From a virus, in the IMG/VR virus record IMGVR_UViG_3300022752_000019, positions 1-64,000 of that record: DNA of 64,000 nt. The stretch is one strand, 5' to 3'. A program made the position numbers and the translations under genes. Below, in pieces: positions 1 to 64,000 of the stretch. The notes under the pieces are model-generated. The model saw nothing but the letters and a program-made list of their open reading frames with translations. It was not told the origin of the DNA and did not search any database. How positions within the stretch are numbered: position 1 is the stretch's first letter; each line of letters opens with the position of its first letter.

Positions 1-2
1 AT

Positions 3-623
3 CAGGCGGAAGCCTGGCGCATCTTAGAGGAGTTCACACAAGTCTGTGGCGGTGTGTACTACGGCCCGAACTTCGCGTTCATCGCCGACCGGCCCTCGCG
101 CCTGCACCTCCTCGACGCGGGCACTTCCCACGTCCTCCACAACCCGGACGGGCCCGCGATCGCGTGGGGCCGAGACGAGAACGGCGAGTACGACCCGAAT
201 CACCCGCTCGGGACGAGCCTCTATTACTGGGAGGGACTTCAGGTCCCTGCCGATTGGATCATGAACAAGCCCACCACGCCGGAGCAGGTGCGGAAGCGGG
301 CCCTCGAGGTCCTGAACAACAACAACGCCGACCGCCGCACCGCCGGGTGCGAAATCCTGGGGTGGGACGCCGTCCTCGGGGCGCTCGACCCCCGAGTCAT
401 CGACGAGCACCCGGACCCCAAGTTCGGGAAGCTGGTCGAGGTCGCCTTCCCGGTGGGCAACGGTTCACGGACCGCCCCCGCTCGGTTCCTCATCGCCCAG
501 TGCGGCACCGGCCGCACGATCGCACTCCCGGCCATGCCGGAAGCGCAGACGGCGGTGGAGGCGGGGGCCATGTCCTATGACATCCCGGTCGAGGAGTACG
601 AGGGCCTCGGGTACCGCTCCTGA
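3..623 (+). CDS. DUF6745-like protein (5' end outside window)
   Basis: The frame is open to the left edge, so the N-terminus is missing; the GTG at position 54 is internal. The visible part has the pattern I associate with DUF6745 proteins: a His-x-Asn/Asp-x-x-Gly-Pro-Ala segment (about residues 48-55 of the visible frame), then a LYYW-x-G-x-x-VPADWI stretch, a helical spacer and a C-terminal beta region ending in a PVEEYEGL-like motif. The function of this family is unknown. From memory, longer homologues carry four-residue repeats N-terminal to this part, like those of the gene array beginning at 1188. The next gene (686) also looks like a recurrent companion. The family name is from memory and was not searched. 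Confidence 0.65.
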   Translation, partial: QAEAWRILEEFTQVCGGVYYGPNFAFIADRPSRLHLLDAGTSHVLHNPDGPAIAWGRDENGEYDPNHPLGTSLYYWEGLQVPADWIMNKPTTPEQVRKRALEVLNNNNADRRTAGCEILGWDAVLGALDPRVIDEHPDPKFGKLVEVAFPVGNGSRTAPARFLIAQCGTGRTIALPAMPEAQTAVEAGAMSYDIPVEEYEGLGYRS

Positions 624-633
624 TTCGATAGAT

Positions 634-657
634 GCCCGGAGGCGCATGCCTCCGGGC
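634..657 (+). other. Intergenic hairpin without T-tract
   Basis: A perfect 10-bp stem (GCCCGGAGGC / GCCTCCGGGC) with a GCAT loop lies between the stop at 623 and the start at 686. No T-run follows, so it may be a processing or stability element, or a weak or rho-assisted terminator. Confidence 0.5.
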
Positions 658-685
658 GTATTCCCCCACTCCAACGAGAAGTGCC

Positions 686-1093
686 ATGACTGCCACCGAG
701 AACTACACCCAGAACCCCGCGTACGGTCATCTTCTGAACCGGCGCCCCACCTCGCAAGGTGACATCCTCATCCGATACCGGAGCGGGAAGGTTCCCGGCA
801 GCTTCAAGCCGGTCGCCCACACCAACTCGGGGGAGATGGTCGTCGCTCCGTCCGACAACCCCCACATCGCGGTGTTCTCCCCGGACGCCGACGTGACGTT
901 CCTGCGCCAGGACGGCAATCCCCGCATGACCCTCCTCGTGAACTCGGTTCCCGTGGAGATCCGTCATGTGCGGGCCCTGAAGCCCCACGAGTCGCATGTG
1001 ATCCCGGAGGTCACCGACGGCGAAGGATACTGGGAGATCCGACGGCAGCTGAAGCCGCAGCCCGGCGGCGGACGGACCCTGAACCAGGACTGA
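686..1093 (+). CDS. Companion protein of the DUF6745-like gene
   Basis: This 135-residue protein has an N-terminal QGD-I-L-I-R segment (about residues 23-29) and a central beta-rich part. It ends with H-E-S-H-V-I-P and YWEIRRQ motifs (about 111-126). From memory, small proteins with the same order (QGD near the start, HE-x-H, then W-E-V-R-R-Q) sit next to DUF6745 genes in bacteria, so the two may form a cassette. The biochemical role is unknown. The ATG at 686 was chosen because it follows the upstream hairpin; its ribosome site is weak. A strong terminator follows at 1105. Confidence 0.6.
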   Translation: MTATENYTQNPAYGHLLNRRPTSQGDILIRYRSGKVPGSFKPVAHTNSGEMVVAPSDNPHIAVFSPDADVTFLRQDGNPRMTLLVNSVPVEIRHVRALKPHESHVIPEVTDGEGYWEIRRQLKPQPGGGRTLNQD

Positions 1094-1104
1094 TCCCTCC
1101 CATT

Positions 1105-1145
1105 GCCGCGCAGGCCCCTTCGGGGGCCTGCGCGGCTTTCTTTTT
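1105..1145 (+). terminator. Rho-independent terminator
   Basis: A perfect 14-bp GC-rich stem (GCCGCGCAGGCCCC and its complement) with a TTCG loop is followed by TTTCTTTTT. It separates the DUF6745-like pair from the tandem array. Confidence 0.93.
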
Positions 1146-1187
1146 ACGACGTACAAGGCTGGCGGGCTATCCCAGCCGGAGTGCCAC

Positions 1188-1466
1188 ATGCTCAATGACA
1201 GCCCTTGCACCATGCGCGTGCGCTTCTGGTGGTTCGTAGAATTCACCGTACAGGACGCCGTTCAAAGCGCCATGAGGTCGGCCCACCCAATCTCTCCCGT
1301 ATGGGTAGACACCGGGTACGGCATAGCCGATAGAGTGCACGACGCCGTGGGTGCTGCCCTGTGTTGGGGCGAAGAACGGGCCATGCGCAAATCAGACCAT
1401 CCGAGCCTCGATCGGTTCATCGACGAAATCGAACAGAAATGGAGTGCAGCATGCACAACCCGATGA
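1188..1466 (+). CDS. Four-residue-repeat protein, array copy 1
   Basis: This is the first and most divergent array member, 92 residues. The ATG at 1188 follows a GGAG. Its middle keeps only a few A-V-x-x units (VQDAVQSAM, RVHDAVGAA). The tail HPSLDRFIDEIEQKWS (about residues 71-86) matches the array signature. It runs four codons past the usual end, so it overlaps copy 2 by 16 nt. The first 45 residues, including an R-F-W-W-F stretch, are not shared with other copies. No function is known. Confidence 0.75.
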   Translation: MLNDSPCTMRVRFWWFVEFTVQDAVQSAMRSAHPISPVWVDTGYGIADRVHDAVGAALCWGEERAMRKSDHPSLDRFIDEIEQKWSAACTTR

Positions 1467-1705
1467 GCCCTTCGGGCATGGAGCGAGGTGTGAACGATAC
1501 CGTGTACGTGGCCGTGCACGCGGCCATGTACGATGCCGTGGGCTGGGCCGTGCACAATGTCACGCGCGACTCCGTGAACTTGCCCGTGCACGATGTCGTG
1601 GGCTGGTCCGTGTTCTATGCCGCGTTCTATGACGCGCACAAATCGGACCACACGGTCATTGACAAATTCGTCGAAGAAACCGAGCAGAATTGGAGTGCGA
1701 CATGA
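1451..1705 (+). CDS. Four-residue-repeat protein, array copy 2
   Basis: An 84-residue protein with N-terminus MHNPMSPSGMERGV. Roughly a dozen units of the A/S-V-x-x type follow (for example YVAVHAAMYDAVGWAVHNV), then the tail TVIDKFVEETEQNWSAT. The unit ends G-W and H-D alternate. The start ATG lies 5 nt after the GGAG contained in the WSA codons of copy 1. Predicted to be helical or solenoid-like; no catalytic motif is visible. Confidence 0.8.
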   Translation: MHNPMSPSGMERGVNDTVYVAVHAAMYDAVGWAVHNVTRDSVNLPVHDVVGWSVFYAAFYDAHKSDHTVIDKFVEETEQNWSAT

Positions 1706-1959
1706 ACAGCCTGATGAGCCCTTCGGACATACAGTGGCTCGTGTACGTGTGGATGCAAGATGCCACGTACTACGTCACTTGCTACGCCGCGTACGAGGAC
1801 GTGTACGATGTCGTGTACGAGGACGTGGCCCGTGCCGTGCAGCGGGCCGTGCACGATGCTGCGCACGATGCCCTGTGGCAAGTCCTCCGAAATCATCTTC
1901 TGCACCCCAATATCGACAAATTCATCGAAGAAACCGAACAGAATTGGAGTGTTGCATGA
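1702..1959 (+). CDS. Four-residue-repeat protein, array copy 3
   Basis: An 85-residue protein starting MNSLMSPSDIQW. The repeat is tyrosine- and aspartate-rich here (AAYEDVYDVVYEDVARAV), and the tail is HPNIDKFIEETEQNWSVA. The start overlaps the stop of copy 2 as ATGA, with a ribosome site inside the preceding TGG-AGT codons. Confidence 0.8.
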   Translation: MNSLMSPSDIQWLVYVWMQDATYYVTCYAAYEDVYDVVYEDVARAVQRAVHDAAHDALWQVLRNHLLHPNIDKFIEETEQNWSVA

Positions 1960-2213
1960 ACCACGATCCGAGTCCCAAGTCCGTGCGCTTGGGCGTGAAC
2001 GACGCCGTGTACATTGTCGTGCGAGATGCCGTGAGCAAAGTCGCGAACTGGGACGTGTTCGACGCCATATGGGATGCTATGCACGATGTCGTGGACCGGA
2101 CCGCGTGCCGTGTCATGTACGTGGCCGTGCACGATGCCGTCATTGTCAGTTCTCCACATACGAACCTTGACAAATTCGTCAACGAAACCGAGCAGAGATG
2201 GAGTGTCACATGA
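1956..2213 (+). CDS. Four-residue-repeat protein, array copy 4
   Basis: An 85-residue protein starting MNHDPSPKSVRLGVNDAV. The repeat units are more divergent (VVRDAVSKVANWDVFDAI), and a second set lies near the tail (VMYVAVHDAVIV). The C-terminal signature is HTNLDKFVNETEQRWSVT. It starts at an ATGA overlap with copy 3. Confidence 0.8.
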   Translation: MNHDPSPKSVRLGVNDAVYIVVRDAVSKVANWDVFDAIWDAMHDVVDRTACRVMYVAVHDAVIVSSPHTNLDKFVNETEQRWSVT

Positions 2214-2446
2214 ACAGCCTGATGAGCCCTTCAAAAATAAGATGGGCCGTGCAGGAGGTCCTGTACGAGCGCGTTAACTATGCCGTATGGCGGGCCGTGC
2301 ACGATGCCGTGTACGATGCCATGTGCCGTGCCGTGTACGAGACCATGAGCTGGGCCGTGTTGGGCGTCGTTCGGGTCAACGAGACTCTGCACCCCAATGT
2401 CGACAAATTCATCAACGAAACCGAACAGAACTGGGATGTAGCATGA
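2210..2446 (+). CDS. Four-residue-repeat protein, array copy 5
   Basis: A 78-residue protein whose N-terminus (MNSLMSPSKIRW) is nearly that of copy 3, suggesting one of the more recent duplications. The repeats read AVWRAVHDAVYDAMCRAVYE, and the tail is HPNVDKFINETEQNWDVA. It starts at an ATGA overlap with copy 4. Confidence 0.8.
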   Translation: MNSLMSPSKIRWAVQEVLYERVNYAVWRAVHDAVYDAMCRAVYETMSWAVLGVVRVNETLHPNVDKFINETEQNWDVA

Positions 2447-2676
2447 ACAACATGCTGAGCCCCAAGGCCATGCACTTGGCCGTGTCCGGGACCGTGTACT
2501 GGGCCGTGTACTGGGCCGTAGACGTGGCCGTGGGCTGGGCCGTGGAAGGAGCCTTGCGGCGGAACGTGTCCAGGACCGTGTACTGGGTCGTGTCCGAGGC
2601 CGTCCGTGTCAGCCCCACACACCCGAACCTTGACAAGTTCATCAACGAAGTCGAACAAAAATGGGGTGTTGGATGA
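2443..2676 (+). CDS. Four-residue-repeat protein, array copy 6
   Basis: A 77-residue protein starting MNNMLSPKAMHLAV. It is the most tryptophan-rich member (TVYWAVYWAVDVAVGWAV), which gives it the most hydrophobic middle. The tail is HPNLDKFINEVEQKWGVG. It starts at an ATGA overlap with copy 5. Confidence 0.8.
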   Translation: MNNMLSPKAMHLAVSGTVYWAVYWAVDVAVGWAVEGALRRNVSRTVYWVVSEAVRVSPTHPNLDKFINEVEQKWGVG

Positions 2677-2924
2677 AAACGCTGAGTCCCAGATCCATGT
2701 TCGACAACATATACGAGGCGCTACGAGGCCCATTGCACACGGCCATGTCGGAGGCTGTAAGCGACTTCGTGGGTGGCCAAGTGGGGATTGGTGTAGTCTG
2801 GGAGGTGTCTACCATACACGAAGACATGCACTTGGCCGTGTTGTGGGATGCTCAGAAGGATTCCTGTCACCACAATCTCGACCAATTCATCAAGAACGTG
2901 CATACGACCTGGGGAACGAGATGA
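2673..2924 (+). CDS. Four-residue-repeat protein, array copy 7
   Basis: An 83-residue protein starting MKTLSPRSMFDNIYEAL. The four-residue period is largely eroded (AMSEAVSDFV, then a G-G-Q-V-G-I-G-V-V stretch). The tail is recognisable but degenerate (HHNLDQFIKNVHTTWGTR). It starts at an ATGA overlap with copy 6 and is probably an older copy. Confidence 0.75.
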   Translation: MKTLSPRSMFDNIYEALRGPLHTAMSEAVSDFVGGQVGIGVVWEVSTIHEDMHLAVLWDAQKDSCHHNLDQFIKNVHTTWGTR

Positions 2925-3142
2925 TTAAGGACCCACGTCACCTACGCGAATCCGTGGACGATGCCATACGTTCATCCGTGAACTACGCCGTGAACGCATC
3001 CGTGAGTTGGCCCGTGAATGTGAAGGTGCAGCAAGTTGTCTACCGGCGGTTCGTAAACGACATGTTCCTGTTCTCCACATATGCAGTCCATCCCGGCCTC
3101 GACAAGTTCGTGGCGGAGATCGAACTGACTTTCCTGGAGTGA
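2921..3142 (+). CDS. Four-residue-repeat protein, array copy 8
   Basis: A 73-residue protein starting MIKDPRHLRESVDDAI. The repeats use S-V-N units (SSVNYAVNASVSWPVNVKV), closer to the S-V-x-x form I recall from bacterial DUF6745-type proteins. The tail is HPGLDKFVAEIELTFLE and has lost the tryptophan. It starts at an ATGA overlap with copy 7 and is the last array member. Confidence 0.78.
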   Translation: MIKDPRHLRESVDDAIRSSVNYAVNASVSWPVNVKVQQVVYRRFVNDMFLFSTYAVHPGLDKFVAEIELTFLE

Positions 3143-3145
3143 GGC

Positions 3146-3514
3146 ATGACGAACCAAGATCTGATCGAAGCCTTCCTCCCCGACGGGAGAAAAGTCGTCA
3201 ACCTGTATTCTCTCGTCCTTGGCGGAGCGCCGCTGGAGTCCTTTGTGGGCAAGACCTGCCACATCCCCGGCTTTCAGGTGGGGACCCCTCCTGGTAGCGT
3301 GGGCGTAGCTTGGACCGTCGGACAAATTCGAGACTTGGAAATCAAGACGCTCGGGAAGCCGTTCGATGACGAGTACGACCCGGCCGAGGCGGACCATCCA
3401 CATTTCCATTCTGGCGAGATCAACGGGCTCGAGTTCTGCGAGGACCTGCGCTACCCCAGGGTGCATGGCGAGGGCTTCGACAAGGCAATCGTCTTTGTGT
3501 GGGTGGAATCTTGA
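3146..3514 (+). CDS. Unknown protein after the array
   Basis: A 122-residue acidic protein that I do not recognise. It follows copy 8 by 3 nt, with a GGAG/GAGG ribosome site before the ATG. It has a central beta-like part and an H-P-H-F-H-S-G-E segment (about residues 84-91) that could bind metal. It lacks the array tail, but the overlapping small ORF after it carries one, so it appears to be inserted in the same transcription unit. Confidence 0.75.
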   Translation: MTNQDLIEAFLPDGRKVVNLYSLVLGGAPLESFVGKTCHIPGFQVGTPPGSVGVAWTVGQIRDLEIKTLGKPFDDEYDPAEADHPHFHSGEINGLEFCEDLRYPRVHGEGFDKAIVFVWVES

Positions 3515-3594
3515 GTGTGGGTGATGCCGCGTGTCCCGACTGCGGACACGCGCACCCAGGGCTTGATAAGTTCATCAGCGATCTTCAGATTTGA
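3511..3594 (+). CDS. Mini-ORF with Cys pair and array tail
   Basis: A 27-codon reading frame starts at TTG (3511, overlapping the previous TGA) or GTG (3517). It encodes a C-P-D-C-G-H-A-H knuckle directly followed by HPGLDKFISDLQI, the array signature. It has no room for the repeat region. It is either a remnant of a ninth copy or a free-standing tail module with a zinc-knuckle-like head. A terminator follows 13 nt downstream. Confidence 0.5.
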   Translation: MSVGDAACPDCGHAHPGLDKFISDLQI

Positions 3595-3607
3595 GTAACT
3601 TCGAGAT

Positions 3608-3642
3608 GAGACGCCGGCGCTTTGCGCCGGCGTCTCTTTTCT
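3608..3642 (+). terminator. Rho-independent terminator
   Basis: A 13-bp perfect stem (GAGACGCCGGCGC) with a TTT loop is followed by TTTTCT. It closes the array transcription unit. Confidence 0.9.
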
Positions 3643-3644
3643 CA

Positions 3645-3672
3645 GTAAATTAGCTGGATATTTGCGACATAA
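3645..3672 (+). promoter_or_regulatory. Putative phage promoter (AAATTA ... GACATAA)
   Basis: The sequence has AAATTA, about 15 nt of spacer and then GCGACATAA. It lies right after a terminator and 28 nt before the ATG at 3701. The same two-part element recurs at 7852, 12675, 15794, 23968 and 51177. It does not match sigma70 -35/-10 boxes. Confidence 0.5.
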
Positions 3673-3700
3673 CAAGATCAGCACCCTTACTGGAGGTAGT

Positions 3701-4147
3701 ATGAAGATTCCTTCCTGGGTCGATGACTCGTACCACGTCGACCCGAACAACTTGTCGGTCGTTCGCTCCCATAATTCGGACAAGACGGACCTCTGGTCTG
3801 AGAAAGTCTACGTTCTCGACCATTCCATTCAGGAGATCCTGTTCAGAGGATCGATCGTGGAGGCGTACGACGCCATCTGCGGGTTCTGTACGAGGCGCGA
3901 CCTCGAACACCTGTTTGGGATGGACCTCCCGGACATCGAGCGCCGTTCACTGCTCAGCCCTCCGGAAGATGAGGAGGATTACCTCGATTACTTTGGAGGA
4001 CTCCCGGAGGAAGACTCAAAGGCCAAGAGTGGCAAGGGGGAGAAGTACAGCGTCTGCGGTACTTGTAGGGCCATTCTGGACGATGAAGAGTGCTGGAACT
4101 GCTCGGACATGGATCCCATTCTTCGCAATCCCTCGCATCAGGAGTGA
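3701..4147 (+). CDS. Zinc-ribbon-like unknown protein
   Basis: A 148-residue acidic protein. The ATG at 3701 has a strong GGAGGT ribosome site 4 nt upstream. A C-terminal C-x2-C-x8-C-x2-C cluster (CGTC ... CWNC, about residues 122-137) looks like a zinc ribbon. A further C-G-F-C pair lies near residue 66. The acidic middle (PPEDEEDYLDYF) separates them. No family is recognised. It is the first gene after a terminator and putative promoter, and its stop overlaps the next start (GTGA). Confidence 0.8.
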   Translation: MKIPSWVDDSYHVDPNNLSVVRSHNSDKTDLWSEKVYVLDHSIQEILFRGSIVEAYDAICGFCTRRDLEHLFGMDLPDIERRSLLSPPEDEEDYLDYFGGLPEEDSKAKSGKGEKYSVCGTCRAILDDEECWNCSDMDPILRNPSHQE

Positions 4148-4329
4148 CCGTGCGCCCTGCTTTCTACGTCCACGACGAGGGCGGCATCACCGCCATGAAC
4201 TACGAGTTGGGATGGATTGCCCGAGAGCCCTCCCGCGACGCCGCCGCCGACGCCGCCGCCGCCGCCTACGCCGCCGAGCGCGCCGCCCAACGTGCAGACC
4301 TGCTGGCGGCTCTGGAGGTGGCGCCGTGA
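4144..4329 (+). CDS. Small alanine-rich protein A
   Basis: A 61-residue protein; the GTG at 4144 overlaps the upstream TGA (GTGA), and GTG at 4150 is an alternative. An N-terminal globular part (VRPAFYVHDEGGITAMNYEL) leads into an Ala/Asp helix ending AAYAAERAAQRADLLAALEV. This end is almost the same as the end of the next protein, so the two share a duplicated tail. Codons are nearly all GCC/GAC. Confidence 0.65.
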   Translation: MTVRPAFYVHDEGGITAMNYELGWIAREPSRDAAADAAAAAYAAERAAQRADLLAALEVAP

Positions 4330-4799
4330 CCCCCCGCCTCACCCTCTCCATCCGCGACCTTCGCCGCGCCAGCGCCTGCGACCTCGACGCGCGCATCGCG
4401 GACCTCCGGGCCGTCCTGCCCGACGTGGCCGACACCGACGCCGTGGACGTGCGCGTCTGGTGGTCGCTGCCCTCGACATCGACGGCCGATGCCATCTGGA
4501 GCCTCCGGGCTGCACGGCCCCGCGCTCGCGCCGCCGCCGTGGCGGTGCTGGTAGCGCAGTGCGCGGCGACGAGGGCGGAGGGCTACGCCCGCGCCGACGC
4601 CGCCGCCGCCGCCGTCGCCGCCGCAGCCCGCGCCGCCCGCGCCGCAGCCCGCGCCGCAGCCCGCGCCGCCGCCGCCGACGCCGCCTACGCCGCCGCCTGG
4701 GCCGCCTACGACGCCGCCGACGCCGCCGCCGCCGCCTACGCCGCCGAGCGCGCCGCCCAGATGGCGGACCTCCTCGCTGCTCTGGAGATCGCACCATGA
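4326..4799 (+). CDS. Alanine-rich protein B with long Ala/Arg helix
   Basis: A 157-residue protein starting at GTG 4326, overlapping the stop of protein A. The first about 85 residues are ordinary (R-D-L-R-R-A, W-W-S-L-P). The remainder is almost only Ala with Arg, Asp and Tyr spaced for one long amphipathic helix, ending in the same A-Y-A-A-E-R-A-A-Q tail as protein A. It is coupled by ATGA to dUTPase. It may be a scaffold or coiled-coil partner; the function is unknown. Confidence 0.65.
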   Translation: MTPRLTLSIRDLRRASACDLDARIADLRAVLPDVADTDAVDVRVWWSLPSTSTADAIWSLRAARPRARAAAVAVLVAQCAATRAEGYARADAAAAAVAAAARAARAAARAAARAAAADAAYAAAWAAYDAADAAAAAYAAERAAQMADLLAALEIAP

Positions 4800-5485
4800 C
4801 CATCCGCATCACCTACACCCTCGCCCCCGGCGCCCACGCGCCGACCCGCGCAACCGCCGGCGCCGCCGGCATGGACCTCCACGCGTACCTCCCGGACGGC
4901 GCCAGCATCCGCATCCCGCCCGGGGAGTGGCGGCGCATTCGCACCGGAGTTTACCTCGCCCTGCCGCCCGGCTTCGAGGGGCAGATTCGCCCCCGGTCGG
5001 GGCTCGCCTGGAAACGGGGGATCACCGTCCTGAACAGCCCGGGCACCATCGACTCGGACTACCGCGGGGAGCTGGGGGTCATCCTCATCAACCACGGCGT
5101 TGCACACGACTTCGTTCACGACGGCGACCGCATCGCGCAGCTCGTGGTTTGCCCCGTGCCGGCGGTGCAGATGGTCCCGGCCAACTCCCTGCCCGCCACC
5201 GCGCGCGGGGCCGGCGGCTTCGGCAGCACGGGGACGGGGCCGGTGGACAGCGACGACCGCGCCCGGCTCGAAGCCCGCGTGCGCGCCCTCGAAGCGGAGT
5301 GCGCGGAGGCCCGCGCCGAGGCCGCACAGTGGGCCGCGAAGCTCGACGAGGAGCGCGCCGCCGTGGTGGCCTACCTGCGCAAATCTGCCGCCGTCGCCGA
5401 CGAGTTCGGCGCCGTGCCCTTCGCCATCGCCGAGGAAGCCGAGGCCATCGAGCGCGGCGAGCACCGCGCCGTGGGTGCCCGATGA
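4796..5485 (+). CDS. dut: dUTP diphosphatase with C-terminal helical extension
   Basis: Hydrolyses dUTP to dUMP and pyrophosphate, keeping uracil out of DNA and feeding dTMP synthesis. All five trimeric-dUTPase motifs are present in order: AGMDLHA (about residue 22), RPRSGLAWKRGI (about 64), a substrate-pocket segment SPGTIDSDYRGELGV (about 80), DGDRIAQLVV (about 108) and the P-loop-like RGAGGFGSTG (about 137). The family usually ends here at about 150 residues. This protein continues about 80 residues with a heptad-like Ala/Glu/Arg helix, possibly contacting the alanine-rich proteins encoded just upstream. The start ATG overlaps the previous stop. Confidence 0.95.
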   Translation: MTIRITYTLAPGAHAPTRATAGAAGMDLHAYLPDGASIRIPPGEWRRIRTGVYLALPPGFEGQIRPRSGLAWKRGITVLNSPGTIDSDYRGELGVILINHGVAHDFVHDGDRIAQLVVCPVPAVQMVPANSLPATARGAGGFGSTGTGPVDSDDRARLEARVRALEAECAEARAEAAQWAAKLDEERAAVVAYLRKSAAVADEFGAVPFAIAEEAEAIERGEHRAVGAR

Positions 5486-5534
5486 CGCCGCCCTGCCTCG
5501 CCCCGCCCGACCTGCGCTCACAGTAGGAGGTCGT

Positions 5535-6200
5535 ATGCGACCAAACGGCCGCACCATTCGCAAGGTGCTCATGAAGAGCCGGAGGCTCCATTTGTGCGGG
5601 CCCCGGTCCTACATTCAAGTTCGCCTACCCATGTCTGTATTTCCTGTTCCGCCTCCGTCCCAGGAATACTCCCGTAAGTGGGGCCTCGAAAGCTTCAATG
5701 GGTTCTGGAAGAGGGAACTCGATAATGGCACCATTGAGTACCGCCACATCAGCAAGGTATCTTCTTCCGCGCCTCCCACGGCCGATGACGGCCGTTTCCA
5801 CTTCCTGGAAGAAGTAAATGAGCCTGGAGGTTCCAGATACGTCTGGTGGGAAGGAAAGTTTGCCGTCTATTCCAAGGGTGAGAAGCTCACGCGCACCGAC
5901 CTTCCCATAGAGGACATTGCGGCCCATCGGGCATGGTCGATCTGGAAGGAGGCCCATCTGTACGGATTCTTTCCGGAAAGCCGCGGTCCCGTCATGCGAG
6001 GGTTTCTGGAGACCGCGGACTTCGCCACGACTCATTTCGGCACGATCAGTGACCAGACAGACCTGTCCAGGTGCTACGCCTATCTGACGTACACGGTAAA
6101 GTGGTACGAGCGCGAGACCTTCCAGCAGTTCATTGCGAGCCTGAAACGCACGTTTCGTGTTGCGGACAAACATGGCGTGGATGCGCGCCTGATGCGGTAG
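5535..6200 (+). CDS. Unknown protein, 221 aa
   Basis: The ATG at 5535 has an AGGAGG ribosome site 4 nt upstream. The protein is rich in Trp/Tyr/Phe, with a basic N-terminus (RPNGRTIRKVLMKSRRL) and an alpha/beta body. No motif is recognised. It lies 49 nt after dUTPase in the same strand block. Confidence 0.75.
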   Translation: MRPNGRTIRKVLMKSRRLHLCGPRSYIQVRLPMSVFPVPPPSQEYSRKWGLESFNGFWKRELDNGTIEYRHISKVSSSAPPTADDGRFHFLEEVNEPGGSRYVWWEGKFAVYSKGEKLTRTDLPIEDIAAHRAWSIWKEAHLYGFFPESRGPVMRGFLETADFATTHFGTISDQTDLSRCYAYLTYTVKWYERETFQQFIASLKRTFRVADKHGVDARLMR

Positions 6201-6221
6201 TGACAACTTTAGGAGAGCCCA

Positions 6222-6560
6222 ATGAAGATGGTTCAGTGCACGATTAGCTTCGAAAAAGTGATGGACGTAACAGCATACTTTCCGGAGGGAACGTCCGCGT
6301 CAGAGATCGAGCGGATTGCCCGCGCGGTTGCGGACGGTTCGATCAAAGAGTGGGACGAGCCAGACTGGGAAACCCACTGTAGTTTCGTCAAGACGGTGGA
6401 CATTCCGGACGACGAACTCCAGCCAGATCCTCCCAATCGGTTCGGATATCGCAAGCCGCCCAAGATCTTCACTGACGGGGACACCGTTACCGTAGACGAT
6501 GACGGTGAGGATCTGGTGGATCCATCGGACGCCACCTGGTGGATTCCCAGCGACACCTGA
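6222..6560 (+). CDS. Unknown acidic protein, 112 aa
   Basis: The ATG at 6222 follows AGGAG by about 6 nt. The protein is strongly acidic, with an N-terminal beta strand and helix (a ferredoxin-like start is possible) and a D-D-D-G-E-D segment near the C-terminus. No family is recognised. Confidence 0.75.
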   Translation: MKMVQCTISFEKVMDVTAYFPEGTSASEIERIARAVADGSIKEWDEPDWETHCSFVKTVDIPDDELQPDPPNRFGYRKPPKIFTDGDTVTVDDDGEDLVDPSDATWWIPSDT

Positions 6561-6610
6561 CGACATTAAAAACAGACCGTAAGCAGGTCATAGTATTGAT
6601 GGAGGTGTAG

Positions 6611-7000
6611 ATGAGTAAGTTGTCGAGATTCGCCGACAAAGTCGCTGCGGAGTTCCAGCTCCTGGACTCCGTGGGGACGAAGATCCCCGAAGCATCCGCC
6701 CACCGGCTCGCCGCCGCCTTCCTGCGTGACGCGAGTTACGCGTGGGAGTGGCAGAGAAAAGAACGACTCACCCGGCTCCAGGAGGAACTCGAGTTCTGGG
6801 TAGGAGTATGGGCACAGGATGGGGACCACGCTGACGCCCTCCAGAGGTACGAGACCCTGCTCAAGCAGGCTCGCGGCGGGGAGACCTTCGAGGTTCTCTT
6901 CGCCCGATTGGGCGAGATCGCCCGCGAGCTCAAGGGCGAGTACCCGATTCCCGGGCAACTCGACCCGGACTCGCTGTACTGGACCGACCAGGCCGAGTAG
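6611..7000 (+). CDS. Unknown helical protein, 129 aa
   Basis: A GGAGG site precedes the ATG. The protein is predicted to be mainly helical, with a charged central segment (WEWQRKERLTRLQEELEFW) and a C-terminal P-G-Q-L-D-P-D-S-L-Y-W motif. A variant of the phage CATAA element (GGTCATAG) lies 18 nt upstream. A hairpin lies just after the stop. Confidence 0.75.
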   Translation: MSKLSRFADKVAAEFQLLDSVGTKIPEASAHRLAAAFLRDASYAWEWQRKERLTRLQEELEFWVGVWAQDGDHADALQRYETLLKQARGGETFEVLFARLGEIARELKGEYPIPGQLDPDSLYWTDQAE

Positions 7001-7007
7001 TCGGATA

Positions 7008-7035
7008 GAGAGGGCCTCCGAAAGGGGGCCCTCTC
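7008..7035 (+). other. Hairpin between genes
   Basis: The stem GAGAGGGCC / GGCCCTCTC has a short inner loop. It has no T-run, and it ends one base before the ATG of the next small membrane protein, so it could control that start. Confidence 0.5.
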
Positions 7036-7152
7036 ATGTGTCTCGGGGAATGCTCAGACAGCACTGGAATTTTCATCATTGTGGTTGTTTTAATCATCCT
7101 TCACATTCTGGGCTTTGCAGTCCAGAAGGAGATGACTCGTGGGAAAGAGTGA
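7036..7152 (+). CDS. Small single-span membrane protein, 38 aa
   Basis: ATG 7036 opens a frame encoding a short polar N-terminus, one very hydrophobic segment (GIFIIVVVLIILHILGFAV, about residues 11-29) and a charged tail (QKEMTRGKE). It overlaps the next small membrane gene by 14 nt. Size and topology fit a small phage membrane protein such as a holin-like, superinfection or antiholin peptide, but nothing identifies it. Confidence 0.5.
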   Translation: MCLGECSDSTGIFIIVVVLIILHILGFAVQKEMTRGKE

Positions 7153-7279
7153 GTCAGAAAAGTTGGCAGGCACCGTGAACGGTTGCCTACAGGCGGCCAT
7201 GTTGCTCCTCGTCCTCTTGGTCGGCGGATGCTTCATTGGCCCCTGCATGATTCCACTTCTTGCTGGAGCTGGAGGTTGA
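7139..7279 (+). CDS. Small membrane protein, 46 aa
   Basis: GTG 7139 has an AAGGAG site 8 nt upstream. After about 20 polar residues there is a hydrophobic segment with Cys (MLLLVLLVGGCFIGPCMI) and a Gly/Ala end. It overlaps the previous small membrane gene and ends 1 nt before the next start, so all three are translated together. A two-gene lysis or membrane module is possible but not shown. Confidence 0.5.
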   Translation: MGKSESEKLAGTVNGCLQAAMLLLVLLVGGCFIGPCMIPLLAGAGG

Positions 7280-7280
7280 G

Positions 7281-7811
7281 ATGGATACGTTCAAGGCCAT
7301 GGTTGCCATGGCTCCCATCGTCTGCGAAGAGACGGGGAAGCCGCACACCCACACCACCGCGGTCGAGTGGTTCGAGACGATCGTCGCGCGCGCCAAGAGC
7401 ATCTGGGAAAAGGAGAAGGAGACCGCCACCCGGTTCCCCGGGATGATCTTCTTCCTTCTCCCCGGGGACTCCGGAGAGGTCATGGGCGTCCCCGAGGCCG
7501 TGTTCCCTCCGAACATGCGACAGGACATCGTCCGGTCGCTCTCGGTGGACCTCGGTCCGTGCTTCGTGATCTACGTGGCAGAGGTCACGTTCGCTGAGGG
7601 GTCGGAGCAGGACCTCCTGGCGGTCAATGGCCGCATCCAGGACATGGAGAGCGCGCGCCGCGCGCTCTACGTCTCGGTGGACGGTGCCGGCCTGAACCGG
7701 TGTCGCCTCTACCCCTTCGAGGGGACGGCGATCTCGGAGGAGTTCAAGGAGATGACGGTTCCCGAGACCTCGCCCGTCTTCAACCTCAGCGGACAGCTGG
7801 GGCTGAACTGA
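7281..7811 (+). CDS. Unknown protein, 176 aa
   Basis: The ATG at 7281 follows GGAGG. A soluble alpha/beta protein with central segment FLLPGDSGEVMGVPEAVFPP and a helix-forming N-terminus. No family is recognised. It is the last gene before a terminator. Confidence 0.75.
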   Translation: MDTFKAMVAMAPIVCEETGKPHTHTTAVEWFETIVARAKSIWEKEKETATRFPGMIFFLLPGDSGEVMGVPEAVFPPNMRQDIVRSLSVDLGPCFVIYVAEVTFAEGSEQDLLAVNGRIQDMESARRALYVSVDGAGLNRCRLYPFEGTAISEEFKEMTVPETSPVFNLSGQLGLN

Positions 7812-7818
7812 CGGCTCA

Positions 7819-7852
7819 ACTGCCCTGTCCCTACGGGACACGGCAGTTTTTT
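7819..7852 (+). terminator. Rho-independent terminator
   Basis: A 13-bp stem with one mismatch (ACTGCCCTGTCCC / GGGACACGGCAGT) and loop TAC, followed by six T. Confidence 0.9.
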
Positions 7853-7877
7853 AAATTGTACTATTTCGATGACATAA
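7852..7877 (+). promoter_or_regulatory. Putative phage promoter (AAATTG ... GACATAA)
   Basis: AAATTG, 14 nt of spacer, then GACATAA. It lies directly after a terminator and 22 nt before the ATG at 7900. Same element as at 3645. Confidence 0.5.
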
Positions 7878-7899
7878 CCTCTTGACGGAGGTAGTATAG

Positions 7900-8205
7900 A
7901 TGGATATTCGCACCCAAAGAACGGCGAAGAATTTCATCAAGATGCGAGGGCGCGAGAACTTCAAGCTGCTTCTGGACATGTTCCATCAGCAGCTGAGCGG
8001 CGAATACATCGCCGAGAAGTTCGAAGTCTCCCGTGAACGGGTGCGCCAATGGCGCGACATTTTTGGTCGTACAGTCAAAACCTACGAATTCGTCCCCGGC
8101 CTGTACCAGCTTACTCAAGAGGAACAAGATGAACGAGAAGCATCTGGCAGCGAGAATCGAGCACTGCCTGACGATTGCGAAGATGAGCTCGTGCACGCGC
8201 CGTAA
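7900..8205 (+). CDS. Helix-turn-helix DNA-binding protein
   Basis: A 101-residue protein with a GGAGGT ribosome site. Residues about 28-52 (GEYIAEKFEVSRERVRQWRD) form a helix-turn-helix of the kind seen in sigma-4-like and terminase-small-subunit-like domains. The tail is acidic. Its 3' end overlaps the dCMP deaminase start by 77 nt in another frame. It may be a local regulator. Confidence 0.7.
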   Translation: MDIRTQRTAKNFIKMRGRENFKLLLDMFHQQLSGEYIAEKFEVSRERVRQWRDIFGRTVKTYEFVPGLYQLTQEEQDEREASGSENRALPDDCEDELVHAP

Positions 8206-8833
8206 GTTCGGCGCGGTGCTGATCAATCCCGAAAGGAACACCATCATCTCGGATGGATACAATGGTGGTCCGCGAGGCGGCGGCCGCCTCTGCGGAGGTC
8301 AGGTCTGCCTGCGCGACGGAGTTCGTGAGGAAGACCTGACCTTCAGCTACTCGCCTGGAGATCGCTATACGGCCACTGCGGTCTCGGTCGTTGTGGCTGG
8401 AGCCGAGGTCTACAGGGAGAACATCACCTGGAGTGACAGGGCTTTGGACAGCCAGGGAGGCTATGTGAGCGCCCAGGGAGGCTATGTGAGCGCCCTTGAG
8501 AGAGCGAAAAAGTACTCGGATACTCTTCTTCGTCCTCCCATCAAGTCTGGAACCGAACTCCAGATCGGCTGCCACCATGCGGAGTCCAACGCCATCGCCA
8601 ACGCCGCCGCAGATGGGCGATCAACTGCGGGTGCCTGGCTCATCGTTACGGGCGAGCCCTGCTTGATGTGCGCGAAGCTGATCCATCACGCAGGCGTCAA
8701 GAGGGTGCTCTGTGTGAAGGGAGGATACGCCGGAAGCGCCGACGGGGTGCACTACCTGCAACAGCACGGGGTGCCCGTTCAGTACGTTGACGGTCCGCAG
8801 GACCCGAGGAGCAGCAGTGTCGAACGTCCATAA
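8129..8833 (+). CDS. dCMP deaminase family protein with an insertion
   Basis: Expected to deaminate dCMP to dUMP, supplying ThyX. The zinc motifs are clear: HAE at residues 150-152 and P-C-x-x-C at 177-181. A typical N-terminus has K-x-G-A-V-L and a GYNGGPRGGG loop. Between that loop and HAE lies about 80 residues more than I expect for the family, containing C-G-G-Q-V-C and a perfect 21-bp tandem duplication. The ATG at 8129 (MNEKHLAARIEHCL) follows AAGAGGAA. A dCMP deaminase is most likely; ComE-type deaminases are similar. Confidence 0.85.
   Translation: MNEKHLAARIEHCLTIAKMSSCTRRKFGAVLINPERNTIISDGYNGGPRGGGRLCGGQVCLRDGVREEDLTFSYSPGDRYTATAVSVVVAGAEVYRENITWSDRALDSQGGYVSAQGGYVSALERAKKYSDTLLRPPIKSGTELQIGCHHAESNAIANAAADGRSTAGAWLIVTGEPCLMCAKLIHHAGVKRVLCVKGGYAGSADGVHYLQQHGVPVQYVDGPQDPRSSSVERP
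8453..8494 (+). repeat. Perfect 21-bp tandem duplication in the deaminase gene
   Basis: Two identical 21-bp units in a row encode QGGYVSA twice. The frame is kept. The duplication is very recent or selectively neutral, and lies in the insertion between the substrate loop and the zinc site. Confidence 0.9.
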
Positions 8834-9043
8834 TCCCTCCCACTATGGAGGGGCGAACAATCCATACGAGACCATCAAGGTCATTCGGGCGTGGGATCTG
8901 GCTTCTGCCTGGGCAACGCGGTGAAGTACATCAGCCGGGCCGGAAAGAAGGACCCAGAGAAGCTCATTGAGGATTTGGAGAAGGCCGTGTGGTACCTCCA
9001 GGAGGCCATCCGTCAGGCCAAGAGCGGAGTCAAGCCATGCTGA
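8817..9043 (+). pseudogene. DUF3310 protein gene with a -1 frameshift
   Basis: GTG 8817 (AGGAG upstream) opens a frame with N-P-S-H-Y-G-G and Y-E-T-I-K-V-I-R-A-W, the start of the phage DUF3310 family. The frame then goes wrong near 8900 and stops early. From 8903 the next frame continues exactly as the family does: FCLGNAVKYISRAGKKD, then a helix to TGA at 9041-9043. Adding one G at the GG of 8900-8901 would restore W-D-L-G-F-C-L-G-N-A-V-K-Y-I. It is a broken gene, a programmed shift or a sequencing error. It overlaps the deaminase 3' end and the thyX start. Confidence 0.8.
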
Positions 9044-9909
9044 GAGATCAACTCCTCGAAGAGTTCGGCTACAAGAATCGCTTCCCGGTTCTCGATCACG
9101 GACATGTGTTCGTGGTCGATGTCATGGGAGACGACGAGACGGTAGAGCGCGCGGCGCGCGTCTCGTACCAGAAGGGAACTCGTGCCAAGAGGGACACCGA
9201 GCACCTCATTCGCTACCTGATGAAGCATCGGCACACCACCCCATTCGAGCAGTGTGTCATCACGCTCGACATGAAGATGCCAATCTTCGTCGCAAGGCAG
9301 TTCGTTCGGCACCGGACGCAGAGCATCAACGAAATCTCGGGGCGCTACTCCGAGCTGCCCGAAGAGTTCTACGTCCCCGAGCCTCGCAACCTCTGCTACC
9401 AGAGCAAGAAGAACAAGCAGGGAAGGGCGGAGGCATACCCGCCCGAAGAGGCCGACGCTCTGCTGCTTCAGATGACCGACGAGTCGCAGGAGTCTTTCCG
9501 CACGTACAAGCAGTTCCTCGATGCCGACATGGCCCGCGAGACTGCGCGGATTCAGCTGCCGCTGTCGACGTACACGCAGTGGCAGACGACGATGAGCCTG
9601 CACAACCTGTTTCACTTCCTCAAGTTGAGGCTGGATCCACATGCCCAGTGGGAAGCGAGGCAGTACGCGAATGCGATCTTCAAGATCGTGATGGCGTGGG
9701 TACCGCTGTCGGCGCAAGCATGGGTCGAGTATCAGTACGGAGCACACACATTCAGCCTGACGGAAGTGCAGGCATTGCGTGAGTTGGTGAAGAGAGTGGA
9801 CGAGGATGACTTTCGCCACGCTCTCAGCGGACTCGACATGAGCGATCGTGAGATTCGCAGTTTCCTCGAGGTCCTCGGAGTACCGCATGTTCGTCATCGT
9901 TCTGAATGA
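9037..9909 (+). CDS. thyX: Flavin-dependent thymidylate synthase
   Basis: Converts dUMP to dTMP using methylene-tetrahydrofolate and FAD. The ThyX signature RHRTQSINEISGRYS lies at about residues 91-105, preceded by H-R-H-T-T-P-F-E-Q. Length (290) is normal for the family. ATG 9037 was chosen because it gives a standard N-terminus and overlaps the DUF3310 end. Together with dUTPase and dCMP deaminase it completes a dTTP supply route. Confidence 0.95.
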   Translation: MLRDQLLEEFGYKNRFPVLDHGHVFVVDVMGDDETVERAARVSYQKGTRAKRDTEHLIRYLMKHRHTTPFEQCVITLDMKMPIFVARQFVRHRTQSINEISGRYSELPEEFYVPEPRNLCYQSKKNKQGRAEAYPPEEADALLLQMTDESQESFRTYKQFLDADMARETARIQLPLSTYTQWQTTMSLHNLFHFLKLRLDPHAQWEARQYANAIFKIVMAWVPLSAQAWVEYQYGAHTFSLTEVQALRELVKRVDEDDFRHALSGLDMSDREIRSFLEVLGVPHVRHRSE

Positions 9910-10102
9910 TGGAGAGACGTTCTCGGAACTCTCCGGAACTCGGATCATCGAGGTTCCCGAGGATGTTCACAGGGAAGACCTCGACGAGTGGGTCAAGGAC
10001 GCCTACGAGATGGGGCAGGGTGTGCCTTTGGGAGAGACCGCCGTCAAAAAGGCGATGGACCTGGAAACTCTCATCAAAAAGGCGCTGGAGAAGAAGTCAT
10101 AA
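9887..10102 (+). CDS. Unknown small protein, 71 aa
   Basis: ATG 9887 lies inside the 3' end of thyX (23-nt overlap). A strand-rich start (MFVIVLNDGETFSEL) is followed by two charged helices ending KKALEKKS. No family is recognised. Translational coupling to thyX is likely. Confidence 0.7.
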   Translation: MFVIVLNDGETFSELSGTRIIEVPEDVHREDLDEWVKDAYEMGQGVPLGETAVKKAMDLETLIKKALEKKS

Positions 10103-10129
10103 GCCCGATGGACAGCAATAGGAGATTGA

Positions 10130-10603
10130 ATGTCCGACAAACTTGAACTGGCGGTAATCGAGGAACGTCAACTGGCGGTGGTCAAGCACAATGCCTCGAC
10201 CATCTTCGCGGCGCTGTTGGCGGCGGATGTACCGGCTGCCACGGTCGTCTTCTACGGAGGAGGGGACAGCGGAAGCACGGAGTTCGATGGCCCCTCGTCT
10301 ATGCCGGAGGCTGTGCTGGAGTCGCTGCACCAGATGCAGTCCCTTCATCGACACTGGGGCCCATTGGAAGAGGGCGGATTCGGATACGTCGGAACGTCGG
10401 TGATCGAGAGAGATTGCACCCTGCGACAGCTGCTGTGCGACATGGCAGCTCAGGTCGTGTACGCAAAATTCGGAAATTGGTATGACGGAGACATCCGAAC
10501 CCATGGACAGGTGAGATTTGATGCGGTCGAGCGCACGATTGTCACTGATATGACTTCGTACGAACCGAAAGATATGACTTTTTCCATCGAGGTGGCCAAA
10601 TGA
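10130..10603 (+). CDS. DUF6878-like protein
   Basis: A 157-residue protein. The segment VVFYGGGDSGSTEFDG (about residues 41-56) and the later W-Y-D-G-D-I-R-T-H-G-Q-V-R-F-D stretch follow the order I recall for DUF6878 (Y-x-G-x-G-D-S-G, then W-x-N-x-x-G). The role of that family is unknown. Its stop overlaps the next start (ATGA). The assignment is from memory. Confidence 0.55.
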   Translation: MSDKLELAVIEERQLAVVKHNASTIFAALLAADVPAATVVFYGGGDSGSTEFDGPSSMPEAVLESLHQMQSLHRHWGPLEEGGFGYVGTSVIERDCTLRQLLCDMAAQVVYAKFGNWYDGDIRTHGQVRFDAVERTIVTDMTSYEPKDMTFSIEVAK

Positions 10604-11100
10604 ACAGCGTTGACCTTCTGAAGAAGTTCATGGAATCGCGCGAAGAAACCCTGGGCGCCGTCCTGGATTGCCTGAAGGAGCGGCTGTCCACCCCGGGGTC
10701 GACACTGGTCTACCGGGGCTACACGCCGTCCTTCAACGATGGCGACCCGTGCACGCACGGATGGTCCTACTTCGGATTCGGACCGGGGTGGCACGACGAC
10801 GGCACGCACTTCGTCACGGACGACGGTGTCGTCCTTGACGCCTACATCGACAGCGACGAGCTCGAAAGGATGGGGATCGCCGTGCCGGAAGAGCGCGTCC
10901 CTCTTCACGAGCAGGACAGCGCGCTCCTCAGCCTGGTTCAAATCTTCTGGGACGACATCGCCGATGCTGTGCCGAGCGCCAAGATCCGCTGGGCAAGTGA
11001 CTCCCCGCGGCAATTCGACGTCACGAACTGCGAGGGGAAGTTCTACGTGAACACGAAGGGCGACCTCTGCGTGACCCAAAAAGATTACTGCTGCGACTGA
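10600..11100 (+). CDS. Unknown protein, 166 aa
   Basis: Starts at an ATGA overlap with the previous gene and has a similar plan: helix, then Y-R-G-Y-T-P, a middle with H-G-W-S-Y-F-G-F-G-P-G-W-H-D-D-G, and a C-terminal N-x-E-G-K-F-Y-V segment. It may be a distant paralogue of the DUF6878-like protein. Ends with a Cys pair (YCCD). Confidence 0.7.
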   Translation: MNSVDLLKKFMESREETLGAVLDCLKERLSTPGSTLVYRGYTPSFNDGDPCTHGWSYFGFGPGWHDDGTHFVTDDGVVLDAYIDSDELERMGIAVPEERVPLHEQDSALLSLVQIFWDDIADAVPSAKIRWASDSPRQFDVTNCEGKFYVNTKGDLCVTQKDYCCD

Positions 11101-11531
11101 TGGTACCCGCCCAGCTCTTCCAGGCTCACCCGAGCCTGGAAGGGCTGCCCATCGGGCAGCTCAAGTACGCAAGCCTGGAGTACGCAACCGACAGCCTGAC
11201 ACCACTGAAGGAGCTGATCCTTCGGATGGCGGCAGGCATCCGCGAACCCAGGGTCTCCTATACCTTCCGACACCTTGCGCCCGGTGGGTGCTTCGGGCAC
11301 GGCCGCTGGCACAAAGACGGCCGGGAGCAGCCCGAAGAGGTCCACAGGTTGCTAACGATCGGCGGCTGCCCGACAGAAGGGCAGGGAGGCTTCATTCTTC
11401 ACGCCGGAACGGTGTGGGAGTACAGCGGCGCGTATCTACATCGCGCAGTCCCCTCAACAATGGGAGGGCCTCGGCTGATGCTGAGGATCAGCCAGACCGA
11501 GATGCACTACCGAAACTTCTGGAACACATGA
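11100..11531 (+). CDS. Possible 2OG-Fe(II) dioxygenase-like protein
   Basis: A 143-residue protein; its ATG overlaps the previous TGA. It has H-K-D (about residue 72), a G-T-V-W-E-Y-S-G strand, a distal His in L-H-R-A-V-P (about 118) and an Arg in R-L-M-L-R-I-S. This H-x-D ... H ... R order fits the double-stranded beta-helix dioxygenases, but the protein is short for that fold. A cupin-like protein is the alternative. Confidence 0.4.
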   Translation: MVPAQLFQAHPSLEGLPIGQLKYASLEYATDSLTPLKELILRMAAGIREPRVSYTFRHLAPGGCFGHGRWHKDGREQPEEVHRLLTIGGCPTEGQGGFILHAGTVWEYSGAYLHRAVPSTMGGPRLMLRISQTEMHYRNFWNT

Positions 11532-12331
11532 TGGACATTCAGTGGACGGTTCCAATCTCCGGCTCGACGGCAAGTAACGGCGTTGGGAAGGTCATGATCG
11601 ACGGGGAGTCGCATACCGTACGGTTCCACTCTGCCGCAGGGCGGTGGCAGATGACGGTTCACGACCTGAGCGGCGAAATGAGGTGGATCTGGAAGGGATC
11701 CAACGATTACGCGTGGAGCGTGCAGGATCCCGAGGCGTCGGATCTCTGCAACACACTGCTCGAGATGCCTCGGTCCAAGTGGATCCCGCCGGTTGACTAC
11801 CATTCTATGATTCACATTGTGATGCCGCTCCGGCTCCAGGTGTGCCGGGACAGAGCGCCTCAGTCACGCGGTCCTGAGTTGACGGACGGCGGACCGGACT
11901 GGGATCTCCGCATGTCCCATCGACAGCTTCGACTCCTGGCCGAGGCACTCGAGTTCTACGAGCGTACGGTGGGGCTCGGACAGCTTGAGGAGTTCGCATG
12001 GGCCCTCACCATGCGGGAAAACTCTCGGTACGATCCCGATAAGCAGCGGGACGTGGAGAATCTCCTTGTCCTGCTCAAGAAGCGAGTCTTCGATTTGGAT
12101 CGAAACCAGAGCTTCGGGATCTACAGTGCGGAGGTCCCGGAGAAGTTCCGCGTTGTCTACGACATGTTCAAGGTGGCGCGGAAGCGACTGGCAGAGACTG
12201 AGATCGCCAGGCTCAGGATGAACGGAGACAACAAAGGGGCCGAGCGAGTTGCGATGACTGTCTGGAACGACGAAGTCTACGCGTCCTCGTCAGAACAGCC
12301 CCTCATCACGGTCAAGAAGGAAGACCTGTGA
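11528..12331 (+). CDS. Unknown protein, 267 aa
   Basis: ATG 11528 overlaps the previous stop (ATGA). The N-terminal half is strand-rich (TVPISGSTASNGVGKVMIDG). The C-terminal half is helical and charged. No family is recognised. It is the last gene before a strong terminator. Confidence 0.75.
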   Translation: MMDIQWTVPISGSTASNGVGKVMIDGESHTVRFHSAAGRWQMTVHDLSGEMRWIWKGSNDYAWSVQDPEASDLCNTLLEMPRSKWIPPVDYHSMIHIVMPLRLQVCRDRAPQSRGPELTDGGPDWDLRMSHRQLRLLAEALEFYERTVGLGQLEEFAWALTMRENSRYDPDKQRDVENLLVLLKKRVFDLDRNQSFGIYSAEVPEKFRVVYDMFKVARKRLAETEIARLRMNGDNKGAERVAMTVWNDEVYASSSEQPLITVKKEDL

Positions 12332-12334
12332 TGT

Positions 12335-12369
12335 GACGGTCCCCAGGAGTTCCTGGGGACCGTCTTTTT
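12335..12369 (+). terminator. Rho-independent terminator
   Basis: A 14-bp perfect stem GACGGTCCCCAGGA with a 2-nt loop, followed by TTTTT on the plus strand. Confidence 0.92.
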
Positions 12370-12372
12370 AGC

Positions 12373-12645
12373 TCAAGAACGAGCCTTCTTCCACAGCTTC
12401 CGGCCCAGGAAACCCGAGAGCAGCAGCGCGCCGAGAATGAGGAAGCCGGTGAGCAGGTCGCCCCCAGCCAGCGTCGAGACGGCCTCGGCCTTCTCGTCGG
12501 TCAGCGCGACTTCCTGCGCAGCTTCAGGGGCAGGGGCCGCCTCGGCGGGAGCAGCAGGAGCAGGGGCTTCTGCGGCAGGCGCAGGCTCGACAGCCGGAGC
12601 GGGGGCGGGAGGAGTAGACTCAGGAGCGGGTGTTGCTTGGTCCAT
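12373..12645 (-). CDS. Pro/Ala-rich membrane-anchored protein
   Basis: A 90-residue protein, alone on the minus strand in this stretch. Residues 1-46 are a Pro/Ala/Glu-rich extended region. Residues about 64-80 are a transmembrane segment (LTGFLILGALLLSGFLG), and the end is basic (RKLWKKARS), giving a C-terminal tail anchor. CGGAG lies before the ATG. A spanin or a TonB-like linker protein are possibilities; no family is recognised. Confidence 0.65.
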   Translation of the reverse strand: MDQATPAPESTPPAPAPAVEPAPAAEAPAPAAPAEAAPAPEAAQEVALTDEKAEAVSTLAGGDLLTGFLILGALLLSGFLGRKLWKKARS

Positions 12646-12674
12646 GGAGGTCTCCGTGGGAGGTTGGTGGTCTC

Positions 12675-12699
12675 AAATTACCTTACTTTTGCGACATAA
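12675..12699 (+). promoter_or_regulatory. Putative phage promoter (AAATTA ... GACATAA)
   Basis: AAATTA, 14 nt (with TTTTGCGA at its end), then CATAA, 25 nt before the ATG at 12725. The best match to the element at 3645. Confidence 0.55.
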
Positions 12700-12724
12700 G
12701 GTTCTATGTGGGAGGGAAGATAGC

Positions 12725-13192
12725 ATGCAGACGGAGTTGGTGCGAATCCTCGAAAAGCTCATGGATCTTCAGAAGGAGATCCTTTCTCTCATGGCAAGCC
12801 CGAAGACGGATGACATCGAAGAGAAAGATGTGAAGACGGAAAGTGTGGTCCCTCTTCGTCCCAAGCCGGGTTCGCGCCTCATTTGGCGAGATCACCATGA
12901 CTCGGAATGGGGCCGAAAGGTGCGCGCGATCATTGGACTCTCTGAGTACGGCGCTGACTTCCATCCTGCCATCGGGATCGCCTACCTCAAGACCGAGTTC
13001 ACGCGCGAAGTCGCGTGGGCCTCGGCTCAGCGCGCGTGGCGACAGCTGCGTGCGGAGAACCGAGTGCCCTCCGTGCCGTACAACTGCCTGCGCAAGGCAC
13101 ACACGAAGGACTGGTACATCTGGGTCTACGACCCGGAGATGAGCAAGAAGAAGTGGGTGAGCGAGAGGATTCAGCAGAGGAAGGAGGAGTGA
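12725..13192 (+). CDS. Unknown protein, 155 aa
   Basis: Starts with a leucine-rich amphipathic helix (TELVRILEKLMDLQKEILSL), followed by a flexible acidic linker and a basic, Trp-rich C-terminal domain (RDHHDSEWGRKVRAI, AQRAWRQLRAENRV). It could bind nucleic acid. No family is recognised. The 3' end overlaps the next gene by 1 nt. Confidence 0.7.
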   Translation: MQTELVRILEKLMDLQKEILSLMASPKTDDIEEKDVKTESVVPLRPKPGSRLIWRDHHDSEWGRKVRAIIGLSEYGADFHPAIGIAYLKTEFTREVAWASAQRAWRQLRAENRVPSVPYNCLRKAHTKDWYIWVYDPEMSKKKWVSERIQQRKEE

Positions 13193-13644
13193 TGGGAACG
13201 TACACGGCACTGCGGTTCAAGGCCAAGCTCACCCCTGAAGCAACGAAGGCGATTCGCTCTGCGAATGGGCATCGCAGCCAACTACACAAAGACTTCTGGG
13301 ACGTCGTGACGGATCACCTCGACAACATCAGCCCAGACTTCCTTGCTTATGGAAGAAGGAACTTCATTCCGCGTGGCGCAGTCTTTGGGTTTGGCGACTG
13401 GGGAGAGCAGAGGTCCTGGGTGTCGAAGGATGGCATCTGGGAGGTGGTGTGTAGTGCAAAGGACGTGGGGCACCATCCGGTGTCCATGATGGAACTGTTT
13501 GTCAACGATGTGCTGCCCGATCTCATCGCGGAAGATTGCCGCGCAGAGATCTGGTGCGAAGAATGGGATTCACCCAAAATATACGAGGTTGTACCCACAT
13601 GCGTCATCCCGAAATCATGCTCGGAGCCTCCGGAGCAAGAGTAG
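13192..13644 (+). CDS. Unknown protein, 150 aa
   Basis: ATG 13192 follows AAGGAGGAG. A single soluble domain with W-E-V-V-C-S-A-K and E-D-C-R-A-E-I-W-C-E-E-W-D segments; the overall pattern suggests a small beta-sandwich. No family is recognised. Its 3' end overlaps the next gene by 46 nt. Confidence 0.7.
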   Translation: MGTYTALRFKAKLTPEATKAIRSANGHRSQLHKDFWDVVTDHLDNISPDFLAYGRRNFIPRGAVFGFGDWGEQRSWVSKDGIWEVVCSAKDVGHHPVSMMELFVNDVLPDLIAEDCRAEIWCEEWDSPKIYEVVPTCVIPKSCSEPPEQE

Positions 13645-14711
13645 GTGTGGAGTTCCTGCTTCACAAGATGGAGGAAGTCCGCAAGGAGAGGCCGGACCTC
13701 CCCATGTCAACGCTTCTGGCCCAGGAGGCGGTTCCCCTGAACCCCACCACGGGCGAGCGGGCATCGGTCCGAGAGATGCCCTACATCCTCGGACTGCTCA
13801 GCAAGCACCCGATCTACTGGGAACTGGATCCCGCGCTGGCAGCCGCCATGCTGGCTACGGACCCTCCCGATGATCCCGGCCTGCGCGGGCTTCGACTTCC
13901 TCATCCGGCGATCTGGGTCGGCGTCCCGCCGATCTTCGAGATCTGGAACGAGGAGACGGGCATGCACAAGGTCGAGGGCTTCTACATTGCGGAGGACTGG
14001 ATCCCCTCCCGCAACAAGCTCTTCGAGAAGCTGAGTCGGAAGAACGTGCAGCTCCACGAACTGCACAGCACCGAAAGGAACATCGTCGCAGAGGCGTTCC
14101 AGGAGGCGATGGACAGCGGCCAAGCCGGTGACGTGCTCGAGCGCGCAGTGCTCGTGCTCGTGGTCGGTGAGAGCCGCTCGAAGCCGGCCGTCCGAAACGT
14201 GATGGCCTACGGGCACAGCTACGAGGTGGTCACGCGAGATGACGCGCTCCTCTCGTTCTGGATCTTCACTGAGGACCCCGAGCGGAAGCAGGAGGAGTAC
14301 ACTCCGGGATCCGATCTCGCGCGGAAGACCGTGATCAACTTCCTCATGGCGCTGCAATCGGACTACCTCTCGCACGAGAAGGTGGTGCCGAAGAAGCCCA
14401 AGAGCCCGAAGAAGGTCGCGCGCGCGGAGAGGCGCGGAGAGTCCTACTCCGAGTACTCCGTGATTCGCCTCGGGAAGAGGTACTCCTCCTCTGAGACGGC
14501 GAAGGGCACCAAAGCGAAGCCTGGGGAGCAGCGAGATCGCATCATCCGGGGTCACTGGGCTCACTACTGGGTCTTGGAAGAGAACGTCGGCTCACAGGTC
14601 CGCATCGAAATGCGCGAACGTGAAGACCGTCGTCCGCTGTACAAGATTCGGCGGTGGATCCGGCCGGTGATCATCGGGAACCCGCCGATCAAGACCTACC
14701 TCGTCAAGTAA
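13599..14711 (+). CDS. AcrVA2-like protein
   Basis: A 370-residue protein starting at ATG 13599 (MRHPEIMLGASGARVG). The layout resembles the AcrVA2-like family: a Y-W-E-L-D-P-A-L segment (about residue 69), then L-P-H-P-A-I-W-V-G-V-P with a domain around GFYIAEDW. A Lys/Arg-rich middle precedes the C-terminal signature RGHWAHYW (about 331) and R-R-W-I-R-P-V-I-I-G-N-P-P. AcrVA2 is an anti-Cas12a protein reported to act on nascent Cas12a. Relatives occur in phages and plasmids whose hosts lack Cas12a, so an anti-CRISPR role is not implied. The assignment is by remembered pattern. Confidence 0.55.
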   Translation: MRHPEIMLGASGARVGVEFLLHKMEEVRKERPDLPMSTLLAQEAVPLNPTTGERASVREMPYILGLLSKHPIYWELDPALAAAMLATDPPDDPGLRGLRLPHPAIWVGVPPIFEIWNEETGMHKVEGFYIAEDWIPSRNKLFEKLSRKNVQLHELHSTERNIVAEAFQEAMDSGQAGDVLERAVLVLVVGESRSKPAVRNVMAYGHSYEVVTRDDALLSFWIFTEDPERKQEEYTPGSDLARKTVINFLMALQSDYLSHEKVVPKKPKSPKKVARAERRGESYSEYSVIRLGKRYSSSETAKGTKAKPGEQRDRIIRGHWAHYWVLEENVGSQVRIEMREREDRRPLYKIRRWIRPVIIGNPPIKTYLVK

Positions 14712-14750
14712 ACCCTCACGGGTTTCGGGCAGCCTATGGCTGCCTTTTTT
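14710..14750 (+). terminator. Double hairpin terminator
   Basis: A small AAACCC-TCAC-GGGTTT hairpin is followed by GGCAGCC-TAT-GGCTGCC and six T. Confidence 0.9.
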
Positions 14751-14805
14751 AGATTACAAGTTCCACAGAAACGTGCAATAACTCAGATAGACAGGAGGTA
14801 ATTAC

Positions 14806-15393
14806 GTGATTCCACTAAATATCGCCAGGGCAATCAGTCGGATTTGGGACATGGGAGATCCAGTGCTGGGCAACAAGGTCCATCTGGGCCTGCACATTCA
14901 GTTCGACCCGGAAGACGAGGTAGTTCAGATGGAGACGGCGTGCAAGATTGCCGCGATTCAGATTTTCTTCGATAGCTCGCTATTGACCGATACGACTGCC
15001 CTTGATGGCCTGCACGACATCCTCATTCCTGAGAAGGAGGTGCGAAAGTACATTCGGAGCAAGGGCAAAGGCCCCTTGGAGTTCGAGCCGTTCGACGAAA
15101 ACTCGTATCAGTGGAGAGACATCAACGAGGCCCTTCGCGCGTCACACGTCGTACGAAGCCCGCGCGGGATCGAGTTGCCGACAACCGGAGTGAGGATCAA
15201 CAACCTCATCGCCGTCGGCAAGATCTTCGATGACATCTACGATGGAGAAGACGCTTCTCAGGTTATCAAGGTTGGACAAGAAACCCCGTTAGGAGTTATT
15301 CACTTTCACGTTGACATCGAAACGCAGGACACGACAGTGGACTGCTCGGTGTACGTCATGCCGTGCAGACTGGAGGTAGCAGATGAAGAGTAG
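14806..15393 (+). CDS. Unknown protein, 195 aa
   Basis: GTG 14806 has an AGGAGGT site 6 nt upstream. The protein is alpha/beta with a central F-E-P-F-D-E-N-S-Y-Q-W segment and an all-beta C-terminus. No family is recognised. An imperfect copy of the phage promoter element (GATTAC ... GCAATAA) lies upstream. The 3' end overlaps the next gene by 11 nt. Confidence 0.75.
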   Translation: MIPLNIARAISRIWDMGDPVLGNKVHLGLHIQFDPEDEVVQMETACKIAAIQIFFDSSLLTDTTALDGLHDILIPEKEVRKYIRSKGKGPLEFEPFDENSYQWRDINEALRASHVVRSPRGIELPTTGVRINNLIAVGKIFDDIYDGEDASQVIKVGQETPLGVIHFHVDIETQDTTVDCSVYVMPCRLEVADEE

Positions 15394-15715
15394 CCTGGAA
15401 GAACTCCTGGACGAGGTTCGAGACGCAGAAGACGTGGTGCCGCTGCTACTGAAGCTCCGATGGTTTGCGGAGGAGCACGGCGTAATCTCACATCGAGTCC
15501 AAGATCTGATCAACAACACCAGCGAAGCACGCACGCTCTCAGTGGACCTCGAGGCAATCTACGAGGAGCTGGATGTCTTCCACACCGATGAGGCGATTCG
15601 CGAGATTCGCCGAATGATCGACGAGATCGACTCACTTCACGAGAACGTGAAAGAGTTGGGCGAGTCGCTGGAGCGCGCAGAAGCCGAGATCGCGCGCCTC
15701 AACGAGGGGGCATGA
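15383..15715 (+). CDS. Coiled-coil protein, 110 aa
   Basis: Almost fully helical and acidic, with heptads in its second half (EIRRMIDEIDSLHENVKEL and a following ESLERAEAEIARL). It overlaps the previous gene by 11 nt. Likely an oligomeric small accessory protein. Confidence 0.75.
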   Translation: MKSSLEELLDEVRDAEDVVPLLLKLRWFAEEHGVISHRVQDLINNTSEARTLSVDLEAIYEELDVFHTDEAIREIRRMIDEIDSLHENVKELGESLERAEAEIARLNEGA

Positions 15716-15720
15716 AAAAT

Positions 15721-15754
15721 GGGCCCGGAGGGTGGGAGCAGTCCCTCCGGGCCC
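15721..15754 (+). terminator. Strong hairpin without T-run
   Basis: A 12-bp stem GGGCCCGGAGGG / CCCTCCGGGCCC with a 10-nt loop follows the stop by 5 nt. A second G/C-rich inverted repeat follows to about 15788. No T-tract, so this may be a rho-type or processing structure. Confidence 0.6.
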
Positions 15755-15793
15755 GGCCTCGACGGAGCGGAGCGAACTCCGGAGGCCCTGTGT

Positions 15794-15817
15794 AGATTAC
15801 TCAAGTTGGCGTCATAA
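15794..15817 (+). promoter_or_regulatory. Putative phage promoter (AGATTA ... GTCATAA)
   Basis: AGATTA, 13 nt, then CATAA, placed after the hairpin and 46 nt before ATG 15864. A variant of the element at 3645, with T for A before CATAA. Confidence 0.45.
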
Positions 15818-15863
15818 GCAAAGGGACAGGGTGCCTCCTGTCTTACTACTGGCAGGGAATACG

Positions 15864-16076
15864 ATGGACGACGTGGTTACCAACTTCATGACGGCGGACG
15901 AGGTCCGCGCTCACCTCAAGGCGCACCCAGGGGCGATGCCTGCAATGGACGACGCAATCGGAGACATGGTCGAGGAGGGCCTGCTCGTTGCCCTCTTGGT
16001 GGACGGAGAGATCTGCATCTCCATCACGGATACCGGACGCGGGCTCTACGAGCAGATGTACCTGGTCGAGACATGA
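15864..16076 (+). CDS. Unknown small protein, 70 aa
   Basis: A GGCAGGGA site precedes the ATG. The order helix-helix-helix then strands (MVEEGLLVALLVDGEICISI) looks like a small winged-helix domain. Its stop overlaps the topoisomerase start (ATGA), so it is translationally coupled and may modulate that enzyme. Confidence 0.65.
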   Translation: MDDVVTNFMTADEVRAHLKAHPGAMPAMDDAIGDMVEEGLLVALLVDGEICISITDTGRGLYEQMYLVET

Positions 16077-17962
16077 GCTACGACGCCAGCAGCATTGAGA
16101 TCCTCGAGGGACTTGCTGCGGTTCGCAAACGCCCAGGGATGTACATCGGAGGTACGGACGCCGCTGGCTTTCATCACCTCCTCTGGGAGATCCTCGACAA
16201 CTCGGTTGACGAGGCCATCGCGGGCCATGCCAAGAACATCAGCGTCGAGATCGAGGACGACTTTGCCGAGGTCGTTGATGACGGCCGCGGCATTCCATTC
16301 GACATTCACCCGAAGACCAAAACCTCTGCGCTCGACGTCATCTTCACGACGTTGCACGCAGGAGGTAAGTTCGGGGACGGAGCCTACAAGAACTCGGGCG
16401 GCCTCCACGGCGTCGGCAGCAGCGTGGTCAACGCCCTGTCCGAAAGCCTTACGGTCTCATCTCGTAGAGATGGGAAGGAGGCTACTCGAGAGTTCTCTCG
16501 CGGCGACCCGGTTGGCAAGCTTCGCCTTGTCGCCTGCAAGGCCACACGCGGAACAACCGTAAGCTTCAGACCCGATCCGGACATCTTCGGAGAACAGGTC
16601 TTCGACCCAGACCTCGTTCGCGCGAGGATGAAGGTCCGCGCCTACCTGACGCCCGGCGTGTCCTTCACGCTGTTCTCCGGTACGGAGGAAGAGATCTTCG
16701 TGTTCTCGGGCGGGCTGGCCGATTACCTTGCCGAGATTCTCGAGAAGGATGGGTCGGAGCCGGTGACGGACTTCCCGTTCGTCATCAGCACCGCTGAGCC
16801 TCGGGTGCAGGTTGCGCTCACCTGGACAGGCGGGACCAGTACGGAGATTCGATCGTTCGCCAATGCCATCCCGACGAGAGACGGAGGGACGCACGAGAAG
16901 GGACTGGATGCTGTCGTCGTCTCTGTTCTCAAGGATCTCCTTGAGGACCACAAGGAGGTGCCCAAGAAGCTGAAGATCACTCCTGCGGACATTCGGGAGG
17001 GCCTCCTCGCCCTCATCTCGGTGTTCGTGGGGGAGCCGCAGTTTCAAGGGCAAACGAAGGATCGGCTCAACAACCCCGAGGTTGTCAAGACGGTCGAGTC
17101 TGCCATCCGCGGGCCCTTCCGTGATTGGCTGAACGCCAACCAGCGACAGACGACGGAGCTGGTGAAGCGCATCGTCAAGGCTGCACAGGCCAGGGCCGCT
17201 GCTCGCGCAGCAAGCGACGCAGTGACTCGGTCTGGTCCCGTCAACAGGTTGCGCTTGCCGGGCAAGCTGTCGGATTGCAGCTCGAGCGACCGCGAGACCA
17301 CTGAGCTGTTCCTCGTGGAAGGAGACTCCGCAGGAGGCTCTGCGAAGATGGCACGCGATCGCAAGACGCAGGCCATCCTCGCGCTGCGCGGCAAGATCAT
17401 GAACACCGAAAGCCTTCCGCTCTCAAAGGTTGTCCAGAACGAGGAGATCAAGAACATCATCGACGCACTTGGGTGCGGAGTTGGCGCTTCGTTCGACATC
17501 CGAAAACTGCGCTATGGGAAGATCATCCTGCTGATGGACGCCGACAGCGACGGTGATCACATCGCGGTTCTGGCGCTGACGTTCTTCTTCCGCTTCCTAC
17601 CTGACCTCATCCTCGACGGAAGGATCTACCTCGCGGTGCCTCCGCTCTATCGAGTGGACATCGGCAAGAAGACGCTGTGGGTCAGAGATGACCGGAGGCT
17701 GGCGAAGGTACAAGAGGAGCATCCGCGCAGTCACTTGCAGGTCACTCGGTTCAAGGGCCTTGGAGAGATGCCGCCGCAAATGCTGTGGCAGACCACCATG
17801 GACCCGAGAACGCGCGTCCTCGAGCGGGTGACTGTTGCAGAGGAGGACGTTGACGTCACCGAAGAGACGATCAACGGCCTGCTCGGCAAAGATGTAGAGG
17901 TTCGATACGAGATGCTGATGGAGTTACTCCAGCAGGAAGCCTCGATTGAACTCTCAATTTGA
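16073..17962 (+). CDS. Type IIA topoisomerase subunit B (GyrB/ParE type)
   Basis: ATPase subunit of a DNA gyrase/topoisomerase IV-type enzyme. Order: GHKL ATPase with VRKRPGMYIG (about residue 17) and EILDNSVDEA (about 39), the G-x-H-G-V-G loop SGGLHGVGSSVVNAL (about 108), a transducer domain, then TOPRIM with EGDSAGGSA (about 417) and the acidic DADSDGDH (about 487). It ends with the C-terminal FKGLGEMPP motif. Length 629 fits the short GyrB/ParE form. The A subunit is not in this window. It would relieve supercoils or decatenate replicated phage DNA. Confidence 0.95.
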   Translation: MSYDASSIEILEGLAAVRKRPGMYIGGTDAAGFHHLLWEILDNSVDEAIAGHAKNISVEIEDDFAEVVDDGRGIPFDIHPKTKTSALDVIFTTLHAGGKFGDGAYKNSGGLHGVGSSVVNALSESLTVSSRRDGKEATREFSRGDPVGKLRLVACKATRGTTVSFRPDPDIFGEQVFDPDLVRARMKVRAYLTPGVSFTLFSGTEEEIFVFSGGLADYLAEILEKDGSEPVTDFPFVISTAEPRVQVALTWTGGTSTEIRSFANAIPTRDGGTHEKGLDAVVVSVLKDLLEDHKEVPKKLKITPADIREGLLALISVFVGEPQFQGQTKDRLNNPEVVKTVESAIRGPFRDWLNANQRQTTELVKRIVKAAQARAAARAASDAVTRSGPVNRLRLPGKLSDCSSSDRETTELFLVEGDSAGGSAKMARDRKTQAILALRGKIMNTESLPLSKVVQNEEIKNIIDALGCGVGASFDIRKLRYGKIILLMDADSDGDHIAVLALTFFFRFLPDLILDGRIYLAVPPLYRVDIGKKTLWVRDDRRLAKVQEEHPRSHLQVTRFKGLGEMPPQMLWQTTMDPRTRVLERVTVAEEDVDVTEETINGLLGKDVEVRYEMLMELLQQEASIELSI

Positions 17963-17998
17963 CATCTGTTCCCACTATGGGACGGGGTCGATTATACT

Positions 17999-18018
17999 GA
18001 GGGTCTCGGCCCTCTTTT
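17999..18018 (+). terminator. Short terminator
   Basis: GAGGG-TCTCGG-CCCTC followed by TTTT, directly downstream of the topoisomerase gene. A twin of this design is at 27040. Confidence 0.75.
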
Positions 18019-18030
18019 AGCTGGTGTTCC

Positions 18031-19182
18031 ATGTATCGTGAAGAGTCCGTTTCGTCCTCGTTCAGCTCCGTAAATGGAAGAAGTCGCGGAGCGGTGGATC
18101 GAAAGGTGCGCGTGAACGGAGCAACTCTTCGAGAGAAAATTCGCACCAAAGACGGGAAGATCACAAAGGCCAAGGCACAGATGCGTAAGAATGCGGCAGC
18201 GCCGATGTACCACGTCGCCGGCGCGTTGGGTGGCGGGGCTCTCGGGGCTGGCGCCGGCTACCTGTCTTCGGAAGATGAGAAAACACGTAAGAAGCGGGCA
18301 CTCATCGGAGGGAGTGTTGGGGCGACTGGTGGCGCATTGTTGCCCTTCCTAATGCGCAGAGGAGTGAATGGGGCCGAACCTACACCTCCCAGTTCCGTAC
18401 ATAAAGGCGATATTCCTCCTGAAGCACCGAATATCACGGATGTAGGCGCATCGGCTGTGTCGAAGCAGCCGGCTGAATCGTTGCGTTCTTTCTTAAATAC
18501 AAGATTTTACGGCATTCAAGAGGACTATGGCACAATGGGTACCGACGATCCTTTCTTCACTAAGTACCCTAATATTCGTAGTTTGAATCCAGACTTTCCT
18601 GGGGTCCACGAAATGCCCTACGGGAATTTCCTTCTCAGAGATCCAGAGCTTAGAAAAAAGTTACACAAGATCGAGGAAAGCAGAGGACCGGTGCATGGCC
18701 CAAATCCAGCGGCCTTTGGAGTCGTTTACGACCCGACGAGGAACTCAACTGTCGTGCTCGACGTCCGTACGACGCCACGACAGGATAATTACGGACGACC
18801 GATACGTCAAACCGCTGCATACGAGTTTCCGGGAGGGGACTACACTGAGGAGTTTGCAGCACATCCTCCCAGTCGAGCAGCGATACAGAGAAAATTAGAA
18901 GAGCTGGATGAGTTTGAGCCTATCGCAGCGCAGCACAGAATACGGCAGAGTAAATCTGGGGTGATCCAGCCTCTGACAGCCGAGGAAAAGAACGAACTGG
19001 GAAGAAGGATGCAGACTACCACCGTAGAGGATCTCTACCCGGATGGGCTGCCAGAGTTCCTAAAGCACCTCGGGCAACCCAAGACTGCCTCCATTCTGAG
19101 TCCGGAGGCTCTTTACTTCTTCCGCGATGAGATGCAGAAAGGTCCGCCTATGCGTCACTCGGCGGAACGCGCAGACATCTGA
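18031..19182 (+). CDS. Glycine-zipper virion-type protein, 383 aa
   Basis: A basic N-terminus leads to a hydrophobic Gly/Ala segment (AGALGGGALGAGAGYLSS, about residues 63-80), a charged E-D-E-K-T-R-K-K-R turn and a second Gly-rich segment. This hairpin plan recurs in at least six other proteins here. The rest is a soluble domain of unknown type, and a P-K-T-A-S-I tag lies near the C-terminus. It is likely a structural or injected protein. Its 3' end converges with the minus-strand gene at 19155 and overlaps it by 28 nt. Confidence 0.7.
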   Translation: MYREESVSSSFSSVNGRSRGAVDRKVRVNGATLREKIRTKDGKITKAKAQMRKNAAAPMYHVAGALGGGALGAGAGYLSSEDEKTRKKRALIGGSVGATGGALLPFLMRRGVNGAEPTPPSSVHKGDIPPEAPNITDVGASAVSKQPAESLRSFLNTRFYGIQEDYGTMGTDDPFFTKYPNIRSLNPDFPGVHEMPYGNFLLRDPELRKKLHKIEESRGPVHGPNPAAFGVVYDPTRNSTVVLDVRTTPRQDNYGRPIRQTAAYEFPGGDYTEEFAAHPPSRAAIQRKLEELDEFEPIAAQHRIRQSKSGVIQPLTAEEKNELGRRMQTTTVEDLYPDGLPEFLKHLGQPKTASILSPEALYFFRDEMQKGPPMRHSAERADI

Positions 19183-19463
19183 ATCTCGGGAATCGAAGCC
19201 AGGATTAGCGCGGCGACAGTTGCCGCGGCGTCCTGAACTCGGCCGCGCTCGACGGCATCTGCCAGCTCGTCCATGATGTCGGCCGCAAGCAGCGCGATGT
19301 CTTGGGCGAGCTCGATCTCGTTCAGGTCAGCGCCTTGCTGCGCGCTGAGATGCTGAAGCAGCGCCGAGGGCGCTTCGTCAGGGCCAACCTGCGTCCGCAG
19401 GAGGGCAGAGACCAGTTTTACAGTCTTGACGGACTTACCGAAGGTACGACGAAGGCGAGCCAT
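19155..19463 (-). CDS. Small helical protein with its own sigma70 promoter
   Basis: A 102-residue protein starting at MARLRRTFGKSVKTV; the start has AGGAAAG upstream. The N-terminus is basic and the rest is an acidic helical bundle (DIALLAADIMDELADAVERG). No family is recognised. A consensus-like host promoter lies 53 nt upstream, unlike most genes here, which suggests early expression by host polymerase. Confidence 0.65.
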   Translation of the reverse strand: MARLRRTFGKSVKTVKLVSALLRTQVGPDEAPSALLQHLSAQQGADLNEIELAQDIALLAADIMDELADAVERGRVQDAAATVAALILASIPEIQMSARSAE

Positions 19464-19515
19464 TGTTGGTGCTTTCCTGTGGTTTGGAAAATCGGCCCCC
19501 GATGGGGACAGGTAT

Positions 19516-19544
19516 ATGTTAAAGTAGCAAGGAATCCTTGTCAA
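19516..19544 (-). promoter_or_regulatory. Sigma70-type promoter
   Basis: On the minus strand: TTGACA, a 17-nt spacer, TAACAT. It drives the gene ending at 19155. The -35 box is perfect. Confidence 0.7.
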
Positions 19545-19690
19545 CCTGACCCTGATCTGGCCGGCGCGAGGCCCGGTTTACTGGAAAACCGCTCTTCCAT
19601 CGGAAACACTATTTCCATCATTTCCGCTTGAGATCAGCAGGGTGCACGACGCTTCTTGTCGCGCTATGATTGGGCACTTCTGGAGACTTC

Positions 19691-20062
19691 ATGGCAACGA
19701 AGGTCAATGTTCGCTCGGCGATCCCTGGAGCCACGGCGGCCTCCCGACGGATCTTGAGCGGAGTCACCGCCGCAACCTCGGCGCCGACACTTCCTGGTGA
19801 TGGCGTCCTCCTTCAGCGCAACGAGTTCATCCATCTCTTCTTTGAGGTGGCTGGCACGAACCCTGTGTTCTCTGTTCAGATCTGGTGGTTCACCCCAATC
19901 AGTGGCAAGTGGCACAAGGGCGAGGCGCTCAACGTCAACGCGAACGATCTGGCCACCATCGAGGTGCAGGGACTCAGTCGGGTTGCGCTACAGGTGACGG
20001 CAGTCTCGGGAACAGGTACTCCAACTCTTGATGCCTGGCTTGGCCTTGTGGTGCCGGTATGA
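19691..20062 (+). CDS. Small beta-rich virion-type protein, 123 aa
   Basis: ATG 19691 (MATKVNVRSAIPG). All-beta pattern with V-Q-I-W-W-F-T-P and repeated strands. The 4-nt overlap with the tail-fibre-like gene downstream suggests an appendage or fibre-attachment protein. No family is recognised. Confidence 0.65.
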   Translation: MATKVNVRSAIPGATAASRRILSGVTAATSAPTLPGDGVLLQRNEFIHLFFEVAGTNPVFSVQIWWFTPISGKWHKGEALNVNANDLATIEVQGLSRVALQVTAVSGTGTPTLDAWLGLVVPV

Positions 20063-21117
20063 GCCGCCGAATCTTCCGTCGTCGTGCGGGCATCGTGACT
20101 GGAGATCTGGTTCAGGATCCAGTGACTGACATTGCAACCCTGCGAACGCTTCCGGCCCGAGACGTCGACAACGGGCAGATCGTCCTGGTGCGTAGCGTCA
20201 ATCAGATCTACTCGTTCAAGTATGGGGACACGACCGCTGATGACGGAGACCTGTCCGTCGCGCCGACCTACGACTCCGCAGTTGGCCGCTGGCTCAAGGT
20301 CACCACTCCGATCCCCGAAGTCTCATTCGCACTTGGGGAACTGGAAGATGTTGACATCGATGGGGTGACTGACGGCGCAGTTCTGACCTACAACGATGGA
20401 ACGGAGACTTGGGGCTTCTCTACGCCCTGCGAATGCCCTGATCTCGAAGCCGCCGAGGAGGTGACATTCACGGGCGATGTCGAGGTCGAGGGAGACCTCA
20501 CCGTCGGCATGGGCCTCGGAAGCTCTGGAGGTGTCCTCGTTGGATCTGCCCACGAGTCAGACCTCGCGGTCGCCGACATGACCGGGACGTTCTCGGTCAA
20601 GCTTGGGACGCGCCGGCAAGTTCCCAACAGCATCGGCTCAAGAACTCACATCGTCATCAGCGGCGTTGTCGCCAAGATTGGCAGCCCAGTCGCGCAGCTG
20701 TCGCTCGGAGTGAACATCTCGGACTCAGCGGGTGTCACGGCCGGACTGTTCATCAGTGGCAATCTTGGAGATGCCGCCGGACTCGGAGTTGCAAACAACA
20801 GTGAGGTCGTGGCGCAGATCACGGTCCTCTTTGGCCCTGCGACAAGTGGAAGCCCGACGCAGCGAAACATTCATGTCAGTGGAACCTGCATTCAGGATCG
20901 AAGCGGAACAATCAACTCCTCATTCCTGCGTCGCTTCGTGACTGGCAGTCCTCCTGGCCCCGCTTCCTACGGCCAAGGGCTCACGATCGAGAACGTCGAC
21001 ATCTCGAATGATAGGATCCAGATGTCGCTGGAGACCAACAACAACGGGCAAACTGCCCCGAGTCACTACGAGTTCCGGACCAAGATGATCTCGATCGACT
21101 GCGCGAAGGGAAGCTAA
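20059..21117 (+). CDS. Tail-fibre-like protein, 352 aa
   Basis: The N-terminal module (about residues 22-80: TDIATLRTLPARDVDNGQIV, then a Y-S-F-K-Y-G-D strand and W-L-K-V) is typical of phage tail-fibre and appendage proteins. Next is G-A-V-L-T-Y-N-D-G-T-E-T-W, a linker unit common in such fibres. The C-terminal half is beta-rich and ends with an H-Y-E-F-R-T-K-M-I segment that resembles one in the decoration-like protein at 38924. Probably a receptor-binding or surface fibre. Confidence 0.6.
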   Translation: MSRRIFRRRAGIVTGDLVQDPVTDIATLRTLPARDVDNGQIVLVRSVNQIYSFKYGDTTADDGDLSVAPTYDSAVGRWLKVTTPIPEVSFALGELEDVDIDGVTDGAVLTYNDGTETWGFSTPCECPDLEAAEEVTFTGDVEVEGDLTVGMGLGSSGGVLVGSAHESDLAVADMTGTFSVKLGTRRQVPNSIGSRTHIVISGVVAKIGSPVAQLSLGVNISDSAGVTAGLFISGNLGDAAGLGVANNSEVVAQITVLFGPATSGSPTQRNIHVSGTCIQDRSGTINSSFLRRFVTGSPPGPASYGQGLTIENVDISNDRIQMSLETNNNGQTAPSHYEFRTKMISIDCAKGS

Positions 21118-21119
21118 AA

Positions 21120-21785
21120 ATGAACAAAACCGCGGCGTATCACTTGCTTCTTTCTCAGCATCCGCTGTGGCAGAAAACTGCGTTCGCGCCTTCTTCGCTT
21201 TTGCCCGCCGGAGGGGCCGCCATTGGGGGCGCCCTTGGTGGCATCGGTGGATATTTATCCACCGATGACAAAGAAAAGAGAAAGAAGCGTGCAGTTATTG
21301 GGGCGATCACCGGCGGAGCACTTGGAGGCGTGGGAGGAGAGGCAGTACGAAGATTTAGTATGCCCTCTGAGCCGCCGTTTAAACCTCCATTCGATCTTCC
21401 CCCTCCTGATCCCACTCGAAACAACATTCCGTTACGAACAAAGTTCTTACACGATGCCATTGATAAGCATCGTGAAGATTACCTGAGATATGAACTGGGA
21501 CTACTTGGAGTAAAGAACCGACTCACCCCTGATGAAGTTAGAGGACTTTTAGGTGGAATGGACGCCCTGGACTCAGCTCCGGTTTTAAACCTTTTGAGAG
21601 AAGGCGCTCCGAGGTGGAGGGCCGGTGAAGTTGAGAGACTATCCGGGGAATACAAAGGACTTAACATACCTGCCGGTGGATCTCTCATTGATGCACGACT
21701 GAGCAGAGCAGCCCGTGATGACGCCCGTGTTGAGGCCAAGAGGCGGGTAGACGAGTTCCTGGCTAACAGACCGAAGTCTCCATAA
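21120..21785 (+). CDS. Glycine-zipper protein with M-N-K-x-A-A-Y start
   Basis: A 221-residue protein beginning MNKTAAYHLLLSQHPLW, a start shared with the proteins at 28160 and 58763. The zipper hairpin follows (GGAAIGGALGGIGGYLST, a K-E-K-R-K-K-R turn, a second Gly-rich strand). The C-terminal part is helical. It begins 2 nt after the fibre-like gene. Likely a virion or injection protein. Confidence 0.7.
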   Translation: MNKTAAYHLLLSQHPLWQKTAFAPSSLLPAGGAAIGGALGGIGGYLSTDDKEKRKKRAVIGAITGGALGGVGGEAVRRFSMPSEPPFKPPFDLPPPDPTRNNIPLRTKFLHDAIDKHREDYLRYELGLLGVKNRLTPDEVRGLLGGMDALDSAPVLNLLREGAPRWRAGEVERLSGEYKGLNIPAGGSLIDARLSRAARDDARVEAKRRVDEFLANRPKSP

Positions 21786-21795
21786 GGTGCTAAAA

Positions 21796-21823
21796 AAGAG
21801 CCCCGTCGTAAGACGGGGCTCTT
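21796..21823. terminator. Bidirectional terminator
   Basis: A 12-bp stem AAGAGCCCCGTC with a GTAA loop. It has T-rich sequence on one side and an A-run on the other, so it can end both the plus-strand genes and the minus-strand ParB operon. Confidence 0.9.
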
Positions 21824-21826
21824 AGT

Positions 21827-21946
21827 TTACAGGTACCCGAGCAACGCGAGCCGGATGTACCCGTCCCCCTGGACCACCTCGAAGATCCCGATGCGGCTGC
21901 CAACCTTCTTGTAGGTGATCACGAGTTGTCCAAGGAGTTCGTCCAT
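21827..21946 (-). CDS. Small protein at the end of the parB operon, 39 aa
   Basis: The ATG overlaps the parB stop as TGATG. The peptide is one helix then strands (MDELLGQLVITYKKVGSRIG). No family is recognised. Coupled translation and a terminator right behind it support a real gene. Confidence 0.55.
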   Translation of the reverse strand: MDELLGQLVITYKKVGSRIGIFEVVQGDGYIRLALLGYL

Positions 21947-22767
21947 CACTTCTCCTCTTCGAACGCGATCATCTCGGACATCTCCTCGTCCTCGAGGTAG
22001 CCGTCGACCCAGCGCAGCGCGAGGGAGACGCCGCGTCCGAGAAGGCTGCCATTGGCCTCGAGATCATCGGCGCGCTTCAGCATCTTCTTGCGCGCGGCTG
22101 CCGAGGGCTTCTTGCTCTTGTCGGGGTCTCCTGCATTGGCCGCGGACTCGACCGAGATCTTCTCGTTGAGCTTGCGGGCCTTTTCGATCCACTTGATCTG
22201 CTCGGCCTGAGAGAGGTTCTTTGCGAGCTGGTACGCGGCCGAGAAGGAGATCAGCCCCTCACGGACTGCGGCCTTGACGTCGTCCGCCGCACGCTCGTGG
22301 AACACGATGCGGAAGTTGACCCAGGAGGTCGAGCGGTGAAGACGCTCACCCACTTCGGTCTGCGTGACGCCCTCCGCAACGCGCCCGTGAACCCACGCGG
22401 ACAGGTCCACGTCATCGATGTTCTCGCGCTCGACGTTCTCGACCGCGTTCATGTACTTGGCTTCGTGGATGTTCCCTTCGAACATGATGCAGGGAACACC
22501 GGACTTCATGAAATCCGGATCTTGCGCACGGATCATCTTGATCGCGCGCAGCCGGCGCTCGCCGGCAATCAGCTCGTTGACGGGATCTCCGTTCTCGTCC
22601 TCGGACTCCATGATGACGAGCGGCTGCATCAAGCCGTCGCGACGAATGCTGTCCGCCAACTGTTCCATTCCCTCTTGAGGGAACACGGTGCGGATGTTCT
22701 TGATGTTCAGACCGACAACGATCTGGTCTACGGGAATGTTGACGGTCTGGTTATCGAACAGGCTCAT
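21946..22767 (-). CDS. parB: ParB/Spo0J-like partition protein
   Basis: A 273-residue protein. N-terminal ParB/sulfiredoxin-like domain: I-P-V-D-Q-I-V at the start, E-Q-L-A-D-S-I-R-R-D-G-L-M-Q-P-L (about 34-49) and the nucleotide-binding AGERRLRA (about 68-75). A helix-turn-helix follows (about residues 130-155). The C-terminus is charged. It has an AGGAGG site. No ParA is seen in the window. It could act in genome segregation of a plasmid-like state, or as a DNA-binding regulator or CTP switch. Confidence 0.88.
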   Translation of the reverse strand: MSLFDNQTVNIPVDQIVVGLNIKNIRTVFPQEGMEQLADSIRRDGLMQPLVIMESEDENGDPVNELIAGERRLRAIKMIRAQDPDFMKSGVPCIMFEGNIHEAKYMNAVENVERENIDDVDLSAWVHGRVAEGVTQTEVGERLHRSTSWVNFRIVFHERAADDVKAAVREGLISFSAAYQLAKNLSQAEQIKWIEKARKLNEKISVESAANAGDPDKSKKPSAAARKKMLKRADDLEANGSLLGRGVSLALRWVDGYLEDEEMSEMIAFEEEK

Positions 22768-22816
22768 GCCCTGGGCCTCCTATGGCTGTGGGGCATTAGG
22801 ATTTTGACAGAAAATA

Positions 22817-23113
22817 CTACTTTTTAGTAAGTAGCTCTTTGTACACCAGAATCGAGAACTGGCATCGGCCGACGACGGTGTCAGTCATGACCGTCACAAT
22901 CTTGCCGAGCTTCGTCTCCTCTACGTCGTACCCGTCGTAGCCCTGAATGCGGGTAGCGACCTCATCATCGAAATGATCCCACATCTTTTCGGTATCGGAG
23001 CCGTAGACATCCACGAGCTCTCGAACCAACTGAACGACCCGTCGAAGGTCTACCGCGTGACCTGGCATCACGCTGATCTCCGCCGATGTCGGGAATTCTA
23101 TGAGCTTACCCAT
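22817..23113 (-). CDS. Unknown protein of the parB operon, 98 aa
   Basis: The start MGKLIEFPTSAEISV was chosen because it follows the end of the previous gene with an 8-nt overlap. Helix-rich middle (RRVVQLVRELVDVYG) and C-terminal strands. No family is recognised. Confidence 0.65.
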   Translation of the reverse strand: MGKLIEFPTSAEISVMPGHAVDLRRVVQLVRELVDVYGSDTEKMWDHFDDEVATRIQGYDGYDVEETKLGKIVTVMTDTVVGRCQFSILVYKELLTKK

Positions 23114-23354
23114 AGACGTGCTCCAGCATCTCGGCGACTTTGTCTTCGGGCCAGGACTCGAGGAGCGCGTTTGCAAGTGCTTCTGCTGGCAGGTCCCGCA
23201 GCAGAATGGGGTTGAGGAACGTAATGACTCCATCGTCTCGGCTGACAAGCAAGGCAACACGGTGACTCTGCAAGAGCGAGATCACCATATCCGCGATGCC
23301 CTGGAACAGCTGTTCCTGAGACAAGCCGGTAAGGTCAACTTCGTTGCCCTTCAT
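23106..23354 (-). CDS. Unknown protein, first gene of the parB operon, 82 aa
   Basis: A helical 82-residue protein starting MKGNEVDLTGLSQEQLFQGI, with a central L-L-V-S-R-D-D-G-V strand pair. No family is recognised. A long structured leader precedes it. Confidence 0.65.
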   Translation of the reverse strand: MKGNEVDLTGLSQEQLFQGIADMVISLLQSHRVALLVSRDDGVITFLNPILLRDLPAEALANALLESWPEDKVAEMLEHVYG

Positions 23355-23374
23355 TGTTCACCTGATAGGTGACG

Positions 23375-23441
23375 CCCCTCCCCGGACGCCGGGGGATGGA
23401 CCGAGGCTCGATGGGGTGAAAGCCCGACGCCCGGAGAGGGG
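23375..23441 (-). promoter_or_regulatory. Structured leader upstream of the parB operon
   Basis: A 16-bp stem (about three wobble or mismatched pairs) joins 23375-23390 to 23426-23441 around a 35-nt loop, about 20 nt before the first ATG of the operon. It could be a terminator of the gene at 23459, an RNA stability element or a regulatory leader. Confidence 0.5.
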
Positions 23442-23458
23442 AGCAGTTGGTAGTTACC

Positions 23459-23905
23459 CTACTTCGACAGGATCGGCAAGAAGTCGGGATTCGACAATGC
23501 CACAGATGCACAAGCCCACATTCGCGCGGAAGTCAGGGCATCGTAGGCGAGCTGGAGGTTGTGGCGAGGAGTGAACGCATCTCCGACACGAGACGCCACC
23601 AAAGCCTCATTTGCCCACATGCGGGCTTCGCGAACCTTCGTGAGCGCAGTCTCCTTGTCGACTGATTCCGGGCAAATGGCGAGGATGCGGTCGTACATCT
23701 CCTTGGTCGCCGCGTTGATCTTGGAGAAGTCTTCCTGAATCGGGAGGCGGCCTGCGCCAACCATCACCACGTTTGGGTCTACGAGAGGCTCCACCACATT
23801 CCGGAAAACGTGTCGAACTGCGGCCTCGTGCGCACGAAGAAGCTCGTAGCGCGGGGCTGTGTCCTCGTTCGGCGGCTGGTACACAAACGGGTCGCGCGGG
23901 GTCAT
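23459..23905 (-). CDS. Acb2/Tad1-like domain protein, candidate signal sponge
   Basis: A 148-residue protein starting MTPRDPFVYQPPN, with AGGAG upstream. Residues about 62-105 contain K-I-N-A-A-T-K-E-M-Y-D-R-I-L, then P-E-S-V-D-K-E-T-A-L-T-K-V-R-E-A-R-M-W-A-N-E-A. This helical-hairpin signature (E-S-x-D/E-x-x-x-A-L-T-K-L-x-E-A-x-M-W-A-N) is the one I associate with Acb2/Tad1-type phage proteins that sequester cyclic nucleotides of CBASS or Thoeris defence. A second A-R-M-W-A copy follows near residue 130. It has its own sigma70-like promoter, consistent with early expression. Confidence 0.6.
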   Translation of the reverse strand: MTPRDPFVYQPPNEDTAPRYELLRAHEAAVRHVFRNVVEPLVDPNVVMVGAGRLPIQEDFSKINAATKEMYDRILAICPESVDKETALTKVREARMWANEALVASRVGDAFTPRHNLQLAYDALTSARMWACASVALSNPDFLPILSK

Positions 23906-23924
23906 GTGTTGTACTCCTGGCATG

Positions 23925-23953
23925 ACTATATGCAGGGGTTCCAACGAGAGCAA
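23925..23953 (-). promoter_or_regulatory. Sigma70-like promoter of the Acb2-like gene
   Basis: On the minus strand: TTGCTC, a 17-nt spacer, TATAGT, about 20 nt before the start at 23905. Confidence 0.6.
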
Positions 23954-23964
23954 GAGCATGGCGA

Positions 23965-23988
23965 TAAAAAACTCAGAAGATGTCATAA
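23965..23988 (+). promoter_or_regulatory. Putative phage promoter (AAAAAA ... GTCATAA)
   Basis: A run of A, about 12 nt, then GTCATAA, 29 nt before ATG 24018. Same element class as at 3645; it sits back to back with a sigma70-like promoter on the other strand. Confidence 0.45.
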
Positions 23989-24017
23989 GTCTTGTGGCGA
24001 GAGCCATAGGAGCTGTA

Positions 24018-24875
24018 ATGAAGATCGTAAAGATGCCTCCAGGCCAACTGATCCCGAGCACTGACCCGAACTACGTGGATACTGGCCTCCTTGGTCTGGT
24101 CGAAGAACTGGCATGGGGAGAGGCTCTCATTCTCAAGGGCCCGAAGGGCTCTGGCAAGACGTTGGCGATTGAACAGTGGTGTGCGGCTGCTGAGATTGCG
24201 ATGGTCCGCGAGAACTGCAACAGCGGGACTGACGAGACCCAGCTTCTCGGGTCCTTCGGCATGGAGGGCAACGACGTCCACTTCACGCTGGGGGCACTCC
24301 CTCTGGCCATCGAAACGGCCAACAGCGAGGGTGGCTGCGTCCTCGTCCTGGAAGAAATCAACACGCTGCGCCCGCAGGTGCAGTCGATGGTCTTCTCCGT
24401 TGCGGACTACCGGAAATCGGTGGAGTGCCCGCACCTCGGAAGGAAGTTCACGCTCAGCCCCGATGCACAGCTTTGGGTACTGGGCACCATGAACCCCGGC
24501 TACGCCGGCACCTACCAGTTGAACGAGGCGCTCCGCAGCCGCTTCGACTTCATCGAGGTTGGCTACATGAGTCAGGCCAAGGAGAAGGAACTGCTCGAGC
24601 TGACGTTCCCCAACAAGCCGGATGTGGAGGAGCGTCGAATCGCGGCGCGTCTTCTCACCTTCGCGGAAGAGAGCCGGGCGTACCAGTGGGAGTACGCGCT
24701 CTCAACACGCGACCTGGTCCACACCATTCGTAAGATTCACCGCATCGGTCTTCCTCGGGCGCTCAAGCTCCTGGTCAACAAGTTTGATCCCGAGCACAAG
24801 CAGGCCATCGAAGCCCGCGTACAGTCCATGTTCAACATCAATCTTCAGGAGGTCGCCCTCTATGGAAAAGTTTGA
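24018..24875 (+). CDS. MoxR/CbbQ-type AAA+ ATPase
   Basis: A 285-residue AAA+ ATPase. Walker A GPKGSGKT lies at residues 41-48, Walker B C-V-L-V-L-E-E-I-N at about 107-115, and sensor 1 in G-T-M-N-P-G-Y (about 155). An arginine-finger-like R-S-R-F follows. The start ATG 24018 has AGGAG 5 nt upstream. Such ATPases work with a VWA protein to remodel or insert metals into protein complexes, and the partner is encoded two genes downstream. The 3' end overlaps the next gene by 14 nt. Confidence 0.88.
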   Translation: MKIVKMPPGQLIPSTDPNYVDTGLLGLVEELAWGEALILKGPKGSGKTLAIEQWCAAAEIAMVRENCNSGTDETQLLGSFGMEGNDVHFTLGALPLAIETANSEGGCVLVLEEINTLRPQVQSMVFSVADYRKSVECPHLGRKFTLSPDAQLWVLGTMNPGYAGTYQLNEALRSRFDFIEVGYMSQAKEKELLELTFPNKPDVEERRIAARLLTFAEESRAYQWEYALSTRDLVHTIRKIHRIGLPRALKLLVNKFDPEHKQAIEARVQSMFNINLQEVALYGKV

Positions 24876-25200
24876 GAGCTACGACAGCATGCTGAAGTGG
24901 ATGACGACTCGCGGCCGCAAGTCGAAGTACTCCAGCCTGGTCCAGTACATCGAGATTGAGGTCGAGCGCGAGGCCGCAGTGCTTCTGCGTCGCGCGGTGC
25001 TGAACAGCACTCGGACTCAGGAGGAGCTCGAGAACGAGTGCCTCCAGGATGCCAAGGAGCACTACCTGGAGGAAGTCAACGAGTACCTCGACAGCGATGT
25101 GCCGCCGCCTCCGATGGACCATCGGGTGCTCATGGCCTACCGGCGCAAGCCCGTGGCTTGGGCGATCGCCTGTGAGATCTTCCGACTGGAGAGCGAATGA
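24862..25200 (+). CDS. Small helical protein between AAA and VWA genes
   Basis: A 112-residue, mostly helical, acidic protein starting MEKFESYDSMLKWM. It overlaps the ATPase end and the VWA start (ATGA). No family is recognised; the tight packing suggests an adaptor of the ATPase-VWA pair. Confidence 0.7.
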   Translation: MEKFESYDSMLKWMTTRGRKSKYSSLVQYIEIEVEREAAVLLRRAVLNSTRTQEELENECLQDAKEHYLEEVNEYLDSDVPPPPMDHRVLMAYRRKPVAWAIACEIFRLESE

Positions 25201-27032
25201 CTCGGCCTCCTCTGAACCTCGGTGCGATGGCGGCATCTTCCGTAGAGGAAAATGTAGAGCGGATGCAGAACCTTGTTGAGACCTTCAACAAGATGCTGGG
25301 CACAGAGGTGGCGCTACAAGATGACCCCAACGGAGGCTGCACGGACTGCAAGACGTTCGTGCGAGTTCCGTTCGTAGATCCCGAGGCGTACCTCATCTGT
25401 GAGCATGAGCTGTCCCATCTTTTCGGGGAGACGGACCTCGACCTCACAAAGGAGTTCGTAACGAAGGCGGTTGAGCGGCTGCTGAATCGCGCGAAGATCC
25501 CGATCACGTCCCCCGATGCGACCCCTTACAAGGGAAAGCTCACGAAAATCGTTCAGACGCTGTGGAACGTCCTCGAGGACTGGAGATGCTGTAGCATCTG
25601 GGGAGAGATCTACTTCGGAGGCGCGTCCCTCCTTTCGCAGAGATGGAAAGACATCGCGCAGTACCAGCGTGAGGACGAGGCCCGGAAAGACCTCGTCCCC
25701 TATCTCATGCGCGCAGCCGCAGGCTTTGAGACAGACGGAGCCCCTCCCGAGTTCAAAGCCTGCCGCCCGCACATGGACAAGGCGCGGGCCATGGTGGAGT
25801 TGGTGGACAACTCCGCCTGCCTTGCGATCACGGCGCGACTGGTAGACGACATTGCCGACGAGCTTCTGCGGCAGAACCCGCCGAATAGTTCGTTGAACCA
25901 AAACAGTCCGCAGCAGCGAGGGCTCAACGCACTGGCAGCTCTTGGAAATGCGGTGGCACCTCCAAGCTCAGCACCGCCCAACCCATCGAACAAGCCCTCG
26001 GAGCAGGGGATTGGCGCTCCAGATGTACTGCCAGATCAGTCAAACAAGAACTTGGTCGGCTCTCGGGTCTCCGCTGCAACAATGCGGCAGATTCGCAAGC
26101 TGATGACCGCGAGTGATGACGACCCGGATCAGGACGGAGTCACCAGCTTTCAGAAGATGGTGCAGGCCGGCGCAGAGAAGATGAACGAGCGGATTGCTGC
26201 GGCAAAGGCTGAACTCGGCAAGAACCGCAAGTCGGAGAAGGAGCAGAGCACGGAGCAGTTGTCGGGTGCCGCAGTCTCTTGTGGAATCCGGGCAACGCAC
26301 GTCACTCCTCCCTTCAAGCTGCCGAAGCCCAGCAAGAACGCAGGCAACGTTCGGCGGTATCTCGAGCAGGTTCGACTCGAGCAAGAGCGGATCTCGAGTG
26401 CCTCCGGTACGCGGGTGAATGTTCAGAAGATCATTCAGGCGAAGGCAGCCGGAAACTTGGGCTCAATGCCCCTGTTCCAGCGCAAGCATGAGGTCGGCGG
26501 GATGCAGCTCCTCATCCTCGCTGACGTCAGTGGGTCAATGGCCGGCAGTGGGCTTGAGATCCTCGACCAGGCGATCGCCGATGTCGAGTTCTCCTGCAAG
26601 GGACTCAAAGTCGACCTGAACCTCTGGACCTTCTCAACCGACCTGTACTTCTTCACGAAGATCGGATCGGTGTGCTCCGTGCCTGGGATGTACATGAGCC
26701 TCACCAACATGGTCCGCGCACTGGACACCGCCATTGAGTGGCAGAAGCAGGGAACGGGAGATCGCGCAGTCATCCTGATGACTGACGGTCTGCCCACTCA
26801 CCTCCGCGGAAGAAAGTCTACGGGCTCCGCGCTCGAAGACCTTGCGGCGGTGATGAAAGAGATCCGCCGCGAGGGAGTCGTGCTCACAACCCTTGCCATC
26901 GGAGGGCACGTCGATCTCTTCAACAAAGTCTTCGGCGCAGGGCGCTATGGACTGGTCAGGAACATTGAAGACCTTCCCGCCGCGCTTACAAACGCGGTAA
27001 AGGTCATCATCGAAGCTCATCTGAAGAGCTAA
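25197..27032 (+). CDS. VWA-domain protein with N-terminal HExxH motif
   Basis: A 611-residue protein. N-terminal region: a C-T-D-C pair at about 48-51 and H-E-L-S-H at residues 70-74 with a downstream Glu/Asp, the layout of metallopeptidase-like domains found before VWA domains. A low-complexity Asn/Pro/Ser linker covers about 225-285. The C-terminal von Willebrand A domain has the MIDAS D-V-S-G-S (about 444), then T-N-M and M-T-D-G (about 527). It resembles CobT/CbbO-type partners of MoxR ATPases. Whether the HExxH is catalytic is unknown. Confidence 0.85.
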   Translation: MTRPPLNLGAMAASSVEENVERMQNLVETFNKMLGTEVALQDDPNGGCTDCKTFVRVPFVDPEAYLICEHELSHLFGETDLDLTKEFVTKAVERLLNRAKIPITSPDATPYKGKLTKIVQTLWNVLEDWRCCSIWGEIYFGGASLLSQRWKDIAQYQREDEARKDLVPYLMRAAAGFETDGAPPEFKACRPHMDKARAMVELVDNSACLAITARLVDDIADELLRQNPPNSSLNQNSPQQRGLNALAALGNAVAPPSSAPPNPSNKPSEQGIGAPDVLPDQSNKNLVGSRVSAATMRQIRKLMTASDDDPDQDGVTSFQKMVQAGAEKMNERIAAAKAELGKNRKSEKEQSTEQLSGAAVSCGIRATHVTPPFKLPKPSKNAGNVRRYLEQVRLEQERISSASGTRVNVQKIIQAKAAGNLGSMPLFQRKHEVGGMQLLILADVSGSMAGSGLEILDQAIADVEFSCKGLKVDLNLWTFSTDLYFFTKIGSVCSVPGMYMSLTNMVRALDTAIEWQKQGTGDRAVILMTDGLPTHLRGRKSTGSALEDLAAVMKEIRREGVVLTTLAIGGHVDLFNKVFGAGRYGLVRNIEDLPAALTNAVKVIIEAHLKS

Positions 27033-27039
27033 CCATTCT

Positions 27040-27057
27040 GGGGCCTCGGCCCCTTTT
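27040..27057 (+). terminator. Short terminator
   Basis: GGGGC-CTCG-GCCCC followed by TTTT, 7 nt after the VWA stop. Confidence 0.8.
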
Positions 27058-27066
27058 AGGTGGTAC

Positions 27067-27336
27067 ATGCCAAGCATGACGATTCGCAACGACCAGAAGG
27101 CATACCTCGAGCGCACCGCGCGTCAGCTTTCAGAGAAGCTGGGAGTGAAGGTGACTCCTACTGAGGTGCTTCAGCAGGTCCTGGACATGTGCATTCGCGA
27201 CGAAGCAGTGTACGAGCCGCGGTCATCGTCGCCAGTGAAGCCTGAGACCAGAGAGATCTACGTCGCGGAGAGATCTTCCCGGTCTCAGGCTTTTACGCTG
27301 CCGGAACTTTTAGCTAATATACGGTCTGAGGATTGA
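27067..27336 (+). CDS. Small DNA-binding-like protein, 89 aa
   Basis: Starts 9 nt after a terminator (GGTGG before the ATG). The first 55 residues (T-I-R-N-D-Q, then two helices with V-T-P-T-E-V-L) look like a ribbon-helix-helix fold; the rest is a flexible linker and a helix. Its 3' end converges with the next gene and overlaps it by 23 nt. Confidence 0.6.
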   Translation: MPSMTIRNDQKAYLERTARQLSEKLGVKVTPTEVLQQVLDMCIRDEAVYEPRSSSPVKPETREIYVAERSSRSQAFTLPELLANIRSED

Positions 27337-27898
27337 AGCCCTGCTGCTGGGATCTCATCACCTCTGCCTGACCCTCGCCCCATCCGCGAAGGCCTCCATA
27401 TGCAGTAAGGCCTCCGGCGACTCCCATTGGAGTATACCGAACGGTCTTGGACAGAATCCCATCGGCAGTACCGGGGACTGTTGTAGGAGGGGTCGGCGGG
27501 GCAGCGGTAGCCCGAGCCGGCTGCGCTACACTCACTGAGCTACTTGTAGCCGTTCGGGGTAGCCCCATGTCTTGGAGTGCATCTGGGACATTCATAAGCC
27601 TTCGCGGACCCATGGTTGCCTTCTGCGGAACCTTGAGCCCCGCCGGAAGAGCGCGCTGTGCCCGCGCAACGCTTGCAGCGGCGTTTGCACCGCCTTTGGC
27701 CACCATAAGACCGGCCGTCTTCTCCTCCTGCCGAGCCTGCAAGAATTCTCGTAGGGTCCTGCCTTCGGAGAGGGAGCCCTCCTTGACCGTGACCTTATTT
27801 GCGCCAAATGGGTTTTTTACCGGCTTACCCTTGGTGGACAAGCCCAGGCGAGGGGTCGCAAGTCTGGGCATACGAAGTCCTCGAACCTTCGGAAGCAT
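27314..27898 (-). CDS. Basic virion-type protein, 194 aa
   Basis: Last gene of the minus-strand virion block. Very basic N-terminus (PKVRGLRMPRLATPRLGL), an E-K-T-A-G tag at about residue 59, a Pro/Thr/Ala-rich linker and a C-terminal Gly-rich helix (GVAGGLTAYGGLRGWGEG). Likely a packaged DNA-binding or internal protein. It abuts the next gene with a 1-nt overlap. Confidence 0.65.
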   Translation of the reverse strand: MLPKVRGLRMPRLATPRLGLSTKGKPVKNPFGANKVTVKEGSLSEGRTLREFLQARQEEKTAGLMVAKGGANAAASVARAQRALPAGLKVPQKATMGPRRLMNVPDALQDMGLPRTATSSSVSVAQPARATAAPPTPPTTVPGTADGILSKTVRYTPMGVAGGLTAYGGLRGWGEGQAEVMRSQQQGFNPQTVY

Positions 27899-28152
27899 TA
27901 GCGATACCCGCCGTAGGTGTAGGAGGTTCCGGTAGAGATGCGCTGACGCTGGCGAATCATCCCAGACTTTAGCTTGGAACGATACGCCTTCTGCTTCTTA
28001 GAGATCATCGCGCTGTTCTTCACACGATACTGCTTCTGCTGCTGCAAAATCTTGTTCCGGTTTCGCAGATAGTAGTTGTGCTGCTTGCTGGGGTCGCCCC
28101 CAGCAAGCTTCACCAACTCATCGGAAAAGAAGTGCCACAGCAGGGAGTTCAC
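27898..28152 (-). CDS. Small basic protein with W-x-F-F-x-D-E start, 84 aa
   Basis: The GTG at 28152 gives V-N-S-L-L-W-H-F-F-S-D-E-L-V-K-L-A, which parallels the start of the protein at 42058 (V-W-S-F-F-L-D-E-M-I-K-L). The remainder is a Lys/Arg/Gln-rich helix ending in YGGYR, likely nucleic-acid binding. It starts 7 nt after the upstream gene. Confidence 0.6.
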   Translation of the reverse strand: MNSLLWHFFSDELVKLAGGDPSKQHNYYLRNRNKILQQQKQYRVKNSAMISKKQKAYRSKLKSGMIRQRQRISTGTSYTYGGYR

Positions 28153-28159
28153 AGAAGCC

Positions 28160-28714
28160 TCAGAACGCGAATGCCGGCCCGAAGGACATGCGTCCCATAG
28201 TGGGCCTTTCTCCGCGAACCAGATTTGAGCGTCCCATCGGAGCAGCTCCGGAAGATCTCGCGGGTAGAAGCTCGCTCGCAGAACGCGTATCAACTACAGC
28301 AGGTCTCCGGGTTGGCAAGGCTGCCCTGACCTGAGCGTTACCGCGGCCAATTACGTTTCTAAGAACGTCCTCGTTTTGGAGCGCACGGAGGCTACCCGTG
28401 TTCAGCATGTTTTGTGCCGACCGCACGCCAGCAACCGAGGCCCTCCTGCCCAGGCCAGTCAGACCGACACGGTTTAGCGCGCCACCCAGGGCAGTCAGCC
28501 CACGGGCCATGAGGCCGCCTTCCTTGTCAAGCCCAGCCGCGTATGCCTCGCGGAGAGCTTGATGGATCTCCTCTTCCGATCCGTATTCCGCCACCTTGAC
28601 AAGGTACTCGTAGACCTCAACTTCATCAGCCGAAGCAGACTTGATGAGATCCTCGTCCGATACCCAGAGGGGATGAGCAGAAAGGACGTAGTTGTAGGCT
28701 GCGATCTTATCCAT
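28160..28714 (-). CDS. Virion-type protein with M-D-K-x-A-A-Y start, 184 aa
   Basis: Begins MDKIAAYNYVLSAHPLW, matching the starts at 21120 and 58763. An I-K-S-A-S tag lies at about residue 25. A Gly/Leu-rich segment (ALGGALNRVGLTGLGRRA) and a disordered Arg/Ser/Pro tail follow. Likely an internal head or injected protein. Confidence 0.65.
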   Translation of the reverse strand: MDKIAAYNYVLSAHPLWVSDEDLIKSASADEVEVYEYLVKVAEYGSEEEIHQALREAYAAGLDKEGGLMARGLTALGGALNRVGLTGLGRRASVAGVRSAQNMLNTGSLRALQNEDVLRNVIGRGNAQVRAALPTRRPAVVDTRSASELLPARSSGAAPMGRSNLVRGERPTMGRMSFGPAFAF

Positions 28715-28723
28715 GTTCTCTCC

Positions 28724-29422
28724 TCAACCTGTGATGAGCCCGACGACCTGCGTGTTCACAGGAACCATCCGCTCGAACTGGATCGCGCACTGTTCTTGGA
28801 TGAGGGTGCCCATCGCGTCAGTGGCAATCGAGTGGTTGGGGATGTAGCAGGACTCGAAGTATCCCGCCCCGAGGGTATCCTCGTTGCTATCCTTCATCAA
28901 CGTCAGCAGCCCGATGGGCTGCGTGAAGAGGTCGGAAGCCAGGTTGAGGAAGATGTTCTCATACCCCGGAGGGATGATGACATCGTGCGGGTTTGCGACA
29001 GTCGCCGCGCCAATGTTGGAGAACACGGGGTTCACGAACGTCGGCGGGATGATGTCCTGGTAGTAGGCGTACAGAACACGTAGGAGTGACGGACCGTGGT
29101 AGAGCACGCGGCCCAGTCCGATCTGCCCCATCACCCGGCCGGGGATGTGGTAGCTGCGGACGGAGCCAAGCTCGAAGATCCGGTTGACCTGCATGTTGTG
29201 GCTCAGGTTGAAGTTCTGGACGACCCCGATGGGGTAGGCCAGCATGTCTTCAGCCGTAGAGCCGGCGGTGAGGGCAGCACCGAGGAACTCGGGACCGCCC
29301 ACATTGGCAAGTCGAGGAGGACCAGCGCAGATGACGGTGTACGCACCGCTCATGAACCGGCCGTCGACCATTCCGCCCTGTACGAAATCTTCGTAGGGGG
29401 ACCATTGTGAAAGAGATGCCAT
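28724..29422 (-). CDS. Probable tail tube protein
   Basis: A 232-residue protein two genes after the sheath. The segment M-Q-V-N-R-I-F-E-L-G-S-V-R-S-Y-H-I-P-G-R followed by G-Q-I-G-L-G-R-V-L-Y-H-G-P-S-L-L-R is the pattern I know from tube and tube-like proteins of large myophages. A beta-rich body and the position behind the sheath agree. It polymerises into the inner tail tube. A second tube-fold protein, such as a baseplate cap, is the alternative. Confidence 0.65.
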   Translation of the reverse strand: MASLSQWSPYEDFVQGGMVDGRFMSGAYTVICAGPPRLANVGGPEFLGAALTAGSTAEDMLAYPIGVVQNFNLSHNMQVNRIFELGSVRSYHIPGRVMGQIGLGRVLYHGPSLLRVLYAYYQDIIPPTFVNPVFSNIGAATVANPHDVIIPPGYENIFLNLASDLFTQPIGLLTLMKDSNEDTLGAGYFESCYIPNHSIATDAMGTLIQEQCAIQFERMVPVNTQVVGLITG

Positions 29423-29451
29423 GAGTGCTGCCCTCTAAGGGTGAAGAAGAA

Positions 29452-29901
29452 TCAGGCCAGAAGGACCGTCATCGCGACAGGCGGGAGAAGCACGCCATCG
29501 ATGCGGACCATCAGCATGAGCTGGGTGCCGATTGCGTTGGCAGCATCATCCGTGATGGCATTGACTGCGGCCCCCGGAAGGGTGAGGGTCTGTGCTCCGA
29601 CATTCCTGGTTGGAGTAACAGAAGTACCTCCAAGAGTGACGGTGATTACGGATTCGGCAGTGAAGTCAGCACCGACTACCGAAATCACTACGTCCGACGC
29701 GCCAGACGCCTTGTTGTAGGCAAAGCCGGCAACCTTGGAGATGGACGGGTAGACCGCGGGATCCCACTCTTCGATGGTCTGGAGAGCGGCCTCGAGGACC
29801 GAGTCACGGTCATCGAGACGGCGGTGAAGGCGCTTCTGGTGCCAACGCTCGCCAACGGAAGGAACGGCAAGGACGGCCTTTGAGGTAGGTGCAGCGGGCA
29901 T
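29452..29901 (-). CDS. Ig-like (IPT/TIG-type) virion protein, 149 aa
   Basis: Start M-P-A-A-P-T-S at 29901 with GGAGG upstream. A helical N-terminal third is followed by an all-beta domain (VVISVVGADFTAESVITVTL) with the spacing of an Ig-like/IPT fold. It lies between sheath and tube genes, so it may decorate the tail. Confidence 0.6.
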   Translation of the reverse strand: MPAAPTSKAVLAVPSVGERWHQKRLHRRLDDRDSVLEAALQTIEEWDPAVYPSISKVAGFAYNKASGASDVVISVVGADFTAESVITVTLGGTSVTPTRNVGAQTLTLPGAAVNAITDDAANAIGTQLMLMVRIDGVLLPPVAMTVLLA

Positions 29902-29928
29902 GATGTCCTCCAATCAGGAGATGGGGGT

Positions 29929-32900
29929 TCAGGAGACGATGGTGACGCGGATCTTGTTGCACGGGTAAGCGGGCTGCACCGTCACCTCAATCAGCACTGT
30001 ATCAGGAGCAGAGCTGTCCTGAAGCACGCTGTTGAGGGCGGCCCCGTTCACGACACCGGCCTGTACGGAGCGGGCAAGGAAGCCCTCGTTCGCCATGACC
30101 AGCTGATCGATGAACCCGGGGTTGATCACGAACCGGCCGATGAAGACGCGGTTCGTGGCCCGAAGACCCTTGGCAAGGAAGTCGATCGACTTCGTGATGC
30201 TGAGCTCGCGCGCTTCGATCGACGTGCTCTTGGTCGACCTCTGATGGCGGGATGCGATTCGACCACCCTGGTTGATCAGGATGTACCGGCCACCATCAGC
30301 AATGGTGTCCATCTGGTTCTCGCTGAAGGTGTCATCTGTCCCGTACACCTTCGAGAAGCCAGTCATCGAGACCTGGGTGAAGGGCTGCTGCGGGCTCTGT
30401 TCCGCGATCATCGCGGCGATCGCGGCGCAGGTGTAGTAGCCCGGGACCGGAGTCACGATGCCGTCGATGCTGGTGTCCACGTTGCCGCTGAACACGAGGA
30501 AGGTGCGGCGGCTGTTGTACGCCTCACCCTGCGCAGCAGCGGTCGCTGCAACGGCAGCCTTGTCCGTCAGCGTCGTACCCGGGATCAGAAGCTTGCTGCC
30601 GCGCTGCTTGAGCACGTACTGCATGCCAGAGAGGTTCTCGTCATCCGTCCAGTTGAGGGCGGGCGTGTCGTAGAAGCCGTCTGTGTTCTCATCCGAGGCG
30701 AACGTGCTGCGGAGCGTGAGCGCCGTTCCGTTCACTGCGGAGACGGAGAACTTGTAGACGTTCGTCTCCCCGAGGACGGAGACGACGAGCTCCAGGAACA
30801 CGTTGTCGCTGAAGTCGAGTTCCGCAGGGTTCAGGCCGAGCGCAGCAAGGCCCTCGATCGGCGTAGAGCCGAGGGTGATGCTGTTTGTCGAGCCGTTGAC
30901 CTCGGCATCGTTGCCCGCCAGGATGGAGGTATCCATCCTACGAGTGGGCACGCCCTGCCACAGCAGCGCGATGCGCTCGCCCCGCTGCTCCGGAGCAGAC
31001 ATGCTGTCCGCATGGAGCGAGTAGAGCTGCTGAACGAAGGGGTCATCCGTCATCGGAGCGATGGCGTAGACATCCTTGCTCTCGAGGAACGTCAGCGCGG
31101 ACAGGTGCGCTGTGGTCGTGCCCATCGGCGCGGCGTCGTTGACTGCGCTCACACCCAGCGCCGAGACCGACTGAGACGGCGCGTTCTGGAGCATGAGGAA
31201 GCAGGCCAGAGCCAGCGGGTTCTCGGTGGAGATGGGGCCGATCGCAGCATCCATCGTGTCTACATCTTGGAAGGTCAGCAGCGCAGGGTTTCGCGCCGCC
31301 GCCGTCACGTCGAGCCGGAGGCCGACATACTCGATGTAGACCCTTGCCCCGCTTGCCGACAGGTCCAGAGGAGCGCCGGTGCTGCGGTTGCGGAGCGCAT
31401 GCGGGCTGATGTGCGCGATGCCCTCGCCGTCCACGTAGAAGCTGGGATTGGGGCGGCCCTCGCCAGTTGCAGATGACGAACCGAACAGCACATCGTACGC
31501 GCTGCTGTCCTCGTCGACATTGACGGAGGAGGCTGCGCCCGCAAACGCGGAAGTGAGGACGAGCGCGAGGTCGTCCTCGCTGGCGACGTCTACCGCACCG
31601 CCGACGGTCTCGTTGATCGCATCAACGGCCTCTCGCAGAGAGTTCGAAGTGAAGTCCACTTCGTAAACGTGCGGGTTGCTGTCGAGGGTGAACTCGATGC
31701 GAGTGCCCTTGAGGATGTCGTCGCCAGCCCCAGTACCGGTTCCACTGCCGCCTTCAAATGCAACACGGGTGACGGCGGGAACCGAGACCGTGAGGTCATT
31801 TGTGTCGCCGCCCCGAACTAGCGTAAACACTAAGTTTCCGCCGTCGATTGTCATGTCGATCAGGTGGGTCAGCTGCGAGTCGTTCTTGAAGTAGATCTTG
31901 TACACACCGCCGACCGCTGCCGATCCTGCAAGAGTTTCAGCAAAGTCTGCAAGGCTTGCTTCTGCTCCCGGGACTGTCGCGGTCCATGAGGGCAGCGAAA
32001 CATCGTCATGAGTCACGGCAAAGGTGAATGTCACCGAAGTTGCCAACGCGTGGTCTACGACAGTCGTAGCTACGGAGGCACGCTCCGCGTACTCTACGTC
32101 GACGCCAGTTGCACTGTCACCGGCTGCAAGGCCGAAGATGGTGTGGACGGCGGCCGACCCACCCGGAAGGATGGTCACGCTTTGGTCCGCGCCGGTCTTG
32201 ACGGTCTTGATCAGTAGGATCTTGTCTGACCCGACCGTGCCGAGCGAGAACACGAGACCTGCGAGATCTGCGTTGTCGTTCAGGCTGTCGCGTGCTTCTG
32301 TAAGATCTGCCCCCACAGCGGCAGTGAACGTATGCGTCACGTCATCCAGTGTGACACCGTCCTCTACAATCCGGAAGGAGATGGTTCCGCCAGTGAGCGC
32401 GGGAATTGTTGCCGAGAACTCTGCGCCCATCAGCTGTGCCGGAAGGGCCGCAATCGCGTCAGTGTCGTCTCCGACAAGCTCCGCTGCAACTGGAGCCGGA
32501 GTCACAGAGCCCCACACCAGGTTGTTTGCGATGAAGTAGGCAAACACGGGAGCGAAGGGAACACCGGCAGAAGGCGTGCTGACCTCGATGGTCGAGTAGA
32601 CGGACGAGGTGATGTTTCCGTCCGCATCGAAAGTCGAGCGCGCAGAGTCAAGCACTCCCAGCTTGAAGCGGGACGACTCGACAGCGGTAACCACCGCGCC
32701 GCCGACCTGAGTTCCGTCTGCCCAGAACTCATCGCCCGGAGTGGTTGCAGTTGCCGCCTTCAGCGGAATGGTGGCACCGGAGCCGGTGAATACCGGAGCA
32801 GATGCCGTTCCGGCAAACAGTCTCCCATCCTTACCGCGAAGGAAGAAAGGACCGGAAGGAAGATCCCCGACATGGAACTCAACCCAGGGAGTAGTCAAGT

Positions 32901-33657
32901 CTCCGTCCAGGTCATCCTGACCTCGGAATCCCGAGCCTTCTACGCGGTAGGTTGTGGCAGAGGCAAGTGGCGACCCCTCCCCTGCGGTGAGTGCGGGGAG
33001 GGCACTTCCGGTAATGAACAGGGACGACGACGCCCCGTAGGCTCGGCTCTGAACAACGACACCTGCGTCACTGCTCAGATCTTCATCGAAATCGGAAAGG
33101 TCACTAAACGCAGTAGCGGTGATTCCAGGAACCGAGCTAAGCGCGAGGGCGACGGCTTCTGCGCTCATCGTTCCGCTGAAAGGGATCACAGTCGGGTTGG
33201 CGTTGCTCGGCGAGTTCGCCTTGATGTTGAGCAGAACCGTAGTGCTGCCGAAGACAAAGGATCCTCCACCAGAGTCGAAGACAACCAGCGCGCTGCGCGC
33301 GTCGTTGAGCGCCGCAAGGAAGGCGGAGCCCGTGCTGCCGTGGCTTCCGCGCGGAAGCGTGGTCATCGCACCCGCGTAGAGGAGGCGCGCGCCAACCTGC
33401 GCTTCGTCGACGTTGATCTCGTCGATGTTGTCACGCGGGTCGGGGAACTCTGCCTGAGTGATCGCCAGCGCAGCTTGCGTGTACCGCTGCGTCGTGTACT
33501 CGGCGTCGCTGTTCACGCCGCCAGAGTTGTCCAGGGCCCGGACGATCTGGTAGCACGGAGCCACGACAACCGGGTTGAGGGTCGGAGTCGCAACCGCGGC
33601 AGGAGTCTCACGAAGCTCCTGAACAACGATCACACCGGGGCGATTTTCACTTGCCAT
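29929..33657 (-). CDS. Tail sheath protein, unusually large (1242 aa)
   Basis: The N-terminus (R-P-G-V-I-V-V-Q-E, then V-V-V-A-P-C-Y-Q-I-V) and the C-terminal third match contractile tail sheaths. The C-terminal third includes a Y-N-S-R-R-T-F-L-V-F-S-G strand, P-G-Y-Y-T-C-A-A-I-A-A-M-I and F-I-G-R-F-V-I-N-P. The middle, about residues 130-800, is a chain of beta-rich inserted domains. T4 gp18 is about 660 residues, so this sheath has roughly double mass and probably a thick outer surface. Confirms a myovirus tail. Confidence 0.88.
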   Translation of the reverse strand: MASENRPGVIVVQELRETPAAVATPTLNPVVVAPCYQIVRALDNSGGVNSDAEYTTQRYTQAALAITQAEFPDPRDNIDEINVDEAQVGARLLYAGAMTTLPRGSHGSTGSAFLAALNDARSALVVFDSGGGSFVFGSTTVLLNIKANSPSNANPTVIPFSGTMSAEAVALALSSVPGITATAFSDLSDFDEDLSSDAGVVVQSRAYGASSSLFITGSALPALTAGEGSPLASATTYRVEGSGFRGQDDLDGDLTTPWVEFHVGDLPSGPFFLRGKDGRLFAGTASAPVFTGSGATIPLKAATATTPGDEFWADGTQVGGAVVTAVESSRFKLGVLDSARSTFDADGNITSSVYSTIEVSTPSAGVPFAPVFAYFIANNLVWGSVTPAPVAAELVGDDTDAIAALPAQLMGAEFSATIPALTGGTISFRIVEDGVTLDDVTHTFTAAVGADLTEARDSLNDNADLAGLVFSLGTVGSDKILLIKTVKTGADQSVTILPGGSAAVHTIFGLAAGDSATGVDVEYAERASVATTVVDHALATSVTFTFAVTHDDVSLPSWTATVPGAEASLADFAETLAGSAAVGGVYKIYFKNDSQLTHLIDMTIDGGNLVFTLVRGGDTNDLTVSVPAVTRVAFEGGSGTGTGAGDDILKGTRIEFTLDSNPHVYEVDFTSNSLREAVDAINETVGGAVDVASEDDLALVLTSAFAGAASSVNVDEDSSAYDVLFGSSSATGEGRPNPSFYVDGEGIAHISPHALRNRSTGAPLDLSASGARVYIEYVGLRLDVTAAARNPALLTFQDVDTMDAAIGPISTENPLALACFLMLQNAPSQSVSALGVSAVNDAAPMGTTTAHLSALTFLESKDVYAIAPMTDDPFVQQLYSLHADSMSAPEQRGERIALLWQGVPTRRMDTSILAGNDAEVNGSTNSITLGSTPIEGLAALGLNPAELDFSDNVFLELVVSVLGETNVYKFSVSAVNGTALTLRSTFASDENTDGFYDTPALNWTDDENLSGMQYVLKQRGSKLLIPGTTLTDKAAVAATAAAQGEAYNSRRTFLVFSGNVDTSIDGIVTPVPGYYTCAAIAAMIAEQSPQQPFTQVSMTGFSKVYGTDDTFSENQMDTIADGGRYILINQGGRIASRHQRSTKSTSIEARELSITKSIDFLAKGLRATNRVFIGRFVINPGFIDQLVMANEGFLARSVQAGVVNGAALNSVLQDSSAPDTVLIEVTVQPAYPCNKIRVTIVS

Positions 33658-33663
33658 GGGAGA

Positions 33664-34509
33664 TTACTCCTGGTCGTCCTGGAAGGCTTCGAGACCCGAG
33701 ATTTGGAAATCTTCGATCCCGCTGTGAATGACTTCGGTAACTGGTCTGTGTGAGGTCTGGATACCGTTGCTTCGGTTGACGATTCTACCACCACCAAGAC
33801 GACGTACGCGGACATCGTCGGTGTTCATCGCCAATCTTATTGAAGAGATGGTCTCATCCTCTCGGAACTCGTACTCAGAGGCTCTTCTCGAGCCGGTGAT
33901 TAGATCAAGCGATCTAAACTGAGGGGATTGTTTCGGCGTGGTTTCCCACGTCCACTGAAGCTGGAACGGAATGTTAACCTGACACATGATCAGCTGCCCG
34001 GGATCTCCCATGACAAGCTGACCCGGAGGACTCGGTGAGTTTACAGTCGGGGAGGGCCGTGCGATAGAGTAAAAGCCACCAGGGCTCTCCAACAGTCGCT
34101 GATTCACCCGAGTGTGGTGTGCGACGAGATGTGCAAGACGCATCGCGGTGATGTCAGAGTCCGCGAGCGTGTAGACAACAAGGTGACCAGCCAGCAGGTC
34201 GGTGCGCTTCCGGGCCCCAGTATTGGGGTTGTAGGACAACAAGTTGTCGATGCCGATGCCGGCGAACTGGTACGGGCCCATCACGACAGTGATTGCCGGC
34301 CGCTTGCCAACTACTTCCGTATTTAGGGGAGCCTGGCCCCGGATCATGATCTCCGTAACTTCATCATCGGGCTCCCAATGGAAGGTGCCCTTGGGCATCC
34401 AGTTAAAGAGTCCTTGAAGGTACTGCACATACAAACGCATGGCAAAGACGGCAGGGTCGTCACCTCTGCCGATCTCGAGTGCTGTGCGTCTGGTATGCGC
34501 GAAGCTCAC
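33664..34509 (-). CDS. Virion protein upstream of sheath, 281 aa
   Basis: Follows the 34506 gene with a 4-nt overlap and precedes the sheath by 6 nt. Alpha/beta with F-H-W-E-P-D-D-E-V-T-E-I-M-I near residue 45. The position suggests a tail terminator or neck protein. No family is recognised. Confidence 0.6.
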   Translation of the reverse strand: MSFAHTRRTALEIGRGDDPAVFAMRLYVQYLQGLFNWMPKGTFHWEPDDEVTEIMIRGQAPLNTEVVGKRPAITVVMGPYQFAGIGIDNLLSYNPNTGARKRTDLLAGHLVVYTLADSDITAMRLAHLVAHHTRVNQRLLESPGGFYSIARPSPTVNSPSPPGQLVMGDPGQLIMCQVNIPFQLQWTWETTPKQSPQFRSLDLITGSRRASEYEFREDETISSIRLAMNTDDVRVRRLGGGRIVNRSNGIQTSHRPVTEVIHSGIEDFQISGLEAFQDDQE

Positions 34510-34823
34510 TTACGACTCTTCTCCTCAATCTCGCGGCGCTTGTCCATTCTATCCCTGATGTACTCGGAAAGCGCGTAACTTCCGACCGCAGATGCAGCTC
34601 CGGCCGCTCCGGCTCCGAGAGATTGAAGGTGCTTTAGAACTTCAGCCTTTCTCTCCGGGCTCATCTTTGCGAGCCGGGAGGAGATGCCGGGCGTATCGAG
34701 GAGGCGGCGCGTTAGCGCGCCTCCTCCGATACCTCCAATCAGGGAGCCAGCTCCTGCTGCCAGAGTAGGAAGACCGACGATCTTGACGATGCTTTCCTTC
34801 TTTTCGGGTTTCTTTTCACTCAT
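34506..34823 (-). CDS. Small glycine-zipper protein, 105 aa
   Basis: Lys/Glu-rich N-terminus, then a Gly-rich hydrophobic hairpin (AAGAGSLIGGIGGGALTRRL and a following LGAGAAGAASAVGSYAL), and a charged helix at the end. Overlaps both neighbours by 4 nt (ATGA). A member of the glycine-zipper set of this phage. Confidence 0.7.
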   Translation of the reverse strand: MSEKKPEKKESIVKIVGLPTLAAGAGSLIGGIGGGALTRRLLDTPGISSRLAKMSPERKAEVLKHLQSLGAGAAGAASAVGSYALSEYIRDRMDKRREIEEKSRK

Positions 34824-35698
34824 AGTTTCACCCCGTACATCCCAAATACGTCGACGGTCGTTGCCTTGGAGGCTTCCTGCGTGTGTGCATGTTGGTAGTT
34901 CCGAGGAGGGACGAGCACCACTGTGGAAGTATCTACCTTGAGGGGGATCTTGTCCTCAATCGATCCTTTCTGGATCAATGCCATTTTGATCTCGGCGCGA
35001 ACCAGGGAGCCGGACATCGTTGTTCCACCGGACTCAACGACTCTGTACCTACGGTTCTGGTTATCAACGATCAAGTCAAGAGGCTTGATGCCAGGGCTCG
35101 GGCCGCACCGAAGCTGTGCCATCTGAACCCGGCGATGATCTTCGACCATAACTTGCTCAGTCTCAGGCATTGCGTCAATCTGCGCCCAGAAGGATGTCGG
35201 GTAGTGATATCCGCCGCTAAATCCTGTACCCCAGCACGTAGGACAGCGTGCGTCTATGGTCTTTCCAAGAACTGTGTCGTAGCAGGAGGGGCACCGCTGA
35301 CCAAATGACCTACGTGGAAACAGCCAACACTTGACTCCCACGAACTCCTCGAACAAGACGCGTTCGAGTCGAATCATCTCCGTGGCGAGGATGTTCGGAG
35401 CACCTTCCTTGTCAAACGTATCGGAGTAGATGCTGCGGTCCGTTGGGACGTGTCGGCAGCGAATTCGGTAGTACAGAGTTCTCGCATTGGTAGTAATTGC
35501 GTGAACGCTATTGTCTCGAATGAAGTACTGATCAATGAGCGGCCCAGCGATAGAGTCCCATGGTCCCGCCTCGGCCTCCGAGCGTTCCACGTAGAACTCA
35601 TACTGCTGAATGTCCTCCGTCGTCGGCTCAATCTCCCAAAACACGTCATTGTGGTTCAGAGAGAAGGAGACAACACGCTCATTTCTAATTTGCAGCAT
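34820..35698 (-). CDS. Virion protein with zinc-binding CxxC knuckle, 292 aa
   Basis: The N-terminal part looks like a fibronectin-type-III domain (VFWEIEPTTEDIQQYEFYVE). A zinc site follows: C-P-S-C (about residue 136) and C-P-T-C-W-G-T-G (about 151), like half of a DnaJ zinc finger. The C-terminal part is beta-rich. Such FN3 plus C-x-x-C-x-G-x-G proteins occur in the neck region of large phages, from memory. Likely a head-tail connector component. Confidence 0.6.
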   Translation of the reverse strand: MLQIRNERVVSFSLNHNDVFWEIEPTTEDIQQYEFYVERSEAEAGPWDSIAGPLIDQYFIRDNSVHAITTNARTLYYRIRCRHVPTDRSIYSDTFDKEGAPNILATEMIRLERVLFEEFVGVKCWLFPRRSFGQRCPSCYDTVLGKTIDARCPTCWGTGFSGGYHYPTSFWAQIDAMPETEQVMVEDHRRVQMAQLRCGPSPGIKPLDLIVDNQNRRYRVVESGGTTMSGSLVRAEIKMALIQKGSIEDKIPLKVDTSTVVLVPPRNYQHAHTQEASKATTVDVFGMYGVKL

Positions 35699-36176
35699 TG
35701 GTTGCCTTCTTTAGTGCACGACGAGTTAGTCCCGCAGAAAGAAGGCCTGCCCCAATAGCCGACAAGCCAGCGGCTGCGTATGGGTTATCCGCGCGCATCT
35801 TTGCAATACGCTGTCTGAGGTCCAGAACTGCACGAGACAACTTGGAGGGCTTGCCTTCCTGTCTCTCGACCTCCCTCAAGCGAGCCGCATCCGCAGCCAG
35901 TTCAGCCTGTTCCTTGCTCAAGCCCGACTTGGTTTTCTTTGACTGATACCCCGAGTAGCCTGCGCCAATCAGGCTCATGATGCCCCCTGCAATGAGCTCA
36001 GGGCCATTCTCTTTTAGAAGAGCGTGACGAATCTTTTCTTTTACAGGAGAAGACGCTGCGACTTTGGTTGTATCCGCCCAAAATTGAACAGCCGCAAGTT
36101 GGCGCTCACGCGGTGATACCGCCCTCCAAATTTCGTCCGGAATCTCGGAATGCGAATGAAGAAATAAGTCTTCCAT
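35685..36176 (-). CDS. Helical membrane-like virion protein, 163 aa
   Basis: The start MEDLFLHSHSEIPDEIW was chosen because it follows the previous stop by 7 nt; an in-frame ATG 33 nt earlier also exists. It has a T-T-K-V-A-A-S tag at about residue 35, a hydrophobic Gly segment (GGIMSLIGAGYSGYQS), a coiled coil and a second Gly/Ala segment with basic end. Overlaps the next gene by 14 nt. Confidence 0.62.
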   Translation of the reverse strand: MEDLFLHSHSEIPDEIWRAVSPRERQLAAVQFWADTTKVAASSPVKEKIRHALLKENGPELIAGGIMSLIGAGYSGYQSKKTKSGLSKEQAELAADAARLREVERQEGKPSKLSRAVLDLRQRIAKMRADNPYAAAGLSAIGAGLLSAGLTRRALKKATNAAN

Positions 36177-36183
36177 GCCGGCC

Positions 36184-36684
36184 TCAGAAGTTGGAGAAGT
36201 AGACGCCATTGATGACGAAGTACTCGGACTCTACACCGCCCCCTTCGAATGCGTACTCCACATTCAGGGAGGACTTCACACGCAGTTTTTTCTGCTCATA
36301 GCTGTTGCGAAGCATCTGAATCCAGCCCAGAAGAAACTGAGACTTGTCGGAGACAGAGACAGAGATGCCGCCGTCCGAGTAGTTCATTTGGTTCCGGAGC
36401 TGGAGAAGTCCAACAGACTCAAGGATGCGGATGACCGCCCCTTCCCGAAGCATGCTGAGAGACGGAAAGTTCTTCAGCCCCACGTTCCCGATAAAGGGCG
36501 GGGTCGAGTTGTAGTCATCGATCGCGTCTACGACAGCCCACGCGATCATTCGATCACTCGTTTCCTCTCCCGAGATGAGTCGGTTGAGCTCGGGGAAGTC
36601 CCGAAGGTAGAGACGGATCACCGCAACGACTTCGTTCATCCGCTTGCTGGCGGATGGGATGGTTGTCGTAGACTCGAAGGACAT
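36184..36684 (-). CDS. Neck-region virion protein, 166 aa
   Basis: Helical N-terminal half with R-L-Y-L-R-D-F-P-E-L and a beta C-terminal half. Size and place between capsid and sheath fit a head-completion or adaptor protein. No family is recognised. 1-nt overlap with the preceding gene. Confidence 0.6.
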   Translation of the reverse strand: MSFESTTTIPSASKRMNEVVAVIRLYLRDFPELNRLISGEETSDRMIAWAVVDAIDDYNSTPPFIGNVGLKNFPSLSMLREGAVIRILESVGLLQLRNQMNYSDGGISVSVSDKSQFLLGWIQMLRNSYEQKKLRVKSSLNVEYAFEGGGVESEYFVINGVYFSNF

Positions 36685-37151
36685 TAGTCACGCTCCTCGT
36701 ACTCATTACCATGCCGGGTCCAGCGCCGCAGCCAGAAGAAGGACTCAGGGCTGACCGCGACCTCTGGGTTGAACAGGGCACGGGAAAGCAGAATCGCAAG
36801 CATCGCCTTGCCCGGCTGCCGTGCGAAGCTGAGCGAAGGAGAGACCTGCTGGCAGAGCTCCAGCAGCTCCTCGCGCTCCAGCGAGCGCAAGTACTCGAGG
36901 GCCTCAGTCGGCGTCATCGGGTTCGCCGCAACCGCAAGGTTGCGAAGCGCGGAGCGACTGGTCGACGTGAGCTTGGGGGGAAGGGTGCGACCAATCCACA
37001 GGTGGGTTCCATGGAGAGCGCGTACCTTGGGCGTGATTTCCGACTCCGGCACGTCTGCAAACTTACCGGGTCGGATGAGCGTGGTGCCCACGCAAATCGC
37101 GGAAGGAGTCGACTCGGTGTTGGGCCGGTCGCTGATGTTGTGGACGATCAT
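36684..37151 (-). CDS. Neck-region virion protein, 155 aa
   Basis: N-terminal beta module (V-G-T-T-L-I-R-P-G-K-F-A-D-V-P) like that of the next upstream protein, then a helical domain with M-T-P-T-E-A-L-E-Y-L-R-S-L. No family is recognised. 4-nt overlap with the preceding gene. Confidence 0.6.
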   Translation of the reverse strand: MIVHNISDRPNTESTPSAICVGTTLIRPGKFADVPESEITPKVRALHGTHLWIGRTLPPKLTSTSRSALRNLAVAANPMTPTEALEYLRSLEREELLELCQQVSPSLSFARQPGKAMLAILLSRALFNPEVAVSPESFFWLRRWTRHGNEYEERD

Positions 37152-37696
37152 GCGAGCCTCTCCAGGATGGCGTCAACAAGTTGGGCCTTCGAGAGGCCAG
37201 TTCCATTGCCACCGCCGAGTTCCGCCAGCTTGGTCCGAAGCTCTGCGTTCTTGAGCTCGAGGAGTTCGTCCCGCGATGTCCTCTCCGGTACGGGCTCAGC
37301 GATTGGCTCTGGTGACACGTCGTCCGCCAAGGCACCCGTGACGACTTCGGTCGCTACCTCAGTAGCAACCACAGTCTCCACGATCTGCGGAGGCACCTCT
37401 TCTACGAGGACCTGCGGCTCAGGCTGGACTGATGCCTTTACCATCGCGCGCAGAGCATCCTCCGTAATCTGCTGATACGGGGACGCCGAGAACACGCGCA
37501 GGACGCCACACCGCGTCATCTCGGCGAGGGTCAGAAAGTCTCTGTCGTCAAGGACAGCAGTCTCGACAGTTCGGCTGCGTCGCGGCGGAAGCCTGTGACC
37601 TCCGATCAACGGAGCGGGGATTACGCTGCCGGGGTTGCGGCGACGAATCTCAAGTGTAGACGGCTCTCTGACGACGTTCTGGATGACGATCTTCAT
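37148..37696 (-). CDS. Virion protein with C-terminal SAP/HeH-like helix pair
   Basis: A 182-residue protein: beta-rich first 80 residues, a Val/Glu/Pro-rich flexible linker (about 85-135), then E-L-L-E-L-K-N-A-E-L-R-T-K-L followed by G-L-S-K-A-Q-L-V-D-A-I-L. The last is the helix-extension-helix pattern of SAP/Rho-N-type nucleic-acid-binding modules. First gene after the capsid terminator. Confidence 0.65.
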   Translation of the reverse strand: MKIVIQNVVREPSTLEIRRRNPGSVIPAPLIGGHRLPPRRSRTVETAVLDDRDFLTLAEMTRCGVLRVFSASPYQQITEDALRAMVKASVQPEPQVLVEEVPPQIVETVVATEVATEVVTGALADDVSPEPIAEPVPERTSRDELLELKNAELRTKLAELGGGNGTGLSKAQLVDAILERLA

Positions 37697-37718
37697 GTCA
37701 TCTCCTGTGTAAGTGAAA

Positions 37719-37747
37719 AGCCCCGGCCCGATGACCGGACCGGGGCT
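37719..37747 (-). terminator. Terminator after the capsid gene
   Basis: Minus-strand hairpin AGCCCCGG ... CCGGGGCT with an inner CCGG pairing, followed by TTTTC. It would partly uncouple the highly expressed capsid message from the neck genes. Confidence 0.8.
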
Positions 37748-37770
37748 AAAGACCGCCAGGGCCTCAACGA

Positions 37771-38898
37771 TCAGAAGACGTTGATGCTCGGGAAGGTCAG
37801 ACCCTCGGCGACCTTGTTGTTGAGTGCGCCGATGGCGGACTCTTCGACAGGGCGCACGGCCGAACCGCTCGCGTGGGTAGCGTCACCAGGGTAGAGCTCG
37901 AGCTTCACCACCGCAGCGATGTTGCCGAAGCCCATACCGACGTCCATCCAGGCCTGCCAGAAGATTCGGTTCGCCACCTTGTCGATGTAGAACTTCACAT
38001 CGTTCAGGGTGTAGTTGCGGCCGAAGAACTCCGGAGCCGTGAAGACGTAGACGTTCCCCTCGCGGAGAATGTCGTTCTTGATGGTGCGGATGATGCGGAG
38101 GCCGAGGACCTTGTTGTAGGTGTAGCCGTCCAGGGCGGTCTCGCTCTGGAGACGATCACCATAGTCCTCGTGGGTCCACTGGTCGAAATCGTCCGTGTCA
38201 GACTCAGTCATGAGCATGAGCGCGGGACGAAGACGGCCAGCGCGGATGGTCTCCGAGCCGACGACGATCTGGCGCTTGAGGAGCTTCTTGATGTTCACGA
38301 TGTCAGCGCGCTGAATCGCGTACGTCTCGAAGTCCGTTTGCCCACCGCCCGACTGGGTGGCGAGCACGCCCTTGATCTTCGAGATCGACACACCCGTGCC
38401 GACGTAGAATGCAGAGGAGCCGGAGTTGCCCTCAGCCTGCATGGCGTCGATGCAGGACTCAACGTGGTTCAGGAACTCGCGGTCCTTCACCTCGACCATG
38501 TCCTTGAGCGAGTTCTCCTCGATGATGCGCGTGATCGGCATCTCGTAGGCCATCAGCTCCTGCTCAACGATCTCGAACTTGAGGGACGAGATGGTGAAGA
38601 AGCCGATCGCGTACCGCTTGCCGTTCACGTACTCAGCGGTGGGCTGCCCACGGAAGTTGACGGACATCGCCCGGCTGCCCGGCTCAATGTCGACGATCTT
38701 CACGAGGGTGTCGTGCTCGGTGCTGCGCTGAAGGTCGCCACGCACAACACGCTCGTTCGGGACGATCATGTCGGCAAAGCTGGACTCGCGTAGGCGGTCC
38801 TTGATGTAGTTCAGGCTGGCGGCGGCGGTCTTCGTCGGTCCCTCAGTCTCGAGGCGCTCGATGAAGCCCGAGTTCACCATATCGGCAGAGTAGTCCAT
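37771..38898 (-). CDS. Major capsid protein
   Basis: A 375-residue protein followed by its own terminator. The plan is HK97-like: helical N-terminal arm (T-K-T-A-A-A-S-L-N-Y-I-K-D-R-L, about residues 22-36), E-loop-like strands (V-N-F-R-G-Q-P-T-A-E-Y), a long spine helix rich in Glu (about 115-160), and a C-terminal A-domain with F-F-G-R-N-Y-T-L-N-D-V-K-F-Y. The K-T-A-A tag in the arm may be a maturation cleavage site. Confidence 0.75.
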   Translation of the reverse strand: MDYSADMVNSGFIERLETEGPTKTAAASLNYIKDRLRESSFADMIVPNERVVRGDLQRSTEHDTLVKIVDIEPGSRAMSVNFRGQPTAEYVNGKRYAIGFFTISSLKFEIVEQELMAYEMPITRIIEENSLKDMVEVKDREFLNHVESCIDAMQAEGNSGSSAFYVGTGVSISKIKGVLATQSGGGQTDFETYAIQRADIVNIKKLLKRQIVVGSETIRAGRLRPALMLMTESDTDDFDQWTHEDYGDRLQSETALDGYTYNKVLGLRIIRTIKNDILREGNVYVFTAPEFFGRNYTLNDVKFYIDKVANRIFWQAWMDVGMGFGNIAAVVKLELYPGDATHASGSAVRPVEESAIGALNNKVAEGLTFPSINVF

Positions 38899-38923
38899 GG
38901 TGTTCTCCTACGGGGCTGGGGGA

Positions 38924-39517
38924 TCAGAACTGGTAGCCGGGCTGGAACAGCACGGTGGCGTCGTTGGTGCCGTGGACCTGGAGGATGGTCCCGGCGTACC
39001 AGGAACCAGCCGTCGGAGCAGGGGCCGTCGTAGCTGCGTCTGCGGCAGAGGCCGACACCAGCGCAGAGACCAGGCGACCGTTGGCATCCTCGCAGATGTA
39101 CACGTACACCTGCTCACCCTCGTCGCCCGTGTCGCAGACGATCATCTTCGTCCGGAACTCAAAGCCAGAGGGGCCAGTGATGCAGTGCGCCTTGCGGGTC
39201 AGCTGGGCGTCGTAACGGCCGCGCTCCTGGAAGTACAGGAAGCAGGGACGGGACGCAGCAGCGTTCTGTGCGTCATTTACGATCGAGAGGGCCGATGCCG
39301 CGCCAGACCCGGTGACTGCGCCAGAGGCGAGGCTGCGCGTGAACTTGCCGCCAGACATCTGAAGCCACTCACCCTCCTGGAGAGGATGTGCGACGTCAGG
39401 GTTGAACACGTTCATCGAGGCGCTGCCCTCGACGTTCGCGCTCGCCTGGAAGGCCAGGTCACGCGTGTAGAGGGTAGAGTACCCAGGGTTCAGGATGGTA
39501 ACGAACTGACCAGCCAT
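38924..39517 (-). CDS. Probable capsid decoration protein, 197 aa
   Basis: Lies 25 nt upstream of the capsid gene. All-beta, starting F-V-T-I-L-N-P-G-Y-S-T-L, with a Gly/Ser/Ala-rich centre and an Ala/Pro linker near the end. An F-E-F-R-T-K-M-I segment is shared with the fibre-like protein at 20059. A head-stabilising or surface protein is likely from position. Confidence 0.55.
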   Translation of the reverse strand: MAGQFVTILNPGYSTLYTRDLAFQASANVEGSASMNVFNPDVAHPLQEGEWLQMSGGKFTRSLASGAVTGSGAASALSIVNDAQNAAASRPCFLYFQERGRYDAQLTRKAHCITGPSGFEFRTKMIVCDTGDEGEQVYVYICEDANGRLVSALVSASAADAATTAPAPTAGSWYAGTILQVHGTNDATVLFQPGYQF

Positions 39518-39529
39518 GGTTGTCTCCGT

Positions 39530-39898
39530 TCATTCGCCAGTGAGGCAGAAAGAGGTGAGGGGGTCGAGGGCCGATGATCTACCCGGGCGATCGGATGGAT
39601 CACCAATGCGGATGGTACCCGCACTCGCCATCTTGACAGCCTCTCTGACATTCTCGAGCTGCGCATGACCCCTGAGATGCGCAACCTTCTCTTCGAACGT
39701 CATGTGAGCATTCAAGCCCTTTTCCTCCATCTCCCGCGCGAGCTCAGCTACCTGAGAGTCGCGGGCGATGGAGGCAAGCTTTGTGCGGAGCTGGATGTTC
39801 TCCTGCTCAAGACTCGCGACCTTTTCGGTCAGCGAGCGAATGACCGTAGCACTCTTCGCGGAGACTACAGCCAGTTCTGCACTACCGATCTTTAGCAT
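39530..39898 (-). CDS. Coiled-coil virion-type protein, 122 aa
   Basis: Starts at M-L-K-I-G-S-A-E-L with GAGGA upstream. A long coiled coil (VIRSLTEKVASLEQENIQL) is followed by a helix. E-K-V-A-S, T-K-L-A-S and V-K-M-A-S tags are present. Could be a scaffold or a capsid-internal protein. Confidence 0.6.
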   Translation of the reverse strand: MLKIGSAELAVVSAKSATVIRSLTEKVASLEQENIQLRTKLASIARDSQVAELAREMEEKGLNAHMTFEEKVAHLRGHAQLENVREAVKMASAGTIRIGDPSDRPGRSSALDPLTSFCLTGE

Positions 39899-39912
39899 TG
39901 CAGTCCTCGCGG

Positions 39913-41043
39913 TCAGAACTTTCTCAAGAGTTGATTCAGGCGGGCTTGCCTGGCTTCCTCTTCTGTATGCACTGGCGAAGATGCAATCTTCGCATGGAGC
40001 GATTGTAGCGAAGAACTCATGCCTTCGCAAACCCCAATTAGTGCTTCCTTGACATGACTGCCGAGGGCGCCACTATCAATGGCATCAAAGAGGACGGAGT
40101 ACTCAGCCAAGGATGCCTCCTTTACTCCTTTGAAGCCAATTCCAAACGGATAAAAGCCATCGTCCATGGCATTGATGGCCCGTACCTGCGCAGGGTCAGT
40201 GACAAACTCCGGGGGGTTGAAAGGCAGCCCTGCTTTGTTCATCCTGCGTGCATGGCCTCCTACCCCTCCAGCTACTGCTCCTATAGCGCCACCGGAGAGT
40301 GTCCTCAGACCCACTTTCCGCTTTCCCGTCACTGGGTCCTTTTTCTCCGACGCGTATCCGGCAGCTGCGCCAAGTGCGCCGCCAGCAGCATGCTCAGCCA
40401 ACTGCGCCTTGATCTGACCTGAAATGGATGCCATTTTGGTGCTCCTTGCAGAAGGATGGCAGTCATTGCCACCCAGTGCGCCGCCAGCCTCTTTGGTTGT
40501 ATCAAAAGGGGGTTTCTTTCCCTGTTTGAGGCTTTCTTCTACCCTGCTTAGCTTCTTGTCGAGGGAGGGCAATCCGATGCCGAAAGGAGCAAACTTTAAC
40601 TTATCCTCGTTGATACTTCTCTTTAAGTTATTCAGGATGCGCAAATCGTCGGAGAGTTGACTCCGTGACGGAGGATTATACCCGACCCTTCCCCGGATAT
40701 CGCTCAGCTTACGCCACAACGATGACTCCAACATTCCAGCGCGGGCATCATCAGGATCGAAGCCCTCTCGTCTAGCCCTAAAGTATACCTGGTAGTCGTC
40801 TGGGGATAACGACCCGTAATACCTCTTGTTTCGGAGGACTCCTCCAGTAAGAAGTCCTCCGAGCGTCCCGCCTGCTCCGCCTACAAGTGTTCGCGCGCCT
40901 ACCCTACGCTTTCCTGTCTTTTCGTCTTTTTTCTCCGAAAGATACCCGGCACCGCCACCCAAAGCCGCGCCTACCGCGGCCTCGGTAGCCGGCGTCAAAT
41001 ACCTCGAGAGATCGCCCATCCCGTGGGCTAACGACGGAGACAT
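39913..41043 (-). CDS. Duplicated glycine-zipper protein (two fused paralogues)
   Basis: A 376-residue protein of two homologous halves. Half 1 (about 1-195) has A-A-V-G-A-A-L-G-G-G-A-G-Y-L-S-E-K-K-D, a T-G-K-R-R-V-G turn and ends near F-G-I-G-L. Half 2 (from about 204) repeats the plan with G-G-A-L-G-A-A-A-G-Y-A-S-E-K-K-D, T-G-K-R-K-V-G and F-G-I-G-F. Half 2 starts at an internal ATG (40434) with its own AGGAG 6 nt upstream, so it may also be made separately. K-M-A-S and K-I-A-S tags are present. Putative internal or membrane-active virion protein. Confidence 0.7.
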   Translation of the reverse strand: MSPSLAHGMGDLSRYLTPATEAAVGAALGGGAGYLSEKKDEKTGKRRVGARTLVGGAGGTLGGLLTGGVLRNKRYYGSLSPDDYQVYFRARREGFDPDDARAGMLESSLWRKLSDIRGRVGYNPPSRSQLSDDLRILNNLKRSINEDKLKFAPFGIGLPSLDKKLSRVEESLKQGKKPPFDTTKEAGGALGGNDCHPSARSTKMASISGQIKAQLAEHAAGGALGAAAGYASEKKDPVTGKRKVGLRTLSGGAIGAVAGGVGGHARRMNKAGLPFNPPEFVTDPAQVRAINAMDDGFYPFGIGFKGVKEASLAEYSVLFDAIDSGALGSHVKEALIGVCEGMSSSLQSLHAKIASSPVHTEEEARQARLNQLLRKF

Positions 41044-41083
41044 AGGGACCTGCTGCCGAGAGGATCAGTCAAGTTAGGCGCCT

Positions 41084-42049
41084 TCAAGATTTCTGTTTTG
41101 TGCGGCGATTAGCGTCCTTGCGCTTCTTTAGGTAGTACCCTCCGCCGAGCGCAGTCGCGGCAGCGGTGCCACCCAGAAGCTTACCCTTATGTTTCGAGAG
41201 GAATGACGGGACTTCCTGCGCGGGTTCGGCAGCAGGAGGTGCCTTACGCGACCTCATCTCTGAAATCTTTTTCTTGAGCGCAGAGAACATCTCTTCCATC
41301 TTTTGGGTGTTGAGCCGCGTAGGACCGGCCTGCCCACTGCTGGCGATCTTCAGATTTCCGCGTGCCGCAGCTTGAGGGAAGATCTGAGCAGCAGTCGCAT
41401 CCCCAAGGGTATCGTTCGTATGAGCAAACGCCTCGGCAAGACGGGCGCGCGTACTCTTCTTCAGCTCTCGCCGATTGGCATTGACCGGACCCTCGTTGGT
41501 GTGGAGAGTCTTGCGGTACGTCGAGTTCTCGTTGGCAGTGCCAACACCCGCCATCGTCTCGGAATCGTGCTCGGCAGGACCACCCGCAGCGGCAGTCTTG
41601 TTGCCCATCAGCACGTCGTAGAGAGACTGACCTCCCGCCTGCTTGAACGACTCCAGTAGCGCCTTTTCGCCATCCTTGGTCGCCGCAGAAACCGTGCTCT
41701 GTGCGGGAGAGTTGCCTCCGACCAGCCCCCTCGGAGCAAGCTTGGTCTTGCCCTCTGAGGGAGCGACACCCTGAGTGCCAGAAGCGGAGGTCGGACCCTG
41801 CGCAGGGCTGGAGGCAGTTGCGCTCTTGTAGAAGTCGCGGATCATCTCCTGGCGAAAGGCGGCGACGGTGTCGTTGCCAGAGGCAGACAGAGAGATGAAC
41901 TCCAACGCGCTTGCGACTTCTTGTGCTTCCTTGATCAGCGAGGACTCGGTCCGAAAAGCGGAAGCTGACTTTTCTGTTTCGACAGGAGAGTGGGCCCGGG
42001 CACGAGCAGCCTCGAGGGCCTGATCAATCATGCTTCTGTAGTTGCTCAT
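41084..42049 (-). CDS. Helical, disordered virion-type protein with zipper end, 321 aa
   Basis: Contains several tags (E-K-S-A-S at about 27, N-K-T-A-A, L-K-I-A-S). The middle is Ser/Thr/Gly/Pro-rich and probably disordered. The C-terminus has a Gly/Ala hydrophobic segment (GGTAAATALGGGYYL) and a Lys/Arg end. Candidate scaffold or internal head protein. Confidence 0.65.
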   Translation of the reverse strand: MSNYRSMIDQALEAARARAHSPVETEKSASAFRTESSLIKEAQEVASALEFISLSASGNDTVAAFRQEMIRDFYKSATASSPAQGPTSASGTQGVAPSEGKTKLAPRGLVGGNSPAQSTVSAATKDGEKALLESFKQAGGQSLYDVLMGNKTAAAGGPAEHDSETMAGVGTANENSTYRKTLHTNEGPVNANRRELKKSTRARLAEAFAHTNDTLGDATAAQIFPQAAARGNLKIASSGQAGPTRLNTQKMEEMFSALKKKISEMRSRKAPPAAEPAQEVPSFLSKHKGKLLGGTAAATALGGGYYLKKRKDANRRTKQKS

Positions 42050-42057
42050 GGGGACCT

Positions 42058-42342
42058 CTACTCGACAGGAGGTGGCGCTGGAGTACCGACGAATCCCGTG
42101 GTACCCGCAGTGATGGTTGAAGATGGATTTGTGACTGATCTACTCGTGCCGGTCGTCATCGGTTTCCCGGGACCAGCAGCCTGAAAGCGGGCGAGATTTT
42201 GTCCGGATGCACGGAAAGGCTTCGCGAGTCCTGGAGGAGTAATTCCATTTGCCGTCCCTGGAACACGGAGTCCGTCGGACTGGCTGTTGGACGAAAGTTT
42301 GATCATTTCATCCAGGAAAAAACTCCATACTGTCTCACGCAT
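42058..42342 (-). CDS. Small protein with W-x-F-F-x-D-E start, 94 aa
   Basis: Begins MRETVWSFFLDEMIKLSS, parallel to the start of the protein at 27898. The rest is Pro/Thr/Gly-rich and probably disordered. It starts after the previous gene with 42 nt between them. Unknown role; the shared start suggests a common docking partner. Confidence 0.6.
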   Translation of the reverse strand: MRETVWSFFLDEMIKLSSNSQSDGLRVPGTANGITPPGLAKPFRASGQNLARFQAAGPGKPMTTGTSRSVTNPSSTITAGTTGFVGTPAPPPVE

Positions 42343-42384
42343 GGCACCGCCTCCGAGTATTCAAAGACGGTGCCATGCTCGTCA

Positions 42385-43674
42385 TCAGACGTCGTAGCCT
42401 GCGTCCGCAAGCAGCCGAAGTGCAACCTCGTTCACGGCGTCGTCGTAGTCATACGCCGAAGACCGCTTCTCCTGGCCCTTCTTCCTGCGATCGTACAGCT
42501 TCTTGCCGCCGTAGGCGAGGCCGGTGGCAGCGACGGCCGTGCCGCCGCGAGCGCCGAGGATCTGACGCGCACGCTTTACCTTGTCCGGATCAAGGTCCTT
42601 GCCGTCCAACTTGCCATAGGCGGACCGGAAGAGACCTGGACCGTCCTTACCCGCGTCGAAGCCTTCGCCCTTCATGGCACTCATGTACGACCTGCCATAC
42701 CCCTTGATCTTATCCATGATGCCTTCCTTGGCATCGGCCGCAGCCTTGGGGTCCTCTGCTGCGATCTTCAGAAGCGCGTCGACCTCCATCTCGGTGAAGC
42801 CGGAACGCTTCTCCTGACCCTTCTTCCTACGGTCGTACAGCTTCTTGCCGCCGTAGGCGAGGCCAGTGGCAGCGACGGCCGTGCCGCCGCGAGCGCCGAG
42901 GATCTGACGAGCACGCTTGACCTTATCCGGATCAAGATCCTTGCCGTCCAACTTGCCGTACGCGGACCGGAAGAGGCCCGGACCATCCTTACCTGCTTCG
43001 AAGCCCTCACCCTTCATGGCGCTCATGTACGACCTGCCGTATCCCTTGAGCTTGTCCATGATGCCTTCCTTGGCATCATCCGCGGCAATCTTGTCAATCT
43101 CATCGGCGTAGGCGCGGGCCATGTGGCGACCCAGAATCTCTGCCTCGGCAAGCTTTTCCTGGGCGTCAGCTACCTTGTCCGTGGCGCTTTCGTCGCCGAG
43201 TTGCAGCGGAAGCACGTTCTCGACGTAGTGCTCGAAGAGCGCGGCGACGTCCTCTTCATCCATCTCCGAGAGATCGATACCCTCGGCAGATGCCGTCTTC
43301 TGGAAGAGATTAACGACCTCGTTGGATGCCGCTTCCTTTTCGGAGCCCTCAATCTGCTCCGGAAGCACATTCTCGACGTAGTGCTCGTAAAGAGCAACGA
43401 GCTCTTCCTCGCTCATCTCATCCAGGTCGATGCCTTCGGCGGCAGCGGTCTTCTCAAACAGTGCAACAATCTGCTCGTCCATGGCGGATGCCTCTTTCTT
43501 GGTGGAAGGTTGGGAAATGAACTGAGTGAACAGAGAACGGACCTGACCCTGGCTCAGGTCATCGAGATTGACTCCCTCTGCGGCAGCGGCCTTTTCGAAA
43601 AGGCGCACAGCGGCAGCTTTTTCGAGGTCCTCGGTCGTGACGCCCCGTACTTCAAGCTCCCGGAGGAGTGACAT
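42385..43674 (-). CDS. Repeat protein: three short plus two near-identical long repeats
   Basis: A 429-residue protein. Residues about 15-160 hold three related units of about 50 residues (L-F-E-K-x-A-A-A-E-G-I-D-L-D, then a Tyr/Phe-rich H-Y-V-E-N-V-L-P in two of them). From about 195, two near-identical units of about 100 residues follow, each M-D-K-x-K-G-Y-G-R-S-Y-M-S-A-M-K-G-E-G-F and ending in a Gly/Ala segment plus D-R-R-K-K-G-Q-E-K-R. Each short unit has a K-x-A-S/A tag. Placed before the protease; a scaffold or internal core protein is likely. Confidence 0.65.
   Translation of the reverse strand: MSLLRELEVRGVTTEDLEKAAAVRLFEKAAAAEGVNLDDLSQGQVRSLFTQFISQPSTKKEASAMDEQIVALFEKTAAAEGIDLDEMSEEELVALYEHYVENVLPEQIEGSEKEAASNEVVNLFQKTASAEGIDLSEMDEEDVAALFEHYVENVLPLQLGDESATDKVADAQEKLAEAEILGRHMARAYADEIDKIAADDAKEGIMDKLKGYGRSYMSAMKGEGFEAGKDGPGLFRSAYGKLDGKDLDPDKVKRARQILGARGGTAVAATGLAYGGKKLYDRRKKGQEKRSGFTEMEVDALLKIAAEDPKAAADAKEGIMDKIKGYGRSYMSAMKGEGFDAGKDGPGLFRSAYGKLDGKDLDPDKVKRARQILGARGGTAVAATGLAYGGKKLYDRRKKGQEKRSSAYDYDDAVNEVALRLLADAGYDV
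42464..42738. repeat. Direct repeat, copy A of a 342-bp tandem unit
   Basis: Nearly identical to 42806-43080, which lies 342 nt away. The differences are mostly third-position changes. Encodes the second long repeat of the protein at 42385. Confidence 0.9.
42806..43080. repeat. Direct repeat, copy B of a 342-bp tandem unit
   Basis: Partner of 42464-42738. Silent changes between copies show the protein sequence is being conserved after duplication. Confidence 0.9.
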
Positions 43675-45334
43675 GGTATCTCTCGGTGTGTGAGGAAACG
43701 GTTGGAGGGGCGTCTTCGGGAGCGTGTCCCTCAGCCTGCTGGCTCAATCCTAATCTAAGACCCGGCCAGTAGGCAACATGTAGCATGATGTTTGATAGCG
43801 CAACAGAGTCGTCAGCGACTTTTACATCATCGCCAATGTTGTCCGTAAACGCGGCAGGAAGGCTAACCGCTGCCAGATCTGGCTTCTTGTCTACAAGGCC
43901 CAGTCTATACATGTTGTACAGATCTGCAATCTCGTCCAGACCTTCAACCTCTTGTTCTTGCGGAAGCGGAAGAGCGGAGGAGTTTTTAATCATCCGAATC
44001 CGAATTGCAGCGGGCGCAAATGACCGCTGCTCAAGGAACGGACTCAGTAGCTCCATTACGGACTGCATGGCATCCTGCGGCACGAACGATGTCGCGTCGA
44101 ATGGAGAGGATGCCATACGGATTGGCCGGGGCGCAAACACGCAGTTGTTCTCGTAGAGATCATTTGCTAAATCTGGGTCTTTGCGAAGCAAAATAACCCG
44201 CATGAACTCACGAGGGCGAAGAATGAACCCAAGCCGGGCGGCTGCGCGAATGTTCGGACCTGGGTTGAGGGCCAGCGCGTCGAGGACATCGCGCGGCAAC
44301 ATTGGCAGACTCTCCTCTTCCTTGCGAAGGAGGCTCATCTGCGCGGGCGACGGAGCCGGGATGCGCTTCAGCATCTCAGCAACTTTGGAGAACCCGGCTT
44401 CCTTTTCTGTATGGAGATGGGGTGTATCTGCCTGAACTTCTGACGCGGATGCGATCTTCATCCCCATTGGTTGAAATGGGTAGATCGTCTGCGTGTACGC
44501 GTTGGAGCCGGACATCATCGGGGTGACGTTGGACATCACCTTTGCCGACCTCTCTGCTCCGACGAACACGAAGGAGTCATCGAAGAATCGGGGGTAGTCG
44601 TTGTAGACTCCGCACACTCTCCCATCCGGCAACATGGCCTTCATACCGTAGGGAGGGGCTGCTCCGCGCTGAACGTGCTTGCAGTACTCCATGGGAGTAC
44701 GCGCAATGAACCCACAGATCGAACAGCGATCATAGGGCACCTTGCTGCCCATACTCGAGTCTGGAAACTCTCCGTTCTCGATTCTTGAGTAGAGATCGAG
44801 CGCGCCCTGTTCCGCGCACATGCTTCGGATCAACTCGGAGACCAGAATGACGCGCTTCATGCGGTCATCCCAGAAGGCTCCGAGAATGAAGCCGTACGCC
44901 TTGTTCGGATCCTTATTTATGTGGTGCCGAAAACGATGCGCGTTGTAAAAGGTGGGGTATCCCCAGGTCAGAGATCCCCACCGAGGCAGTGCCTCAGTCT
45001 GGTTTGCAGCACGCCTCCTGGCATCGACGTCCCAAACAGGGATCTGTTCGAAACCCGGAGGAGTTCTTCTAAGCCCAGCTTCGGTGAACCAGTCACCTCG
45101 AAGATTGAACCCGACGTACTCTCCAGCACCCAGCGCCGAGTTCACGAGGTAGAGTCGACCCGGCTGGGCCTGGATCGACTCGATGAGCTCGATAACTTCG
45201 GGAAGATGCTCTCCGGAGGCAGTCTTGGAAAGACCATCGGTCTCTCCAAGGCCGTAAGACGATCCAGGCTCCACTCGATGAATGAGTGGAGCACCGGAAT
45301 CTGCTTTGCCGGAGAATAGAGAGTACTTCTCCAT
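43652..45334 (-). CDS. Probable prohead maturation protease, 560 aa
   Basis: The N-terminal half contains a G-D-W-F-T-E strand, N-A-H-R-F-R-H-H-I-N-K-D-P (about residue 130) and G-A-F-W-D-D-R-M-K-R-V-I-L-V-S-E-L. Then comes G-E-F-P-D-S-S-M-G-S-K-V-P-Y-D with a Cys cluster C-S-I-C-G ... Y-C-K-H. A His in H-x-N-K-D-P followed by a Ser in S-S-M-G fits the phage prohead proteases of large phages. The C-terminal half is helical with its own K-T-A-S/K-I-A-S/K-E-A-G tags, consistent with self-processing. No portal was recognised nearby; portal is the alternative by position. Confidence 0.5.
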   Translation of the reverse strand: MEKYSLFSGKADSGAPLIHRVEPGSSYGLGETDGLSKTASGEHLPEVIELIESIQAQPGRLYLVNSALGAGEYVGFNLRGDWFTEAGLRRTPPGFEQIPVWDVDARRRAANQTEALPRWGSLTWGYPTFYNAHRFRHHINKDPNKAYGFILGAFWDDRMKRVILVSELIRSMCAEQGALDLYSRIENGEFPDSSMGSKVPYDRCSICGFIARTPMEYCKHVQRGAAPPYGMKAMLPDGRVCGVYNDYPRFFDDSFVFVGAERSAKVMSNVTPMMSGSNAYTQTIYPFQPMGMKIASASEVQADTPHLHTEKEAGFSKVAEMLKRIPAPSPAQMSLLRKEEESLPMLPRDVLDALALNPGPNIRAAARLGFILRPREFMRVILLRKDPDLANDLYENNCVFAPRPIRMASSPFDATSFVPQDAMQSVMELLSPFLEQRSFAPAAIRIRMIKNSSALPLPQEQEVEGLDEIADLYNMYRLGLVDKKPDLAAVSLPAAFTDNIGDDVKVADDSVALSNIMLHVAYWPGLRLGLSQQAEGHAPEDAPPTVSSHTERYHVTPPGA

Positions 45335-45876
45335 CAGTCAGAACTCAAGAGCGAGCTGGTGGCCGCGCGCGCTCCCGTCTCTGCGGCGATATCGCGCGGG
45401 GCCTTCATCCTATTTTGGATGCTGGACAGCAACGCCGGGTCAAAGCGCGGTGCACTCGACGGATCGTCTGGATCCATGCGATTCGTCATGACCATGTCCA
45501 GGATCGTGCCGGCAATCAGTGGATCCTTAGAGTACTCAGGATTCATGCTTCTCAGTGTCTTAAATGCCATCCGTAGATTCGGATCATCGGGAGAGCCCAA
45601 CTGAGGGTTTACTTGTACGACTCTGCGTAGGTCACGGCTGAAGGTCAGCGCCCCCATCGTTGACTCAATGGCCCCAGGAACTTGTGACCCGGCGTACGCC
45701 AAAGTCGGCGCAGCTACTGCGAGTCCTCCAATCGCGGCCATGTTGGCCGGGGTCATAGAGATTCCAGCAACCTTGTTTAGCGAAGATGCCATCTTCTCCA
45801 GCTGCAAAAGGTCATGCTGACTCAGTTCACCACGGGCGTAGGCTGCGTACGCCTCTGCTGGCACGTTTACAGTCAT
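45334..45876 (-). CDS. Virion-type protein, 180 aa
   Basis: Helical. L-E-K-M-A-S and N-K-V-A-G tags near residue 28, a hydrophobic Gly/Ala segment (MAAIGGLAVAAPTLAYAG), then a soluble helical part. 1-nt overlap with the protease gene and 4-nt overlap with the upstream gene. Likely a head-internal protein. Confidence 0.62.
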   Translation of the reverse strand: MTVNVPAEAYAAYARGELSQHDLLQLEKMASSLNKVAGISMTPANMAAIGGLAVAAPTLAYAGSQVPGAIESTMGALTFSRDLRRVVQVNPQLGSPDDPNLRMAFKTLRSMNPEYSKDPLIAGTILDMVMTNRMDPDDPSSAPRFDPALLSSIQNRMKAPRDIAAETGARAATSSLLSSD

Positions 45877-46949
45877 TTGGACTTTCCTCCTGGAGCCTTC
45901 TTAGGGTCCAATAAGCCAGACTTCTTGGCCGCAATCGCGCCCCCAACAAGTCCGACTCCAGCGACGGTCGAAAGAACCGGATGATCGCTAATTACCCGTC
46001 CGGCAGACTTTAACGCAGACGGGGAGATCTTACTGGCCGTCTTCTCTCCAAACAGCATAGAGGTCAGCGCACGATTCGCACCCTCAAGATCGTTCTCGAT
46101 CTCACCGAGTGCGATCTCAAGGTGAATGTGCCGCTCCTCAACCGCGGCGACCTTGGTAAACGCCGCCGGAAGAGGATGGTCCGGGTTGACGTCCCCATAC
46201 GATGCCGTCTTGGAGAGGTGCAGACCCGCAGTACGACCTTCCTTCGACAGAAGGTAAGCTGACAGATCGGACGCCACCTTTGTCGCAGTCTGCTGAGACG
46301 CGACACTCCAGTCCATGCCCGAGAAGCAGGCATGAAGTACGTCCTCAACAGCAATGCCATCTTTCACAGTGGCGTACGCAACCTTGGACAGCTCTCGGCG
46401 TGCGTGGAGGATCTCTCCCTCAGTCGACGCCAACTCCGCGCGAAGTGAGGCCGACGCCTCCTTCAGTGCGTCGTGGATTCGCTTCAAGTCGTGAAGACCC
46501 TGCGCCTGAGCAAACGGAGCACTGTGCTCGGTGTCTGCCTGCTTGATCACCTGGTCAAACGCATTCGCGGGCCTGAACTTGGGGGCACGAGGTGCTTCGG
46601 CTGAAGCAGTCTTTTCTGTCATAAGTCCACCAGCGAAAGAAGATGTACGCTTAGGCGCCGAAGCTACTTTTTCTGCGCGCAGAACTTCAGCCGCAACTTC
46701 CGCGTCCGGAGGATCGAACACGATGTACCGATCGGCGGAAGTACCCTCTTGCCTGTGCATTCGCTCGTATGTGTCGTGGTAGGTCATCTCGCAGATACGA
46801 CGAACATGCTCGGCTGTCAAGTTTGCGCCACACGCGTTTGCCTGCTTGACCACGGCCTCCGTCAGGGGCGTCCCGTTTGACAAGAAATCCGTGGTCGCCG
46901 CTTGCGCGAGACCCTGAAGGTATTCCTTGGTTACAGGATTTCCGAACAT
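45873..46949 (-). CDS. Virion-type protein rich in K-x-A-S tags, 358 aa
   Basis: Start M-F-G-N-P-V-T-K-E-Y at 46949, chosen because the stretch upstream is unlike a protein and the opposite-strand gene begins there. At least five tags (E-K-V-A-S, E-K-T-A-S twice, S-K-T-A-S, T-K-V-A-A). Long helices in the middle, and a C-terminal Gly-rich hydrophobic segment (VAGVGLVGGAIAAKKSGLL). Candidate internal core protein cut several times. Confidence 0.65.
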   Translation of the reverse strand: MFGNPVTKEYLQGLAQAATTDFLSNGTPLTEAVVKQANACGANLTAEHVRRICEMTYHDTYERMHRQEGTSADRYIVFDPPDAEVAAEVLRAEKVASAPKRTSSFAGGLMTEKTASAEAPRAPKFRPANAFDQVIKQADTEHSAPFAQAQGLHDLKRIHDALKEASASLRAELASTEGEILHARRELSKVAYATVKDGIAVEDVLHACFSGMDWSVASQQTATKVASDLSAYLLSKEGRTAGLHLSKTASYGDVNPDHPLPAAFTKVAAVEERHIHLEIALGEIENDLEGANRALTSMLFGEKTASKISPSALKSAGRVISDHPVLSTVAGVGLVGGAIAAKKSGLLDPKKAPGGKSK

Positions 46950-46967
46950 CGCCGACCCGGAGTGGAG

Positions 46968-47648
46968 ATGAAGTACACGATGAGTATAGCCGAGGCCGCA
47001 AGGTTTCTCGGCAAGACGGAACGAACCATCCGAAACTATATCAAGACGGCGCAACTTACAAGTGCCAGAAGAGGAAGATCTCGATTTCTCGACCCGGAAG
47101 AGGTCCAAGAATTGCTGGTCGAGGCAGACTCTTCTCGGGTAACCGCTGCCGAGATGCGCGCACTGCGTGCAACTGTACGCCGCCTCGAGGCACACGTCAG
47201 TGTCATTCAGCAAATGCTCGACCTCAAGAACGAGCCACTCGGAATGACTGACGAGTATGCACGAAGCCTACTGAGTGCTGCACTTGAGCAGTATGGTCGG
47301 CCGCACGGCAGCTACTCCATCAAAGAGCTCGAGGCGTGGGCAGGCATCTTTGCGCGCATGGATGAGTCGGACCTCCAGACACTCTGCGCCGCAACCTCGG
47401 CAACATCCTGGAAGCCCCTACTTCGCCTCAGTAGTCGAATGGTCTCTGAGGTTGCCGGCCGTGAAGACTACAAGACGTCACTTGAGGCGCAGCAAGTTCA
47501 TCGACTTCTGGCAGACGGCAGACGGAGGTTAAAAATCAGCATCTTCATCTACCTGGAGATGACGAGTCAGATCTTTTCAGAGATTGAAGAGACAGAGGTC
47601 AAGACCACGTTATTCGAGTCGCTAAAAAAACAGGTAAAACCGTCATAA
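46968..47648 (+). CDS. Helix-turn-helix (MerR/excisionase-type) regulator, 226 aa
   Basis: ATG 46968 (CGGAG 5 nt upstream) gives M-K-Y-T-M-S-I-A-E-A-A-R-F-L-G-K-T-E-R-T-I-R-N-Y-I, a clear helix-turn-helix with a wing (RRGRSRFLDPEEVQELL). A helical middle and C-terminal region follow. It is transcribed away from the virion genes, only 18 nt from the opposite start at 46949, so the two promoters must overlap coding sequence. It may control late genes. Confidence 0.75.
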   Translation: MKYTMSIAEAARFLGKTERTIRNYIKTAQLTSARRGRSRFLDPEEVQELLVEADSSRVTAAEMRALRATVRRLEAHVSVIQQMLDLKNEPLGMTDEYARSLLSAALEQYGRPHGSYSIKELEAWAGIFARMDESDLQTLCAATSATSWKPLLRLSSRMVSEVAGREDYKTSLEAQQVHRLLADGRRRLKISIFIYLEMTSQIFSEIEETEVKTTLFESLKKQVKPS

Positions 47649-47673
47649 CTACTTTGCGCACGGGAAGTGTAGC

Positions 47674-48132
47674 ATGAAGAAAACCCCCATTCGAAAGATG
47701 AAGCAACCGGTGGAAGCACCTGTCGCAGATGACGTGATTGAGCAGACACAAACAACGGAGAGTCGTACCGCCATGGCAAAGAAAGAGATGAACGCGTACA
47801 CCAGCTACAGCAACCTCATCGAAAACAAGATGGGCATCGGCCGCAACGGCAAGCGTGCGTTGCACGGGGGCATCGCTGCTGCGGGAACCTGGGCTGCTGG
47901 CCATTATGGCGGCGTCGGCATCATCGCTACCAACATGCCGACTGCGATTGGCATCGGGGCGGCAACGGGCTTCCTCGCCACTGTCGCCGCCGACAAGCTC
48001 TTCATCGACGACACGCAAGAGTTCCTGCTCGAGCTCTCTCGTGTCGAGTCCCTCAGCGAGGGCTCGAAGGATGCGCTGCGGGAGTGGGCGGCTTCGGACG
48101 AGGCCGCCAAGCTGTTCCGCAAGACCGGCTGA
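47674..48132 (+). CDS. Glycine-rich membrane-like protein, 152 aa
   Basis: Basic N-terminus, then a Gly/Ala hydrophobic hairpin (GGIAAAGTWAAGHYGGVGII and a following TAIGIGAATGFLATVAA), and an acidic helical C-terminus. A GTCATAA element overlaps the previous stop 25 nt upstream. It is bounded downstream by a strong bidirectional hairpin. Confidence 0.65.
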   Translation: MKKTPIRKMKQPVEAPVADDVIEQTQTTESRTAMAKKEMNAYTSYSNLIENKMGIGRNGKRALHGGIAAAGTWAAGHYGGVGIIATNMPTAIGIGAATGFLATVAADKLFIDDTQEFLLELSRVESLSEGSKDALREWAASDEAAKLFRKTG

Positions 48133-48140
48133 TTCGTCGA

Positions 48141-48170
48141 CTGACGCCCTGGCTTCGGCCAGGGCGTCAG
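48141..48170. terminator. Hairpin between convergent genes
   Basis: A 13-bp perfect stem CTGACGCCCTGGC with a TTCG loop separates the plus gene (47674) from the minus terminase. It has little T-run on either side but is very stable. Confidence 0.8.
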
Positions 48171-51100
48171 TCCGTATCCAACTCTTTGTCAATTTTAGCA
48201 CTTGGAACGATGATGTCCGGCCTCGGATTGTCAATCATCGATACGACAAAGCAAAGCAGCAGCGCGTGAAAGCTGTCGTCTGTCGTATTGGGAGACTTCT
48301 TGTACTCCGTCATGCGCGTCCTCTCGTTGTACTCGGAGAAGATCGCAAGCATGTCAGAGCCAAAAGGACTACCAAACTCAGACCACTTCGGGAACCGGAA
48401 CACAGAGCGACGCTTGATGGCGTTGAACACCGCGCTCATGACTTCGGAACGATGAATCAAGAAGCGGCCCTTCGCCGAATCGAACTGCATGATCGTCTTT
48501 GGGGTCGAGTACTGATACCGGACGACTCGCTGTGATCCGTACAGCCTCAGCAGCTCATCGTTGGGCCAGTATCCTCCGCCGTAGTCCACTCCGACTCGAG
48601 TGACCTCAAAGGCCGCAAGAAGCTTCTTGATCTTCTCGATTTGCTGCTTCGGCTCTGCTTCTGCGCCAGAGAATCGGTGCGCAAAGATGATGCGAAAGAA
48701 CCCTTCGATGTACGCGCCGATCATCACGATCGTGTACGAGTTGTTTGAGTCCTGTCCCCAGTCAATCCCAGCGTACACCTGCTTGCCGCGAATTTTGGGC
48801 ATGATCTCTTTTAGCTTCTCTGCCTTAAACGAGAAGTCGGGATCACAGCAGGACTGGACATCGCCCTGAGTCAGCGGGCGCTGCCCGGAGTCAAAGCTTG
48901 CTCCCAGCACCTCGTTGTAGAACTTGGCTCGAGGGTATTGGTTGTACTTCGTGAGGATGTTGCTCCACTCAAGCCAGGGCACCATCAACTGCGGAATGCG
49001 GAAGCCCTCGAACACATCGAACTTTGGGTTCGGGTTTCCCGTGCGCACCCACTGGGCCATTGGATGATCTGGCCGAATGACCTCTCCGCACTTGTCGCAA
49101 GAGAGGCCACGGATGCCAATGTTTCGCTCCCCCAGGATGTTCCAGTGCCACGACCCGGGGTTGTTGGGCAGCCCGTGTCTCTCACACGGAACTGCCCACT
49201 CGTTCTGCGTAGAGTACGCGTCCCAGTAGACTTGGATCGAGTTGTCCAGGCTCTTTGGAGTGCCGCTATAGATGAACCACTTGAACGGGCTGTGAGAAGC
49301 TGCCTCCTCGATGACGGGGATGTTGTCCAGCAGCAAGTCCTGAAACTCGTCCATGCAGATCAGGTCTGCCGAGAGTCCGCGGCACCTGTCTGCATTGAGG
49401 AACGCATACCGAAGTTTGATCTCACTTCGGTTGATCGCCTTCTTCTCAAAGACGTTGTCCGTCAGATGCTGCGGGAACCAAGTCTTGAGGTCAGGGCAAG
49501 TCTCCAGCGGCTCCTTGAGGCGCGTCTTGGAAAACTCCTTGGTCTGTTGACTGGACGGAGAGACGTAGAGGATGCGGAAGTGCGGAATCAGACAAGCGTA
49601 AGAGAGCGTCTTGTTTCCCAGCGTGGTGCTGTTGTGCGTAAAGAGTGCTCCTGCAACAAAGTTGTGGTGTCCACGCACTGTCAGGTCAAAGCACCACTGC
49701 TCTCCTACATTCACAACCTCCTCAACTTCGTCCCAATAAATATCGGAGCGAAGATGAGCGCGAAGTAGGGCTACTTTCTCTGCGTCATACCGAACATCTC
49801 CCTCAAAAAAGACGACGAATTCTTCGAGCTTCTTCCGGGTAAGCGTGTACTTCGCCCGTGGGAGGCGCTCGATTCCGGCGGCACGCAAGGTTCTGTCGCC
49901 CTTCGTGGGCCGCACCGAGTTGTAGATGTCTCGGACAATGTGAGTCACCTCCTCCGGATACGTGTCACGATTGGAGTTGGTGTCCCAGTTGGCGAGGTCC
50001 TGTCGCTCAATCTTCCCCAGAGCGCCGATCTCACGCACAAACGCCCGGACCCCATCCTGAGTCTCCACACGAAGAATAAATGCGACCTTTTCTTCTCCGC
50101 GCCTCTTATAGATCGCGGGCCAGTTCTTTCGAATGGAAGACGGAATTCCGAACTTCCACAGCAGGGCCTGGATCTGTCGAATCATGGTGTGCGACATCGA
50201 GCAGTACTCGATGGACCACTTTGAGGTCGTGTCTTGCTTTACATGCCCATCAGTCGCCCATAGTCGATTCAAAAACAGCGCAGTCTGGGGGCGCGAGAGA
50301 TGAAAGACCCATTTCGGGATGAACTTGGTGTAGGAGGTCTTCCCCAGGAGGTCGTCTTCTTCAAACCAGTCGTAGAGCTTCTGGGCGCGGTACTTCGGAA
50401 GCCGGAGAGCTACTGCCTCTGTTCCCGGTTTGTCCGAAACACCGTAGGTCATCCCCTCCAGTGCCAACTCATTGATAAAGTCGGACAGTACTACATCTGT
50501 CGCGTTCGTGAACGACATTCCAGATGAAGAACAATGGCCGTCTCCGAGCATGAACGCCGTGAGCTTGACCCGAGAGTCTGGCTGCGCAGAATCGGCGAAC
50601 TCCCCCGCACGCCGCACGACTGCGATCCGGTCTCCTACGCGTACATTTCCCGCATCACGCCAACCACCCCATCTGCGGATGGGGTGGGTCGTTGCAAGCG
50701 TGGCCTCATGTCCTTGCCGGGTACGAACACGAACACAGGGCTTGCTGTATCGAGCCGACTTCCAGGTCACCTCAGACGAAGTGGCTAAGTGCCCACTCCC
50801 GAGCTCTACTCCCGGCGCCACCTCGTCAGTGTTGAGACAAACAAGGCGGTCCCCGGGCTGGACGTCCTTGATCGGAACGTGTTGGCCGGTCGAAAGGAGG
50901 ACAAGCTCGTCCTCGTGAACCGTTTTTTCCACCTGTCTTCCGCACATGAGAAGTACGCGCGGAGACTGAATGTCGTAGATCTGTCGAAGGTAACGGCGCT
51001 CTGCGAATGAGAAGTTCTCCAACTGCCGTGTATGTGGGTTGGGCATCATCATCGTCGTCTCGATGAACTGAGACGGCGTCAGAGGGATCTGCGCGTTGCG

Positions 51101-51187
51101 CAGATCCTGCTCGGAGATCTTTACTGTGTCTCCTCGTGGAGCGGCGTAGTCCCATGGACCTGCCAGGAGGGAGTTAGAAAAACTCAC
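48167..51187 (-). CDS. Terminase large subunit interrupted by an intein
   Basis: Packaging motor: ATPase plus nuclease. The 1006-residue product contains an intein (residues 89-519). Without it the terminase is 575 residues. The extein Walker A reads G-R-Q-V-E-K then S-T-T after splicing. Walker B is in D-L-I-C-M-D-E-F-Q-D (after the intein). The RNase-H-like nuclease starts at Y-A-G-I-D-W-G-Q-D. Cys pairs C-E-R-H and C-D-K-C-G lie between. The start is GTG 51187 with CGGAG 6 nt upstream. Spelled without splicing, the ATPase would be dead, because the intein splits the P-loop. Confidence 0.93.
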   Translation of the reverse strand: MSFSNSLLAGPWDYAAPRGDTVKISEQDLRNAQIPLTPSQFIETTMMMPNPHTRQLENFSFAERRYLRQIYDIQSPRVLLMCGRQVEKTVHEDELVLLSTGQHVPIKDVQPGDRLVCLNTDEVAPGVELGSGHLATSSEVTWKSARYSKPCVRVRTRQGHEATLATTHPIRRWGGWRDAGNVRVGDRIAVVRRAGEFADSAQPDSRVKLTAFMLGDGHCSSSGMSFTNATDVVLSDFINELALEGMTYGVSDKPGTEAVALRLPKYRAQKLYDWFEEDDLLGKTSYTKFIPKWVFHLSRPQTALFLNRLWATDGHVKQDTTSKWSIEYCSMSHTMIRQIQALLWKFGIPSSIRKNWPAIYKRRGEEKVAFILRVETQDGVRAFVREIGALGKIERQDLANWDTNSNRDTYPEEVTHIVRDIYNSVRPTKGDRTLRAAGIERLPRAKYTLTRKKLEEFVVFFEGDVRYDAEKVALLRAHLRSDIYWDEVEEVVNVGEQWCFDLTVRGHHNFVAGALFTHNSTTLGNKTLSYACLIPHFRILYVSPSSQQTKEFSKTRLKEPLETCPDLKTWFPQHLTDNVFEKKAINRSEIKLRYAFLNADRCRGLSADLICMDEFQDLLLDNIPVIEEAASHSPFKWFIYSGTPKSLDNSIQVYWDAYSTQNEWAVPCERHGLPNNPGSWHWNILGERNIGIRGLSCDKCGEVIRPDHPMAQWVRTGNPNPKFDVFEGFRIPQLMVPWLEWSNILTKYNQYPRAKFYNEVLGASFDSGQRPLTQGDVQSCCDPDFSFKAEKLKEIMPKIRGKQVYAGIDWGQDSNNSYTIVMIGAYIEGFFRIIFAHRFSGAEAEPKQQIEKIKKLLAAFEVTRVGVDYGGGYWPNDELLRLYGSQRVVRYQYSTPKTIMQFDSAKGRFLIHRSEVMSAVFNAIKRRSVFRFPKWSEFGSPFGSDMLAIFSEYNERTRMTEYKKSPNTTDDSFHALLLCFVVSMIDNPRPDIIVPSAKIDKELDTD
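49631..50923 (-). other. Intein with LAGLIDADG-type endonuclease, Thr at position 1
   Basis: A 431-residue intein lies inside the terminase P-loop. The N-splice block reads T-V-H-E-D-E-L-V-L-L ... I-K-D-V-Q-P-G-D-R-L-V. Block B is T-L-A-T-T-H-P-I, block F is W-C-F-D-L-T-V-R-G-H-H-N-F-V-A-G and block G is T-H-N, followed by Ser+1. Two dodecapeptide-like motifs (A-F-M-L-G-D-G-H and L-W-A-T-D-G-H) mark a LAGLIDADG homing endonuclease. Position 1 is Thr (ACG), not the usual Cys or Ser. The +1 residue is Ser. Confidence 0.88.
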
Positions 51188-51203
51188 AGTTTCTCCGTCA
51201 TAA
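51177..51203 (+). promoter_or_regulatory. Putative phage promoter (A-run ... GTCATAA)
   Basis: GAAAAAC, then GTTTCTCCGTCATAA, 38 nt before ATG 51242. It overlaps the first codons of the divergent terminase. A second GCATAA lies 20 nt further down. Confidence 0.4.
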
Positions 51204-51241
51204 GAACTTTGCTCACGATGAGCATAAGGGGGTTTCTTTCA

Positions 51242-51832
51242 ATGAGCAACCACAACACCGTTGTCGCCGGATATGAGGTCCGGCAGATCAGGGGCGAGCA
51301 GTCACTCGCCCTCGTTCTCCACGTCATGAACGTGGAGGACTTCACGAGCTGGACGACCATCCGGCTCGTCACGGAAGAGCCGCGCGAGATCGCGGCGTTC
51401 CTCGCGGCTCGCGCCGACAAGTTCGGCCAGAGCCTCCGCATCAGCGAGAGCGCGCGCCCGCTCAAGCTCAACATCAAAGGCAAGGAGACGGTCGGAAAGG
51501 TGGCGGGTCACTCGGTGACGTACGACACCTGGTTCGGCCTCCGCGCGTGGGTGTGGGTCGACATGGCTGGCGAAGGCGGGCAGGTTAACGTCCCGGCTCT
51601 CGTGACGGAGGTCGCCGCAGGCGAGATCCGAAAGGAAGCCGAGAAGACGGGATGCACCGTCGGCGATATACTCAAAGAGTACATCGCCGGTACGGTGCCC
51701 GAGCTTCAAACCCAATACAAGCTCCGGGACGTGTACCCGGTTATGCTTGATGGGCATGGCCGATACCACCTCGCCAACTTCACCCCCGAGCCTGCGGTGG
51801 GTTCCGCTGGCAGCGAAGAGCTTCCAGCGTAG
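51242..51832 (+). CDS. Unknown protein, 196 aa
   Basis: AGGGGG precedes the ATG. Soluble alpha/beta protein with an N-terminal strand-rich domain (N-T-V-V-A-G-Y-E-V-R-Q-I) and an acidic helical end. Divergent from terminase, alone on the plus strand inside the virion block. No family is recognised. Confidence 0.75.
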   Translation: MSNHNTVVAGYEVRQIRGEQSLALVLHVMNVEDFTSWTTIRLVTEEPREIAAFLAARADKFGQSLRISESARPLKLNIKGKETVGKVAGHSVTYDTWFGLRAWVWVDMAGEGGQVNVPALVTEVAAGEIRKEAEKTGCTVGDILKEYIAGTVPELQTQYKLRDVYPVMLDGHGRYHLANFTPEPAVGSAGSEELPA

Positions 51833-51845
51833 CCTCCTCGGAGAC

Positions 51846-52085
51846 ATGTACGGATGGGATCTGTTGCCGCAGGTGGACCCCCTCAAGTGGGTGTTCCACC
51901 TGCGGCTGTGTCGCCACATTAACCAGCAAGAGGTCCCTTTTTTTAGGTCACTCCTCAAGGAATGGTGTGAGGCGAACGACGCCGTATACAAAAAGTCCCA
52001 CTGGGAAAAGTGGGACTTTAAGGCGGTTATCCTAATCAAGGGCCTTGGGCCTGTTCGCGAAAACGACCCGTTTCAGGCCTCCTGA
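51846..52085 (+). CDS. Doubtful small ORF in a hairpin-rich gap
   Basis: A 79-codon frame from ATG 51846 (GGAGAC upstream), with a Trp/Phe/Arg-rich product. Two strong inverted repeats lie inside it (51867-51905 and 51992-52019), and it overlaps the end of the opposite gene by 13 nt. It may be non-coding terminator sequence. Confidence 0.3.
   Translation: MYGWDLLPQVDPLKWVFHLRLCRHINQQEVPFFRSLLKEWCEANDAVYKKSHWEKWDFKAVILIKGLGPVRENDPFQAS
51867..51905 (+). terminator. Hairpin after the 51242 gene
   Basis: An 11-bp perfect stem CCGCAGGTGGA / TCCACCTGCGG with a 17-nt loop, 34 nt after the stop. No T-run directly after it; seven T occur near 51938. Confidence 0.5.
51992..52019 (-). terminator. Minus-strand terminator of the RNAP-to-52073 block
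   Basis: A 10-bp stem AAAGTCCCAC / GTGGGACTTT. On the minus strand it is followed by TTTG, about 54 nt beyond the end of the gene at 52073. Confidence 0.65.
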
Positions 52086-52429
52086 AGGCACCTGTCTACC
52101 AGCCCAAGAAACTTCTCGGTGTAATGCAGGTAGTTGAAGAAGGGCGTGTCACAGACCCCCTTTGCGCGGACTGCGAGAGACTCAAACTCCGGGACATACG
52201 CCGCGCTGAAGTCGTCGGTCTTCCCGAAGTGGGCTTCGATGATCTCGGCGAGTAGCGTCTGGAAGTCCGCATGGCGGACATTGAAGAACTGGTAGATCAG
52301 ATCGTCTCCCTTGGAGACGATGACCGCCTTGAACTTCTTCCCTCGGTACTCTGCGCGGGGAGGAACGGTGACCTTGAGTTCGTGTCCCGGCTCTGAGCGC
52401 GCGGGATCTTTCATGAAGTCAGGTGTCAT
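52073..52429 (-). CDS. Unknown protein, 118 aa
   Basis: N-terminal strands (H-E-L-K-V-T-V-P-P-R-A-E-Y-R-G-K-K-F-K-A-V-I-V) and a helical C-terminal half. Abuts the preceding gene with a 1-nt overlap. No family is recognised. Confidence 0.7.
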   Translation of the reverse strand: MTPDFMKDPARSEPGHELKVTVPPRAEYRGKKFKAVIVSKGDDLIYQFFNVRHADFQTLLAEIIEAHFGKTDDFSAAYVPEFESLAVRAKGVCDTPFFNYLHYTEKFLGLVDRCLQEA

Positions 52430-53007
52430 TAGCCAATGTCCGCGTAGAGCCGAAAGCGCGCGTCGGTGTGCGCGTGATGGAGTACGAAGCTTGCCCAGTT
52501 TGCCGAAACGGGGAACTCGAATGTGTACTTCTCACCGACAGTGAGCAGGCTGCTCTTGAAGACGTACTCGGCGACGTCAGCGTTGTACTTTGACGACGAA
52601 TACTCCGGAGCAGTCAGCTGCCGGAACCAGTCTGACGCAGTGGCGAGATCTGGATCCCCGAGGTTTGAAAGACGTAGGTTGAGATGGAGGTCGGCAGACG
52701 ACGCCGCCAGTACCTCAATGCCGAAGATGATCTTTGAGGCATTGGCAACGTTGATCTTGTCTGAGTAGTGCCCGGCTGCAATGGCAGCGGCGTAGTTCGC
52801 CGTACTGGCTGGGCTGCCTCCAGTAACCGCTCCGTAGATTGGAGTAGTGCCTCGATCTTTGTGCGCATCGTTGCAGAAGATCGAAAGCCAGCCCGAGCTA
52901 TTGCCCGTGTAGTCAGGTCCGCCCACAAGGCCGGGAATGTTCTCTTCTTCCAAGAACGCAATCATCGCGTTCTCATCGCGGACAGTCTTAGAACGCAGCG
53001 CAGGCAT
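52429..53007 (-). CDS. Beta-rich virion-type protein, 192 aa
   Basis: A jelly-roll-like strand pattern with an N-terminal helix and P-G-L-V-G-G-P-D-Y-T-G-N-S-S-G-W-L. The C-terminus has F-V-L-H-H-A-H-T-D-A-R-F. No family is recognised. Probably an appendage or head protein by position. Confidence 0.62.
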   Translation of the reverse strand: MPALRSKTVRDENAMIAFLEEENIPGLVGGPDYTGNSSGWLSIFCNDAHKDRGTTPIYGAVTGGSPASTANYAAAIAAGHYSDKINVANASKIIFGIEVLAASSADLHLNLRLSNLGDPDLATASDWFRQLTAPEYSSSKYNADVAEYVFKSSLLTVGEKYTFEFPVSANWASFVLHHAHTDARFRLYADIG

Positions 53008-53867
53008 TACTTCTTCTCCGTGAGCAGGATCTCTTCGCGCGAGCGATTTGAGATCGAACCAGTGGGGGAGAGATCTAACAAGCTTGGGATCTTCTTGGTG
53101 CCGTGAAGCACCTTGAACTTCTCGAACTTCTTAAGCGTCTCTTGAAGTGCAGTATCTCCCGCCTGCACCCGCTCGTCAATGCGCGCAAGACCACGCGCAA
53201 GGTTGCCGAGCATTTCCACCTTCTTGTCGGAGAGCGGAAGGCTCCGAGTCTCGAGGAAGGTGTGGTACAGCTCGGCGCGGACCTCCATCATGATCTTCTT
53301 GCCGTCGAGCTCTCGCCGAATGCCCATCCGGTAGGACGCGGCCTCGGGGCCGGCACGGACAGCAAGTTGGTACGCGTCGCGAAGAGTGAATGTCCTCTTC
53401 GTCGAGTCTCCGCGGAGGTACTCAACCCAGTCGCCGACACCCATGATGTCGGAGTTCCAGAAGTAGTGCTTGAACTCGGCGATGGCGAGTTCGGACACCT
53501 CGAAGCCAATCTCCTTTATCTGGGACGATGCTTCGTGGAATGGAACTCCTGCCATCACCAGAGTCTCGACCTTCTCTCTCAGCGGGGCAGAGAGGAGGAT
53601 CTTCTCGCGCATCTCAATGGTGTGCTTGTCTGGGAACACCAGTGAGTAGAGCTTGTTCTTGCGCAGCCATGACGATGTCGGGCGATGCTTTGAGTCCCAC
53701 GGACGAAAATCCGCAGGAGGCTTCAGAGATTCACGGCACCGCTTGAAGTCCTCTTCGGAGATCTCCGAGAGTCCGTGCATCTCCAGGTTCAGGTTGACAT
53801 CGTCATACGACAACGCCGCCCCGATTACGAGGAGATACTTGACGAAGAATTCAGCGGGATGGGCCAT
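53007..53867 (-). CDS. Helical protein, 286 aa
   Basis: Starts MAHPAEFFVKYLLVIG and is mostly helical, with a long C-terminal coiled coil (GDTALQETLKKFEKFKVLHG). No family is recognised. It has 1-nt spacing to its neighbours, so it is in the same operon as the polymerase. Confidence 0.65.
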   Translation of the reverse strand: MAHPAEFFVKYLLVIGAALSYDDVNLNLEMHGLSEISEEDFKRCRESLKPPADFRPWDSKHRPTSSWLRKNKLYSLVFPDKHTIEMREKILLSAPLREKVETLVMAGVPFHEASSQIKEIGFEVSELAIAEFKHYFWNSDIMGVGDWVEYLRGDSTKRTFTLRDAYQLAVRAGPEAASYRMGIRRELDGKKIMMEVRAELYHTFLETRSLPLSDKKVEMLGNLARGLARIDERVQAGDTALQETLKKFEKFKVLHGTKKIPSLLDLSPTGSISNRSREEILLTEKK

Positions 53868-53868
53868 C

Positions 53869-55374
53869 TCAGACCTGGTACGTCTTGAGACTCTTTAGCC
53901 CATTGATCACGTCCTCGAGAGCGAACATCGCCCGAACAGCCGCAGTCTTTGGGATGCTCTGGAGACCGATCTGTGCGGCAAGCACTACGCTCGCAAGCTT
54001 GGTGGACGCCTCCTCAAGCTGAGGCAGGAACTCGATGAACGTCTCAACGTTCTCGGGGTTGAGGAAGTTGAGAGCCAGGACAGCATCAACCGAGGCAGTG
54101 TCTACCAGGGCAGATGCCTTCTTGTCGAACGTGATCGCGGAGATCTCCTTCAAAAGGTTCACCCTCTGAGGGAACTGTGTCTCCAACAGCTCGACTGCCG
54201 CTTCCTTTAGAGCATCCTCGTACACCTCTTCCCGAGAAGAGAGAGGACGTAGCCCGAAGAGGCGAATGGGCTGTCCGGTGGACGCTGCCTTCTCGAGACA
54301 CGCGGCGCTGAGGTTCTGAGGCATGCCGGCAGCGGCAAGCCAGAACACCCCGTCTACCCAGTCATGCTCGCCCGATCCAATCTTCTCAAAGACCGGACCG
54401 CTGAGGCGACATCCTCCTTCCCAGGCACGAATCTCCACCATCGTCTCATAGGCGTTCGCCTGTGCCGCCTTCATCAGCTCGTTACCAGACGCAAGCTGAA
54501 TGGGGTTCTCGAGCGGCATGAACTTGTAGTCTGGAGGAATCGCGATGTCCGTCGTCGAGGACGCGGTTGGGCGTAGCAGCCCAGGAGAGGGAATGATGCG
54601 GATGTCGTTCCCATTCATGTCCTGGGCGGCGAAATAGCCATTCCCCTCTACAGTTACCTTGGTCACGATGTTGTAGGGCACTGTGCAGATGATCGCCTTG
54701 CCATTGGTCTTGACGAATACGCCAAGACCGCGGACATCCGGGTTCTCGGGAATCGGCAGATTGTGGCTAACGCCGATGAGAGATCCGGAGATACCCGGCT
54801 GTGCCGAGTAAGCGGACCCGTTTGTGAACAGTGCAATCCCGGTGGGCCCGCCCTGAATGGGATCGAACAGATTGGGAATGACGTGCCCGATGACCTGCTT
54901 TCCCGTTTCCGCGTTGGTGACCTTGTAGAGTCCGAAGGCCGTAACGGGAGCCATCTGTTCAACCAGAGGGTCCGGCTCAGCCTGAACGCCGGTTACAGTC
55001 GCAGCCCCCTGCTGATCCGCTGCCTGGAGCATCTCAGGAGGAAGCACCTGCTGCGCCTGTTGCGCGGAGACCTGTGTCTCCTGTGGCGCCATTCCGGCAG
55101 GAGCTGCGGATACCTTGATGACGTAACCGTAGCCCTGGGGCCGTACCTGAACAACATCGGTACCCGGGGTAAACCGAGTGGACGCAATCTTCGCCAGGGC
55201 GCCGTGCTCAATAATCGGCTTCGATGTTACTCGACGCAGGCATTCCATAACAGAAGCGTTTTTCTCAATCATTCTACGAACGTCAGCATCGGCGAAGGTA
55301 TCGTCAAAGCGAGCAAAATCGCTCCGGTTGATTGTACCGGCAATCGCGGAGCAGAGGCTGGCAGGCGTTTTCAT
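53869..55374 (-). CDS. Putative internal virion protein with K-x-A-S tags, 501 aa
   Basis: At least six tags: E-K-N-A-S, A-K-I-A-S, E-K-A-A-S, D-K-K-A-S, T-K-L-A-S, P-K-T-A-A. The middle (about residues 140-290) is a beta-rich domain with V-I-G-H-V-I-P-N-L-F-D-P. The C-terminal part is helical. Likely a structural or injected protein that is processed during head maturation. No family is recognised. Confidence 0.62.
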   Translation of the reverse strand: MKTPASLCSAIAGTINRSDFARFDDTFADADVRRMIEKNASVMECLRRVTSKPIIEHGALAKIASTRFTPGTDVVQVRPQGYGYVIKVSAAPAGMAPQETQVSAQQAQQVLPPEMLQAADQQGAATVTGVQAEPDPLVEQMAPVTAFGLYKVTNAETGKQVIGHVIPNLFDPIQGGPTGIALFTNGSAYSAQPGISGSLIGVSHNLPIPENPDVRGLGVFVKTNGKAIICTVPYNIVTKVTVEGNGYFAAQDMNGNDIRIIPSPGLLRPTASSTTDIAIPPDYKFMPLENPIQLASGNELMKAAQANAYETMVEIRAWEGGCRLSGPVFEKIGSGEHDWVDGVFWLAAAGMPQNLSAACLEKAASTGQPIRLFGLRPLSSREEVYEDALKEAAVELLETQFPQRVNLLKEISAITFDKKASALVDTASVDAVLALNFLNPENVETFIEFLPQLEEASTKLASVVLAAQIGLQSIPKTAAVRAMFALEDVINGLKSLKTYQV

Positions 55375-55385
55375 TGGAATTCCTG

Positions 55386-56390
55386 TTAGTTCTTAGACTT
55401 GCGGAACTTTTCGTGTTCCTTGGATCGATGGGAAACTCCGAAGCCAAGTCCAGCCCCTACAAGGCCAGAAAGAGTCGGAACTCCGTACCTCTCCAGGGCC
55501 TTAGCATCGGAAATATCCTTGTAATTAGGCTCAAACGTTAGTAGTCTTAGCTCTTCTATCTTAGCTCTTCTGTCTCCCACTGACGCGACGGCCTCGTTCT
55601 TGCTCTCAAGAATGTCCGCCCTGTCCTTCTTCATCTTCTGAAGTTCAGACCGAAGACTCATGACCTGCTGCTCTTTGGCCCGTAGCTCCTTTAAATGCTC
55701 ATTGAGATAGGCCTTTGCAATTAGCGTATTCTGATCTTTTGGTCCCTTGGCTTTTCTTAGATCTCGATATGCAGTTTGTGAATTGCTTACAGACTGCTTT
55801 AAGGATTGAATATCGTTGGTCATGAGGTCGTTGATCTGCGACATCGTCGAGGAGTATGCCTTCTTGAGATCCTCCGTCTGTGAGGCATAGCTTGCGATGC
55901 TTTTTTGTAGATCAGAGATAGCCTTTTTGTGGTCTCCCATCTCTGTCTGTACAGTCTTTGAAAAGGCAGACCGCGCCTTAGATAGTCGAGACGTCGGACC
56001 AATACCGCCAAGAACAGCTCCGGCGATACCTCCAACAGCCGCTCCCCGTGCTCCTTCTCTTACCGCATCATCGCCAGAGCCCTTTGCGCCGACTCCGGCA
56101 CCTGCCAGCGCCCCCGCTCCAGCGGACAGCCCAACGCGATGAGTAACCGGATTCTTGAAGATCTCCGAAAGTCGCGAAGTCACGGAAGCTACCTTGGCGC
56201 GACCTGCCTCAAGGAAGTCGTCGCAAACACTTTCCGGTTCCGCCTCAAACGAGAACTTCTCGCAGTATCCTGCGCCGTCATTTAGCGCCCGGAAGTACGA
56301 GCAGGTCTCACAGCGAGCATCGGAGGCGGTTGGGCGATAGTTGGGAGCATCTTCTACTCCGGCAATCTTTGGCCAAAACGGAATCATCAC
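55386..56390 (-). CDS. Cys-cluster, glycine-zipper, coiled-coil protein, 334 aa
   Basis: Three parts. A Cys cluster lies at about residues 27-55 (C-E-T-C-S-Y-F ... G-Y-C-E-K ... V-C-D-D-F), a metal- or iron-sulfur-binding pattern seen in other phage proteins. A Gly-rich hydrophobic hairpin follows (AGAGALAGAGVGAKGSG and AAVGGIAGAVLGGIG), with a K-V-A-S tag before it. A long coiled coil spans about 140-290, and a last Gly segment ends it. Probable virion ejection-type protein. 11 nt from the gene downstream. Confidence 0.65.
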   Translation of the reverse strand: MMIPFWPKIAGVEDAPNYRPTASDARCETCSYFRALNDGAGYCEKFSFEAEPESVCDDFLEAGRAKVASVTSRLSEIFKNPVTHRVGLSAGAGALAGAGVGAKGSGDDAVREGARGAAVGGIAGAVLGGIGPTSRLSKARSAFSKTVQTEMGDHKKAISDLQKSIASYASQTEDLKKAYSSTMSQINDLMTNDIQSLKQSVSNSQTAYRDLRKAKGPKDQNTLIAKAYLNEHLKELRAKEQQVMSLRSELQKMKKDRADILESKNEAVASVGDRRAKIEELRLLTFEPNYKDISDAKALERYGVPTLSGLVGAGLGFGVSHRSKEHEKFRKSKN

Positions 56391-57643
56391 ATACCTCCGC
56401 CGGAAGGAGAGACCAGTTTATACGAGCTTCCGTCCTTGTAGAAGAGCAAGAACATGCCCTGAATCGGCCGACCAGATCGATGAGCGTCTACTTCTGCCTT
56501 CATGAGCGGTCCGAGGATCTTACGCAACGCCGTCTGGTCCTTTTCCTTCTCGAGATTAGCTGCTACAGACTTAGGAACGCCAACTGTATAAGGAGTGCCG
56601 CTAATCTCGTAGTACTGTAGGTCCATTGGCGCTACACCCGCAGCCACCTTAAACTTACTACCCTTGAGAACCACGGACGCCGGAACCCTGTTTGCGGAAC
56701 CAAATGCAAGCTGAGCAGCGGCCCCCTTGAATTCCTCTACACCTTCCTCCCTGGTTCCGACTCTGGGCAGGCCCAGCCTTTCACGTTCGCGCTGTCTGCT
56801 CATTAGGCCGTATTCTTTTAGACCGATGTTGACAGCACTGACTCCCGATGAGATAGTAGCAGAGCCTTTTGCGCCCTTGAGCGCACCTTCTACCAAGGAG
56901 GACCCTGCCTCTCTGGCGGATTTTGCTCCTCGATACCCTCCGAGAGATAGACCAACACCCATCGGCAGCATGATTGACTTAAGGCTATCCTTGGTTCGAG
57001 CTACCAAGCCTTGTTGCGTAAGAAATCGATCCTTGGCCTCTGCTTTACGAAGGTTGGCGAGATTTTCAAGCTGCAAAGGCGTCATCTGAAATGCGTCAGT
57101 AGTCCGCAACTCTGCTGAGCTCAGCTTGTTGATGCCCATGGACGATGCGCCGTCGCCAACCACACGTCCAAAACCCTGACGCTGTTGGTATGGCGGATAC
57201 ATCTGATCGATCAGGGACTTCTGCCTCTGTGGCTGATCCGCCGGACCCTGGAACATGGCAGGGTTGAGAAGAGACGCCTGAACCCTTTCGGCAGTCAGTG
57301 GGTAAACGTTTCCGCCGAGTTCGAAGGTGTGAAATGGCTGAAGTTGGCGGTCTGCCACAATGATCGGGATGCGCACGATGTTCTGCGGGTTCTTCGAGGC
57401 AGTGGCCGCAGCGGGATCGTTCTTCGCCATCACAAGAGCATGGCCGAAGGCAAAGCCCGCTTCGGGCTCTACCCGCTGCATGTGAAGGTCAATCTCGTAC
57501 TGAGATAGGAACGGGAGCTGAAGGTGCAGGTTTGACAGAACGTGCGCCGGCCACTTCGCATCATCATCGGGCATGGCTGCGATCGACGCCTGCTTCTCGA
57601 AGAACGCATGCGGATTGACCGGCTTGAGGAACAGGGACGTCAT
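56387..57643 (-). CDS. Putative virion protein, 418 aa
   Basis: N-terminal F-F-E-K-Q-A-S tag (about residue 14), a soluble first half, a Gly/Ala/Ser segment near 230-270 (SLGGYRGAKSAREAGSSLV) and a C-terminal domain with I-S-G-T-P-Y-T-V-G-V-P. Overlaps the previous gene by 4 nt. No family is recognised. Confidence 0.62.
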   Translation of the reverse strand: MTSLFLKPVNPHAFFEKQASIAAMPDDDAKWPAHVLSNLHLQLPFLSQYEIDLHMQRVEPEAGFAFGHALVMAKNDPAAATASKNPQNIVRIPIIVADRQLQPFHTFELGGNVYPLTAERVQASLLNPAMFQGPADQPQRQKSLIDQMYPPYQQRQGFGRVVGDGASSMGINKLSSAELRTTDAFQMTPLQLENLANLRKAEAKDRFLTQQGLVARTKDSLKSIMLPMGVGLSLGGYRGAKSAREAGSSLVEGALKGAKGSATISSGVSAVNIGLKEYGLMSRQRERERLGLPRVGTREEGVEEFKGAAAQLAFGSANRVPASVVLKGSKFKVAAGVAPMDLQYYEISGTPYTVGVPKSVAANLEKEKDQTALRKILGPLMKAEVDAHRSGRPIQGMFLLFYKDGSSYKLVSPSGGGM

Positions 57644-57655
57644 GCAGACCTCGTA

Positions 57656-58762
57656 TCAATCGGCTTCGAGCACGGTTGACAGGAACGGACTTCGAGTAGC
57701 GAGAGACGCTACGATATCACTAAGAAGCGCGTCTGTCGCAGGAGTAGCAGGAATGCCGAGAGACGCCAGGGCACCCTTAATCTCGGTGAGCGAGTCTTGT
57801 AGCTTCCCGAGAAAGTCTGTGCCCAGTAGGACAGGCTGAGATTCCGAACCAGAATTACTTGTGATTCGGATTTTCCCATCCAGTGTTACTCGCGCGTCTC
57901 CCTTACGTGCGATTTCGCACACAAACGATCGACTTGCGCTCTCGTCTGCGCTCTCATCTGGACACACGCTGAATCGGTAGACCACTGCCGCCGTATCGAA
58001 AGACGCCGGCTTCTTCATCGTGACGACCAGTGGAGTGAGGACTCCGAGTTCTCCCTCCACCTGTAGTGTGACTGGAGTATCGACCAGTGCCGGGACTGCG
58101 ATCGGCCCGTCGAGCTCAAGACGACTTAGTGCTCCGCTTGCGGGGTCGCGGATTGATCCAGCCTCAGAGCTGACTGTCCATCCTCCTGAGTTGACGTACT
58201 CCCTGGCTCTGAAAGTATACGCACACGTCAGGTCTCCGAACGCATCTTCCTCTCTGCCATAGGACTTCCACTCCATTGAGCCGCCGAACGTCTCGACTTT
58301 CCAATTCTCTGCAATTGTTAGGATCTGGTTGATGAATGGATTTGTGACGATGCGGGATAGAGCGGTCCCGCGGAACTCAGTCACACCACCTCTACGCGCG
58401 ATGATCCCATTCCCATCCCGGGTCAGGATCGCCATGTCTCCTGGGGAGAGGTAGGGTCTTCCTGAATGATAGGAGCCGGGCTGCCCGTCCTGCGTGGCAG
58501 CGGAGGGCTGAGGTGCTGACAACAGCAAGAACGCCCCAGCACCGTCCGAAGGCGCGCAGACGAAGCACAGAGCGCCCACCTCGGGCATGTAGTGAATCCC
58601 CTCCCCCGACGGAGTCGAGTAGAGAGAGGGGATGATGACGTTGGTAAACTCCCTCTTTACCGTGTCGCAGTAGACCACACAGGTCCAGCGTGCCGAATCG
58701 ACGAGAACAACTCGGCCCTGAAGGACTGTGGGTTGCGATGGCCGTAGAGGCTTACTCGTCAT
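57656..58762 (-). CDS. Baseplate spike protein (gp5/VgrG/gpV-like)
   Basis: A 368-residue protein. Residues about 12-85 look like the OB-fold of baseplate spike proteins: G-R-V-V-L-V-D-S-A-R, T-N-V-I-I-P-S-L-Y, Y-M-P-E-V-G-A-L-C-F-V-C. Then S-P-G-D-M-A-I-L-T-R-D-G-N-G-I-I-A-R-R-G-G, typical of the strands that follow. The C-terminal part is beta-rich with a helix end. It would form the central membrane-piercing tip of the contractile tail. Confidence 0.65.
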   Translation of the reverse strand: MTSKPLRPSQPTVLQGRVVLVDSARWTCVVYCDTVKREFTNVIIPSLYSTPSGEGIHYMPEVGALCFVCAPSDGAGAFLLLSAPQPSAATQDGQPGSYHSGRPYLSPGDMAILTRDGNGIIARRGGVTEFRGTALSRIVTNPFINQILTIAENWKVETFGGSMEWKSYGREEDAFGDLTCAYTFRAREYVNSGGWTVSSEAGSIRDPASGALSRLELDGPIAVPALVDTPVTLQVEGELGVLTPLVVTMKKPASFDTAAVVYRFSVCPDESADESASRSFVCEIARKGDARVTLDGKIRITSNSGSESQPVLLGTDFLGKLQDSLTEIKGALASLGIPATPATDALLSDIVASLATRSPFLSTVLEAD

Positions 58763-59182
58763 TCAGCGGTCCGACGAAGGGCGGCCCAGCAGATATCCAG
58801 TTCCAAGAGCCCCAGCACCCAGCGCCCCAGCTCCGAGAGTTCCGGCTCCAATAAGAGCCGCCGTGTCTCTATTGGCAGCAACTCCATCTGATGCGCGGGT
58901 CAGCGCCTTGCCGAGTGTTTCACGCACTCCTCCGGCAGTAGCCCCTCCCGATAGCATTCTGCCCAGACCACCGGCTGCATTTCCGACTGCGTCGCCGACC
59001 GCAGCTAAGCCGCGTCCTGTCGCCGATAGAACAGCCTCTTTCTGCATGTGTGCGTCGAATGCTCGAAGATAAGCTTCCGGCATCTGCCCGTCGCAAGTGC
59101 CAAAATTTCTGATGATGAACTCTGCACGCTTTTCTTGTTCCACGAGTTGAAGAGCAACCCGATACGCTGCAATCTTGTTCAC
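58763..59182 (-). CDS. Glycine-zipper protein with M-N-K-x-A-A-Y start, 139 aa
   Basis: Begins MNKIAAYRVALQLVEQ, sharing its start with proteins at 21120 and 28160. An M-Q-K-E-A tag lies at about residue 48. Two Gly/Ala segments follow (AVGDAVGNAAGGLGRML and LIGAGTLGAGALGAGALGTG). 9 nt downstream of the polymerase gene and abutting the spike gene. Confidence 0.68.
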   Translation of the reverse strand: MNKIAAYRVALQLVEQEKRAEFIIRNFGTCDGQMPEAYLRAFDAHMQKEAVLSATGRGLAAVGDAVGNAAGGLGRMLSGGATAGGVRETLGKALTRASDGVAANRDTAALIGAGTLGAGALGAGALGTGYLLGRPSSDR

Positions 59183-59191
59183 GAGGGCCTC

Positions 59192-62100
59192 TCAGAAAAA
59201 GGAAAGAAAACCAGAGGTTTTTCTCTCGGAGGGAGTTGTTGGGGCAGGCTTTCCAGGCAAAGTTGCCTTCGGCACGTTCACCATTCTATCAGGAACGCCC
59301 GGGGCGTTCGGAAGCTTAACAGCGCCCGGGGGCTCTAATCCGAACTCGGCTCCGTGCGCGATTCCCGCGATCGGATGGCCGTGGATGTCAGACTTCCAGT
59401 TTTGAGCAGCACCTTCGACGTAGGTCTCCTCGAGGCGCTGGAAGTTCAGGCGAGCCATCCAGTCCTCCTGACCGGCCAGCGGCATCTTGTTCATCGCCTT
59501 GAGCTGTGGCGTGTGCTTGATCTCGCGCTTGTTCATGGAGCGAAGCTCCTTGTTTTTGCGCTCAATCTCCGACATGGGAACAAGTTGCCCACGCAAGTAT
59601 GCGTGATCGTCGCCAGGGTCATCTACCCGAGTAAGGTCCGTCATTGCGCGAATGACGGTCTCGATGTTCCTACGACGCTCGTTGCCGGTCGTCTCGACGT
59701 ATAGCTCGTTGAGGCTGTCCGCGATGTGCGTGCGAACCGCGCCCATGTTCTTCGTGATGGCAAGGATGTCGTGCGGGTTCTTTCTCCCCTCAGAGAGGGC
59801 CTCTGCCTTGTCGACTTCAACTCCAACTCGGATCGAGGGGAGAAGCGGACTTGTGAACGGAACGACGTGCTGTTTCCCGTCAATGGTGACAATCTTTCCG
59901 CCGAGCGCGTCGTTTTCGATCTTCTCGACCTTGCCCGCAACGGTAGATAGGACTGCTGCTCCCTTGAGCTTCTTGGGAACCTTGAACAAGTCCTCGGCAG
60001 CGGTGAAGTAGTCGCCCACGCCGCTTGTCCCTCCGACACCTCCGGTGTGGAAGGTGCGCATCTGCATCTGCGTGATGGGCTCGCCGAGTGCGTGGCCTGC
60101 GATGATGCCAACGTTTGTGCCGATTGGGTATAGGGAGCCGCGCTCACTGAGTCCGTAGCAAGTGGCGCAGATCCCCTTGACCTCGTTGCAGTGGAGGGGA
60201 GAGCGAACAAGGATCTTCTTCGGCCCGTCGTTCTTGATCTTGGAACGGATCTGCGGAGTGATGAGCGTTCCCTTGGGAATGGCCTCCCCTCCCTTGAGCG
60301 GAACTTCTCCGGCAAGGAAGCGCCCCTCGATGTCTGCCTCCATCGAAGAAAGCAGCGCACCGCGAATCGTTCCGCAGTCCTTCGACTTGATCGTGTTGTC
60401 GATGACGGTGTTGATGAGCTCCTTGGTCAGCGCACCAGGCTTGGCCGTTGCCGAGGCGCGATCGATGGTTCCTTTCCGAGCACCATGCAGCGACGCATAG
60501 TACTGCGAGACTGGAAGTCCCTCTCCAAAGGACTTGGTGATGGCAAAAGGCACGGTCTGATTCATCGGATCCTGCACCAGCATGGGCCCCATGACCATCT
60601 GACCGAACTGGTTCCAGTCGCCCTTTGCGCCAGACCGTGCCCAGTCCCACATGCGGTTGTCGAGGCGAGAGTTGTACCTGGCCTCCCCAACCTGCTTCAG
60701 CTCCTTCTGCGCCTTTTGGTACAGCGCGATGATCTTCTCATCCTTCTGCTGCTTGGAGCCCGAACCCTTGAGGATGGAGTCCTCTTCCTTCTTGTACTTG
60801 ACGAGAACCTCGTCCCGAAGCTTGAAACCGTCGTGGAAGTCGTTGATAGATACGCTGGACCCATTCTTGAAGGCAAGGTTGAACCCAATCGTCTTCCACT
60901 GGTCGATCATCTTTGAGAACTCTTCTGGTTCCGCGCGAGCTACACGCGTGGCAAACCGCTTCATGGAGCCTTTCGCCATACGGAAGCTCGGATCGTAGAG
61001 GAGATCCTCATCGCCCTTGAACTGCTGCGGAAGGGTCGCATTAATCATCAACCGACCAGCCGTAGTGGGTTTCTTTAGCCCCTTGACTTTGATGACGTTG
61101 TACGACTTAATCTTGCCAGCCTTCACAGCCTGGATCGCCTGTTCTTCCGTAAATTCTCCCGAAACCGGCTTGCCCCATTCCGTCGCCTGGAAGATGCCGA
61201 GCACCGAGTCCTGGCTCGGAGTCACCATGAGACCTCCACTCGTCGGAGAGAAGAGGTTCTTCGAGGGCATCATGTTCTTGGCTTCTTGTACTGCGGCATC
61301 CGTGATGGGCACGTAGAGGGCCATCGTGTCACCGTCGAAGTCCGCGTTGAAGCCTCCAGTCACGAGGGGATGGATCTTGATGGACTTGCCCTCAATCAGC
61401 CGAGGACGGAAAGCCAAGATTGAGAACAGGTGAAGCGCGGGGTCACGCTTCATCATCGCAGGACGATCGCGGACAACTCTCTCGAGTGCCTCATTTGCGG
61501 CAGGATGGTTCTTCTTGATCATCATACGCGCCTCGCCCGGAGACGTGGCCCGCCCCATGTTGCGCCACAGCTCCTTGATGACGAAGGGCTTGTACATCTC
61601 CATCGCCATCTCTCGAGGGACGCCGACCTCATCAAGCGGCATTTCGGGGTCGGGCGTGATGACCGAACGACCCGAGAGATCTTGACGCTTCCCGAGAACA
61701 CCTGACTGGAAGAACGACTGCTTCGGCTGCCGAAGGCCCGTCATCTTGTCCATGAGGGAAGGGACCTGCTTGCCTTCCATCTGCATGCCGGTGACACGCA
61801 GCGCCTTGGTCGTCTCATAGATCTGTGCCTGGACCTTCTGAATCTCTCCAATCGGCATCTTCTCTTTTTCTGCCTGCTCGAGCTGCTTCACCATCTGCCC
61901 AATGATGGCGTACATCTTGTTCGCAGGGTCGATGATCTGTGTGCCATCGAAGCCAATGCTTACGCGGCGCAGAGAGGGGGGAAGAACAGGCAGGACCTTG
62001 TTGGTGTACGCATCAACCGGCTTGATACCAAGTTCTTTCAGCGCCCGAAGGTAGCGCACCCTCTTGTACGCGACGTTCAGCTCGTTCTCGCTTGCCTCAG

Positions 62101-64000
62101 CAAGCTCTTTCTCGGATGCCTTTAGTTCCTTGTTAACGTCGATGTCCCTTAGCTTCTCCTCGATGATGGCAAAGCCGGACTTCCGTCCAACCGCGCCCGA
62201 CTCGGTCAACAGCTTCTGGAACTCAGGCTTGGGCATCTTGAGGAGTAGGCGAATCGGCTCCTCAAACATGGGGTTGGGAATGCGCACACCCAACTCCATG
62301 TGTGTCCACTTGGTTCCCTCAAGGCCGCCAGTCTTGGCCTTATCGAATAGGCCGCCACGTTCTTCTTTGGTCAAAGAGCCCTTGGCTGCGAGTGTCTTCT
62401 CGGGGAATGCAAGGGCTCCCGAACTCTGGGCAATCGTCTGCTTGTCCGTCATCGGCATGAGCGAGTACTCGCGGCCCTTACGGTCCGTGTAGACGCCCAT
62501 CGCGCGAAGGTAGTGAGTGAACTGCTCCATTGAGCGCGGAACTTTCGGAGGAGGCGGACGCTCTCCACGCATGATGCGTGTCCACACGTCCTCCGCCTGT
62601 TCGCGGTCGGACTTGTAAGTCTGCATCTCACGAAGGTTCTGCTTGGCCCCGTGGGCAAGCAGGGTGTAGGTGTCCAGGCCGCCAATGCGCTGACCGCCCT
62701 CTCCGAGGCCCGATCCCTGTGATGCCTCGCCGGTGGTCTTGTACGCATAGCCGAAGCCGCCAGCACGAGCAGAGATCTTTTTCTCGGCCTGATGGTCCAG
62801 CTTCAGGATGTACTGATGGCCCGTGAGAACCTGTCCCAGGCTCTCGCCTGTCTCCGGATCAAAAAGCTCATCGGTATCGGAGATCTTGTGCTTCTTGAGT
62901 TCCTCCTTGACGAGAGCTGCGTAGTCAGTGCCCGGCTCAAAGTTGTTGATCACGAAAGGCTTGCCGGTCTTGAGGGCAACCTTGCTGACCGCAGTCTCGA
63001 GCACCTGTCCAGGGTTCATACGCGAAGGAATGCCCGCTGGAGACAGCAGGACGTGAACTGGATTACCGTCCTTGTCCTTCGGCATCTTGTCATCGGGCAG
63101 AATCTTAGTAACAATGCCCTTGTTTCCGTGACGACCAGAGAGCTTGTCGCCGACCTCCATGGTCTGCTCGGTGCGAATGAACACGGCGATCTTGCGGCCA
63201 TTGTTCGACACGCGAGCTACGGTTCCGCCGTACTCGTGATCCCAGCGAACGCCTGCATCGGTGTAGTCCTGAATGGCTCCCTTTAGCCGGCGACGGATGT
63301 CCTCGGTATCCTTGGACATGACCTGCTTCTGGAGCTTGGCGATCAGTACGTCACCAGGCTCAACTTTCTGCCCTACGCGGATCACTCCATCGTCGTCGAG
63401 CTTCTGAAGGATCTCTGGGGTCGCCTTGACGGGACCAGCGTACTGACGCCACATCTTCTTGTTGACGACAACGTTCGGGTGCATCTCGGCTTCTGCCGAG
63501 TGCAGATGGCTGGAGATCAACTTCTGCGCGGCTGACTCCGAGATGACGACGCCGTCCTCGAAGTTGTACCCACGGTACGGGATGTACGCGACACGCAGAT
63601 TTGTACCAAGCGCCAGCTTGCCGCCCTTGGTGAAGTTGGAGTCCGCGAGAAGCTGCCCTCTACGAACTTTGTCTCCTACTGCGACCTTGGGCTCCGAGTG
63701 GAGCATGTGCTTCGCGCCGTTGAGCGGGAAGTTCTCATACAGCGCGTGGGTGTACCGCTTCTTATCGTCGCCCTCGACAACAATGCGCTGCTTAGAGACC
63801 TCGATGACTTTACCGTCCGCGTCCGAGGTGATTGCCGCGGTCGCGCCTACGATGTCTTCGTAGGACGCTCCACCGGAAGCCTGGGTCTGAACAAGGGGGG
63901 CCTCTCTTTCGCGAAGTCCTACAGCTTGCTCCTGGTGCTTGGCCGCCATCATTGCGCGGTTGCCGTTGTCGTTTTGGACGAACGGGATCAGGTTCGCGCT
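59192..64000 (-). CDS. Fused beta/beta-prime RNA polymerase (5' end outside window)
   Basis: The visible 1602 residues begin inside beta (S-A-N-L-I-P-F-V-Q-N-D-N-G-N-R-A), so the ATG at 63952 is not the true start. Beta part: Y-R-G-Y-N-F-E-D-G-V-V-I-S-E, G-D-K-L-S-G-R-H-G-N-K-G, L-S-P-A-G-I-P-S-R-M-N, G-G-Q-R-I-G-G-L-D. Beta-prime follows without a stop from about 62480: G-G-L-F-D ... W-T-H-M-E-L, the rudder/lid region, then the catalytic NADFDGD at 61328-61348. Next are a C-x-x-C zinc knuckle (I-C-A-T-C-Y-G) and the trigger loop M-Q-M-R-T-F-H-T-G-G. The N-terminal zinc ribbon of beta-prime is absent. Likely makes phage transcripts, perhaps from the virion. Confidence 0.95.
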   Translation of the reverse strand, partial: SANLIPFVQNDNGNRAMMAAKHQEQAVGLREREAPLVQTQASGGASYEDIVGATAAITSDADGKVIEVSKQRIVVEGDDKKRYTHALYENFPLNGAKHMLHSEPKVAVGDKVRRGQLLADSNFTKGGKLALGTNLRVAYIPYRGYNFEDGVVISESAAQKLISSHLHSAEAEMHPNVVVNKKMWRQYAGPVKATPEILQKLDDDGVIRVGQKVEPGDVLIAKLQKQVMSKDTEDIRRRLKGAIQDYTDAGVRWDHEYGGTVARVSNNGRKIAVFIRTEQTMEVGDKLSGRHGNKGIVTKILPDDKMPKDKDGNPVHVLLSPAGIPSRMNPGQVLETAVSKVALKTGKPFVINNFEPGTDYAALVKEELKKHKISDTDELFDPETGESLGQVLTGHQYILKLDHQAEKKISARAGGFGYAYKTTGEASQGSGLGEGGQRIGGLDTYTLLAHGAKQNLREMQTYKSDREQAEDVWTRIMRGERPPPPKVPRSMEQFTHYLRAMGVYTDRKGREYSLMPMTDKQTIAQSSGALAFPEKTLAAKGSLTKEERGGLFDKAKTGGLEGTKWTHMELGVRIPNPMFEEPIRLLLKMPKPEFQKLLTESGAVGRKSGFAIIEEKLRDIDVNKELKASEKELAEASENELNVAYKRVRYLRALKELGIKPVDAYTNKVLPVLPPSLRRVSIGFDGTQIIDPANKMYAIIGQMVKQLEQAEKEKMPIGEIQKVQAQIYETTKALRVTGMQMEGKQVPSLMDKMTGLRQPKQSFFQSGVLGKRQDLSGRSVITPDPEMPLDEVGVPREMAMEMYKPFVIKELWRNMGRATSPGEARMMIKKNHPAANEALERVVRDRPAMMKRDPALHLFSILAFRPRLIEGKSIKIHPLVTGGFNADFDGDTMALYVPITDAAVQEAKNMMPSKNLFSPTSGGLMVTPSQDSVLGIFQATEWGKPVSGEFTEEQAIQAVKAGKIKSYNVIKVKGLKKPTTAGRLMINATLPQQFKGDEDLLYDPSFRMAKGSMKRFATRVARAEPEEFSKMIDQWKTIGFNLAFKNGSSVSINDFHDGFKLRDEVLVKYKKEEDSILKGSGSKQQKDEKIIALYQKAQKELKQVGEARYNSRLDNRMWDWARSGAKGDWNQFGQMVMGPMLVQDPMNQTVPFAITKSFGEGLPVSQYYASLHGARKGTIDRASATAKPGALTKELINTVIDNTIKSKDCGTIRGALLSSMEADIEGRFLAGEVPLKGGEAIPKGTLITPQIRSKIKNDGPKKILVRSPLHCNEVKGICATCYGLSERGSLYPIGTNVGIIAGHALGEPITQMQMRTFHTGGVGGTSGVGDYFTAAEDLFKVPKKLKGAAVLSTVAGKVEKIENDALGGKIVTIDGKQHVVPFTSPLLPSIRVGVEVDKAEALSEGRKNPHDILAITKNMGAVRTHIADSLNELYVETTGNERRRNIETVIRAMTDLTRVDDPGDDHAYLRGQLVPMSEIERKNKELRSMNKREIKHTPQLKAMNKMPLAGQEDWMARLNFQRLEETYVEGAAQNWKSDIHGHPIAGIAHGAEFGLEPPGAVKLPNAPGVPDRMVNVPKATLPGKPAPTTPSERKTSGFLSFF

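Follow-up and report, generated by a model that had tools for sequence, protein, structure and literature searches.

A single-chain beta-beta' RNA polymerase and a co-inherited sigma70-like factor in a lineage of tailed phages

The phage of IMG/VR record IMGVR_UViG_3300022752_000019 encodes a bacterial-type RNA polymerase (RNAP) in which beta and beta' form one uninterrupted chain with the catalytic motifs and a confidently modeled two-part fold. The record is 164,603 bases (164.6 kb) long, and the stretch analyzed here, referred to as the window, comprises its bases 1-64000. The fusion, motifs, and fold, the loss of a zinc ribbon, a sigma homolog and its co-inheritance, the absence of detectable alpha and omega genes, the portal-RNAP synteny, and a separate phylogeny are shown. 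The likely interpretation is a holoenzyme of two polypeptides, free of alpha and omega, that is packaged and then delivered with the DNA for early transcription; it is inferred that the enzyme is active, needs no host alpha or omega, binds the sigma, is packaged, and is used early.

The reading frame is open over 1602 amino acids within the window and the gene is complete in the parent record, where it runs from an ATG at 65551 to the stop at 59192 (59192..65551, minus strand) and encodes 2119 amino acids with no internal stop; the stop-to-stop frame is 2126 codons. It is the only RNAP match in the whole parent record. Pfam and PHROG both find beta and beta' in this chain, and the Pfam domains follow along it in the order Rpb2_6, Rpb2_7, Rpb1_2, Rpb1_3, and Rpb1_5, with E values down to 4.9e-63 (Table 1). 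An earlier note, made from the sequence alone, had seen only the 3' three quarters of the gene and had described a fused beta-beta' phage polymerase of bacterial type that runs from mid-beta through NADFDGD and the trigger loop without a stop. That description held, and the stop or intein-like break at the junction that would have refuted it does not occur in the complete gene.

Table 1. Features of the RNAP gene and its surroundings; positions above 64000 are those of the parent record, and residues are those of the RNAP chain.
Feature	Position	Strand	Details
RNAP gene, part within the window	59192..64000	-	Residues 518-2119 and stop of the 2119-aa fused beta-beta' chain
beta moiety within the window	62489..64000	-	Residues 518-1021; residues 1-517 at 64001-65551
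Rpb2_6 (hybrid-binding/DPBB domain)	62756-63820	-	Residues 578-932; Pfam
beta GYNFED active-site motif	63554..63571	-	Residues 661-666
beta active-site GDKLSGRHGNKG	63116..63151	-	Residues 801-812; conserved active-site lysines inside
Rpb2_7		-	Residues 952-1021; Pfam
beta/beta' junction linker	62357..62488	-	Residues 1022-1065
beta' moiety	59195..62356	-	Residues 1066-2119
Short loop GGLFD-KAKTGGLEGTK-WTHMEL	62291..62356	-	Residues 1066-1087; replaces the beta' N-terminal zinc ribbon
Rpb1_2			Residues 1287-1428; Pfam
beta' catalytic NADFDGD	61328..61348	-	Residues 1402-1408
Rpb1_3			Residues 1432-1571; Pfam
Split point of the sister lineage	61061..61087	-	Residues 1489-1497; undivided in the window phage
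Bridge helix SGAKGDWNQFGQMVMGPMLVQD	60569..60634	-	Residues 1640-1661; assigned via alignment to bacterial beta'
Rpb1_5			Residues 1678-1844; Pfam
Second beta' zinc site, DCGT ... CNEVKGICATC	60158..60379	-	Retained
Trigger-loop region MQMRTFHTGG	60038..60067	-	Residues 1829-1838
Portal gene, directly upstream of RNAP	66328-68394 (parent record)	RNAP strand	Recurs in 65/80 loci
Small downstream gene of the RNAP operon	58763..59182	-	139 aa; in 12/80 relative loci
Conserved downstream gene	57656..58762	-	368 aa; 65/80 loci, RNAP strand
Conserved operon gene	53869..55374	-	501 aa; no function assigned; 69/80 loci, RNAP strand
Conserved operon gene	53007..53867	-	286 aa; no function assigned; 56/80 loci, RNAP strand
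Terminase large subunit (TerL)	48167..51187	-	PHROG TerL, 7.3e-52; near RNAP in 44/80 loci, RNAP strand
Tail sheath	29929..33657	-	PHROG, 1.1e-10
sigma70-like gene	113885-114718 (parent record)	-	277 aa; Sigma70_r3 (PF04539), 3.4e-10, above cut-off
GTCATAA sites in the window	10096, 15811, 23982, 47642, 51197		21 further sites in the parent record

Both halves of the chain fold as expected of a bacterial-type enzyme. Residues 520-1700 were modeled by AlphaFold with 32 relatives (pLDDT 87.9, pTM 0.75), and in the PDB Foldseek aligned this single model with bacterial beta' chains over about 800 columns (E 5e-41) as well as with bacterial beta chains over about 590 columns (E 4e-39). For a relative, L036, a model of the N-terminal 595 residues (pLDDT 81.8) matched bacterial beta over its entire length with TM scores by query of 0.68-0.75, and beta is therefore complete and not truncated. 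The phage chain thus retains N-terminal beta sequence as well as most of beta'.

The chain departs from its bacterial counterparts at several defined positions. Only eleven residues separate GGLFD from WTHMEL, at a place where bacteria hold a Cys-rich insert, and among 62 diverse relatives no sequence has as many as three Cys in this region. The beta' N-terminal zinc ribbon is thus absent across the phage lineage, as had been proposed for this enzyme in the earlier note. Position 531 of the rifampicin pocket is Thr in all 21 phages checked and Ser in all 28 bacteria, and positions 514, 526, and 568 are also altered in the phage enzymes; on the basis of these pocket residues the phage RNAP is predicted to be resistant to rifampicin. 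The beta' coiled coil, which binds sigma in bacteria, also differs in sequence in the phage.

The gene is not unique to this phage; it belongs to a widespread viral family. A profile scan of viral contigs found relatives encoded in 438 stretches (a family of at least 400), and the ORF is fused in all of the best 80 loci (32-87% identity), a few of which are truncated by contig ends. Other viral contigs hold copies that are 72-87% identical and have the same portal neighbor. Complete fused ORFs number 76, that of the window and 75 from other contigs, and are about 2000-2460 amino acids long. An assembly or frameshift artifact at the junction is ruled out by these 76 ORFs, and Pfam finds no intein at the junction in the window RNAP. 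Interruptions of other kinds were seen among the relatives. L057 (9001-16395) has an intein-like LAGLIDADG/Hom_end insert within beta', L243 has an unexplained insert of about 300 residues in its RNAP gene (8971-14373), the RNAP gene of Vibrio phage D181 (L021, 4503-5453) is split by a homing endonuclease gene, and the RNAP genes of L246 and L293 are broken away from the junction.

A sister architecture, found in L019, L232-L246, Vibrio phage D69, and Salmonella phage Arash, consists of a beta-beta'N chain (as a rule about 1460-1545 amino acids) and a separate beta'C gene (as a rule about 600-640 amino acids). Since the split type is also joined at the same place, the beta-beta' junction is common to both architectures, and it is unbroken in nearly all complete relatives of either one. 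The rpoC1 and rpoC2 genes of cyanobacteria and plastids divide close to the sister-lineage split, just after the catalytic domain, and it is possible that this site is a tolerated domain boundary.

The phage enzymes form a clade of their own outside the cellular reference set. The best 80 matches in cellular genomes have separate rpoB and rpoC genes with about 26-34% identity over long segments, and, outside prophages, no cellular genome was found with a fused gene of more than 50% identity. A beta' tree of 61 rows (LG+C20+F+G4; nucleocytoplasmic-virus/archaeal-type outgroup) unites all phage enzymes in one group with SH-aLRT support of 98. Arash, D69, and L019 adjoin the fused clade, and the YerA41-type and Rhizobium/Va2 enzymes lie further out. 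The phage group is placed beside the bacterial set and away from the outgroup, and support for bacteria as a single group is only 56. In a beta tree without an outgroup, phages and bacteria are separated at 100. The main relations in the two trees match, and both halves of the chain therefore share one history. Both trees have limited cellular sampling and long branches and lack mReC reference, Helicobacter, and Wolbachia sequences. The position outside the cellular set agrees with the deep placement of the mReC phages (PMC7481178), and its exact depth is not claimed. The earlier note had left open a separate lineage or a capture event, to be refuted by placement within one bacterial genus; the separate lineage held, and no such placement was found. 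Some records in the collection labeled as phages (such as L229, L230, and H4-H6) contain ordinary bacterial rpoB-rpoC and look like host sequence; contigs of the L229 and L230 type, filed under phage names, were used as bacterial references only.

The parent record also encodes a sigma70-like protein. Beyond its region 3 match (Table 1), it has a sub-threshold match to region 4 (2.1e-4), and its best PDB matches are SigA chains (6.4e-10), which align with residues 89-269 and span late region 2 through region 4. By these matches it fits the sigma70 family in regions 2 to 4. Of 25 long fused-RNAP records, 20 have a Sigma70_r3 match (above cut-off in 16), and four, all of them possibly incomplete, have no sigma match. 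With the window-phage sigma as query, homologs were found in all nine split-type records, in Vibrio phage D69, and in one further fused-RNAP record. This sigma matches Arash gp10 with an E value of 2.3e-23 and 76 bits, whereas the best-scoring cellular sigma of the PDB reaches 42 bits, and the phage sigmas are likely to be one orthologous family. Among 19 phages, RNAP distances correlate with sigma distances (r = 0.87; 0 of 5000 permutations), and the correlation is 0.83 with close relatives and Arash left out. This is as expected of co-inheritance, and shared phage ancestry alone would give the same result.

No alpha or omega gene accompanies the sigma gene in the searches made. The alpha profile (RNA_pol_L, PF01193) had no match in 26 records including the window phage, with 13 of 14 control genomes positive, and the Rpb6/omega model (PF01192) had none in 20 records, with all 14 controls positive. 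A diverged alpha could escape a profile search. Of the three kinds of gene for which the earlier note had advised a search, sigma is thus present, whereas the searches gave no alpha or omega.

The RNAP gene lies among genes for the virion, as the earlier note had stated: the portal gene is upstream, and TerL and the tail sheath are on the same strand. A PHROG search of the direct neighbors of the window RNAP gave mostly no annotation, and the portal was identified only via relatives and Arash. The upstream gene of the relatives matches PHROG portal families, and the upstream gene family matches the Arash portal gp204 and its D69 homolog (probability 100, E 2.7e-92). The portal-then-RNAP order is common to lineages whose polymerases are about 30% identical, including Arash. 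The presence of TerL indicates that the operon consists of virion and packaging genes, and the tail sheath indicates a contractile-tailed phage (myovirus). An ortholog of the conserved gene at 57656..58762 has a weak match to a baseplate hub/lysozyme PHROG (E 1.2e-4), and the product may be a baseplate hub. TerL itself carries an intein, with an Intein_splicing domain (residues 97-519) and a LAGLIDADG endonuclease domain.

In the proposed mechanism, the single chain, a bacterial-type beta joined to a beta' without the N-terminal zinc ribbon, would be a complete catalytic core, and its assembly is inferred to be independent of an alpha-dimer scaffold and of omega. Promoter specificity would come from the co-inherited sigma70-like protein, giving a holoenzyme of two polypeptides; the binding of core to sigma is inferred, and it may involve a beta' coiled coil altered relative to the bacterial one. 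The RNAP would be produced with the head and packaging genes of the portal-RNAP operon, incorporated into the assembling particle, and carried into the cell along with the DNA, where the holoenzyme would start phage transcription without the host polymerase; activity and early use are likewise inferred. Cells are known to use functional rpoBC fusions, as in Helicobacter. It is possible that the phage core recruits alpha or omega from the host.

The evidence on packaging comes from homologs. In mature particles of Arash, gp206 is the most-detected protein, with 3516 spectra, 128 unique peptides, and 100% coverage, and the spectra of gp216, the sigma gp10, the portal, and the capsid number 1210, 467, 877, and 1333, respectively (PMC10585845). 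Per residue, these counts correspond to 2.3 for gp206, 2.0 for gp216, 2.0 for gp10, 1.5 for the portal, and 4.3 for the capsid. Spectral counts are semiquantitative, and within that limit core and sigma are near equal, as for a complex, and are not below the portal. The Arash list holds 116 proteins including metabolic enzymes, and its authors name carry-over from the lysate as an alternative (PMC10585845). In the distant phage YerA41, RNAP subunits and sigma are particle-associated (PMC7354516). A helicase encoded at 71819-73192 is not detectably the Arash particle helicase gp217, of which only the part within the fetched locus was compared. The suggestion in the earlier note that the RNAP may be packaged thus gains support from Arash and the more distant YerA41, by homology only. 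There are no transcript, protein, or particle data for the window phage, and packaging of its holoenzyme is considered likely by analogy to Arash.

The strongest rival, itself unlikely, is that the fused RNAP is a non-virion enzyme for middle or late phage genes and that its detection in the particles of a relative reflects carry-over of an abundant protein. This reading is put forward by the Arash authors, whose list of particle proteins contains probable non-virion enzymes (PMC10585845); in addition, a gene in the structural operon is probably expressed late. Against this, the raw spectra of gp206 exceed those of every other particle protein, the major capsid protein included; beta-beta'N, beta'C, and sigma are nearly equal per residue and above the portal; RNAP and sigma are associated with particles of YerA41 too (PMC7354516); and late expression beside the portal gene fits packaging. 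Much less likely is cleavage of the chain after translation, by the phage prohead protease or otherwise, which would make the single chain a precursor of separate beta and beta'. T4-like phages do process head proteins, and the sister lineage puts part of beta' in a second gene, so that a single chain is not strictly needed. However, both architectures keep the junction fused, Helicobacter has a working natural rpoBC fusion, and no cleavage site was identified. A host origin in a lineage with fused rpoBC such as that of Helicobacter or Wolbachia, either by recent rpoBC capture or as a stretch of host DNA in the contig, would account for the bacterial-type sequence and the fusion but is all but excluded by the low identity (about 26-34%) of the best cellular matches with their separate rpoB and rpoC, the distinct phage clade in both trees, the 72-87% identical copies beside the same portal neighbor in other viral contigs, and the absence of the zinc ribbon.

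The closest described group is the mReC phages, of which the earlier note was unaware, as it was of the deposited isolates with the same junction, Arash and D69. Weinheimer and Aylward (2020; PMC7481178) described the mReC phages as tailed phages from metagenomes whose bacterial-like beta and beta' align readily; their RNAPs have NADxDGD, are encoded beside hallmark genes, and form a clade apart from cellular and nucleocytoplasmic-virus enzymes (PMC7481178). The window phage meets the mReC criteria for the RNAP itself (beta and beta' by cellular profiles, more than 800 amino acids, NADxDGD, and a stop codon), with Pfam and PHROG in place of COG0085/0086. It also meets those of a separate RNAP clade, given limited sampling and no mReC sequences, and of an RNAP among tailed-phage hallmark genes, here the portal, TerL, and tail sheath. 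The mReC capsid family PF07068 (Gp23-type) has no match in the window-phage record, in which the major capsid protein was not identified, and the TerL matches PHROG 675 and PF05876 rather than the mReC-reported PF03237. PF07068 and PF03237/VOG01069 were reported for those contigs in which such genes occurred and were not an entry criterion. The mReC paper refers to beta and beta' as subunits and applies the term fused to the crAss enzyme alone (PMC7481178), and its text does not mention a fused mReC chain, a sigma partner, a missing zinc ribbon, or virion packaging.

Arash (gp206, gp216, and gp10; PMC10585845) and D69 share with the window phage the beta-beta' junction, the missing zinc ribbon, an orthologous sigma, and the upstream portal, but their beta' is divided after the catalytic domain (1525 and 606 amino acids in Arash) and identity is about 30%. 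Arash gp206 was annotated as beta only, and the fusion thus went unremarked. The YerA41, GN1, and Carin-5 RNAPs, a distant sister in the beta' tree, also combine phage beta and beta' with sigma but have separate genes in the order beta' then beta, about 25-30% identity, and a long branch. The phiKZ- and AR9-type enzymes (PMC7598289, PMC7824862) are likewise phage two-barrel RNAPs without alpha or omega, and one phiKZ/AR9 version is packaged; however, they are far more divergent, spread beta and beta' over four or five genes in two paralogous sets, and lack sigma70 homologs, whereas the window phage has one fused gene and a sigma70-like factor. Reviews of jumbo-phage RNAPs describe split subunits and no sigma (PMC7598289, PMC7824862, PMC13282480). 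YonO, crAss gp66, and P23-45 gp64/gp96 (PMC5467207, PMC10770324) have both barrels in one polypeptide, as the window chain does in Rpb2_6 and Rpb1_2, and P23-45 gp96 is present in the virion. These minimal enzymes can hardly be aligned with beta and beta' (PMC10770324), whereas the window chain has nearly full-length domains and a sigma70-like partner.

The rpoBC genes of Helicobacter and Wolbachia also join beta to beta' in one ORF. These fused enzymes are cellular and are assembled with alpha and omega. They are absent among the closest cellular matches and have no phage context, and the window gene is not nested in a bacterial lineage. Cellular multisubunit RNAPs rely on small scaffold subunits, and their beta and beta' are generally separate; their core comes with alpha and omega genes, neither of which is detectable in the window phage.

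Alignable phage beta and beta' (mReC; PMC7481178) and the component facts for Arash (PMC10585845) were thus already known. What is new is the portal-RNAP synteny shared with Arash, the co-inherited sigma70-like factor in most relatives, and the failure to find alpha and omega. No description of a fused canonical core with its own sigma was found in the open-access literature searched; non-open papers and supplements were outside its scope. The known phage relatives are either split into pieces or minimal, and a nearly canonical core in one chain with its sigma would show to what extent the bacterial holoenzyme is dispensable. A single-chain core would also be a simple system for the study of transcription, and an alignable enzyme makes the origin of phage RNAPs testable. 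Arash, with its particle proteomics, offers a laboratory phage-host pair in which to test packaging and early transcription independent of the host.

A bolder reading, slightly less likely than not, is that a whole lineage of tailed phages packages a two-polypeptide holoenzyme, a single-chain core with its own sigma70, and does without alpha, omega, and host sigma. If so, and since the lineage branches outside the sampled bacterial RNAPs, this would be the simplest natural holoenzyme of bacterial type and an independent experiment in RNAP assembly.

A candidate regulatory element was found in the record. The word GTCATAA occurs 26 times in the parent record, compared with a mean of 7.7 for permuted words, and 18 of these sites have a ribosome-binding site and start codon no more than 60 bases downstream, the best of 420 permutations. 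It usually precedes genes on the strand opposite the structural operon, an A-rich tract often lies about 17-20 bases before it, and it is likely to be a phage promoter element. It is not enriched in the loci of distant relatives (78 seen, 87 expected); a promoter common to the whole family is thus rejected, and the element cannot be tied to the window polymerase. Between portal and RNAP, at about 65572-65720 of the parent record, lies a divergent stretch in which close relatives conserve a ribosome-binding site, an ATG, and a GTCATAA motif on the plus strand; this suggests the presence of one or two very small genes.

The window also encodes a type II topoisomerase large subunit (16073-17962; PHROG 1.8e-153) and a ParB-like protein (21946-22767; PHROG 1.3e-21). 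An N-terminal motif, M-[ND]-K-I-A-A-Y, is shared by the proteins at 28160-28714 and 58763-59182 and recurs in that at 152012-152497 of the parent record, where it is internal; it may be a capsid-targeting or processing signal.
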